From Urechis unicinctus (Eukaryota > Annelida > Polychaeta > Xenopneusta > Urechidae), in the NCBI GenBank assembly GCA_034190875.2, contig CM067344.1, forward strand, positions 21,793,189-21,857,188: DNA of 64,000 nucleotides. Reading direction: 5' to 3'. The notes under the pieces were generated by a model. It saw only the letters and a program-made list of their open reading frames with translations. It made no database searches and had not been told where the DNA came from. Position 1 is the stretch's first letter. Each line of letters opens with the position of its first letter. Of the stretch, positions 1 to 64,000 are shown piece after piece. The position numbers were made by a program, and so were the translations under genes.

Positions 1-345
1 CATATGCTGCAATCAATAAAATCATTTGCCACAGTGGCGTTAAACAAGTATGAACAGATGTTCTGTAAATTATAACACTTATCGCTTAAGTTTGATGACG
101 CATCCCTCGTGCTCTTCGTATTTTGGGTCCAAATAAACCAACAGAGGAAAAGAAACAGAGCTGTATTCATCTTCGGGCTGCCACCGTTTACATATGGTGA
201 TGTGGGTTAATCTGTTTTGCCAACCGCCGTTAACTGCATCGAAAGAAGTAGCAATGTTTCTTAATTACTCGACTAAAGCATAACACCTGTTGTCTCTGTT
301 TGTATAATCGCGGTTTAGTTGATTTATCGTGCATAGATTTGCGTT

Positions 346-366
346 ATATGCAGGTGCGTAGCCAGG
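346..366 (+). repeat. hAT 5' target-site duplication and terminal inverted repeat
   Basis: ATATG at 346-350 is repeated at 2,711-2,715. The element then begins CAGGTGCGTAGCCAGG (351-366), which matches in reverse complement the CAGGGGCGTAGCTGG end at 2,696-2,710. Confidence 0.8.
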
Positions 367-650
367 CATACTCCCATACTCCCGGGAGTACTTCGATTTT
401 GAAAAATGAAAATTCTGAATGGCCTAAAACCGGTGTAAAACTTAAATGTAAAATGTCATATATATCGGTAGTAACTGTACATAGTATCTTTTACTACGAT
501 GTTCCAAGCACACTTTAAACATGAAATCTTAAACACGGTTAACAACTTAGCTTTACTTTTACGTATTATAACTATGATCAATCATAGTTACCTCCCGTCT
601 TTATTACGTCAAGTCAAGTTTTAAACAGCGCGAATTTTTAACAAACAAAA

Positions 651-802
651 ATGGCGTCTCCGACAACCTTTTGCCCACCTTATCCCGATATTTCTCGAGA
701 ATATGGAACTTGTGCAACATCAGTCCCGTATGATAGTGAATTCAAATTCAACCTGCTGACCAAACACTGGGATGAGGCTCCAAGTTTCAAGTTTCCAACA
801 AG
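651..802 (+). pseudogene. Possible N-terminal exon of the hAT transposase
   Basis: An ATG at 651 follows an A-rich context (ACAAAAATGG) and opens about 50 codons ending at AACAAG, followed by GTATAC, a reasonable splice donor at 803. The peptide ends in a basic and aromatic stretch (KHWDEAPSFKFPTR), reminiscent of the N-terminal regions of hAT proteins before their zinc finger. Assignment rests mainly on its place inside the hAT element. There is no copy elsewhere in the window, as expected for an insertion. Confidence 0.45.
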
Positions 803-1383
803 GTATACTATTATTTATAAAAATACACACGCTACTGTATAAGTAACACTTAACTGAAATACTAATTAATTTTGTAAGAGGAAATTTATATGAATTAATA
901 GTATAATAGCATGTGTTTTGGTTAATTTGGTGACATTTTCAGAGCAAGAATTTATAGAAATATAATACAATTTCCCAACGGCTAGTTGTGGGATAACTTC
1001 ATTTCGTTATGACAGAAAAGTTATAGAATAGTGTTAATCACGCCTCGGTTAACCGACAAAATCATATGTAAGTCAATATGTACCAGTGTACTTGATCTTA
1101 CTTTGGGTCGGACTATAGTTATACTTTTCATCAGCGTAAATGGCCATGTATATTTTTTTTCCTAGACCCGTCACTCATTAACAGTGCACTAATTTCATAG
1201 CTTGTATATATGTTTACAGAAACAATTCATACTTGTGTCTGTACATATTAATTGAACTTATTTGCAGTCATATGTAATGAAATGTTTTTCCCATCTTTTG
1301 ACTTACAAAACGAAAGATGGACGTTGCCATGCGCTTTACTAATGCCTTGTTTAATGTTACGTCACTATCAAATATCATTTCAG

Positions 1384-1660
1384 TCTGAACGCAACGATCC
1401 AACAGTATGGGACAACCTGTATGAAAAAGCTATGTCACTAGCAAGAGACATTGGGGTGGAGCCGTTCATTCGGGGCGACAGGCAAGCAGGCCTAACTCAC
1501 CAACGGCAACACCCACAGAATACTGGAAGGTCAACATGTTCCTCTTTTCATTGGCCACCTAGTTGTTGAGTTAACAACCCGCCTGCTTAAACCGCATGGG
1601 AGATTTACTGCACAATATCTTCTGCCGACGAAAGGAGGTTTTCATTCATCCTTTTTTGAT
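1384..1660 (+). pseudogene. hAT transposase, middle region relic with frameshifts
   Basis: Starts after a consensus acceptor (CATTTCAG at 1,376-1,383). The first frame reads SERNDPTVWDNLYEKAMSLA and continues through an RQAG motif near 1,480. Similarity then moves to another frame (NSPTATPTEYWKVNMF, about 1,492-1,540) and again to a third (IGHLVVELTTRLLKPHGRF, about 1,545-1,605). This order of motifs, ending in an F-x-x-HLVxEL segment, is typical of hAT proteins related to the P52rIPK and ZMYM group, just before the C-terminal part. At least two frameshifts make it a pseudogene. Confidence 0.7.
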
Positions 1661-1874
1661 GAAATAAAATATGTGATATCAATGAAAATACTTGGAATTG
1701 CGTAATGTTATACATGTATAGTTAAATAAAACATCAATTATATTATTGTTCCGTAAAAAACAAAGTGTGTGTACCAAAGCGTTAAGTTCTGTGCATATCT
1801 ATATTTATCTCTAAAGCAATTGCTTATTTCATTGTTTAATTATAAAAAAGTGGGTCATGTTTGTTTTGTTACAG

Positions 1875-2279
1875 GCTACTGAACTGACACCTGCCAGGGC
1901 CGCAGATATTTTTGCAGAGTACAGTCCAGACTTAGAGTGTGACGAGGAGACGTTTGTCCGGGAGTGTAAAAGATGGATTGCTGAATGGACCACAACATCC
2001 CCAGCTGAGTATCCAGACCTGGAAACATCTTTGCGAGTGGCCACTGAGACATCATATCCAAACATAAGACTTTGCATGATGGTGTTGATGTGCATGCCCG
2101 TTTCCACAGCTACGGCAGAGCGGTCCTTCTCCACGATGAGGAGAGTCAAGACGTACCTCCGCAACACGATGACCACCGAGAGGCTTTCAGGGCTTGGGCT
2201 TCTTAACATTTATCAAGAGCGAGATATCAACGCTGAGCACGTAGTGGATGTTTTTGCACGTAGAAAAGACGGCACGTAG
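1875..2279 (+). pseudogene. hAT transposase C-terminal dimerisation exon
   Basis: This open frame begins right after an acceptor (TTGTTACAG at 1,866-1,874) and ends at TAG 2,277-2,279. It reads about 134 residues and includes the hallmark hAT C-terminal signature PVSTATAERSFSTMRR near 2,098-2,145, followed by a hydrophobic GLGLLNI helix. In hAT transposases this region completes the RNase H-like fold and mediates multimerisation. The exon is intact, but the element lacks most of the catalytic domain, so it is a fossil. The minus-strand open frames over the same bases are shadows. Confidence 0.88.
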
Positions 2280-2695
2280 AAAGTCGGCTGGCGTTAGTGT
2301 TCAAAGTTTAAACGTGTGTTGTTGTGTAAAACTGTTTCAGAATGGGAAAAAAATCCATAAGATAAACTATGTATACATTTGTGTATTAGTTGCTTGTGAT
2401 GTTTTCCATGTTTAAATCAAACTATATGTGATATTTGTCCTCAATGCAACTTGTTCATCTGTATATCCTATATATTCGGAGGGAGGCATCTTCACCAAGT
2501 ATAAATATGTTTTGAATATTTATTGCTCGATCTTGCAGTTTTCCTTTTTTGCTTCAGTTATTATTAACTTAAAACTTGCATTTCAAGTTATCAGATATGC
2601 GTCAAATGCCACCAAATCGCACGAGTAAACAAACAAAATTCAGGGGGAGGACCCCCGGACCCCCCGCTAAAAACGGGAGAACTTCAAATTGGGGT

Positions 2696-2715
2696 CCAGC
2701 TACGCCCCTGATATG
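2696..2715 (-). repeat. hAT 3' terminal inverted repeat and target-site duplication
   Basis: CCAGCTACGCCCCTG at 2,696-2,710 is the inverse of the left end. ATATG at 2,711-2,715 repeats 346-350. Confidence 0.8.
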
Positions 2716-3134
2716 TAAATGTGACATGCATCCCCGATTGCAATACATTCTGGCAACATCTCACGGTACACTCTCGCAGCTTAAATAGTGCATGGGAGTG
2801 GTTAGCACGAAGAACTAAGAATACAGCAGGCATATCATGGCCCAATATGCGGCCACTTCATGTTCTATTCAACTTCACAGGATGATGCATTGAATTGGCT
2901 TGTCTGCCACCAGACTGGCTACCCTGTATTTAAGCTTGGGGTACGATTAACATTACAGTTATGAAATGATGAGAGTTATATACCGCTGTCAGGCTCATCA
3001 CGTTTATACTTCATCTTATCGTATGCGTCACATCAAACAAACGTCAGGGTTTCCGATAAAATATACTGATCGCAATACGATCTACTGAATATTAGTACAT
3101 ATGAACAGCCACCATGCTGCGAAGTGGTAACACC

Positions 3135-3904
3135 AAAGAAATTATAGCTACGCTAAGAGGGCTCACTTCGAGATCTGTGGTGATCGCTTTCCTTATTATA
3201 ATACATTTCAATCGTAAGGTGGCGCCACCGTGACACAAACAAAAGCACATGGGAATACTTATCTGTCGTCACTACGATTGTTGAGAGCGGGAAAATGTCC
3301 TTTCACAGAGCCTTGCCACTGCCAAAACACGTCGCACATTAGGCTTATGAATAGCGAAAATAGCAAGTTTTCTACTAAATAAATGTCAATGTGATAAATT
3401 ATGGAAAACAGTTCGCCTCTAACAGCGTCCGCGCAGTTTACGATCCTCGAACGTTCATGTCCGCACTATGTCCGCACTGTGGATGGTAGTTTTTAGATGT
3501 CAATCAATACATATCTGAAGCGAGGGAACTGACCTGAGATCGACATAAACATTTTTGATATGTCAGAGGGATGTAAAGGTTTCGAGCGAAGAGTTTATAG
3601 CTACGCTGAGCTGCATGACGATTATGAAATTACTCGAAAGACACCCCCGACATCAGGCGACGATACCATGAAATCAACAAAAGCACATGGGACTGTTGAA
3701 TCAACGTCTCGAGGTTCGGCGGCTGTTTAAGATATGGAGTCATCTGATTGGTCGAGGCGACTACAGCTCCAAAGTAAACAGAGCAATCCACGTGGTTTTA
3801 AGTGACGCTATGACAATAACGCTTCGGCTAACAGGCGGCGCCTTCACAAATTCCGTGGGTGGAATCCTCGAGTGAGCTCTCTTAGCGAAGCTATAAACTC
3901 TTTT
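3135..3904. mobile_element. 770-bp non-autonomous inverted-repeat transposon
   Basis: Bounded by imperfect terminal inverted repeats of about 35 bp: the left end contains TTATAGCTACGCTAAGAG and the right end its inverse with a few mismatches. Flanked by an 8-bp duplication, GTAACACC (3,127-3,134) and GTAACACG (3,905-3,912). Block A copies 2 (about 23,650) and 3 (about 35,955) show the empty site. An extra internal copy of the terminal motif lies near 3,593, and AACAAAAGCACATGGGA occurs twice (about 3,239 and 3,678). There is no transposase-like frame. The 8-bp duplication fits hAT or P-type elements; the family is not assigned. Confidence 0.82.
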
Positions 3905-4439
3905 GTAACACGGCAAATAATTGTCATGATAGCGCCTCTGGTAGTTCATGCGATGAATCATTGGAAATAAAAAGCATACACTTTCAGTAGTTATTTCAAG
4001 TCAGCAAAGTATTCGGTTATAACGACCACACAACGCTTTTTCGTCTTAATTTGGCGTTTTCTATTATCCTAGGCTTTTTCATTTTATTAACAGCTACATT
4101 TACAGACCGCTCTATTAACGGAAAAACATGCTCAGAGGCACTTTACAGCTGAATCTTAAGTTATAGAGAACTACATAAGCAGTATCATACATGAGGGACG
4201 TTTGAAAGTGCCTGTAGAGGAAGCCTTACTCCGGCCATCTAGTTAACCTTAAACTCCTGCTTTGTGAGGGTGGGGTTTGGGATGTGGGGTGGGATGGAAC
4301 GGGGTTGGGGCACTGCTGGTTAACTGATGGATCTTGTGATTTAGCAAAGGCTAGTACATGTAGACAGCGATAATCAAAGCCAGAAAAGACTTGCGACAAC
4401 GAGTCGATGTTATTCATTACAAACGTAATGTAGTCATAT

Positions 4440-4975
4440 GTGATATTCCTTTCGATTTTCCCGACCGCTGTGTATGGGTTCCCTAGGTGCTTACTAGCAG
4501 GGTGTTACCATATTCTAGACGCTGGGTTACTATAGAGTGCACAACAGACTTAGCCACCACTACAGTTTAATAGCGTTTTATGTTGCTCCGTTGAAAATGT
4601 GAAAAAAGTCCGAAAGGACCCCAGGCCCTTAACACACCGCATCTACTGAATGTTAACCAATCGCGCGTACTGAGACCTAGTTCTTTGGCCAAAATGTTTT
4701 TCATTTTTAAGCTTCAAGCTTAATGTCTGATACCTATGCTTTCACAGTTTCCAAGCAGCATCCTTCCACGTCAATCACAGCCATGTTGTGGAGCTGCTAG
4801 TCGTCAGCCATGATTTGGTGCTCGATACGGGGTGCTATGTCGTCACCTGTTTGCTCAAAGTACCGCTACATGGCGGGTGGTGGATACTTTAAGTGAGACA
4901 CTGATTTATACGGCTCTTGTCCAACCACCGCACTCTGTGACCTCTAGCGATATGAGCAGGGCTGATTAGCTCAGT
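4440..4975 (-). pseudogene. LINE reverse transcriptase relic, block A copy 1
   Basis: Read on the minus strand this matches the relics at 24,172-24,800 and 36,490-37,115. It retains the VHSIVTxRLEYGNTLL-like segment near 4,500-4,545, which lies downstream of the catalytic domain in CR1/Jockey-type LINE polymerases. It has lost the 192 bp that in copies 2 and 3 encode the LLDQSAAFES motif. Stops and frameshifts are frequent. It is a fossil, present before the segmental duplication. Confidence 0.65.
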
Positions 4976-5355
4976 CTATATCGAATTCGGCGTTACTGCG
5001 GCAGGTTTGTGCGTATGACGGCTTCGTGCGAGGCAATACTGTGCAACTGGCGGGAGATGGGTTATTCACCTACGTAAGCTCATGCAGCACGGTGTTACCT
5101 GCTGACGTTGTGCGAGCTTGAGGTTCTGTGACATTGTGACCGATCAGTCGAAGCATGGCTTATAAGGATGGGCGTACTGATACTGTGTTTGTCCCATAAA
5201 ACTAAAGAAAGGAAACGTTTCATACATTCGTCGTCTTCAAAATGGTTAAGTGACAATTGGTTAATATATTCAAGCAGAAAGGGATTAGGTGTGGTGGGTA
5301 TGTAGCATAAAGTGTTTCATTGTTGGGTCAATTGAGCTTAATATCTGTGAGTGTG

Positions 5356-5442
5356 AGAGTGAGTGAGTGAGTGAGTGAGTGAGTGAGTGAGTGAGTGAGT
5401 GAGTGAGTGAGTGAGTGAGTGAGTGAGTGAGTGAGTGAGTAT
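5356..5442. repeat. (GAGT)n tetranucleotide microsatellite
   Basis: Nearly perfect GAGT/GTGA repeats, expanded relative to block A copy 2 (about 25,245-25,270) and comparable to copy 3 (37,626-37,678). Confidence 0.95.
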
Positions 5443-7263
5443 GTGTATGTGTGTGTGTAAGTGCGTGTGCCGTGAGTACCTTAATCGCGTATATATCAGT
5501 GATTGTCGGTTTCCGCATTAATACCAGCGACTAACGCGAAACGATGACCGTCGTGGAAGTATTAACCCGATCCATCGCTACGATGCTTGACACACACTCA
5601 CCATCCGAGGCTTTCACATGAAATCGATGGTTTCATAAGAATCTCTCAGGAGTTAATATGCTGTTGGAATTCTTACATGTATGGTATGTCTGGCAAAATA
5701 TCATAAATATTCATTTCTCAGGCTTCTCCGACGAGCGACATAATAGGCGTGTAGCTACAGCAGCTGCTGTCCCTCTGATGTTGTTTAATCTGCGATAAAG
5801 TAACTCTAGGCTTGCCATGTCTGACGACATCTACTGCTGTCATCTTAGCAGCTGTTAATGACGACCGTGAACTTAACACATTAACTATCGACTATACACC
5901 TCTTCATCTGGGTTCATTTCACATTTCGCATAGTTTTATTTCATCCGCGATGTGAATGGGACAGAGCTGCTGAAAACAAGGATGAGGAGAATGCTTGTCC
6001 GAACCAAGCATTACAAGAAACCGAATAAGCACAGACAAGAGGGTACTAAAACTACAATTTTCTTGATGACCTGACCCAAAACGACCCATTTCATGGTGGC
6101 ATAAATAATGTATTGATCTTGAATATGTTTCATATGTGTTTGATCGGTAGTTGTACTTTTCTAAATTTCAATAAAGGGTATCATTCGACATGTTGCAAAA
6201 GGATATATTGATGAATCATGAACCAACAAAAAGAAAATATAATCTGCCATTAAATTTCGTCCAAGAAATATATACCGAAATATTGCCGGTGTACCTAACT
6301 AAGAGGCGCTTTCTCGGTGAGTTAACGATTATTACTGTGACAGTTGCAAGAACGAATATTGCCATTTGCATTAATGGGATTTCCTTATGGTGGTAACCCA
6401 TGTAAGAGCCACATCGTCTCCTAAGAGACACGACGCCCGGCGTGATGACCCAAAGCCTCAACGGATTACGGATGTGCCTTAGATATGAGATCGTGCGGTT
6501 TGTAATACAATGGTCAACATCAACCGCTGTGATTACACTATGTTGTTTGAATGAAGTTTCGGTGCGTAGGCGCTTGTATTTCTTTGCAAACGAGTTTCCA
6601 TTTGGCAAACATTAATTGGAAATGCTGTCGTGCTAGGAGCCATCAATCGATAACTTGCCCAACTGTGTGGAGAAAATACTTCCTCGTACCAAATATCAAA
6701 GAAAATAGGGGTACATTGCAAATAATTCAATAACAAAATTCATACTGGTGAAGTCGTTTTCAAGCTTACCACGAAACTGATGAGGATGGATAATGACAAT
6801 CATAGCGAAAATGACACAAAGAGGAGCCCCCTTTAGGCTGCATTTTTACTTGACTTAAGTGATAAATGCTTAACTATTGTCAACCCGCAACTTTCAGCAC
6901 GATATCTGAAAGTAAGAACTCCTCGAGTTAAAATTGATGGTAATGTTACCAGTGTACGATATTATCAATAACGATGTTTTGACTTGTCTCGGTAACTTAA
7001 ACACTATGTGATACACTGCGTCAAAGAGCCATTGTTACGTTGAAGTCGTAATGGAACACTATACAAAATTATTCACCTCGGTTAATAAAAGAGTTAACAC
7101 CTCAAAGCCGGCACCGCCCGACACACCCTGCATACAAATACACCCCCATGGTTGCACTCTCTGAGGTATTGTCAAACTGCCATTTCAAAAATAGTGGCCC
7201 CAAACAATATGAAATGACGGCTACTTATGCTATTCGTTTCTGTGCATATTCTTCACTGTGCAT

Positions 7264-7506
7264 TTATATGAATATATCACAAACATGATACTGAGAATTT
7301 AAGGACACAACAGACATCTCGAATATTTCTTTCCTAAATGTATAATAATTTTCATTTACGGGCTGATCTTCATCACATAATTCATCGCACATGACGATGT
7401 TACGATTACCATTGAATCTACCATTAAAGATAACTATCTTAGTGTAATGTTCAAAGTCGAGTGAAACTGTGAGGACCATGTTATATTGATCAGCAATATG
7501 TTCCAT
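7264..7506 (-). pseudogene. Galectin-like carbohydrate-recognition exon, tentative (A copy 1)
   Basis: An 80-codon open frame on the minus strand. Its core FNGRFNGNRNIVMC followed by YYTFRKEIFEMSV resembles the galectin pattern HFNPRF-(x)n-IVxNS ... FPFxxGxxFEL. The usual W and several sugar-contacting residues (H of HFNPR, the N and W of the second strand) are not evident, so binding would be doubtful. The homologous frame in copy 2 (27,700-27,935) has an in-frame stop, and a third, older copy lies at 12,300-12,590. No neighbouring exons were recognised, so it is more likely a duplicated gene fragment than a working gene. Another beta-sandwich family is possible. Confidence 0.4.
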
Positions 7507-9176
7507 CCGAAATTAACTTATTGCTTAGGTCCTATGAGTCACATTCGTGGGATTCCGCATCTACCAATTTACATCTTAATAAATATAAATATGCTGTAAG
7601 CTCATAATACGATCAGCGTCATATTTATATGTAACATTAACGGATCCCGACCAGCTGGAGATCCATTACCAAATGATGCATTATGCCATAGCAAGTCCAT
7701 TACAACGGTCGCAACAACGTTGAACTGGCTATTTCCATTTAATGACAAACATGGTTATAGTCTGAATATTACATAGCAACAAGCCGAACTCACATCGAGC
7801 AATGTTTTGTAATGCATCATTCTACCAAATGTGCTATGCCCTCCTAGGTCAGATTCTATCAAGATGTCTATACTGAATAGATCTTTTTGCTTATTGTTGT
7901 CGAAAGAAATTTTCCGCTATCAATTTCCGATATTTCGTAATGTACAGAAAACAAAACAAACCGTCTGCATTATTTATGCTATCTACATAAAATACGTGAG
8001 AAGATGCATTTGGGCTTAATATGCAACAGCTGCGGCTCATTAAAACGCTCGGGTTATGGCGCGCTAAAACTAGCCATTACATTGCTTACCACTGGTGTGT
8101 ACCTTTGTTTCGTCATAATTGGCCTACTTTATTCCAATATGCCTCACTGTATTAGCTTTCCAACGCTTATACAGGGGTCCAATATTGAATAATGACGCGA
8201 CTTGTCTCACCTTGTGTTGTGATAATTGGAACATACTTATAATTTCAATCGTTTAATTTTGCCATTGTAGTACGTTCGTATATTGTAATACAATCACATT
8301 TGGATGTGACCAAATAATTCAACCGTAATATGTTCAACTACTTACTGTTCAACTTACAAGACTGATAAACATATAGCTACCACGGATATGCTTATCGAAA
8401 CGATTCACTGGATACGTATTCTCTTCATGAACGTTCTGTGGCAATTGGCATTGCCGTCATTGCATTGATAGTAATTAAATTCGATGGAATTTGAATGAAG
8501 GACTAATTATATGGCAACATTAGCTTCTAAAATTAGGTATTATGCATGCAATAGAAACGATTCCCCCGCTCATATCTAAGTAATGTTGAATATTTGTCCT
8601 AACGAAAAGGACGACTTACTGTCCTCCAGGCCCTAGCGGGATAGCGATCGGGCTCCTTGGTGCAAATATAGATGCATATAAAATATAATCTGCACTAGTT
8701 GCACGTATTTGCATTCACCACCGAACAATCATTATTCTGCAGAATTCACTCTGTGACACACAGTAATTGTTCTGCTGCATTCCTTCAGCACTACACAATT
8801 ATTGTTTTGCTCCTTGCATCTACTGATACATAGCATATTTAAGGTATAGAGCATTGCCATAGAACATGTATAGTTGAAGGAGCATAATACAACAATATTA
8901 TATCAAAGACTTTTACCACTAATGCCACTTTTGTGTGTAAAAATGCATGTTTTTGCATTAAAAATCCCATTTTGGAGTTGTATATATTAAAGAACACAAA
9001 TAGTGCAAAACACTTATATTACCTATTATGCTTATGACACCATACTTCATATTTAAAATTTATATGAGAAAATCAATATATATTAGTCAAGTAGTTATAT
9101 TCACCTTTAAAATTTGTGAGGAAATATATATATATATATATGCAAATATAAATATATATATTTTGACCAAAAATCG

Positions 9177-9323
<147 letters not shown>

Positions 9324-9352
9324 GGATATATATTATATATATATATATATAT

Positions 9353-9622
9353 ATACCCGGCCCTTTATAGGGTAAAAAACCATTGCCGATCTGTCCCATC
9401 TGCAGATGGGTCTGACCCGTTTACCGATCGACAGATGGGCGACCCATCTTCCGATACCCCGTGACGGAATGAGAGCGACCCATCTGCAGATCGGTAAACG
9501 GGACAGACCCATCTGCAGATGGGTCAGATCGGCAGATGGGTTGTAACATATATACATGTATGGATAGTGTTTTTTGGTTACAAATGTTCTAGCGGGATAC
9601 CCGGCCCTTTATGGGTAAAAAT
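9353..9622. mobile_element. Foldback (hairpin) element flanked by direct repeats
   Basis: Two near-complementary arms of about 65-70 bp (about 9,379-9,445 and 9,473-9,542) surround a spacer of about 27 bp. Both contain the 16-bp palindrome CCCATCTGCAGATGGG and a CCCGTTTACCGATC block. The whole is flanked by direct repeats of ACCCGGCCCTTTATAGGGTA type (about 9,354-9,376 and 9,597-9,619), each itself an imperfect palindrome. It has no coding capacity. GC content is much higher than its surroundings. It may be a foldback transposon, a MITE dimer or a processed hairpin insertion; the class is not known. Confidence 0.65.
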
Positions 9623-10324
9623 TTAGCTGCACCTTAAATGCCGCCTTGAATCCGCCATAATCCCTCCCTTGTTAACCCATATTGACATCGGTACACTCAA
9701 ACATATATCATACATGTAACACTCTCACACCCTCCCTGCACTGCTCTCCCTGCACGGAATGATTACCATGCTACCTTTTCTATTTCTTTGTAGAACACGC
9801 TTCGTCGCTCTCGCCATTACAATTTCAAATGACACAGCAATGCTGGCTGATAGCTGTAACCTAACATCGACACTGTGATATAATTTATTTGCTAAGTTCA
9901 AGTAATCGACGCTCTATTAGTTCTCTCTTCTTAAAGATGACGGCTATTGACAACAATGCCATTTCAATACCTCTGCATCCCTCAAACAGATATGAGGGAA
10001 TAGCAGTGAAAATGGAATTTACCTGTACTTGACTAATTAACGTAACATGAATGTATTGATTCGCCACACAGTAATTAATATGGCAGGGTGCGAATAATTG
10101 AGATCATGCGGGTTTCATTGACATATATCACGATAGCTTAATCTTGAGTGGTATCTCATTGGCCATTGACAAGATCAAGCGACGAACAGGAAATGAATAG
10201 TCTGGTGTAGGTTGTAGCGCTCACATGGGTGCCCGACAACAACTGCAGGCCGAAAGCCTAGAGCATCATTTGGATAAGCTACTTGGTCTTATAATGTGAG
10301 CAACTAACAGCGATGGACACATAA

Positions 10325-10860
10325 GAAGATCTTCAGTGTGGTTTTGATAAGTCACACTCAGCCGCTCATATACGCTTGTTATGCACGACCTAGTCGAATA
10401 CTCTGTTACTCGGCGCACATCTTGTTTTGTAATTTGTTGAATGCATCATAAAAAATTTGATCATGTAGATTACGAATTGTTCGGGTGTCTCAGACGCCCA
10501 TCGGTAGGAACACAGATTAGAGCGATAAGTGTATGTTGAATGTTTGCATTTGAGATGTTTGTAAATGCAAGAATGGAGTCAAGCTCTCGCCAATACTATT
10601 TTATGTTTATATTTGTGAAGCTAATGCTGGATTTCCTATTGGTTGTAACTATGTGTTGCTTATTCAAGATATCGATTATGCGTGGCATTTTCTTTTGGAT
10701 AAAGTGGTAATTTTGATTCAACCAAAGTTGGTTGAAACAAGCTACGTACTTGGGACAATGTTCAAATGGAAATTATCCGCAGCGTGCTGGTAGAGAACTT
10801 GAGGCCAAAACGAATCTGATTATGTCGAGGTATCTAAAATTTATTATTTAAAACGATTGG
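10325..10860 (+). pseudogene. Non-LTR reverse transcriptase relic
   Basis: Scattered over three frames are consecutive landmarks of a non-LTR reverse transcriptase in the right order. First comes a GF-xx-SHSAAH segment (about 10,338-10,370), then a KFDHVDYELLF segment (motif A region, about 10,452-10,490). Next is NGVKLSPILFYVYI (motif B region, about 10,570-10,615), then GCNYV, and finally IDYA followed by FLLDKVVILIQP (motif C region, about 10,670-10,725), where the second catalytic Asp pair has been lost. Several frameshifts and stops show it is long dead. It is a different lineage from the minus-strand LINE relic of block A. Confidence 0.68.
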
Positions 10861-11625
10861 GAGATTGATAAGCGGTTTGCCTAAATTCGTATAGTGGGGT
10901 TAGGGGGGGGGGGGGTAAGTGCGTTATAAGTGCTTGAAAAATGGACCTTAGGGCACGCCCTTGCAACGTTCAGCAAGGACACAGCCTTTACGATAACGAT
11001 TGATAAGAAAATGTTCCTAACCTTATTATATACATGTATCAATTGCTATCTTGTCTTTTCAGCTCATGTTGGGGGATAATGATTTCAAAGCAGATCCGTT
11101 CATACATGCATATATTTGCATGAATGATTATGTGATAGAACTCATATAATATATTAGATACCTGTGTGTTATTTTAACCAGGATAAATATTGTAATTAAG
11201 CTAGATGAAACGATATGATTTTGGTTTTACTGGGCATTAATGTATACATCACTGACTTAAGGCTATAAATAAGCTATATGATATCTTACCGAGCAAATGC
11301 AGATGGGTTGCGGATCATTACGTCTGCATTATGCCTGAACAAAAATGCTAGAGCACGAATCTTAGTCGCTCTTGGGCAGCAGTCATGAAACTCCCTTTAT
11401 ACACAACCTCGCAATCAAACGCCATGTCATTGCCAGAAGACAAATATAATATCGAATATGTTTTATCGGTATTAAAGGAAACAAATAAAGTTGACGATTT
11501 TAATTAAATATGAGAAACATTAACAGCCTCAGTTATGAATGTAGCTTGATGAATTTTATAACATAAAGTATATTTACACAACAAAGCACCGATAACTATG
11601 TAAGTATCAGTTTAGTATCATTGAG

Positions 11626-11850
11626 TATATATATATTTATATATGTATATACAAATATATATATACATATATATATACGCACATATGGATATATATCTAT
11701 ATAATTATATATATACATTTAAATAAATAGATATAAACATGCATAAATATATATGTACAAACATATGCATACATATATATACATATATATATATATACAT
11801 ACATACATATAATCATATATATAGCGATATATGTAAATATATATCTATGT
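11626..11850. repeat. Imperfect TA / TATACA-rich array
   Basis: Degenerate alternating TA sequence with TATACATA and TATGTA interruptions. Confidence 0.9.
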
Positions 11851-12002
11851 GGAATGTAAGTGGGATAAAATCTAAGCATTGTAAAGCCAGGCACAACGAG
11901 AAACAGCCCAACCCCAAACAAGAATTGAAAAAGAGCTTACAGCATATATTACAGTTTCGACAGCCAATATAAATTCGGGTGTTTTGTTTTATCACAATTG
12001 CT

Positions 12003-12003
<1 letters not shown>

Positions 12004-12051
<48 letters not shown>

Positions 12052-12052
12052 C
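12004..12052. repeat. (ATC)n trinucleotide microsatellite
   Basis: Tandem TCA/ATC repeats, decaying into CGTCATCA-like variants up to about 12,130. Apparent poly-Asp, poly-Met and poly-Ile frames are artefacts. Confidence 0.95.
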
Positions 12053-12299
12053 CGTCATCACCATCGTCATCGACGTCGTCGCCGTAATCGACGTCTTCTT
12101 TGACGTTGTTGTCATCACCATTATCATCACTCGCGGACAAGATCGGTGGGGGGTTTTCCTTTAGATATATGGATGAAGTGGCAGGGTTTGACGATAAATG
12201 ATTATCCGATGTTCGTTCATCCCAAGAATTGCTTATCTTTGATCTTACATTATGACGCCCAGACAAACTGCTTTACTTAAGTCTCTGTCAATATTGCCA

Positions 12300-12590
12300 A
12301 GTGTCAAGTTTGCACTATCTAAGGAATTGTAAAACTGCCATTTCAAATATAGTAGCCCTAAACCATATAAAAAATACAACATTACGTGCAACAAGTGACG
12401 ACTACAGATACTATTCTTTTCTATGCATATTCTTGGACACCACAAACAAGTGGAATATTTCCTTCCTAAATGCATAGTAATTTTCATTTGCGGGTTGAGC
12501 TGCATCACATATTTCATTGCACACAAAGATGTTACGATTACCGATGAATCTGCCATTAACTCGCCTCCAAAGTCGAGTGAAAGGGTGGCA
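12300..12590 (-). pseudogene. Diverged copy of the block A galectin-like fragment
   Basis: Homologous to 7,175-7,460 (block A) but much more diverged, with several indels in the flanks. Over the 41 codons containing NGRFIGNRNIFVC and NENYYAFRKEIF on the minus strand there is no indel, and most differences are conservative (for example M/V, D/N, L/I, T/A). This suggests the two copies once diverged under coding constraint. The frame ends at a stop near 12,417. No complete gene is visible. Confidence 0.45.
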
Positions 12591-12640
12591 TAAGGCTTAT
12601 TACTATCTAGGGCTTAGTGTGCTGAACTCCGCCACAATAT

Positions 12641-12830
12641 TTCAGCCTTCGACAGCCAGGATGAACCTGACAAACGGTATCCAGATCGATGGAGATTTCA
12701 CGACTCAACGTGCATGTTCGACATCTGGTCGTGCGATGACCTCCTGCTTTACCAGGTCACAAACGACCGCAGAAGGAAGTACGTACCTCAAACGAAGTAC
12801 GTACTTCGTTTCCAGTACGGCGCACTTGGT
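12641..12830 (+). other. Possible orphan exon of unknown function
   Basis: After an acceptor-like AATATTTCAG (about 12,636-12,645), a GC-richer open stretch reads FDSQDEPDKRYPDRWRF, then CMFDIWSCDDLLLYQV and a basic NDRRRKYV segment. Acidic, Cys and Trp-rich composition looks coding and unlike the surrounding AT-rich DNA. I do not recognise the family. No partner exons were found. Confidence 0.25.
12790..12811. repeat. 22-bp perfect palindrome
   Basis: AAACGAAGTAC followed directly by its exact complement, centred on 12,800/12,801. Further partial copies of ACGTAC and GAAGTACG lie immediately upstream. Confidence 0.9.
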
Positions 12831-14171
12831 TTGAAGTATGCATACATAAACATTAATATTCTCAACTGTTTCGCAAATTGTGACATTATTTACTGAGATT
12901 TAGTTGGGTAAAATCGTGGAAACCCCTTAGTTGTCACAGCCTCGATTTGGGACCATGTTAAGCGTTGCACGTGTACGAGAAGGCTTTCCTACGCGTTTTC
13001 AAACTTTTGTATGGCGGCCATCGCGTGTCTTTTCCGAAGATTGATGAGGCAAGAATCATTTTTGTATCAGTCTGGCTAAGTTCAGAACTTTTTGCGGAGC
13101 ATAGTTTGTCTATTTTTTTTGTTTTTCATTATATGAAATATAGTTTGGGAAAAATTGTATGGCATATTTGTGACTTATGGATAATAACATCACACCCTAT
13201 GTCAATCCATTTGCACACCTGATATTTTTGTACTCCAATCGAAATACGCCGTACCATGATTGTTTCAAATTTCACTTGTTGTCCATCTGGGTCTGATTGA
13301 GAGTGTTCATATACGTGTTCAGTAGTGCTTACAAATGAATGTTCTTCTCAAATAGAATAACAAAGAAGCCAAGTGTTTGATGTTGAACAGAATGCCCCCA
13401 CAACACCACAACAGTAGGTTTTCATACTGTTGTTGGCCTGTTCTCTTCGAGTTTTTTTTTTTTAAATGGATGTTAGATTATTATTTAAGGCTTTACAGTT
13501 GGAAACGAGCATCATTACTTATGTAATGAACATTAGCATTTAAGCATACTTAAGGTTTAACAGGTAAGGATTGGATTGTTTACAAAATCACAGGGTCACC
13601 AATCACGTTGTATTGAAATTTACTATGCTTTATTACAAATACTTCCATATCAATGTGGACAGTGGTCATAAGAATATTCTTCATATGTAAACATCATGAT
13701 GGTGTTTATCCTACATGCTGCTAATAATTTAGCTTCTATCGTCCAAATCATATGCCTTTAACAATATATCATGCAGATCCATATTTTGAGTCGAGGAACA
13801 GCAATGTTTGGGTTAATTTTATTTAAGAAATTAATTCTCAAGAGGCAAATTGCGTACAAAATCACATATGCAAAATATTCGGTATTACATTATAGGATAC
13901 CGAGTAATCCCCAAGTGCAGGTACACTACACATCAATTACCAGTATTACAATGAGGCAGATAATGATAACAAGTATAGTAAAGTTATGACTGTTTGACAG
14001 CTAAAAGTATATGTATGACGTTGATACAATAAGTGAGATACATAACAATGATATGTGTAGGACAGGTTACACAACGCAGGATAAAGCTACTTTAATTGGT
14101 CATGGCACAGATATGATTAATTGATATACCTATACATGTACAGACATACATATTACAACAGCGAGTGTTGA

Positions 14172-14450
14172 ATGACAAAACTGGAGGAAAGCATGTACAA
14201 AATTCGGGATGGCATTGAAAACGGAAAGGGTTGGAAGGTTCGGAGAGAAAATCGATGTGATGTCGTTGAAATCCAATTCCGAAAGACAAAAAAGGGCTGG
14301 TTCCCTGACCTCTTCCTTATCAGAAATGAGAGGAAGAGGATAATATGCACAAAGTCGTATAAACTTGTTCAGCGGTTTGAGAGCAATATTCGGGTTGAGT
14401 ATATAGACGATAACAAAAAAAGATGGGTTTATTGTTCAGAAGAGACCTAG
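14172..14450 (+). CDS. Hypothetical 92-codon open frame
   Basis: ATG at 14,172 to TAG at 14,448-14,450. The peptide is highly charged (rich in K, R, E and D) with no membrane segment or motif I recognise. An acceptor-like TTACAACAG lies just upstream, so it might be a terminal exon. It lies in the copy-1-specific interval and has no duplicate in the window with which to test constraint. The overlapping minus-strand frames are shadows or equally unsupported. Confidence 0.2.
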   Translation: MTKLEESMYKIRDGIENGKGWKVRRENRCDVVEIQFRKTKKGWFPDLFLIRNERKRIICTKSYKLVQRFESNIRVEYIDDNKKRWVYCSEET

Positions 14451-15548
14451 TACACCCATCACAGACAGAGCTTCTTCATTGAGAGTTGAAATCAACTTTA
14501 ATCGGCTTGGAAGGCGGCTGCACTGACTAATCACTAACGGCTGATGGAATGTTCAAGTCTGGATAGATTTCATTCACTGAATGCATGATTAACAAAACTT
14601 AGCAGCAGTTTTTGTGTAATGGACAGATTCTTTTTTTCCAACCAAATCAACAGTTTTTCTTGGAACTTTTGATTTCAGGTTTCCAGTTTCCAAACATCCC
14701 CATTGTGAATGGATGCATTATTTATCTAAACAAGCACTCCATGATTTCCCTTTTTATCATGTTTGTCAAATGTAACGACTAATGTTTATTTTTGATATAC
14801 ACCTACCTGGCAAAAGAATGGAATGTCGGATAACTGGCTAAAAACGCTCACTGACCTGATGTTTATAGTAGGGGAGTGTGTAATGAACATAATTAGGAAA
14901 CTTACGACAGCTATGATTCTGCATATAAATAAACAGTAGTGGCAATGCTTTTGTAAAATCCATAAACCAAAGAAAATACAAACATAGCATTGAGAGCACG
15001 TAATTTAATCCGCAGCGCTCCACATTAAATAGAACTATTAGATTTACCCTTTCACTCTATAATGCATTTTCTATAGCATAGAAGGTGTGCGACTCAGCAT
15101 TGATCATCAATATTGGATGGGCGCTGCTGTCATGTTTATTATCCGGTTTTCTGAAGACACAGACATGCTGAGGCAAGTAACGGCTGGAAAGCCACAACTC
15201 CTTCCACTGAATCACCAATATAATTGGTGCATCACTACATGCGGACGAGCGAGCTCACATCAAACGTCTTTCTCGATTTATAACAAGATTTGGAGACCTG
15301 GCCTTATTGGTGTGGTCCCGGATACATGATACTTTTGCATGTGTATATATTTAGTGACTGCGAGAGAGCGCTGGCAAAGATCAATAATGGAAAACAGCCC
15401 AATCGCCAAGCATCACTTCATCATATGCTTTATAGATATGGTAATTTCTTGGTCTGATAGAGCGAACCAAATGCCAATAAATATAAACGTCGCTGGATGT
15501 TTAACGTTAGAACACATGGGTCTGCGCTAGTCGATTGCTTGTACAGGG

Positions 15549-15610
<62 letters not shown>

Positions 15611-15613
15611 TAT

Positions 15614-15654
<41 letters not shown>

Positions 15655-15659
15655 TATAT

Positions 15660-15743
<84 letters not shown>

Positions 15744-15764
15744 ATATATATATATATATATATA

Positions 15765-15805
<41 letters not shown>

Positions 15806-15836
15806 GCATATATGTATATGTATATATGTATATATA
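15549..15836. repeat. (TA)n array with GATA/CTATA interruptions
   Basis: Alternating TA, broken by TAGATATA and TATCTCTA variants. It occupies the position homologous to the pure TA array at 29,483-29,641. Confidence 0.96.
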
Positions 15837-16379
15837 TGAATGTCACCTTAGGTAATGTCAGCTGAGCTTTGTGGTGGAGTGTTTCTTGACCCTAATTGAA
15901 AAGTGGGTGTCATATCATTCATCCTACTTTGGCAATCAACTTGCAGCAATGGAACACAATAGGCTAAAAGATCAGAGAGAAGAAGGATAGATAGCAAATA
16001 TAAGTCTCGTCACGACCACTCAGCTACACACTAACAAACAATTCTATCATAAGAGAAAATAATGATATCTGTAATTCGTTCTGGCTATTTCGCCTTTTTT
16101 TAAGCAATAATTTAGTGTTACAGGTGCAAAGGCGTACGCATATATATAACAAATGATGACGCAGCCAATGCGGCAGCATTCTCGAACGTCCACGACAGCA
16201 TTCATGGAATTGGCAAATTAATAACTCATGAACTATGTCACTTTGTTTTTCATTAGGAATATAAAAATGAACATATTTTGGTAAATAGAATCGAATCTGC
16301 GGAAAGGGTGTCATTGCTTGTTGGCATTGGTAATGATGGGTAAATATTGTAGGCACCGTTTTGTGAGACAAAGATTTGA

Positions 16380-16690
16380 CAGTGCCATTAATGCTCATTA
16401 AATGATACTGAGACAAATACACAGCTGGAGAGAATAACCCTCCTGTTGCCCTCACCCAAAAAACCGTGGATCCATAGAGCATGTAATGGTTCTTTACCTC
16501 GATGACAATTAGGTCAGGCACATGTCGTTCCATTTGAAGCAGTGTAGTTAAAAAGTCAGTTCTGTGGCTACGACCTTGCCACTCTACAGGAGTAGACATC
16601 TCCTTACATTGGAGACAGATGCACCAGTCTGGTGAAGTGGCAGTTAGTAGAGGGTTGAATCCTTCTGTCGTTGTGGGCTGTTGTGACATA
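16380..16690 (-). pseudogene. P2X7 C-terminus-like zinc domain relic, B copy 1
   Basis: On the minus strand a frame reads PDWCICLQCKEM (about 16,598-16,633), the Cys-rich entry of the zinc-binding ballast domain first known from the P2X7 receptor tail. It is followed by NHYMLYGSTVFW (about 16,465-16,500) and, after a one-frame shift, GEGNRRVILSSCVF (about 16,425-16,466). This corresponds to the family's aromatic YR/W block and conserved GxGNRRV(I/L)PSCV block. In invertebrates the domain is widespread in stand-alone and transposon-linked proteins. The second Cys pair is lost, and the frameshift indicates a relic. Upstream minus-strand sequence to about 16,903 is open but unrecognised. Confidence 0.55.
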
Positions 16691-19600
16691 AACGGGGTGA
16701 CTGTCTACACAAACTCTTAACTGTCTGTCCATAATGTCACCCAATATCTGCCACATCCCATCCACACTTCGCACAAAATCCTGAAACATAATCAGATGTT
16801 TGCTTTTTATGGATATAATATCTTCAATGCAAATTGCTCTCTGTGACCGAAATTCTAATAAGGTTTTTTCGAGCAACTGAAGAGAGTCAACTGCTGAATG
16901 CACACGACATCAATAATTTAATCAAAAATGGTATGACTATTATACTGTTTGACCTATAATAGAAAAAAAACCCGATTGGTAATTACACAGATTTAAGGTC
17001 TTTTGTCACTCAAAATTTCATCAAATTAATTCCAGAAATTCAGGGCTTCTAAAACATCAGCATGGTGTTGAAATAGCCAATTTTGGATCCGAATTACAAG
17101 CCAAAATCAAAAGTTTCGTTAGTGTGCGTTGCAACAAATACAAAATAAATAAAGTCAGAATCTATACCAACCCCACACGCATACTGCCCCCAACCCCTTG
17201 ATTTATAATACAAACCGTTAGTTGCAGATGAAATAATCCAATTTCGAACAAGTTTCAAAGGCGTTATATTCCAAAAAGTGGTAGGCAAGAACATCTAGAC
17301 ATCGATTTTATTACGCTTGTACATTGGCGCGGCTTTCCCGCAGGTGGGATGCTATTTATTATTAAATTTAAGGTGAAATAGCGTTGAACTAGTGAGCATA
17401 AATGGTTTATATGGCTTCCAAAAGAGCTGTTGGACTTATTTGGCACGCATTTATAGTTCAGTTTAGTTTCGATACTGCTGCAAAAAGGCTGAATAAGCAA
17501 CAACTGGGTAGTGCATGTAAGCTTAATAGCAAGCACAATGTCATAATGCTTAAACAAGATACCGGGCATTGCCAAGTAGAGCCAAAGCGGCTTATCTCTC
17601 CATGTCAATGGACAGCACATTACAAATAAATAATATTGCATGGCGGCATTAAAAAAATCAGGAATAATCAAGTTCATTGTTACGTTTTGTATTGTGTTAT
17701 TTGCATAACCTTGACGATTTGTGAGCCGCATTATATTGCTATAAAAGAATGAGACCCACGGTTGTGGTTTTCAGCTTCACAAATGTCTGCCTTGTCACCC
17801 AACCTTTGATATCCTTAACACAAAAAAATCCTACTGGTACCTGTTGCCTCCGGTTATGTGACACCTTTAATTAATCCAATAACATATGAAAGGTCGATGT
17901 TGATAAATGTGGCTCGACACTATTCAATGGTTGCGTTTAATAACCATTCTAATTGTCTATCAATAGATAAGTAAAATAACATATATCAAGGCTGTGGTAA
18001 ACAGTCACGATCAAATCTGGCAAGCATGTATAAATCGGTCGGTGTTCGCTGTCTAACATTAGAAAATGAATAAAATATATAAAGAAGCATTAATATAAAT
18101 CGTGCCAGGCACATATATAGGTTACAGTATATCAATCCTCCTCTCAGGGAATTTCAGATCATGGTGAGTGTTAGTCCTAGGTAAACCCCCGTCTTCGCTT
18201 GATTACGTCATCTCCTCAATACCTACACCAATCTAATCCCGCTGACGTTCTCATCAATTCGCTTGGCACTGTTTCGGGCCAATATTTACCATCCCCATCT
18301 TGTCCACGGCTCCCTTGAGAGTGTTACTGATTAATAATGTAACCTTGGTGCAAATCTGTAAATCAGCGTTTTGGCATGGGTAGTCTCACGTTGATCACAG
18401 CGGAAGCATCTTTGCTGCATAATGTATGAATCTAATTGTGCAGGCTATAGTTCATTTAATGATCAAATGACGGCATTGTATTGCAGTTTCATAAGACCAA
18501 GATGTGTAAAGCAGGGAGCTAATGGCGCCGTTAGACACCGGCAGTATCTCAAATAGAAACCAACAGGTGTGTCAACCCAAAATAGCTTTTACTCTGATAT
18601 ACACAATTGTCTCTCATCCCATCCAAATAATTTATCTGGACGATAGTGATGATAAAATGTAGCTCGGAGGTATGTGTGTGAGGGGAGGGGGTATTAGATG
18701 GCATAACAAACGCCTCAAGGGAGAAGCGTTGCCAATAATAATTTGCAGAACAATGGGTCCAATATGCACGATTTGTAGAATAAACATAATTAAGGGACAA
18801 CTGACCACAGCCGATGATCTTCTGTGAGATATCAGGGTATCATATATATTAAAGGTTTTTGATCACATTGAGAGCAAGGCACTGTGTCGATGGTTCCTCT
18901 CCAATCATAAACGTTCGGTTTCCATGATAGCATCAATCTCATTTAGCATGTTTGAGGACCAGGTGCAAATAATCTTTACTGTTCTTACGAAGATCGTATA
19001 CACTCCCACCAATACGTCCATTACCGCCTATTAATTGCATTTCAATTTCACTCGTTGCCCTAACTACGTGTTTCAACATGCACCGCACCATAGAATGTGA
19101 CATGTTTCGAGTCAGGATGTTATCAGAAATCACAACTACAGCTCAGATGATCCGATAAGGTATAACAATAAAAAACTGGCTCCTTGCTGAATCCCGGCCT
19201 TTTATTTTGCTAAAGCGGGAGTGCCTAGGTTAAATTGTTCACCAGGGAAATCTGATTTACTTTGATGCACTCACGTATAGTTATTGATAATGGCTGCAGA
19301 CATATAATACCTATAGAGTATCAAAAAGCCAAGGACGCCTTCATATGATATTGTCAAAAGGTTGTGTGAATGCGCAGCATGCAGGAAGACGTGTGCTCAT
19401 TGAGTTTCGTTTCATACAGCCGCTATATTGGATATAAGTCGTAGTTCACTCATTCATATTAACTTTTTCAAAGAGGGGCGTGTGCTGTTCAATAACCAAG
19501 AATAAACGGCCAGCGAATTGTGTCACCTTTAGCTGTGATAAACCTGCAAAGGGGTTCCATATAAACGGAAGTAACCCAACACAAATGCTGACCTGTATAT

Positions 19601-19750
19601 GCACAGTGCTCCATGCGCGTGTCGAAGCTATGGGTGCTAAAATATCGCTATCTAAGACAAAGCTTTGCTTTATAATGAGTACCGTTGGATTGGGAAAAAT
19701 CTTTCCTCGGGCGGACCAATACCGAACGTTTAATACGAATAGGGTTCCAT

Positions 19751-21099
19751 GAATGCTCGAAATCATGCTATTTGTTGTGCAGACTAAGTATGATCCATCC
19801 TGAAATCAATGCTGGTGGTAATCCAATTATCCCTTCTGCATGATATGGCTAAGAGTATATCAGATGTATTCTCAACATCAATGAACGAATAAACTGGTTT
19901 ACACCACTTAAGTCCCTTGTTATACCACCTCACTGAGACTTGAGGCAACGAATTATAGATTCCTTCATGAGAATACCAAAGCATATAAAAACCGCAGTAT
20001 GTTTGCGTGTCCGTGAGAATTGCATGCTATACATTTCATAAACACCAACCGCTTGAGAGAGATGTTGTCTTGTTATCATGTGGAATGATTCTAACCCAGT
20101 GGATGGGCATCAATGAATCACTGCTAACTGACTACGCCCTGATGACACAGTAACACCCTACTATCGAGTATCACTATTTCTGGTCGAGCTTGCTTTGATT
20201 TGATATGACGGTCATTTTTCTGTACTGAATCCCAACAATCTTCTGCTCTTCCGACAATCTTGACGACCCCTTCATCGACATCACAAACAAAGCTGGTGTT
20301 GCCTCACAATTCATGTCTACGATGCGAATGTCTTGCAATTTCGAGTTTAATAGCATTTGGATGACTGGTTGGATATATTTAATTGACGGTTTTGAGGTCA
20401 CCATGATGTGTGACCTTGCTCTGATATTGATGAAGTTATGCGCTCAATGAACACAGTCATATACTGCGAATGTTTATGTTCAGTGAATATCTCATCCATA
20501 GTTGCTCATTTTCGTAATCTTCGCGTGTTACCTGACAAGCAGAAGCTGGAAGATACTTTAATCCTCATACACAGTTTGATTATGTATTGCATGACATATC
20601 TCCTGGGATACACCCTTTCCTATATTTTACTGATTCTGTATATATGATACGATACAAGATCAGCACATGTTTTATAGAGTCACAAAGGTCTTCGTTCCCA
20701 TAGCAACTACATAATGGCTGGCGCAAGTAACTAGTGTACGTTTCTAATCATCAGCATACCAGGAGACAGCACGCTGTGTTTGCAGCATTGTATTTGCCCA
20801 ACACACCTTGCCAAATAGACTTATTCCACTGAGCCCCATGAAAATTGACATAGGCCGCTAAGTGTTAGCAATACATTATGTTTGATACAACTAGCGAATA
20901 ATGCATCACAATTAGTAGCCAAAGCTCTCCGTTCTTTGCCAGCGACGATACAGTGGTCAGAAGCATTCCCATTGTGACATATTGTAAAAAGAAAACGTTT
21001 ATTATACAAATACACAAAAGATTTGACAACTTAACACTCTCATTAAAAACCTGTCCTGTTATGTCGAAAGAAATGAAAACTACATCCGTTTATTTTATA
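19751..21099. other. Copy-1-specific interval between blocks B and C
   Basis: No counterpart in copy 2, where block B passes directly into the mosaic at 33,200. Contains only short, unsupported open frames on both strands. Confidence 0.6.
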
Positions 21100-22864
21100 A
21101 CATTTGATGATTATTCATGAACCGAGATACATTGCTATCGGCATGTGTATACTTTAGCTTTACAATGTTTATGAGAGTATTTACTCAGATGTGAGCAGTT
21201 TATATTTTTTGTTTCCATGTTGCTATTGTAGCAGCATGAGACCAATATATGTTTAGATACATGGGTTTGTTTAATGTTTTCGACCTGATATCCCAGTTGT
21301 ATCGTGTTGTCGGCTGTACAGAACCGTGTCACCTTACATATAACACTCTAAGCAACCTTATGCCGAACCATAGTTGCAATCCCATGTTACAAGATTATTG
21401 AGGGTGCACTCACATCGAAACCGTACTCAGTTACGCATATCACCATCGTGACAGATATTCATAGAGTTCAAAAGATTCATGGGGCGTCATTTCCGGATTA
21501 ACAAAGATAACTAATTATAAAGGAGATATTATACTGAACGTTTATGCGCCTCTTGAACGCCTGCATTTAAACCTCGACGTTCGGCAGCAGGGTCGAGTGT
21601 GGCATGTGTAGCACACAGCGCGAGCCTGTTATATTTATATTTATTGCTTTCATGTTGCTGTTATTTTAATAGTGTATACCGTAAAGCGAATGAAATCACC
21701 ATAGAACTCGCTCTGTTCCTATTGATGCCTAAGACGGCTGGCTGCAGACGACGATTTGCATCAGACGTTATTGCACCATGAAGTTGCGTTACACATAAAC
21801 AGCGGCTGTTAACACAGTCATCGGCACGATTTATTGTGCAATGTACAATTATCACCGACAGAGCAACATCCGCGGCAGAAGGTGAAATGAATAATCAAAC
21901 TCATACGAGACAGATATGACAAATTAATGGTCGCTTACACATTTTCGATTAATCACATGACCGTAGCATTAACAGAGTCAAAATAGGACTCATAACAGTG
22001 AAAATGATCATACTCGAACGGATGTAAAATCATCATCAGTGTCTTAATAATTGGACAGAGGCAGACCCAATGATCTATAACGTATTGCTTGTGTGAAATA
22101 TCATCTGACCAGGCTATAGCACTACCACATCGGACAGGCTATAGCACTACCACATCGGACAGGCTATGGCACTATCGGACAGGCTATATACACTATACCA
22201 CATCGGACAGGCTATGCACTACCACATCGGACAGGCTATAGCACTACCACATCGGACAGGCTATGGCACTACCACATCGGACAGGCTATAGCACTACCAC
22301 ATCGGACAGGCTATAGCACTACCACATCGGACAGGCTATAGCACTACCACATCGGACAGGCTATAGCACTACCACTTCATGCGGACTATATCACTACCAC
22401 ATCGGACAGGCTATAGCACTACCACATCGGACAGGCTATATCACTACCACATCGGACACAGGCTATAGGGACAGACTACAGCACTACCACATCGGACAGG
22501 CTATACCACTATAGCACTACACATCGGACAGGCTATAACATTCATTTGAGAGTTCGTAGTCAAAATCATTTGACACCGATAACAAGTGAATAACTATTCG
22601 TAGGAAATGATAATGGAGTTGGTTTAACAGCTACATTCGGACGGTGTCCACAATCTACGCGTTATATGAAGCGTTTATCTCTGTGCTGCTGGAACCGAAC
22701 AATGTTTGTCCCATGAGCAATCATAGTTTATTGTAATGGCACAGAGGAGCTGGGGCGTATCATTTATCGACGGTACGTGCTGAACAAAGAGGTCGTTGAC
22801 AAGAATATTACACGATGACATGACGAATAAGCTGAGCTGTGTAATTGATATTCTTAAATGCTTT
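21100..22864 (+). repeat. Segmental duplication, block C copy 1
   Basis: From TTATTCATGAACCGAGATAC (about 21,111) through the minisatellite to the junction with block A copy 2. Counterpart tracts at 33,408-35,184 are interleaved with block A sequence. I see no gene. Confidence 0.8.
22112..22540. repeat. 25-bp minisatellite
   Basis: About 16 or 17 head-to-tail copies of CTATAGCACTACCACATCGG followed by ACAGG, with a few shortened or rearranged units (for example near 22,165-22,190 and 22,375-22,390). There are no unique spacers, so it is not a CRISPR array. A shorter and more degenerate array occupies the homologous place at 34,635-34,828. Confidence 0.95.
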
Positions 22865-24171
22865 GTCCCGCAAACTTATGCTGCAATCAATAAATCATTT
22901 GCCACAGTGGCGTTAAACAAATATGAACAGATGTTCTGTAAATTACAAATAACACTTATCGCGTAAGTTTTATGACGCATCCCTCGTGCTCTTCATATTG
23001 TGGGTCCAAATAAACCAACAGAGGAAAGGAAATAGAACTGTATTCATCTTCGGGCTGCCACCGTTTACATATGGCGATGTGGGATAATCTGTGATGCCAA
23101 CCGCAGTTTACTCCATCGACAGAAGTAGTAATGGCACACCCTCTTAATTACTCGACTAAAGCAAAACACCAGTTGTCTCTGTTTGTATAATCGCGGTAGT
23201 TGATTTATACAGTCGCGCATAGATTTGCTTTATATGTAAATGTGACATATATCCTTAGTTGCAATAAATTCAGGCAACATCCCACGGTACACTCTCGCAG
23301 CTTAAATCATGCATGGGAGTGGGTAGCACAAAGGACTGAGATTACAGCAGACATATCATGGCCCACTATACGGCCACTTCAGGTTCTATTCAGCTTGACA
23401 GGATGATGCATTGAATTTGCTTGTCTGCCACCAGACTGGCTACCCTGTGTTTAAGCTTGGCGAAGGATTAACAACTATGAAATGAAGTGAATTATATACC
23501 GCTGTCGGGCTCATCACATTTATACTTCATCTTATCGTATGCGTCCCATCCAATAAGCGTCAGAGTTTCCGATGATAGAAATATACTGACCTTAATGAGA
23601 TCTATTGAATATTAGTACCTATGAACAGCCACCATGCTGCGAAGTGGTACCACGGCAAATAATTGTCATGATAGCACCTCTGGTAGTTCATGCGATGAAT
23701 CATTGGAAATGAAAAACATACACTTTCAGTAGTAATTTCAAGTCAGCAAAGGGTTCGGTCATAACGACCACGCAACGCTTTTCCGTCTTACTTTGGCGTT
23801 TTCTATGATCCTAGGCTTTTTCACTTTATTTACAGCTACATTTACAGACCACATGACACAGCATGCTCGCAGGCACTTTACAGCTGAATCATAAGTTAAT
23901 GAGAACTGAATACGGCAGTATCATACATGAGGGACGTTTGAAAGTGCCTGTAGAGGAAGCCTTACTCGGGTCATCTGGTTAACCGTACACTCTTGCTTTG
24001 TGACGGTGGGGTTTGGGATGTGGGGTGGGATGGAAAGGGGTTGTGGCACTGCTGGTTGAAATTGATGGATCTTGTGATTTAGCAAGGGCGAGTACATGCA
24101 AACAGCGATGATCAAAGCCAGAAAGGCTTGCGAACACGCGTTGATGTCATTCATTACAAACGTAATGTAGT

Positions 24172-24800
24172 CATACGTGATATTCCTTTGGGTCCTTTGG
24201 GGCTTATGCAAAATTATGATAGGCAGTCCTACTAGCAGGGTGTTACCATATTCTAGACGCTTTGTTACTATAGAGTGCACAAGAGACTTAGCCACCACTA
24301 GAGTTTAATAGCGTTTTATATTGCTCCGTTGAAAATGTGAAAAAAGTCAAAAGCACCCCAGGCCCCTTAGCACACCGACATAGACTGAATGTTAACCAAG
24401 CGCGCGTACTGAGACTTAGTTCTTTGTCCAAAATGTTTTTCCTCTTTAAGCTTCAAGCTTAATGTCTGACACCTATGCTTTCACAGTTTCCAAGCAGCAT
24501 CCGTCCACGTCAATCACAGCCGTGTTGTAGAGCTGCTAGTCGTCAGCCTTGAAGTGGTGCTCGATACTGGCTGCTATGTCGTCACCTGTTTGCTTAGCGG
24601 CTTGGTGTACATGACTAGCCCAAGTACCGATACCTGACGGGTGATGGACACTATAGGAGAGACACTGATTTTAGACGGCTCTTGTCCAGCCACCGCACTC
24701 TGTGACCTCTAGCGATACGAGCAGGGTTGAGTAGCCCAGTGATTCAAATGCAGCGGACTGGTCTAGGAGCACAAATGCACGCGAAGATTCGTTTAAAAGA
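24172..24800 (-). pseudogene. LINE reverse transcriptase relic, block A copy 2
   Basis: Reading the minus strand from 24,790 downward gives, in the correct order for a CR1/Jockey-type polymerase: AFVLLDQSAAFESLGYSTLL (motif A region, about 24,722-24,782); YTKPLS (about 24,600-24,620); ADD then QLY (motif C, about 24,530-24,550, with a stop between); CLETVKA and SDIKL (about 24,455-24,500); and LVHSIVTKRLEYGNTLLVGL (about 24,225-24,286), the conserved segment after the palm. Stops and frameshifts occur throughout. The element lies antisense to the duplication's reading here and is shared with copies 1 and 3, so it inserted before the duplication. Confidence 0.78.
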
Positions 24801-27699
24801 TTTTGAGATTGCTGTGTCTGTAACGTCTTGTAGACAGTCTGTCTCTCGCTGCAAAGATTGACACTACAAGGCTGGCAATCTATTCCAGTGGCTACGACTT
24901 TCCGAATATAGTTCCTTTGAATTTGAGATTTTCTATATCGAATTCGGTGTTACTGCGGCAGGTTTGTGCGTATGACGGCTTCGTGTACTGTGCAACTGGC
25001 GGGAGTTGGGTTATTCACCTACGTTAGCTCAAACGTGTTACCTGCTAGTTGTGCTGGCTTGAGGTTCTGTGTAGTGACCGATCAGGCGAAGCATGGCTTA
25101 TATGTTGAGTCACTTGTTTGTCCAATTTCAGAGCATGAATTCGTCGTCTTCAAAATGGTAGTGACACTTGGTTAACATATTGAAGCAGAAAGGGATTAGG
25201 TGAGTGGGTGTGAGCGTGAGTGTTTCATTGTGAATTGGCATTTCAGCAGTGAGTGAATGAGTGAGTTAGTTAGTATGTGTAGTATGTGTATGCGTGTGTG
25301 TAAGTGTGTGTGCGTGTGAGTACCTTAATAGCGTATATATCAGTAATTGTCGGTTTCCGCATTAATACCAGCGACTAACGCGAAGCGGTGTTCGTTGTGG
25401 AAGTATTCACCGGATCCCATCGCTACGATGCTTGACACAGACTCACCATCCGAGGCTTTCACATGAAATCGATGGTTTCATAAGCATCTCTCAGGAGTTA
25501 ATATGCTGTTGGAATTCTTACATGTATGGTATGTCTGGCAAAATATCATAAATATTCATTTCTCAGGCTTCTCTGACGAGCGACATAATAGGCGTGCAGC
25601 TACAGCAGCTGCTGTCCCTCTGGTGATGTGCAACCTGCGATGACGTACCTCTAGGCTTGCCATGTCTGACGACATCTACTGCTGTCATCTTAGCCGAAAT
25701 ATAGGGTAAATTACCGAGAGCGAGCTGTTAATGACGACCGTGAACCTAACACGTTAACTATCGACTACACCTCTTCATGATTCCATCGAGCAATAGCCAT
25801 GCTTTGTTCTTCATTGTGATTGTAGCTTAACATATGCAAACACAAGCACATCATGCCATTTGTATTCCTTGCGGTGAAACCTCACAACAACTCTATAAAT
25901 GTTTATCCTCTGGCTGCGAATTTGAATACACACATTTGTTAGTACAGCTACTTTAGCTGTGGACCCAGTCGTAATCATTAACACCAATAATTAATATGAG
26001 TTCGTGTGAATAGCTGTGTCGCAAAATACGCGGAATTATTGATTACCAAGGGCATGAACTATTTACCAAAAGCCTGGTGGGTAAATAGCCAGTGTTTTTG
26101 ATGATTAAAGCGTTCAATAATCTACGATCAACAGTTGATGAAATGTATCGGTTTGTATGTACTTTGTACAGTCTACAATGTCGAACCAATACTTTAACAC
26201 TTTATAAAGCACTTAACAAATTGACACCTACAGTTCTTCTACTGGAATCAAGGCTGGCATCTGTGATATATTGTGGTGAACCTACTTTTTAAATGTTATT
26301 GCAACAATCACTGCTCTAACACATTTATGATTATAATAGATAGACAATGGAATGAATGGCACTTTCATCTGGGTTCATTTCACATTTCGCGTTGTTTTAT
26401 ATCATCCCACGTGATGTAAATAGGGCGGCGCTGCTGAAAAATATGGTGCGGACAATGATTTCCCGAACCAAGCATTATAAGAAACCAAATAAGCACAGAC
26501 AAGAGGGTACTTAACCTTCAATTTTCTAGATGACCTGACCCAAAACGACACATTTCATGGTGGCATAAATAATGTATTGATCTTGAATAGGTTTCATATG
26601 TGTTGATCGGTGTTGAGCTTTATAAATTGCAATAAAGGGTATCATTCGACATGTTTCAAAAGGATATATTGATGAATCATGAACAAACAAAAAGTAAATA
26701 TAATCTGCCATGAATTTTAATCGTCACGAGTCAAAGAAATATATACCGAAATATTGCCGGTAGACCTAGCTAAGACGCGCACTCTCGGTGAATTAACGAT
26801 TTTTACTGTGACAGTTACAACAACGAAATATTGCCATTGGCATTAATGGGATTTCCTTATGGTGGTAACACATTAGAGCCACATCGCCTCCGAAGAGACA
26901 CGACGCCTGGCGTGATGCCCCAAAGCGTCAACGGATTACGGATGTGCCTTAGATATGAGATCGTGCGGTTTGTAATACAATGGTCAACATCAACCGCTGT
27001 GATTACACTATGTTGTTGAGTGAAGTTTCGGTGCATATGCGCTTGTATTTCTATGCAAACGAGTTTCAATTGGGCAAACATTAATTGGAAATGCTGTCGT
27101 GCTAGGAACCATCAATCGATAACTTGCCCAACTGTGTGGAACAAAATACTTTCTAGTACCGAATAACAAAGAAAATAGGGCTACATTGCAAATACTTCAA
27201 TAACAAAATTCATTATGGTGAAGTCGTTTTCAAATTTACCACGAAACTGATAAGGATTGATAATTCAATCATTGCAAAACTGACGCAAAGAGGAGCCCCA
27301 TTTAGGCTGCATTTTTACTTGACTTGAGTGATAAATGCTTAACTATTGTTAACCAATTGTCAAAATTTCAGCACGATATCTGTAAGAAACAACTCCTCGA
27401 GTTAAAATTGATGGTAATGTTACAAGTGATACACTTGTTGTCAATGCGTCAAATAGCCATTGTTACGCTGAAGTCGTAATGGAACACTACGCAAAATTGT
27501 TCACCTCTGGTTCATCAACGAGTTAACATCCCGCCCGCCCGCACCGCCCGACCCACCCCGCATATATATACACCCGATGGTTGCACTCTCTGAGGTATTG
27601 TCAAACTGCCATTTCAAAGATAGTGGCCCCAAACATGATATGAAATGACGGCTACTTGTGCTATTCTTTTCTGTGCATATTCTTCACTGTGCATTTATA

Positions 27700-27935
27700 T
27701 GAATATATCACAAACATGATACTGAGAATTTAAGGACACAACAACATCTCGAATATTTCTTTCCTAAATGTATAGTAATTTTCATTTACGGGCTGATCTT
27801 CATCATATAATTCATCGCACACGACGATGTTACGATTACCATTGAATCAACCATTAAAGATAACTATCTTAGTGTTATGTTCAAAGTTGGGTGAAACTGT
27901 GAGGACCATGTTATATTGATCAGCAATATGTTTCA
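27700..27935 (-). pseudogene. Galectin-like fragment, block A copy 2 (stop-containing)
   Basis: Same frame as 7,264-7,506 but with an in-frame stop replacing the Arg of the FNGRF motif (the minus-strand frame reads FNG, stop, FNGN). Otherwise close to copy 1, including NENYYTFRKEIFEM. Confidence 0.45.
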
Positions 27936-28225
27936 TCCGACATTAACTTATTGCTTATGTCCTATGAGTCACATTCGTGGGATTCCGCATCTACCAATTT
28001 GCATCTCAATCATTATAAATATGCAATAAGCACATAATACGATCAGCGTCATAGTTATATGTAACATTAACGTATCCCGATCAGCTGGAGATCCATTACC
28101 AAATGATGTTTTATTCCAGAGCAAGTCCATTACAACGGTCACAACAACGCTGCACTGGCTATTTCCATTTAATGATAAACATGGGTATAGTCGAAATATC
28201 CGAACTCAAATCGAGCAATGTTAGG

Positions 28226-28508
28226 AGGCGTTATGAGTCGTTTCTGTCAAAACGAATTATGCCTGGTAATAGCAGGGCACATGTTTGATTAAATAACTCC
28301 TGATTATTCCTTAATTTCTTTCCTTAAAACTGATGCTTCAGAATGAGGTCATAGCACGCTTTTACGTGATTATATGTCTCTTGGGTTCTATTGCAAAGAA
28401 TACCTTTGTTAAATCTTTTCAACCAGAGGCCTCAAGACGAATCAACTATTTGCGGAGACAAACGATGCAAAGATATCATATTTCAACAAGTACTGGTTTC
28501 TTTTATCA
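28226..28508. other. Copy-2-specific spacer between blocks A and B
   Basis: Unrelated to the 6.9 kb at the same position in copy 1. A 75-codon open frame from 28,333 runs into block B with no recognisable motif. Confidence 0.6.
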
Positions 28509-29480
28509 ATCTAAAGAAGCACTCCATGATTTCCCTTTTTATCATTTTTGTAAAATTTAACGACTAATTTTTATTTTTGATATACACCTGCCAGGCAAAA
28601 GAATGGAATATCGGATAACTGGCTAGCAACGCTCACTGACCTGATGTTTTGAGTAGGAGAATGTGGAATGAACATAATTAGAAAACTTACGTTAGCTATG
28701 ATTCAGCATATAAATAAACAGTAATAGCAATGCTTTTGTTAAAATCACACACCAAGAAAATAAAAAACATAGTATTGAGTGCAGCGCTCCACATTCAATG
28801 AAACTATTAGATTTACCCTTCACAACGACGTGATAACAGTAGACTGCGATCAACATCGACAACAGTCCAGATTCTTATGCATATTTAAATGATATCATAC
28901 CAATATTGTACACTTCGGAATTCGATTGCGAACTCACGCTGAGTATGGTGTAAAGCATCCACGTTTCACTCTATAATGCATTTGCTATAGCATAGAAGGT
29001 GTGCGACTCAGCATTGATCATCAATATTGGATGGGCGCTGCTGTCATGTTTATTATCCGGTTTTCTGAAGACATAAACATGCTGAGGCAAGTAACGGCTA
29101 GAAAGCCACAACTTCTTCCATTGAATCACCAATATAATCGGTGCATCACTACATGCGGGCGAGCGAGCTCACATCTAACTTCTTTGTCGATTTATAACAG
29201 GATTTGGAGAACTGGCCTTATCAGTGTGGTCACGGATACATGATACTTTGGCATGTGTGTATTTTTAATGTCCGCGAGAGAGCGCTGCCAAAGATCAATA
29301 ATGGAAAACAGCCCAATCTCCAAGCATCACTTCATCATATGCTTTATAGTTATGGTAATTTCTTGGTCTGATAGAGCGAACAAAATGCCAATAAATACAA
29401 ACGTCGCTGGATGTTAAACGTTAAAACACCTGAGTCTGTGCTAGTCGATTACTTGTACAGGGGGTAAGTATATATTTACT

Positions 29481-29642
<162 letters not shown>

Positions 29643-30239
29643 GAGTGTGTGTGCATATATGTATATGTATATATGTAAATATATGAATGTCACCTTAGGT
29701 AATGTCAGCTGAGCTTTGTGGTGGAATGTTTTTTGACCCTTATTGAAAGGTTGGTGTCATATCATTTATATTACCTTGGCAATCACCTTTCAGCAATGGA
29801 ACACAATAGGTTAAAGGATCGGAGAGAAGAAAGATAAATTGCAAATACAAGTCTCGTCACGACCACTCAGCTACACACTAACAAACAATTCTATCATAAA
29901 AGAAAATAATGATATCTGTAATTCGTTCCGGCTATTTCGCCTTTTTTAAGCAATAATTTAGTGTTACATGTTATAGATGTTAGATGAAAAGAGGCAAAGG
30001 CGTACGCATATATATAACAAATGATGACGCAGCCAATGCGACATTCTCGAACATCCACGACAGCATTCATGGAATTGGCAAATTAATAACACATGAACTA
30101 TGTCACTTTGTTTTTCATTAGGACTAGAAAAATGAACATATTTTGGTAAATAGAATCGAATCTGCGGAGAGGGTGTCATTGCTTGTTGGCATTGATAACG
30201 ATGGGTAAATATTGTAGGCATCGTTTTGTGAGACAAAGA

Positions 30240-30570
30240 TTTGACAGTGCCATTAATGCTCATTAAATGATACTCAGACAAATACACAGCTGGAGAGAAA
30301 ACCCTCCTGTTGCCCTCACCCAAAAAACCGTGGATCCATAGAGCATGTAATGGTTCTTTACCTCGGTGACCATTGGGTCAGGCACATCTCGTTCCATTTG
30401 AAGCAGTGTAGTTAAAAAGTCAGTTCTGTGGCTATGACCTTGCCGCTTTACAGGAGTAGACATCTCCTTACATTGGAGACAGATGCACCAGTCCGGTGAA
30501 GTGGCAGTTGGTAGAGGGTGGAATCCTTCTGTCGCTGTGGGCTGTTGTGACATAAACGGGGTGACTGTCT
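30240..30570 (-). pseudogene. P2X7 C-terminus-like zinc domain relic, B copy 2
   Basis: Duplicate of the relic at 16,380-16,690. The minus strand reads PDWCICLQCKEM (about 30,462-30,497) and NHYMLYGSTVFW, then in another frame GEGNRRVFSPAV, where one base is missing relative to copy 1, so the SSCV block is destroyed. Damage independent of copy 1 supports a non-functional state. Confidence 0.52.
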
Positions 30571-33500
30571 ACACAAACTCTTCACTGTCTGTCCATAATG
30601 TCACCCAACATCAGCCACACCCCATCCAGACTTCGCCCAAAATCCTGAAACATAATCAGATGTTTGCTTTTTTATGGATATAATATCTTCAATGTAAATT
30701 GCTCTCTGTGACCAAAATTTTAATAAGGTTTTTTCGAGCAACTGAGGAGACTGCTGAATGCACACGAAATCAGTAATTTAATCAAAAATGTTATGACTAT
30801 TATACTGTTTGAGCTATAATAGAAAAAAAAGCCGATTGGTAATTACACAGATTTAAGGTCTTTTGTCACTCAAAATTTCATCAAATTCATTCCAGAAATT
30901 CAGGGCTTCTAGAACATCAGCATGGTGTTGAAATAGCCATGGATCCGAATTACATGCCCAAATCAAAAGTTTCCTTAGTGTGCGTTGCAACAAAATTACC
31001 AACCCCAAAAATCATACCCCACGCCCCTAACCCCTCCCCCAAAATACCCCGTTGTTTTATAGATGAAATAATTCAATTTCGAACAAGTTACAGATGGCGT
31101 TATATTCCAAAATGTTTTAGGCAAGAGCATCTAGACATCGATTTTTGGCTTGTACATGGGCGGGGCTTTCCCGCAGGTATGAGGCTATTTATTATTAAAT
31201 TTAAGAATGAGAACTAGTCAGCATATGGTTTATATTTTACTTAGGCACGCATTCACAAATGTCTGCCTTGTCACCAACAACCATTGATATCCTTAACAAA
31301 AAATGAATCCTACTGGGCTCATGTTGCCTTATGGTTATGTGACACCTTAAAATTATTCCATTAAAAACATATAATCAGGTCATTGAGGTTTTGATAAATG
31401 TTTGCATCCTTGACTATTCACTGGTATTCGCTATAAAAGAATAGACCCATGGTTGATTCATACAAATAGTGCCTTGTCATCAACCATTGATATTCGTAAT
31501 ACAAAAAGATATCACAAGGCTGTGGCAAACTTAGTCACGAACAAATCTGGGAAGCATGTTTGAATCGGTCGGTGTTCGCTGTCAAAGATTAGAGAATGAA
31601 TAAAATATATAAAGATGCATTAATATAAATCGTACAAGGCACATATATCGGTTAATAGTATATCAATCCTCCTCTCAGTGAATTTCAGATGGTGGTGTGT
31701 GTTAGTCCTAGGTAAACCCCCGAGCCCCTCGTCTTCGCTTGATTACGTCATCTCCTCATTTCCTTCACCAATATAATCCCGCTGACGTTCTCATCAATTC
31801 GCTAGATACTGTTTCGGGCCAATATTTACCATCCCCATCTTGTCCACGGCTCCCTTGAGAGTGTTACTGATTAATAATGTAACCTTGGTTCAAATCTGTA
31901 AATCAGCGTTTTGGCGTTCGTAGTCTCACGTTGATCACAGCGGAAGCATCTTTGCTGCATACTGTATGAATCTAATTGTGAAGGCTATAATTCATTTAAT
32001 GATCGAATGACGGCATAGTTTTGCAGTTTCATAAGACCCAAGTGTTTAAAAGCAGGGAGCTAATGGCGCCGTTAGACACCGGCAGTATCTCAAATAGAAA
32101 CCAACAGGTGTGTCAACCCAAAATAGCTTTTACTCTGATATACAACATTTTCTCTCATCCCATACAAAGGATTTATCTGGACGCTAGTGATGATTGAATG
32201 TAGCTCCAATGTGCGCATGTGCGGGGAGGGAGTGGGGGTAGGCGGGATAAGATGGTATAACAAACGCCCCAAAGGAGAAGCGTTATCCATAATCATTCGT
32301 AAAACAATGAGTCCAATATGCACGATTTGTAGAATAAAATTGATTAAGAGACAACTGACCACAGACGATGGTCTTCTGTGAGATATCAGAGTGGATGCAT
32401 ATATATTGAAGGCTTTTGATCACATTGGTGAGGAGCAAGGCATCGTGTCGATGGTTCCCCTCAAATCATATACGTTCGGTGTACATGATAGTATCAAGCT
32501 CATTCAGCATGTTTTTGAGGCCTAGGTGCAAATATTCTTTAATTTACCGTCCTTGCGATGATTGTATACACTCCCATCAATACGTCCGTTACTGCCTCAT
32601 AATTGCATTTCAATTTCACTCATTGCCCTAACTACGTGTTTTAACATGTGCTACTAGTATAGTTAATAATAGTGGCTGCAGACATATGCTACGTAATACT
32701 AGAGCATCAAAAAGCCAAGGACGCCGCCATATGATATTGTCAAAAGGTTGTGTGAATGCGCAGAATGCAGGAAGACCTGGGCTCATTGAGTTTGGTTTCA
32801 AACAGCCGCTATATTGGATATAAGTCGTAGTTCACTCATTCATATTAACTTTTTCAAAGAGTAGCGTGCAAAGTTCAACAATAATGTGTTCGTCGTGGTG
32901 GGGCAAACCAAGATTAAACATCCAGGAAATTATGTCACATTTAGCTGTGATAATCCTGCAAATGGGTTCTGTATAAACGGAAGTAACCCGATACAAAAGC
33001 TGACCCGTATATGTACAGTGCTCCATGCGCGAATCGTAGCTATGGGTGCAAAAATATCGCTATCTAAGACAAAACTTCGCTTTATAATGAATACCATTGG
33101 GTGGGGAAGAATCTTTCCCAGGGTGGATCGATACGGCACTTTGAATACGAATAGGGTTTCACAGTTTGCTCCAAATAGCATATGTTTCACTACAATTACA
33201 GACCTGTGCATCAGAGCTAATAGTCAAAGCAGCCTTGAAGTGGTGCTCAATACTTGGTGCTATACGTGATACACAAATTTAGACGGTTTCTTGTTCAGCC
33301 ACCGCACTCTGTGACCTCTAGCATTTGAGCAGGGTTGAGTACTCCCATTAAAAATCAAATCCAGCGGATGGTCTAGGAGAAAATGCACGCGAAGATCCGT
33401 TTTTTATAAACATTGTAATGGTTATTCATGAACCGAGATACATCGCTATCGGCATGTGTATACTTTTGCTTCAAATGTTATGAGAGTATTTACACAGATA

Positions 33501-33840
33501 TGATCAATTCATATGTTTTTCATGTTGCTATTGTACCAGCATGCACGAATGATATCTCCCTATGTTTATGAGACCAATGAATGTCTAGATACATGAGTTT
33601 TCCGATCAGGCAAAGCATGTCCCAGTTTTATCGATTGGGCGGCTTGACAGGACCGTGGTCGTCCCACAAAACTAAAGAAAGCAACGTTTCATGAACCATA
33701 GTTGCGTCATTTTTAAATGCAATTCCACTTGGTTATTAGATTATCAAGCTGAACTCACATAAGACATGGTGGGTAAGTAGCATAAAGTGTTCGTTGCAGG
33801 TATTGTGGGGTCAATTGGCATTTAGAGCATAATAAATGTG

Positions 33841-33891
33841 GGTGAGTGAGTGAGTGAGTGAGTGAGTGTCAAGTGAGTGAGTGAGTGAGTG
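33841..33891. repeat. (GAGT)n microsatellite within the mosaic
   Basis: GTGAGTGA repeats interrupted once by TGTCAA. This is an A-type feature placed inside C-type sequence. Confidence 0.9.
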
Positions 33892-34634
33892 ATTGACAAA
33901 GATGACTAAGTGGAAAGGAGATACTATACCGAACGTTTATGCGCCTCTAGAACGCCTACATTCAAACCTCGACGTTCGACAGTAGGGTCGAGAGTGGCAT
34001 GTGTTATATATTGATTTATTGCTTTCATGCTGCTGTTATTTTAATAGTGTATACCGTAAAGCGAATGAAATCACCATAGAACTCGCTCTGTTCATATTGA
34101 TGCCTATCGCTGGATGCAGACGATGATTTGCCATCAGACGTTATTGCACATGAAATCGAAGTTTTCGTTACACATCAACAGGAGGCTGTTAACACAGTCA
34201 TCGGGAATTCTTATATGTGCAATATGTCTGGCTAACCTACCGACAAAGCAACATCCGCGGCAGAAGTGAAATGAATAATCAAACTCATACAAGACAGATA
34301 TGACCCACTAATGGTCGCTTACACATTTTCGAAGCTAAATACCACCATCTTGCAATGACGTACCTCTGGGCTTGCCATATCTGAGGACATCTAAACGCTG
34401 TCATCTTCGCCGAAATATTATTTTCATATTTTTTTAATGCCATCGTCCTTGTAATGACGAACGCCATGTTTTGTAACACGTTAATGCATTATGGCATTAT
34501 AAGAGTAACAATGATCATTCTCGAACGGATAAAAAATCGTTATTATTAATCATCATCAGTGCCTTTATAATTGAACAGAGGCAGACACAATGACCTATTA
34601 CGTATTGCTTTGTGTGAAATATCATCTGACCAGA

Positions 34635-34828
34635 TCGGACAGTCTATAACACTTCCACCACATAAGACAGGCTACAGCACTACAACATCAGACAGGCTAT
34701 AGCACTACCTCAACGGACAGGCTATAGTACTACCACATCGGACAGGCTATAGAACTACCACAACGGACAGACTACAGCACAACCACATCGGACAGGCTAT
34801 ACCACTACCACACCGGACAGGCTATAAC
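34635..34828. repeat. Degenerate 25-bp minisatellite, copy 2
   Basis: About eight variant units of the 22,112-22,540 repeat, with substitutions such as AACGGACAG and ACACCGGACAG. Confidence 0.9.
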
Positions 34829-36489
34829 ATTCATTTGAGAGTTCGTAGTCAAAACTATCACAATAACCTTGTGGGGTAAATAGCCAGTGTTTTGTGATGA
34901 TTAAAGCGTTCAATAATCTAAACAGATCAACAGTTGATGAAATTGTAGCGTATCGGTTTGTACCATTCGTACGGTGATTCCACACATTATACAGTCTTAT
35001 CGCTATGCTGATTGCACCGGACAGTGTTTGTCCCATGAGTAACGTAGTTTATTTTAATGGCACCGAGGAGCTGGGGCGTATCATTTATTGACGGTAAGTG
35101 CTTAACAAAGAGGTCGTTAATGGAATATTAACGATGTATTGATATTGAATAAGTTGAGCTGTGTAATTGATATTCTTAAATGCTTTGTCCAGCAAACTTA
35201 TGCTGCAATCAATAAAGTCATTTGCCACAGTGTTTAAAACAAGATATATTGATGAATCAAATAACACTTATCGCGTAAATATTATCTGCCAATCCATAGT
35301 GCTCTTCGTATTGTGGATCCAATTAAACAACAGAGGAAAGGAAATAGAACTAAGCATCATCTCTCTGTGCCAACCGTTTACAAATGTGTCAGTGTGGAAT
35401 AATCTTGCCATGCCACCGCAGTTTACGGGATTTCCTTCGACAGAAGCCGTAATGTAATACCACATCGACCTCCGAAGAGACACGCCTCCTGGTTTGATGC
35501 CCCAACGCATTTTAAATGATTGATATAGTCGCGCATATATTTGCTTTGTATGAAAATGTGACACACATTCTTAGCGTCAATAAATTCAGGCAAAATCCCA
35601 CGGTACACTCTCGCAGCTTACATCTTGCATGGGAGTGGGTAGCACGAAGGGCTGAGATTACAGCAGACATATCATAGCTCAGTATACGGCCACTTCAGGT
35701 TCTATTCAGCTTGACAGGATGATGCATTGAATTTGCTTGTCTGCCACCAGACTGGCTACCCTGTGTTTAAGCTTGGCGAAGGATTAACAACTATGAAATG
35801 AAGTAAATTATATACCGCTGTCACATTTATACTTCATCTTATCGTATGCGTCCCATTCAATAAGCGTCAGAGTTTCCGATGATACAAATATACTGACCTT
35901 AATGAGATCTATTGAATATTAGTACCTATGAACAGCCACCATGCTGCGAAGTGGTACCACAGCAAATAATGGTCATGATAGCACCTCTGGTAGTTCATGC
36001 GATGAATCATTGAAATAAAAAACGTACACTTTCAGTAGTAATTTCAAATCAGCAAAGTGTTCAGTCATAACGACCGCGCAACGCTTTTCCGTCTTACTTC
36101 GGCGTTTTCTATAAACTAGGCTTTTTCACTTTATTTACAACTACATCTACAGACCGTTCGATTCATGACACAGCATGCTCGAAGGCACTTCACAGCTGAA
36201 TCATAAGTTAATGAGAACTGAATACGGCAGTATCATACATGAGGGACGTTTGAAAGTGCCTGTAGAGGAAGCCTTACTCGGGTCATCTAGTTAACGGTGC
36301 ACTCTTGCTTTGTGAGGGTGGGGTTTGGGATGTGGGGTGGGATGGAAAGGGGTTGTGGCACTGCTGGTTGGAACTGATGGATCTTGTGATTTAGCAAGGG
36401 CGAGTACATGCAAACAGCGATGATCAATGCCAGAAAGCCTTGCGAACGCGCGTTATGTCATTCATTACAAACGTAATGTAGTCATACAA

Positions 36490-37115
36490 GATATTCCTTC
36501 GATTTTCCCGGTTTATGATTAAAAAAAAATTATGATAGGCAGTCCTGCAAGCAGGGTGTTACAATATTCTAGACGCTGTGTTACTACAGAGTGCACAAGA
36601 GACTTAGCCACCACTACAGTTTAACAGCGTTTTATATTGCTCGGTTGAAAATGTGAAAAAAGTCCACAAGGACCCCAAGGCCTTAACACACCGCATAGAC
36701 TGAATGTTAACCAAGCGCATAATGAGATTTAGTTCTTTGTCCAAAATGTTTTCCCTCTTTAAGCTTCAAGCTTAATGTCTGATACCTATGCTTTCACAGT
36801 TTTCAAGCAGCATCCTTCCACGTCAATCACAGCCGTGTTGTAGAGCTGCTAGTCGTCAGTCTTGAAGTGGTGCTTGATACTAGATGCTATGTCGTCACCT
36901 GTTTGCTTATTGGCTTGGTGTACATGGCTAGCCCAAGTACCGGTACCTGGCGGGTGGTGGACACTATACGTGAGACACTGATTTTGACGGCTCTTGTCCA
37001 GCCAACGCACTCTGTGACCTCTAGCGATACGAGCAGGGTTGATTAGCCCAGTGATTCAAATGCAGCGGACTGGTCTAGGAGCACAAATGCACGCGAAGAT
37101 TCGTTTAAAAGCTTT
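36490..37115 (-). pseudogene. LINE reverse transcriptase relic, block A copy 3
   Basis: Third copy of the minus-strand relic. It keeps the LLDQSAAFES-like block near 37,050-37,105 and the RLEYxNTLL-like block near 36,545-36,600, with its own additional substitutions and indels. Confidence 0.72.
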
Positions 37116-37625
37116 TGGGATTGCTGTGTCTGTAACTACTTGTAGCCAGGCTGTCTCTCGCTGCAAAGATTGACACTGCCAGGTTGGCAATCTATTCCAG
37201 CGGCTACGAACTTCCCACGAATCTTTCATTTGAATTTGAGATTTTCTATATCGAAATGGGCGTTATAGCGGCAGGTTTGTGCATATGCCGGCTTCGTGCG
37301 AGGCAATTGCTGTGCAACTGGCGGGAGACGGGTTATTCACCTACGTTAGCTCATGCAGCACGGTGTTCCCTGCTGACGTTGTGCAAGCTTGAGGTTCTGA
37401 GACATTGTGACCGATCACGCGAAGCATGGCTTATAAGGATGGACGTACTGATACTGCGTTTGTCCAATAAAACTAAAAGAAGGAAACGGTTCATACATTC
37501 GTCGTCTTCAAAATGGTAAGTGACACTTGGTTAATATATTCAAGCAGAAAGGGATTAGGTGTGGTGGGTATGTAGCGTAAAGTGTTTCATTGTGATATCA
37601 ATTGGCATTTCAGAGCGTAATAACT

Positions 37626-37678
37626 GTGAGTGAGTGAGTGAGAGAGTGAGTGAGTGAGTGAGTGAGTGAGTGAGTGTT
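37626..37678. repeat. (GAGT)n microsatellite, block A copy 3
   Basis: GTGAGTGA repeats followed by a TGTG-rich tail to about 37,730. Confidence 0.93.
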
Positions 37679-40070
37679 AGTATGTGTATGTGTGCACGCG
37701 TGTGTGTAAGTGTGTGTGTGTGTGTGTGAGTACCTTAATCACGTATATATCAGTGATTGTCGGTTTCCGCATTAATACCAGCGACTAACGCAAAACGATG
37801 TTCGTCGTGGAAGTATTAACCGGATCCCATCGCTACGATGCTCGACACAGACTCACCATCCGAGGCTTTCACATGAAATCGATGGTTTCATAAGCATCTG
37901 TCAGGAGTTAATATGCTGTTGGAATTCTTACATGTATGGTATGTCTGGCAAAATATCATAAATATTCATTTCTCAGGCTTCTCCGACGAGCGACATAATA
38001 GGCGTGCAGCTACAGCAGCTGCTGTCCCTCTGGTGCTGTGTAACCTGCGATGACGTACCTCTGGGCTTGCCATGTCTGACGACATCTACTGCTGTCATCT
38101 TAGCAGAAATATAGGGTAAATTACCGAGAACGAGCTGTTAATGACGACCGTGAACCTAACACGTTAACTATCGACTACACCTCTTCATGATTCCATCGAG
38201 CAATAGCCATGCTTTGTTCTTCATTGTGATTGTAGCTTAACATATGCAAACACAAGCACATCATGCCATTTGTACTCCTTGCGGTGAAACCTCACAACAA
38301 CTCTATAAAAGTTTTATCCTCTGGCTGCGAATTTGAATACACACATTTGTTAGTATATACAGCTACTTTAACTGTTAACCCAGTTGTAATCATTTACACA
38401 AATAATTAATATGAGTTCGTGTGAATAGCTGTGTCGCAAAATACGCGGAATTATTGGTTACCAGGCGCATCAACGATCACAATAGCCTTGTGGGGTAAAT
38501 AGCCAGTGTTTGTTTTACGATCAAAGCATTCAATAATCTATGATCAACAGTTGATGATATGTATCAGTTTGTTAGTACATTGTACAGTCTACAATGTCGA
38601 ACCAATACTTCAGGCACTATAACGCACTTAATGAATTGGCACTTTGACAGCAGTTTCTTCTACTGGAATCAAGGGGTTCTGTGCAATTACAGCATCCAGG
38701 CTGTGTTTAACATCTATGATATATTGTGGTGAACTACTCTTGAAATGTTATTGCGACCGTCACTGCTCTTACACATTTATGATTATAATGGATCGACAAT
38801 GGATTGGATGTCACTTTCATCTGGGTTCATTGCGCATTTCGCATTGTTGTTATATGTCATCCGTGGGGTGAAAAGGGCAGTGCTGCTGAAAACAATGGTG
38901 CGGGGTATGATTTCCCGAACCAAGCATTACAAGATACCAAATAAGCGCGAACAAGAGGGTACTTAAACTACCATTTTCTAGATGACCTGACCCAAAACGA
39001 CACTTTTCATGGTGGCATAAATAATGTATTGATCTTGAATAGGTTTCATATGTGTTTGATCGGTGGTTGAGCTATATAAATTGCAATAAAGGGTATCATT
39101 CGACATGTTTCAAAAGGATATATCAGTGAATCATGAACAAAAGAAAAGTAAATATAATCTGCAGTGAATTTTTGTCGTGAGTCAGCGAAATATATACCGA
39201 AATATTGCCGGTAGACCTAGATAAGACGCGCACTCTCTTTGAATTAACGATTTTTACTGTGACAGTTACAAGTACGAAATATTGCCATTGGCATTAATGG
39301 GATTTCCTTATGGTGGTAACACATGTAAGAGCCACATCGCCTCCGACGAGACACGACGCCTGGCGTGCTGCCCCAAAGCGTCAACGGATTACGGATGTGC
39401 CTTAGATATGAGATCGTGCGTTGTGTAATACAATGGTCAACATCAACCGCTGTGATTACACTATGTTGTTTGAGTGAAGTTTCGGTGCGTAGGCGCTTGT
39501 ATTTCTTTGCTAACGAGTTTCAATTGGACAATTATTAGTTGACAATGCTGTCGTGCTAGGAGCCATCAATCGATAACTTGCCCAACTGTGTGGAAAAAAA
39601 TACTTTCTGGCACCAAATATCAAAGAAAATATCGGTACATTGCAAATACTACAATAACAAAATTCCTTTTTGGTGAAGTCGTTTTCCAGCTTAACACGAA
39701 ACTGATGAGGATGGATAATGACAATCATTGCGAAACTGACGCAAAGAGGAGCCCACTTAAGGCTGCATTTTTACTTGACTTGAGTGATAAATGCTTAACT
39801 ATTGTCAACCAGCAACTTACAGCTCGATATCTGTAAGTAAAAAACTCATCGAGTTAAGATTGATAATAATGTTACCAGAGTAAGATATTATCAAAAACGA
39901 TGTTTTGACTAGTCTCGGTAACTTAACCACTGTGTGATACACTTGTAGTCAATGCGTCAAAGAGCTATTGTTACGTTGAAGTCGTAATAGAACACTACAC
40001 AAAACTGTTCACCTGCGGTTAATCAACGAGTTAAGCACAGCCGGACCCACCCCGCATACATGTACACCTC

Positions 40071-42731
40071 ACGCGTACCGTTGCCGCTATGCGTTTCCGA
40101 TCACGGCGTTACGATCCGTCTCAGCTTTAAGTAAATGTTTACAGGGTTTTCGATCGAAAAGTATGGTTAAACAGCCATCTGCCTTTTACCCACGCGTACC
40201 AAAAACTCGTAATTCGTAATTGCGTCTCATCTACACTAACCACGCACACAGCCCGTCTTCATCCCACATCCCTTTCCTTCTCCCTATCTCGAGGCCCTGT
40301 CTTTACATACTTCGATACCGTGTTCCCGGTAGTAGTGTTATTGGGATTAATAATTCAGACTTAGACCGATTAATATGCTCGTTGGCCGACCGTGTTCCTA
40401 ATATTGTAAATTAGATGATACGTTATTCACGCGGTGGTTACAGCATTGGTCTATATATTCCCATTGCTGTCGTCACGATCAACAGAGCTCAGTTTAATTT
40501 GAAACACCATCTATTGGTATGCATAGTCTGTAAATAATTTCGGATCCTGCTCGTTTGATTCCTGTGGATGTCCATGCGGTAGACATAAGCTGTACCGAAG
40601 TAATGCAATGTATTCCACCTTGTATTGTCTAACTAGACACTGTGTTATTTACCTGTCACTGCTTGGCGCTTGGTCCACTTCTTCAACGCAGAATGTGTAT
40701 TACTTCAGCGCTGTACTCAACGGCTGAGGGCATCCCACACGGTCACTTCGCAGCGAACGTCAGCTTGAGGGAAGAGCGATTAGATGAAATGTATTTGAAG
40801 GGCCACGGCTAAATCAGCATCACATTTAGGCGCAAATCGTCGGACTGATTGGTTTGTGCTACACTCATCCTACATGGATTGCTATTGTGCATCTAGACCA
40901 AGAACCAATTACTTATACCAGACAGCACGAAGACCGAACCATTTAAGGGATTGAAAAGTACATAAATAGGCTGATTTTGCATGCAGATCAACACTTACAT
41001 GGTGTATTATCCAAGAAGTATAGCTGGAAGCTTGTTTTAATCTTTCTGCTCCCACGCCTTATCTTTATCGGCCAGAATTCATGTGAAAGTATCATCTGGC
41101 GTTGTCCAAGCACTAGACGACATTGCATTCTGAAATGATGACATGTGATTCCCTTTAAGACAATTCTTAATTTGTATTTGAGTCTGAACATTCACAGCAC
41201 AGTTTTTTTTCCGTAAAGCCATATGCCGCCCGGATATCAATCACTTGTGTTCTTGTGAATTTTTCTCCATGCAATGAAGGCCATGTTTAACATGCACAGC
41301 ACGTTAACGTCTCTGCTGCAGACAGCATGGTAGTCATGGACGACGGGTGACTCGTAGATGACGGGATGTGGTAGCTTTTCCCGCATAATGAAGCACTTAA
41401 CATATGCCATTCGCTGTATTAGGTACTGCACTTTGCTCGCCAGGGCGACGTTTCTCTGGCCGTTATGACTCTATGACGCATCAGAGGGGTTAATGTCGCG
41501 ATTGCTTATCCCACATGAGCTCAATACATGATGTGCCTAAGGATGGATGGATGGATGTATTTTGTAAATTGATACGGGTTTAGTGTGTTTTTAGAATTCA
41601 GTGATTGAGCCCGGGATGAGCAATTCAGATTGGAACTCGGGCTATCGCATAAATAGCTAATTACTTTAAGGCCAACGTGGCTGACTATGTAAATGCTGGC
41701 ATCGAAATCGTACATCAGAAGCGCGCACTGCCCCTAACCCTCCCCAGCATCCGGCTCAACGGAGGTGGCGCGCTGTGAAGCTCCCTGGCGTAAACGACAC
41801 ACACCGCCTGACGCCCTTTTCCTGGCATCCCTGAGCTGACGCTAGCCACTTCTCTCTGACCCTTTCTCCATGGACAAGACACCTCCACCCCTACCGCCTA
41901 TACTTGTGTAGATGTACCCGGCTCGTGCTGCGGTAGTTGGTGACAGGCAATTGGCGTGAGCGAGACAGCATCGAGTGCTCCAATCCACGTTATACGCTCT
42001 CACCTCACCCCTAACATTGCTTTTGTTCTTAATACATACAAGCAGTAGACAGCGGATACACACGGCCGGCAGCACCAGCGCCAGCTTCTAGCGCAGTTCT
42101 CTTATTATGATTCTGGCTTGAGTAAACATTATCAGTTTCAGCTCTACAGCTCTCAAGAATGTTTACCAGTCTCGGAGGAACTTTGCTCCCGGGAACCCAT
42201 AAGCATTAGTCGGCCTTCCATGAAAGCCTCGTTGGAAGGAGCGTGTGTAAAATAGTGCCTTGCGAGAAGTGCTCATTTAAGGAGAGATAATGCGAATTTG
42301 AGGAGCTAGTGGAAGCCAGGTGCGACTGATTACCGAGAAGCGTGAAAACTGACACCTGTACCTGCGTAATTAAACGAACGAAGTGGATATACTGTTGGCT
42401 GCATGTACCATTGTTTGCGGACTCTGTTTCTCTCTTTCCGAAAAAAGGAATGATGGGAGTCGGGAGACAGTCATACAGTGACATCAGGCTGTGTCGGTCC
42501 GTGTCTGCGTCATAGGCTTTCTGGGTCCGTGCGTCACGCCACCCTCTACCAAAATAATCACCAGGTCGCCCTCTTGCAAAAAAAAAAACAAACCCGGGCT
42601 TGTTCGTGATGGCGGTGGAACAACTTTGATAGTGCTTGTCATCGAGGCGCCCTCTTCGTGGTGGTATTGCTCATACGAAAAACATCTAGCTAAATATTAA
42701 CTTGCTAATGCTGCTGCAAACACTCTAAATC
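40071..42731. other. Single-copy upstream region of the SYT15-like gene
   Basis: No counterpart elsewhere in the window. Locally GC- and CpG-richer than the duplications, especially 41,720-42,100, as expected near a promoter or 5' UTR, but I cannot place a start site. A GGAT tetranucleotide run lies at about 41,543-41,556. Short open frames (for example 42,206-42,484 minus, 42,491-42,700 plus) have no recognisable domain. Confidence 0.5.
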
Positions 42732-46971
<4,240 letters not shown>

Positions 46972-47640
46972 CAAGATGCTCCTATAGTGGCTGCATATTT
47001 CCTGTAATTGCATTGTAGTAATAACAAGATCAGTAAAGGCGTTAGAATGCCACTGTTATTGCTACTTGAAACTGTTATCTATACATCATGTGTATGTAGC
47101 TATACTTTCCGTTATAAGCAGTTTGATTATTGCTCTAATAATGGAAATCAATGATAATGGTCTCATGGACGTGGGCAACACGTTATATAACGCCTTATGA
47201 TATGCAAACATATTTTTATATATTCCCTATCGTTTCCCATGTGCAGGGAATTTGTTCTTATGGCAACGTCGTTTGTTCTTTATGATCCTACAGTTTGCCT
47301 ACGTAGTATTACCATAACAATGGCTAGTATTGAATATCAAAATTCGATGTGTCGTTCAAAATAATTATTCTCAGATCAATCTGCCAGTATTTTGCGTCGT
47401 TACGTAAATGTGTATAGTGTATTTTAATGGGCATTATGTGCCTCGATTGTTAATTATGCCTAACGTGTTCATTCTTACGATCACAGTATTGAATCAGCAC
47501 AAATAAGCCAAGTGTCAGTATATAAATGGTTTCAGCTGTGCATTGCGTTGCTGGAATCCTCACGTGCCTGATTCTTACATAATTCCATTTGGTCTATGCT
47601 ATTACGTTATAGGTACCCATGAACTACGAATAAGGAGTGT
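46972..47640. other. 3' flank of the SYT15-like gene
   Basis: AT-rich, without open frames of note. The first AATAAA after the stop that I can see is at 47,713-47,718, inside the first tandem unit, so the 3' end may lie in the array, or a variant signal may be used. Confidence 0.4.
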
Positions 47641-49783
47641 TTTATTTCTATACTGTTATGTATTCTAAGGATGTACTGATGAAAATTAATGAGCGACAAA
47701 CTGCTGCTGATTAATAAAATTTCAATTATGGTTATGTTTTGAGCCTGCTTCGTCAACATATTATTATGCTTTGGATATAAAATTAGAAATTATCGAAGGC
47801 AGTCATACCTACAAACAAAACAAAACTTTTGATTTGTCGTCAGGTTGATCTTGATCTACAGACTCTTAAAGTTGCAAACAGAAAGATGCATCGCATGCGA
47901 AAATTACTTGCCGTTCTACATCTAGTGAGGTTTCTTTCACTTTGACCGACGGGGTGTAATGTAGTTGATGTCATCAAACTGGCAAATTAGAACCAACCCA
48001 ATATTCATAATACCACATGAAGGAGGCTATATTAGACAGCGGCCGAGATCACACATAGCACCAAAATCGCACCGATTTAATATGGCTCACCCAATAAACG
48101 TTTCCGCGCTTAAACCTAGGACGGTGTTACGCCCATATCAGGGTACCGAGGAAGGGTGTGACTCGGGGATTGTTTTGCGTTCATGTATGCTGGGTTTGCG
48201 GACGCAGATGATTAAGTTATACATAAACACATTTTCAGGGATAAATAAACGCTCGAAGTGGCGGTCTCAAACGTTCTGCAGATGAGCAATACCAATGTAT
48301 TGTATTTATTCAATTTATGCATCGAAAGTTTCATTGTATGGATAAGTAAGTCGAGGATGATGAGGACATGGGTATTGTGCGGGCGGCTGCACTGCCACCG
48401 GAATAACTTTCCTGAGCCTATCGATATGTGAATGGCCCGTCTGACAGAAATGCAACTATTGAACTCAATACCCCAGCAACCGTTCCACACGGGTTAAGTC
48501 TGCGTTCAAGGTGCAGGCGAATGAAATTAATCCACCAATTCTGCGAAAGATCTCTTTGCGACTTCCACATCACAAACAGTGTCAATTACTTGGCTGAAGC
48601 TGAGCGCTTGAGGCTCTGGCGTTTATATTGATTGCTGGAAGCGGAATGATAGCTGGTGACGAAGACGCCAAACATGACGCAGAGTTGCTGCGACGGAAGG
48701 CCAGTGTTTCATTAATCAATCTTGGAACTTCCTAAAGGTTGATGTGTGCATCAAATAACAACATCACAATGCTAAGTCGATATTCCCACAATGCATATTG
48801 TTTGCTTAAGAATAAAATTAGGCTATTTTGTATGGCAATTTTTAAAGAAAAATTTTCCAATCTTTGACATACGAACTGCACTCATTTGAATCATGTCATG
48901 AATCGTTGCATTAGTCGTATCATAATAACATCTTATTGTTACACCGTTGTATAATATCAAAGTACTTACTTACCCTTTAATGACATCACAGGAAACGGGG
49001 TTACTATTTAGTAATGGTCGGTAATGTTGACGGATGTCAACAACAAAGGGAACAAAGTGAACCAAACAGCTTTTAAGCAACAATTCCACAGCACGTTGAC
49101 ACGCATATGCCTCACTACGGCAGGTTTTTTGTAACCCTTCCCATACAAGTAGAATTAATTATATTGTTACAGCAATTGCTAGTCATCTGTGTGCGTTTTG
49201 TGTCAAATAAATTACTCATCGTTGGGACAGCGGGTAGTAACCTGATTTGCCAGATACTCTAACAGGGCCCTTTGTTCTTATACTAATTCCGCCCGTTCAC
49301 CTGTACAGGTAGTGTATTCAATAGATAAGGCATCGATTCGAACTATAGATTGTCAAAATACTCATCTATGTAATTTACCTTAATAATGAGAAGATTTAAA
49401 CATGTGCATGGAAAAGAGCGCTGTGTGTAGGGTGATAAGATTGTTGATAATGAGTTGAGAAGTTATTGACTAATAGCTTAGTCAATAAGTTATTTGCCAG
49501 CAGAGCGGGAGCCATCTTATAACATGTGGATTTTATATATTATAACTGGAGGCAAGACACAAATAGCCGCGGCTCTTAATAATAATAGCTGCGATGATTA
49601 TGAACGTCCAGTCGACATGGAAATATACTTCATTGGGCTACGGAGAGCGCAGACTAGTCACAGGCTGTGACGTATCTTGTTGGAGCTGCGTAGCTGCTTG
49701 GCAATTGCAGAGGCAAGCATTAGGCAACCCTTATTTCGTGCCGTGCATCAAACGACCGGTCAGTGGGCCCAGACATGTATATG

Positions 49784-50039
49784 TATATATGTATATATAT
49801 ATATAAATATATATATATAGATATAGATAGAGATAGAGAGATATATATATATATAGATATAGAGAGATATTTATATATATATAGAGAGAGGGATAGAGAG
49901 CCAGAGAGAGAGATATATATATATAGAGAGAGAAAGAGAGAGAGAAAGAGAGGAAAATTTTTTAGATTTAGGGAGGGATATATAAATATTTTATATTTAA
50001 ATATATTTATATATATACATATATATACATATCTCTATA

Positions 50040-50088
<49 letters not shown>

Positions 50089-50229
50089 TATATTCATTGA
50101 TATATATTTATATATACAGATACATATATACATGGATGTAAGTATGTATATTTATATATTCATATATATGCATATATACATATACATAAGTGCATTTAGT
50201 ACACTATATATATGTATATACAAACACAC

Positions 50230-50306
<77 letters not shown>

Positions 50307-50370
50307 CTCATATATGTCTAAATATGCATAGATGTTAGTAAATATATATATGTACAGATATATATTTGTG
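49784..50370. repeat. TA-rich array with GAGA interruptions, unit 1
   Basis: Alternating TA, with blocks of GATAGAGAGA and TACATATA. Confidence 0.95.
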
Positions 50371-50390
50371 TGTGTGTGCGAATATTTCCG

Positions 50391-50537
50391 GGCACGGTTG
50401 AGCATTTCCTCTGTCAATGCCTAATAAATTGCCAGAAGACGAGAAGGTCATATCGTTTATTCCGATCTTCTATGCTGTCTGCAATTCTAGACAAGGACAG
50501 GAAGCGTGGTAGGATAGTGAACTGGGGCACATGGTAG
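50391..50537 (+). pseudogene. LINE ORF2 C-terminal (post-RT) fragment
   Basis: An open stretch ending at TAG 50,535-50,537 begins [19 protein letters not shown] and continues with RLFRSSM. The TVEHFLxxC motif is typical of the C-terminal region of Jockey/CR1-type LINE polymerases, where it precedes the stop. Only about 49 codons remain. It is absent from tandem copy 2, so it was inserted in copy 1 or lost from copy 2. Confidence 0.55.
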
Positions 50538-52776
50538 TTGAGTGTTGCCTTAGTAATGCTGCCGCTTATTCAATATGATGTCGCATTGAGAAACAGGATA
50601 ATGTGTAGCACTCGCATACTCGCTCAGACAAAATCTCAGACGCCAGAACAGGCTTCCTACCTGGGGTACTCTTATATTTATACTATTATATTTAGCACCA
50701 ACATAAAAACATAAGTACTCAAAATACACCACATAACACCTGCATCAGCTCGACTAAGTGGTTATTATATTGTACAAGCTGGCCTTTTGGATCCATTTAG
50801 TATTCGCACACCTTTAGAAACAACAGCATGGTATATATCGAATAGCACAAATGCCTGTAATGGGCTAGGGCAGCAAGCAACAAATGAGTGCCTCGTCACG
50901 ACGATTGTATTTGTTTTGCATGATAACACTTGCTTTACTAATCAGACGGAAATTAACATGGACCAGATCGATGAACGACTAATTAAGCACTATTGATATC
51001 AGCAATCATTTGTTCGTACAAATAATCTTCATCACATATCATCACAGCTAAATTAATTCAAAACGCCATAATATCTAGAAAGGGGTGTATTGATTGATTT
51101 ATTGAGTATCGTTGATTAAGCCAATTGCAGAAGTATATCAGTCTATCACGACTATAGAACACAAGCTTGCGTCACGATTGCTACTGCCTGTTTCAGGGAA
51201 TATTGCGAATAATTGATGAGGGTTGCGCCTGTAAGCTTAATGAGCAAATACAACGTAGCTTTCAAGCTAGAATAACTATTTCACATTATCGATAAAATTA
51301 CGGATGTGATTATTGGTATTCGATCAGCGACTTCACATGTAATGATTTCAAGAGGTCTACTTTTCTGGTATCTTCATATCCAAGTGAAATCTTGACATTG
51401 GATTCAATTATGATACAACTGCGTGTAGAATCACACTGGTGCAATCCAAAAGGTGGAATTTTTTACGTTGCAAGATTACACATAGAGAGCTGTATGAGCG
51501 TTATGACATTTATTAATGCCATTAGACGTGTATCCTTACTTTAGTAATGCAGCTGCCCGTACTAATATAATCAGTGATCTTTAACGCGGCTCTTTCCGAA
51601 ATTCGCAATTTACTGGAACAAATGGCCCATGCTGTGAAGCTACACTCGATTATGTTTGTTTTGTCAACCATCATGGAGAATAGCGTATATTTTCATGCTC
51701 ACATTTCAATGATACTTAATTTTAGCTAACATAATGCAGAGTATTCTGTTTGCCAACACTTCTTAAACACATCCCCGGCAAGGCATTACTCACATGGAAT
51801 GTTCACCGATACACAAACGTCACGGAACAGACAGCGATCATGCATATCTCACCCTCAAGAGTAACATTTACGCAGAATGTCAAGTATGGGAAAGATGATC
51901 GAAGTATACCACTTGACGTGAAATGCTCCGGAATAAACACTCGCCAGTTCAATAGCATGAAAACACCCTAAAGTACATCAATGTACAAAGGTTGGACGGC
52001 CACTGAGATTCATCGAGTTAAGAGCCATCCACGGGTCCTATGTATCAAGCGATTACTGTTACTAGTGAGAGGTACGAAGGGAAAATAAACCAGGGTTCAA
52101 ACAGTCCTCCATAGGGAAATGGCACACGATGGCATGGGATCAACTAAGTAACTCATTTGTCTTGCCATTGAATGCTGGAATGATGTAGTTGTAGGGCTAT
52201 TTCAGTTTCATATAATGGTTTAGAGCGCCACCATGGCTGAGTAATGTTACACAATTTCAAAATCAGGTTGAATTTATCTTCATTTAACCTCTACAAATTG
52301 ATGTATCTGCTCGACCCATGATGAACTGGTCGATTTCTGGCTTCATTATTCAGGCATAAAGCATTCCCTCATCAGTGGCGGACGTAATCCCTTGCGGATT
52401 ACATAATACGAGATTTACTTTGGTCTCGGCAGATTTGGCATGTCCCTGCTCTGGTACTGCTAAAAGGAAATGGTTGTGCAATGAATAATCAACTCATCTA
52501 TTGTATTATGATGGGGTAGCAGGGGTGTTATATGGATAGGGTGTAGTTAGACTGCAGGTTGTAACAACAAATTACGCAAGAAAACGTTCCTGTCATCAAA
52601 AAAGTATGTCGACACTAAGGATTACAGTTTAACTTCATCATCGTATTTTCACATTGAACAAAATTTTACACACCGAATCTCATTATAATGAACGGTTGAA
52701 TTAATTCGGAAGGTTGGTAAGTGTAACTACGCACAGAACAAGTTCATGTACGGAACCAGTTAGTGCTGAACGTGAA

Positions 52777-52780
<4 letters not shown>

Positions 52781-52846
<66 letters not shown>

Positions 52847-52884
52847 TATATAGATATATATATATATATATATAGATATATATC

Positions 52885-52918
<34 letters not shown>

Positions 52919-53052
52919 TATAGATATATATATATCCCTCTATATATATCTATAGATATATCTAGAGATATATCTCTCTCTCTCTATATAGAGATATATC
53001 TATCTATATATCTATATATAGATATATCTCTATATATCTCTCTATATATATA

Positions 53053-53130
<78 letters not shown>
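52781..53130. repeat. TA/GATA array, unit 1
   Basis: TA runs alternating with GAGAGA and TCTCTC-bearing segments. Flanks match 59,768-60,060 closely, while the array itself differs in order and length. Confidence 0.95.
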
Positions 53131-53132
<2 letters not shown>

Positions 53133-56100
53133 TGTCACGTAAACGATTTCTCACAATATTTACTTGCTCTCTTATGAACATCATAATACAATGTTAATAA
53201 CCGCGGTCTCAGTGCTGCCCAAACATTAATTTGAAGATTAACGACAGTTCCAATATAGACACTGTCTCACCAGTCGGTCAAGGTGTAAGTATAACAAACA
53301 AACCGTCTAGTGCCTGAAAGATGTATTGGGACAACAGAATATCGAATCAGTTAGTACACGTTACATTTTCAATTCTGGTACAACAGCTGCATTAAAGACC
53401 GATTTGTGAATAGTCCTCAATACGCCACACACTATTCCGTGTGCATATCAAAGACTCATATTGACAAATAACACCAAGCGTTCTTGTGATATATGTGCAC
53501 ATGGCCTGGTGTCATACAAATAAGGATGACTAATGCAGCCATATTATATATCTTCCTGCGACAAATCGATAGTTAACGAACACTCGCCCTTCCTTTCAGT
53601 ATCAAAAGGGCCTTCCCGAACTGTTACATTCAAGTGGCATTGCGATCCATTATTGGATTTGGATTACCGTAAATGGGACATATGACCCAGTCCGCTACGT
53701 AACAGACTTAATGCGTATTATATAGAGGTAATCCATTGCTTATATAACACTCTAGCTACTGTATTATTCGCCGTGCACACAGTTAAGCAGTACTGAATCT
53801 ATTGTGAAGTAATGATGTTATTGTTGGCAATATCCAACAATGAAATGGGTATTCTCTTGTCTACACTGACATTCGTGACTATGATATCTAGCATTTGCTG
53901 GATGGGCTCGCGGTGACCATTACGAAGAAATGGCTACCCTCTTGTAGGGTTGGATTGCTGTATAGGATTATTTAGCAACCCCTCTGGGTTGTTTGATGTA
54001 CGAGGAATGAAGCCGCAATTCGCGGAAGTCTGACAATTACCCCTATAGGGATTCAGAACAAAACAAAGACATTACTAGCGAAACGAATGATGTCACGTCC
54101 ATTGAAAAGGTATCATAACAGGCATGTTCTATGTTGCACAAATATCTGTCGGTGTGCAATCTGAACGGATTGTCACAAGGCAATCTGTCAATGCAGAGCC
54201 GCCCCATGATCAGAAATGTGCATTGTCTTTGAATCACGGGTCTGAAAATTGTTTTAGGTTGTTATGAAAGCATTTTAGTAAATATTATGCCTGGTTGTAG
54301 GTTTTCACTCTGGAGTAATGTTTAGTGTCATCTGGTGTTATTCACAACATTATGTCACCAGCACTGTCTATATTATTGAATAAAATAACGGGTCACAGGA
54401 CACTACAAATAACCCTCATCTCATCTGATTCAATACCTTTTATCACCACTAACCACCTTCTATTACTGAATCATTCACCTACCCATGCTTATACACTACC
54501 GTGGATGCCTTGGGTCATACGTTTGTTCGCTAGGAACTTGATCAAGTCTCAATAAATATAATCTTTAGCGTCCATGAGTCTACCTTTATTTCTAAACTGT
54601 TATGTATTCAAATGATAAAGTGATGATAATCAATGAGCGACAAAATGCTGCTGATTAATAAAATTTCATTAATGGTTTTGGCACCGAACCTGCTTCGTCA
54701 ACATATTATAATGCTTTGGATATAAGATTAGAAATTATCGAAGGCAGTCATACCTACAGAAAAAAAAAACTTTTGGTTTATCGTCAGGTTGATCATGATC
54801 TACAGCTGCAAACAGAATGATGCATCGCATGACTTGGGGATTGTTTTGCGTTCATGTATGGTGGGTTTGCGGACGCAGATGATTGAGTTATACATCAGCA
54901 TATTTTCAGCGATAATAAAACTATTGGCTTCAAATGAAGGTCTATAGTAAAGTTTTGCCGGAGAGCTATACCAATGTCTTGTATGCATTCAATATATGCA
55001 TCGTAAGTTATATTGTATATTTTAGTTAGTCGAGGATGATGAGGACATGGGTATTGTGCGGGCGGCTGCTCTGCCACCGGAATAACTTTTGAAAAATATG
55101 TGAATGGCCCGTCTGACTGAGATGCATTTATTGAACTCAATAACTCAATACCTGCGGCAAACCATCAGAGAAGCCAATTATATATTACGATATGATCATG
55201 GCGACGCATGCGTCTGTAAACACCAAACAGTGTCAATTACTTGGCTGAAGCTATGCGCTAGAGGCTCTGACGTTTGTACCGATTGCTGGACACGGAATTA
55301 TTGCTGGTGACGAAGACGCCAAACATGACGCACAGTTGCTGCGAGAGAAGGCCAGTGATTCATTAATTATTTTTGGAGCTTCGTAAATGTTGATGTGTTC
55401 ATCAACTCGCAACAATGCAATGCTAAGTCAATATTCCCAAAATGTTGTGAATCTTATGCATCTAGTTGCGTAAAAATAAATAAGGATATATGGCAATGTT
55501 TGAAGTAAAATGTTACAATATTTGACATACCCACTGTACTCATTTAACTCATGTCAAAAATCATTGCATGAGTCATATCATAATAACATCTTATTGTTAT
55601 ACCGTTGATTAATATCAAAGTACTTACTTACCCTTTAATGACATCAAAGGAAACGGGATAACTATTTAGTTATGGTCGGTAATGTTGATGGATGTCAACA
55701 ACAAAGGGATCAAAGTGAAGCAAACAGCTTTTTAGTAACAATTTCACAGCCCTTTAACACGCATATGCCTCACTACGACAAGTATTTTGTTACCCTTTCC
55801 ATGTCATGTAGAATGAATTATATCGTTACAGCAATTGCTAGTCATCTGGGGGCGTTTTGTATCAAATAAATTACTCATCGTAGGGACAGCGAGTAGTTAC
55901 CTGATTTGCCAGATACTCTAACAGTGTCCTACGTTCTGAGGCAAATTCCGCCCGTTCACCTGTACAGGTAGTGTATTCAATAGGTAAGGTATCGATTTGA
56001 ACGATAGATCGTTAAAATACCCATCGATGTAATTTACCGTTATAAGGAGAAGATTTAAACATGGGGATGGAAAAGAGAACTGTGTGTAGGGTGATGAGAT

Positions 56101-56435
56101 TATTGATAATGTATTGAGAAGTTACTGACTAATAAATAGCTTAGTCAATAAGTTAATTACCAGTAGAGCTGGAGCCATCTTATAACATGTGGATTCTATA
56201 TATTATAACTGGAGACAAGACACAAATGGCCGCGGCTCTTAATGATAATAGCTGGGTTGATTATGAACGTCCAGTCGACATGAAAATATACATCATTGTG
56301 CTACGAGAGAGCACACTTGTCACCAGTAGTGAGGTATCTTGTTGGAGCTGCTTAGCTGCTTGGCAATTGTAGAGACAAGCATTAGGCAACCCTAATTTCG
56401 TGCCATGCATCAAAAGAACGGTCAGTGGGCTCAGC

Positions 56436-56965
<530 letters not shown>

Positions 56966-56974
56966 TATACATAT

Positions 56975-57655
56975 ATGGCGCACTCGGCGTACTAATCCGC
57001 TTACTAAGACTTACAAAGATATAGCCTCACAAAGCTCATGAAATAACCATCGATTACTAATTTTCACCGCCTGAAAATGACGTCTCCTTTCATGCAGCTA
57101 CCTTGGTACAAGTTTACTATCTGAATCACCCCAGGCAATGACAACAGTAGTTCAGTGAATTTCGTGCGCTTAGTTGCAATACAGAGCCATTGCTATTGTC
57201 AGTTTAATTGCCTGATTATTTATATTTTTGTCAAGGGAATTGATACTTGTCATTTTGTAAAAGACAAATCATTTGTGGCTGTTTATTCACCGTATATGAT
57301 TCTTTTCTCTCTTTGGGCAGTTGTAGTTTAGAACCTGGGTATGATTTAGCATATGTGTGCATAATTATAAGGAGTAACATATATATAACGAAACGGAATG
57401 ATCGGTGCAACGCATCCTATTAATCATTTGCTCAAAGATCGCTGGCCTATCACTATTGTGTGAATCATAGAAATTGTTATCCTCCTGCTCCCTTGTCCGT
57501 TGCTCTTTCAAGTTGCTATATGAAAACCTATCCATGGTGTGGAAGGGTATAAGTATATCTAATCTAATGGTGTAACTAATGTAAGAAGCACAGACATATT
57601 CAGTCTGTCATTTGAATTAACACCAATGGACTTCAATGGGGCATTAGGGATGATT
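56975..57655. other. Unit-2-specific segment after the TA array
   Basis: About 680 bp unrelated to the 50,371-50,690 segment at the same place in unit 1. Nothing recognisable inside. Confidence 0.5.
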
Positions 57656-59764
57656 GTGGATATATTTAGCATCAATATAAGAACATAAATGCTCACAATG
57701 CACAATAAAACAACTGCATCAGCACAACTAAAAGGTTATTATATTGTGCAGCATGCCCTTTGGATGCATTTTGTATATGCACACCTTTAGAAACAAAATC
57801 ATGGTATATATAGTATCGAATAACACAAGTGCCTGCAATGGGCTCGGGTAGCAAGAAGCAAATCAGTGCCTCGTCACGACGATTGTATTTGTCTTGCACG
57901 ATGACACTTGCTTTACTGGTTAGACGGAAATTACCACGGACTTATCGATGAACGACTAATCAAGCACCATCGACATCAGTAACCATTCGGGCGTACAATT
58001 AATCTTCACCACATACGATCACAGCTAAATTAATAGAAAACGACTTAATATCTAGAACGGAGAGTATCGATTGATTTATTACGAAGATAGAGTATAGTAA
58101 ATTAAGCCAATTGCAGAAGTATATCCGTCTATCACGACTATGCAACACAAGCTTGCGTCACGATTACTACTGCCTGTTTTGAGGGAATATAGCGAATAAC
58201 TGAAGATGGTTGCGTCTGTAAGCTTTATGGGCAAATACAACGTAGCTTTCAAGCTAGAATATCTAATTTACATTATCGATAAAATTACGGATGTGATTAT
58301 TGGTATTCGATCAGAGACTTCACATGTAATGATTTCAAGAGGTTTGCTTTTTGTGTATCTTCATATCCAAGTGACATCTTGTCATTGGGTTCAATTATGT
58401 TACAACTGCGTGTAGAATCACACTGGTGCAATCCAAAAGGTGGAATTTTCTAGTGGCAAGATTACATATAGAGAGCTGTATGAGCATTATGACATTTATT
58501 AATGCCATTAGACGGGTATCCTTACTCTAGTGATGCAGCTGCCTGTACTAATATAATCAGTGATCTTGAACGCGGCTCTTTCCGAAATTCGCAATTTACC
58601 GGAACAAATGGCGCATGCTGTGAAGCTAAACTCGATTACGTTTGTTTGGTCGAACATCATGGACAATAGCGTATCTTTTCATGCTGTCATTTCAAGAATC
58701 AATGATACTTAATTTTAGCTAACACAGTGCAGTATTTTGTTTGCCGACACTTCTTAAACACATCCCCGGCAAGGCATTACTCACATGGAATTCGCACCGA
58801 TACACAAACATCACGGAACAGACAGCGATCATGCATTTATCACCCTCAAGAGTAACATTTACGCAGAATGTCAAGTATGGGAAAGATGATCGCCGAATAC
58901 CACGTGAAATGCTCCAAAATAAACACTCGCCAGTTCAATAGCATGAAAACAACCCTAAAGTACAGTGATGTACAAAGGTTTGTCGGTCACTGTGATTCAT
59001 TGAGTTAAGAGCCATCCACAGGTCCTATGTTATTCAATCGGTTACTGTTACGACTTAGAGGCACGAAGGGAAATATACCAAGGTTCAAATAGTTCTTTAT
59101 AAGGAAATGTCAAACGATGGCATGGGATCAATTATGTAACTCATTTGCTTGCCATTGAATGCTGGAATGATGTAGTTTTAGGGCTAATTGCGCGTCAGAT
59201 AAAGGTTTAGAGCGCCACCATGGCTGAGTATCCTAACACAATGTCAAAATCAGGTTCAATTTATCTTCATTTAAACTGCACGATTTGATGTTAATGCTCG
59301 ACCCATGATGAACTGGTTGATTTCTGGCTTCATTATTCAGACATAAAGCATTCCCTCATCAGTGGCGTACCTTATTCCTTTCCGGATTACATAATACGAC
59401 ATTTACTTTGGTCTCGGCAGATTTGGCATGTCCCTGCTCTGGTACTGCTTAAAGGAAATGGTTGTGCAATGAATAATAAACTCATCTATTGCATTATGGG
59501 ATAGCGGGGGTGTTATATGGATAGGGCGTAGTTAGACTGCAGGTTGTAACAACAAATTACGCAAGAAAACGTTCCTGTCATCAACAAAGTATGTCGACAC
59601 TAAGGATTACAGTTTAACTTCATCATCGTATTTTCACATTGAACAAAATTTTACACACCGAATCTCATTATAATGAACGGTTGAATTAATTCGGAAAGTT
59701 GGTAAGTGTAACTACGCAAAGAGTTAAAAGTTCATGTACGGAACCAGTTAGTGCTGAGACGTGA

Positions 59765-59767
<3 letters not shown>

Positions 59768-59857
<90 letters not shown>

Positions 59858-60060
59858 TATATATATATCTATATCTATATATATCTATATATATATATAT
59901 ATCTCTATCTATCTATATATATATATATATATATATCTATATCTCTATATATCTATATCTCTCTCTCTATATATATATCTATCTATATCTCTCTCTATAT
60001 CTATATATATATCTCTATATATATATATCTCTATATATATCTCTATATCTCTCTCTCTAT
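59768..60060. repeat. TA/TCTC array, unit 2
   Basis: TA runs then ATATCTCTATATC-type segments, ending at the CGTGTCACGTAAACG junction. Confidence 0.96.
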
Positions 60061-61511
60061 CGTGTCACGTAAACGATTTCTCACAATATTTACTTGCTCT
60101 CTTATGAACATCGTAATACAATGTTAATAACCGCGGTCTCAGTGCTGCCCAAACATTAATTTGAAGATTAACGACAGTTCCAATATAGACACTGTCTCAC
60201 CACTCGGTCAATGTGTAAATATAACAAACAAACCATCAAGTGCCTTAAAGATTTATTGGGACAACATAATATCGAATCAGTTAGTACACGTTACATTTTC
60301 AATTCTGGTACAACAGCTGCAGTAAAGACCGATTTGTGAATAGTCCTCACTACGCCACACACTATTCCGTGTGCATATCAAAGACTCATATTGACAAATA
60401 ACACCAAGCGTTCTTGTGATATATGTGCACATGGCCTGGTGTCATACAAATAAGGATTACTAATGCAGCCATATTATCTATCTTCCTGCGACAAATCGAT
60501 AGTTAACGAACACTCGCCCTTCCTTTAAGTATCAAAAGGGCCTTCCTGAACTGTTACATTCAAGTGGCATTGCGATCCTTATTGGATTTGGATTACCGTA
60601 AATGGGACATATGGCCCAGTCCGCTACGCAACAGACTTAATGCGGGTTATATAGAGGTAATCCATTGCTTATATAACACTCTAGTTACTGTATTATACGC
60701 CGTGCACACAGTTATGCAGTACTGAATCGGTTGTCAAGTAATGATGTTATTGTTGGCAATATCAACAATGAAATGGGTATTCTCCTGTCTACACTGACAT
60801 TCGTGACTATGATATCTAGCATTTGCTGGATGGGCTCGCGGTGACCATTACGAAGAAATGGCTACCCTCTGGTAGGGTTGGATTGCTGTATAGGATTATT
60901 TAGCATCCCCTCTGGGTTGTTTGATGTACGAGGAGTGAAGCCGCAATTCGCGGAAGTCTGACAATTACCCCTGTAGGGATTCAGAACAAAACAAAGACAT
61001 TACTAGCGAAACGAATGATGTCACGTCCATTGAAAAGGTATCATAACAGGCATGTTCTATGTTGCACAAATATCTGTCGGTGTGCAATCTGAACGGATTG
61101 TCACAAGGCAATCTGTCAATGCAGAGCCGCCCCATGATCAGAAATGTGCATTGACTTTGAATCACGGGTCCGAAAATTGTTTTAGGTTGTTATGAGGCTT
61201 TGTAGTAAATATTATGCCTGGTTGTTGGTTTTCACTCTGGAGTAATGTTTAGTGTAATCTGGTATTATTCGCAACATTATGTCACCAGCACTGTCTATAT
61301 TATTGAATAAAATAAAGGGTCACAGGACACTACAAATAACCCTCATCTCATCTGATTCAATGCCTTTTATCACCACTAACCACCTTCTATTACTGAATCA
61401 TTCACCTACCCATGCTTATACACTACCGTGGATGCCTTGGGTCATACGTTTGTTCGCTAGGAACTTGATCAAGTCTCAATAAAAATAATCTTTAGCGTCC
61501 ATGAGTCTACC

Positions 61512-63660
61512 TTTATTTCTAAACTGTTATGTATTCAAATGATAAAGTGATGATAATCAATGAGCGACAAAATGCTGCTGATTAATAAAATTTCATTAAT
61601 GGTTTGGCACCGAACCTGCTTCGTCAACATATTATAATGCTTTGGATATAAGATTAGAAATTATCGAAGGCAGTCATACCTACAAAAAAAAACAAAACTT
61701 TTGGTTTGTCGTCAGGTTGATCTTGATCTACAGTTGCAAACAGAATGATGCATCGCATATTTTGCGAAAATTACTTGCCGTTCTACTTCTAGTGAGGTTT
61801 CATCCACTTTGACAGACGGGGAGTAAAGTAGTTGATGTCATCGAGCAGGCAAATTAGAACCACCCCAATATCCTAAATACCACATGAAAAAAGGCTATAT
61901 TGGACAGCGGCCGAGATCACACATGGCACCAAAACCGATCCGATTTAACATGGCTCACCCAAGGTATGGTCCCGCGCTAGAGCCTAGGACGGTGTTACGC
62001 CCATACCAGGGTATTGGGGATTGGTGTGACTTGGGGATTGTTTTGCGTTCATGTATGCTGGGTTTGCGGACGCAGATGATTGAGTTATACATCAGCATAT
62101 TTTCAGCGATAATAAATCTATTGGCTTCAAATGAAGGTCTCTAGTAAAGTTTTGCCGGAGAGCTATACCAATGTCTTGTATGTATTCAATATATGCATCG
62201 TAAGTTATATTGTATGATTTTGTAAGTCGAGGATGATGAGGACATGGGTATTGTGCGGGCGGCTGCTCTGCCACCGGAATAACTTTCCTGAGCCTATCGA
62301 TAAATATGTGAATGGCCCGTCTGACTGAGATGCATTTATTGAACTCAATACCTGCGGCAAACCATCAGAGAAGCCAATTATATATTACGATATGATCATG
62401 GCGACGCATGCGTCTGTAAACACCAAACAGTGTCAATTACTTGGCTGAAGCTAAGCGCTAGAGGCTCTGACGTTTGTACCGATTGCTGGACACGGAATTA
62501 TTGCTGGTGACGAAGACGCCAAACATGACGCACAGTTGCTGATACGGAAGGCCAGTGATTCATTAATTAATTTTGGAGCTTCGTAAATGTTGATGTGTCA
62601 TCAACTCGCAACATTGCAATGCTAAGTCGATATTCCCACAACGTTGTGAATCTTATGCATCTAGTTGAGTAAGAATAAATAAGGCTATTTTGTATGGCAA
62701 TGTTTAAAGTAAAATGTTACAATATTTGACATAACCACTGTACTCATTTAACTCATGTCAAAAATCATTGCATGAGTCATATCATAATAACATCTTATTG
62801 TTATACCGTTGATTAATATCAAAGTACTTACTTACCCTTTAATGACATCACAGGAAACGGGATAACTATTTAGTTATGGTCGGTAATGTTGATGGATGTC
62901 AACAACAAAGGGATCAAAGTGAAGCAAACAGCTTTTTAGTAACAATTTCACAGCCCTTTAACACGCATATGCCTCACTACGGCAAGTATTTTGTAACCCT
63001 TCCCATGTCAGGTAGAATTAATTATATCGTTACAGCAATTGCTAGTCATCTGGGGGCGTTTTGTGTCAAATAAATTACTCATCGTAGGGACAGCGATTAG
63101 TTACCTGATTTGCCAGATACTCTAACAGTGTCTTACGTTCTGAGACAAATTCCGCCCGTTCACCTGTACAGTGTATTCAATAGGTAAGGTATCGATTTGA
63201 ACGATAGATCGTTAAAATACCCATCGATGTAATTTACCGTTATAAGGAGAAGATTTAAACATGTGGATGGAAAAGAGAACTGTGTGTAGGGTGATGAGAT
63301 TATTGATAATGTTTTGAGAAGTTACTGACTGATAAATAGCTTAGTCAATAAGTTAATTGCCAGTAGAGCTGGAGCCATCTTATAACATGTGGATTCTATA
63401 TATTATAACTGGAGACAAGACACAAATGGGCGCAACTCTTAATGATAATAGCTGCGATGATTATCATCGTCCAGTCGACATGAAAATATACATCATTGTG
63501 CTACGAGAGAGCACACTTGCCACCAGTAGTGACGTATCTTGTTGGAGCTGCTTAGCTGCTTGGCAATTGTAGAGACAAGCATTAGGCTAACCTAATTTCG
63601 TGCCATGCATCAAAAGAACGGTCAGTGGGCTCAGCCATGTACATATATATATATATATAT

Positions 63661-63755
<95 letters not shown>

Positions 63756-63771
63756 TATATATATATATCTA

Positions 63772-63808
<37 letters not shown>

Positions 63809-64000
63809 ATATATCTATATATATATCTATATCCTATCTGATATATCTCTCTCTCTCTCCCTATATATATCTATATATATATATATATCTATATATCTAT
63901 ATATATATATTCTATATATATATATCTATATATTCATCGGTATTTATTCATATATACAGATATATATATATATATCCGGATGTAAGTATGAATATTTATA
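61512..64000 (+). repeat. 6.9-kb tandem unit, copy 3 (cut by window end)
   Basis: Close to copy 2 throughout, but retains the 270-bp segment that copy 2 lost. The array may continue beyond the window. Confidence 0.92.
63641..63982. repeat. (TA)n array with TCTC/GATA interruptions, unit 3
   Basis: Homologous in place to the arrays at 49,784 and 56,436. Runs almost to the window end. Confidence 0.95.

What the first reader, a model, noticed from the sequence alone, without database searches (positions are those of the whole stretch)
33200..35520. Zippered mosaic of two unrelated parts of the duplication
Over 2.3 kb the sequence switches at least fifteen times between two source sequences: (X) block C running into the start of block A (compare 21,100-23,215) and (Y) the middle of block A (compare 24,530-26,930). 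An example is 33,595-33,880, where CCGATCAGGCAAAGCATG (Y) runs into CCCAGTTTTATCG (X), then CCCACAAAACTAAAGAAAG (Y), GAACCATAGTTGC (X), and TGGTGGGTAAGTAGCATAAA (Y). Both sources advance by about the same distance as the mosaic itself, so each tract replaces, rather than inserts beside, its counterpart. That lockstep is what a consensus drawn from two stacked non-homologous read sets would give. If it is real DNA, it would be an extraordinary record of serial template switching between parallel templates.
Basis: partly seen in the sequence, partly recalled or inferred. Interest (0 to 1): 0.85.

Follow-up and report, generated by a model that had tools for sequence, protein, structure and literature searches.

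The report
Stitched consensus of two DNA stretches
A 2.4-kb stretch of this animal genome assembly alternates many times, in step, between two unrelated sequences; this is what assembly software makes when it averages reads from two different molecules, so it is most likely not a real DNA sequence.

Summary
Window 33,157-35,516 alternates between X (20,870-23,201, end of block C into block A) and Y (24,479-26,926, middle of block A): 14 switches by a strict free-jumping alignment, 26-32 by register-bounded decoders. X and Y show no homology (best E 2.3). The tracts replace each other in register: in 10 of 13 Y excursions (8 of 13 with the decoder) X advances within 11 bases of the mosaic. Shifting the Y register by 400-1200 bases lowers the score from 1884 to at most 1499. 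By eye, no other stretch of the window shows it (+ strand).

Most likely it is a consensus artefact: noisy reads of two molecules with shared flanks and different interiors forced into one alignment. My own partial-order consensus of simulated near-1:1 stacks makes such zippers; 20:0 and 15:5 stacks make none. The real one has somewhat fewer, longer tracts than runs of similar Y share. The Y component is equally distant from the three Y copies in the window, suggesting a fourth copy or haplotype. Raw reads, platform and species are unknown, so this is favoured, not proven.

The parts
33157..35516 (+). Zippered segment: alternating tracts of X and Y in register
20870..23201 (+). Source X in copy P (end of block C into start of block A)
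   Evidence: the part before 21084 rests on weak matches (40 of 56 bases at 20870-20925)
24479..26926 (+). Source Y in copy P (middle of block A)
36792..39379 (+). Y counterpart in copy Q, intact and downstream of the zipper
4740..6456 (+). Y counterpart in copy R (lacks the part corresponding to about P 25,780-26,363)
32657..33176 (+). Left flank, ordinary duplicate of P 19275-19763
   Evidence: Y control 24 of 1557 bases for 31600-33156
35517..40068 (+). Right flank, ordinary duplicate of block A
   Evidence: Y control 0 of 1485 bases for 35516-37000

Best explanation
The segment is a consensus artefact of assembly or polishing. At this spot of a tandemly duplicated locus two kinds of molecule (two haplotypes, or two copies collapsed into one) share a left flank (block C up to about P 19,763) and probably a right flank (block A from about P 23,201) but carry non-homologous interiors of nearly equal length, X (about 2.33 kb) and Y (about 2.45 kb). 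Noisy reads of both kinds, in nearly equal number, were aligned end to end. The consensus followed whichever set was locally heavier and changed over where the two happened to be aligned, so X and Y replace each other in register. Shown: the mosaic, its register, its edges, the lack of detectable X-Y homology, and that a partial-order consensus of simulated stacks makes such a pattern. Inferred: that such a stack existed in this assembly, that both flanks were shared, and that the Y molecule is an unassembled fourth copy or haplotype.
For: Register kept without being imposed: X offsets 12,296-12,507 and Y (P copy) offsets 8,524-8,796. Replacement, not insertion: 10 of 13 Y excursions within 11 bases (Spearman 0.83 between tract length and X advance), 8 of 13 with P sources only. 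No X-Y homology. Sharp edges. Simulated stacks of 11:10, 6:5 and 21:19 at 12% error give 27-52 switches and 370-912 Y bases; the real segment with the same decoder gives 26 and 644. 12:8, 13:7, 15:5 and 20:0 stacks give 0-2 (six runs in all). Stacks that share only the left flank go on zippering past the right edge in 4 of 4 runs, the real sequence does not. [quoted passage not shown]
Against: No reads, coverage or second assembly could be seen, and platform and assembler are unknown; with HiFi-like error (0.5%) the one 12:8 run gave no zipper though the one 10:10 run did. No simulated run matches every measure: the real segment has somewhat fewer and longer tracts than runs of like Y share. 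The artefact needs a molecule flank-Y-flank that is not present in the window, of a length close to X by coincidence. The simulation uses my own consensus code and settings, not a real assembler.
Confidence: 0.88

Rival explanations
1. Real DNA made by serial template switching (MMBIR/FoSTeS-like): a polymerase alternated between X and Y held side by side, with both templates advancing in step.
For: The alternation is real sequence in the assembly and both sources are neighbours in the array. Tracts are about as diverged from their sources as the copies are from each other, as an old event would be.
Against: It would have to resume each template close to where it would have been, many times, between non-homologous templates. 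The MMBIR passages that I read describe annealing at microhomology on any nearby single strand, not a kept register. Rough count of shared bases at 28 switches: mean 3.5 against 4.6 inside tracts, no excess.
Confidence: 0.04
2. A single chimeric or heteroduplex molecule read as one consensus (strands X and Y paired through shared flanks in one circular-consensus read): a library-level variant of the artefact.
For: It also needs two shared flanks and gives register. It would work on an accurate-read platform. No call tested it.
Against: One bad read would have to win against all others at the locus; nothing here shows low coverage. The listing (3 of 4 papers shown) had no paper evidently on this.
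Confidence: 0.05
3. Many short gene-conversion tracts between related copies, or shared ancestry of X and Y seen as a mosaic.
For: The copies are tandem paralogues, where conversion is common (established knowledge).
Against: X and Y show no homology (best E 2.3). Block A start (R and P) and Y (R, P and Q) are kept elsewhere as separate contiguous sequences, so the mosaic is the odd one out there; the part of X before 22,877 has only copy P for comparison.
Confidence: 0.02

Closest known systems
Mosaic consensus of collapsed haplotypes or repeat copies in long-read assembly (PMC7545148, passages read)
   Same: One sequence blended from two sources that matches neither molecule; arises in duplicated or heterozygous loci.
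   Different: The passages speak of alleles and similar repeat copies; here the two interiors are not homologous, so the blend is a zipper of tracts rather than of single variants.
Consensus-induced masking in read correction (VeChat, PMC9636371, passages read)
   Same: A single consensus template cannot hold two haplotypes.
   Different: There one haplotype is overwritten; here the two alternate, as expected only near 1:1 support.
MMBIR / FoSTeS complex rearrangement (PMC2621351, passages read)
   Same: Several switches between templates in a short stretch.
   Different: Here 14-32 switches keep register with replacement, and no microhomology excess was seen.

Membership tests
Consensus artefact of two stacked read sets | Tracts of both sources in register, each replacing the other | tested here: met
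   (10 of 13 or 8 of 13 excursions within 11 bases)
Consensus artefact of two stacked read sets | A consensus of a balanced stack makes switches of this number and size | tested here: inconclusive
   Met in kind: searches give tens of switches near 1:1. No single run matches every measure; the real one has slightly fewer, longer tracts.
Consensus artefact of two stacked read sets | Single molecules are pure X or pure Y; junction k-mers lack read support | not testable with these tools
   No raw reads are held; the search of the window's assembly did not complete
MMBIR / FoSTeS | Microhomology at junctions | tested here: inconclusive
   mean 3.5 at 28 switches, 4.6 inside tracts; rough measure on diverged sources
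MMBIR / FoSTeS | Switch-carrying sequence present in single molecules | not testable with these tools
   No reads
Gene conversion between paralogues | Homology between donor and recipient | tested here: not met
   X against Y best E 2.3

The most novel reading that the evidence does not exclude
The mosaic is real genomic DNA: a polymerase or repair process alternated at least 14 times between two non-homologous templates held side by side and advanced both in step, leaving a tract-by-tract replacement record.
Probability: 0.04. Interest if true: 0.92.

Novelty: not a real feature. Interest (0 to 1): 0.2.

Why it matters
It shows from sequence alone what a stacked-consensus error can look like: in-register replacement between non-homologous sources, with sharp edges. 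Such a stretch could be taken for a complex rearrangement. A jumping alignment with a register-shift control could screen assemblies of duplicated loci for it. It also hints at a fourth copy or another haplotype of this locus that the window does not show.

Tried and rejected
Simple allelic deletion in Q, with Y reads from Q's own downstream sequence: not supported as the sole source, because Y tracts are no closer to Q than to P (32 sites match P only, 36 match Q only, of 650 columns). Consensus errors in the zipper could blur this.

Stack sharing only the left flank: four simulated runs went on zippering past the right edge (4 of 4), while the real sequence has no Y in the five 300-base bins after it. 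Y reads ending at staggered places were not simulated, so a left-anchored stack whose Y reads happen to stop there is not excluded. A fall of Y share from left to right is not significant (Spearman -0.52, p 0.18, eight bins; bins, test).

Microhomology at switches: no excess, rough measure.

Transposon as the reason for P's extra 19,764-20,870: only one 10-base direct repeat and one 12-base inverted pair found in 19,700-20,950; no evidence for one.

Species, in order to learn platform and assembler: the synaptotagmin-15-like gene's best hit is Capitella teleta, 66% identity over 74% of the query (120 of 204 hits listed, best first). A conspecific record would be expected near identity, and none is listed. 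An annelid or other lophotrochozoan is suggested, no more.

Papers: five searches (15 of 565, 15 of 20, 12 of 13, 2 of 2 and 3 of 4 papers listed). Beyond listings I saw passages only, in PMC9636371, PMC2621351, PMC8421209 and PMC7545148. No title or abstract start listed was evidently about a zippered consensus of two non-homologous read sets; that does not show that none is in print.

Failed scripts: (output format) redone; (a position missing in copy R) redone. In one search the X band was wide, so its drift figures for the real segment contain jumps of hundreds of bases; searches are used instead.

Full report
OBSERVATION. The window looks like animal DNA with tandem duplicates: P (14,718-28,222), Q (28,503-40,068) and R (1-7,806, block A only), and a separate duplicated set from 47,641 to the end. 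Against this background 33,157-35,516 of copy Q alternates between X (P 20,870-23,201) and Y (P 24,479-26,926). BLASTN shows the interleaved matches directly. A jumping alignment with free choice of resumption point gives 15 tracts and 14 switches, and the main alternation recurs when the whole + strand beyond 300 bases of each 2-kb chunk is the source. Register-bounded decoders find 26, 30 and 32 switches, depending on the Y copies offered and the start point. Shifting the Y register by 400 to 1200 bases either way (eight shifts) lowers the score from 1884 to 1466-1499, the Y bases from 812 to 0-139 and the switches from 32 to 0-16.

REGISTER. With no register imposed, X offsets stay within 12,296-12,507 and Y (P copy) offsets within 8,524-8,796. 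On the tracts, X advances within 11 bases of the mosaic in 10 of 13 Y excursions; the others differ by 67 (contains a GTGA microsatellite), 118 (contains the partly unresolved 34,418-34,449) and 41. The first Y tract, at the left edge, was left out of that count because X jumps there by about 1.1 kb. With only the P copy as source, 8 of 13 are within 11 bases and the median is 10.

EDGES AND UNIQUENESS. Outside the zipper the Y decoder finds 24 of 1557 bases on the left and 0 of 1485 on the right. The left edge lies where the match to P jumps from 19,763 to about 20,870. Reading the table by eye I saw no other such alternation between unrelated sources (+ strand only; microsatellite stretches are messy there, and changes between homologous copies do occur).

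SOURCES. X and Y show no homology (best E 2.3). In 13 Y tracts the mosaic matches P in 562 and Q in 566 of 650 columns. In the 507 columns with all three copies it matches P 430, Q 436 and R 425 times, with 39 differences private to the mosaic, while the copies match each other in 432-451. The Y component is thus not evidently the Y of P, Q or R, and a fourth copy or haplotype is the simplest source, though consensus errors could add private differences.

MECHANISM TEST. I wrote a partial-order consensus (match 3, mismatch -5, gap -4, recalled as a common polisher's setting) and gave it simulated reads of two molecules with shared flanks and interiors X or Y, each first diverged by about 10% from copy P. 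At 12% read error, four runs each, switches were 37-52 (10:10), 32-40 (11:10), 14-30 (11:9), 27-33 (6:5), 28-52 (21:19), 33-51 (5:5) and 28-53 (3:3); at 5% error 10:9 gave 12-24. Single runs: 20:0 and 15:5 none; 12:8 2, 0 and 0 at three error rates; 13:7 2; 8:12 8; 10:10 24 at 0.5% error. A further 28 runs at 2-8% error gave 16-50 switches at 10:10, 6:6, 11:10 and 20:19. The real segment, same decoder: 26 switches, 644 Y bases, median Y tract 38, longest 153, median X tract 127, longest 362, median drift 10. Each of these lies inside the simulated spread, but no run matches all of them: runs with a like Y share tend to have more switches and shorter tracts (nearest: 20:19 at 5%, 33 switches, 805 Y bases, median Y 36, longest 137). 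When Y reads shared only the left flank and were forced end to end, zippering went on past the right edge in 4 of 4 runs, unlike the real sequence. A near-1:1 stack with two shared flanks is enough to make this kind of segment; two haplotypes or two collapsed copies would supply it.

ALTERNATIVES. Real serial template switching would have to resume each template about where it would have been, many times, between non-homologous templates. The MMBIR passages that I read describe no such register, and the rough microhomology count shows no excess. Gene conversion lacks homology between partners. A heteroduplex consensus read is a variant of the artefact that cannot be told apart here.

LIMITS. 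Reads, coverage, species, platform and assembler are unknown. The search of the window's assembly did not complete eight times. The neighbouring single gene is synaptotagmin-15-like, closest to Capitella teleta at 66%, so the source is probably an annelid or other lophotrochozoan. If the assembly proves to rest on accurate reads without consensus across molecules, the artefact reading weakens and the read check becomes urgent.

Noticed in passing
351-2710: Copy R has a 2.36-kb insert at the position of P 23,232-23,236 (five bases shared by both sides), with an ORF at 1815-2279 that matches the hAT dimerisation domain (PF05699, 2e-11) and terminal inverted ends seen in the printed sequence: a hAT-like transposon that P and Q lack here.
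   Followed up: partly
19764-20870: About 1.1 kb present in copy P and not in Q, exactly at the zipper's left edge; no transposon hallmarks found.
   Followed up: partly
42729-46968: Exons of a synaptotagmin-15-like gene (best hit Capitella teleta, 66% identity; C2 domain in one of two exon pieces tested), apparently single-copy in the window.
   Followed up: partly
47641-64000: A second set of tandem duplicates, about 81-97% identical, with long TA-rich microsatellites; no zipper seen there.
   Followed up: no
22102-22565 and 34629-34852: Short tandem repeat (about 25 or 50-base units) whose copy number differs between P and Q; it falls inside the X part of the zipper.
   Followed up: no
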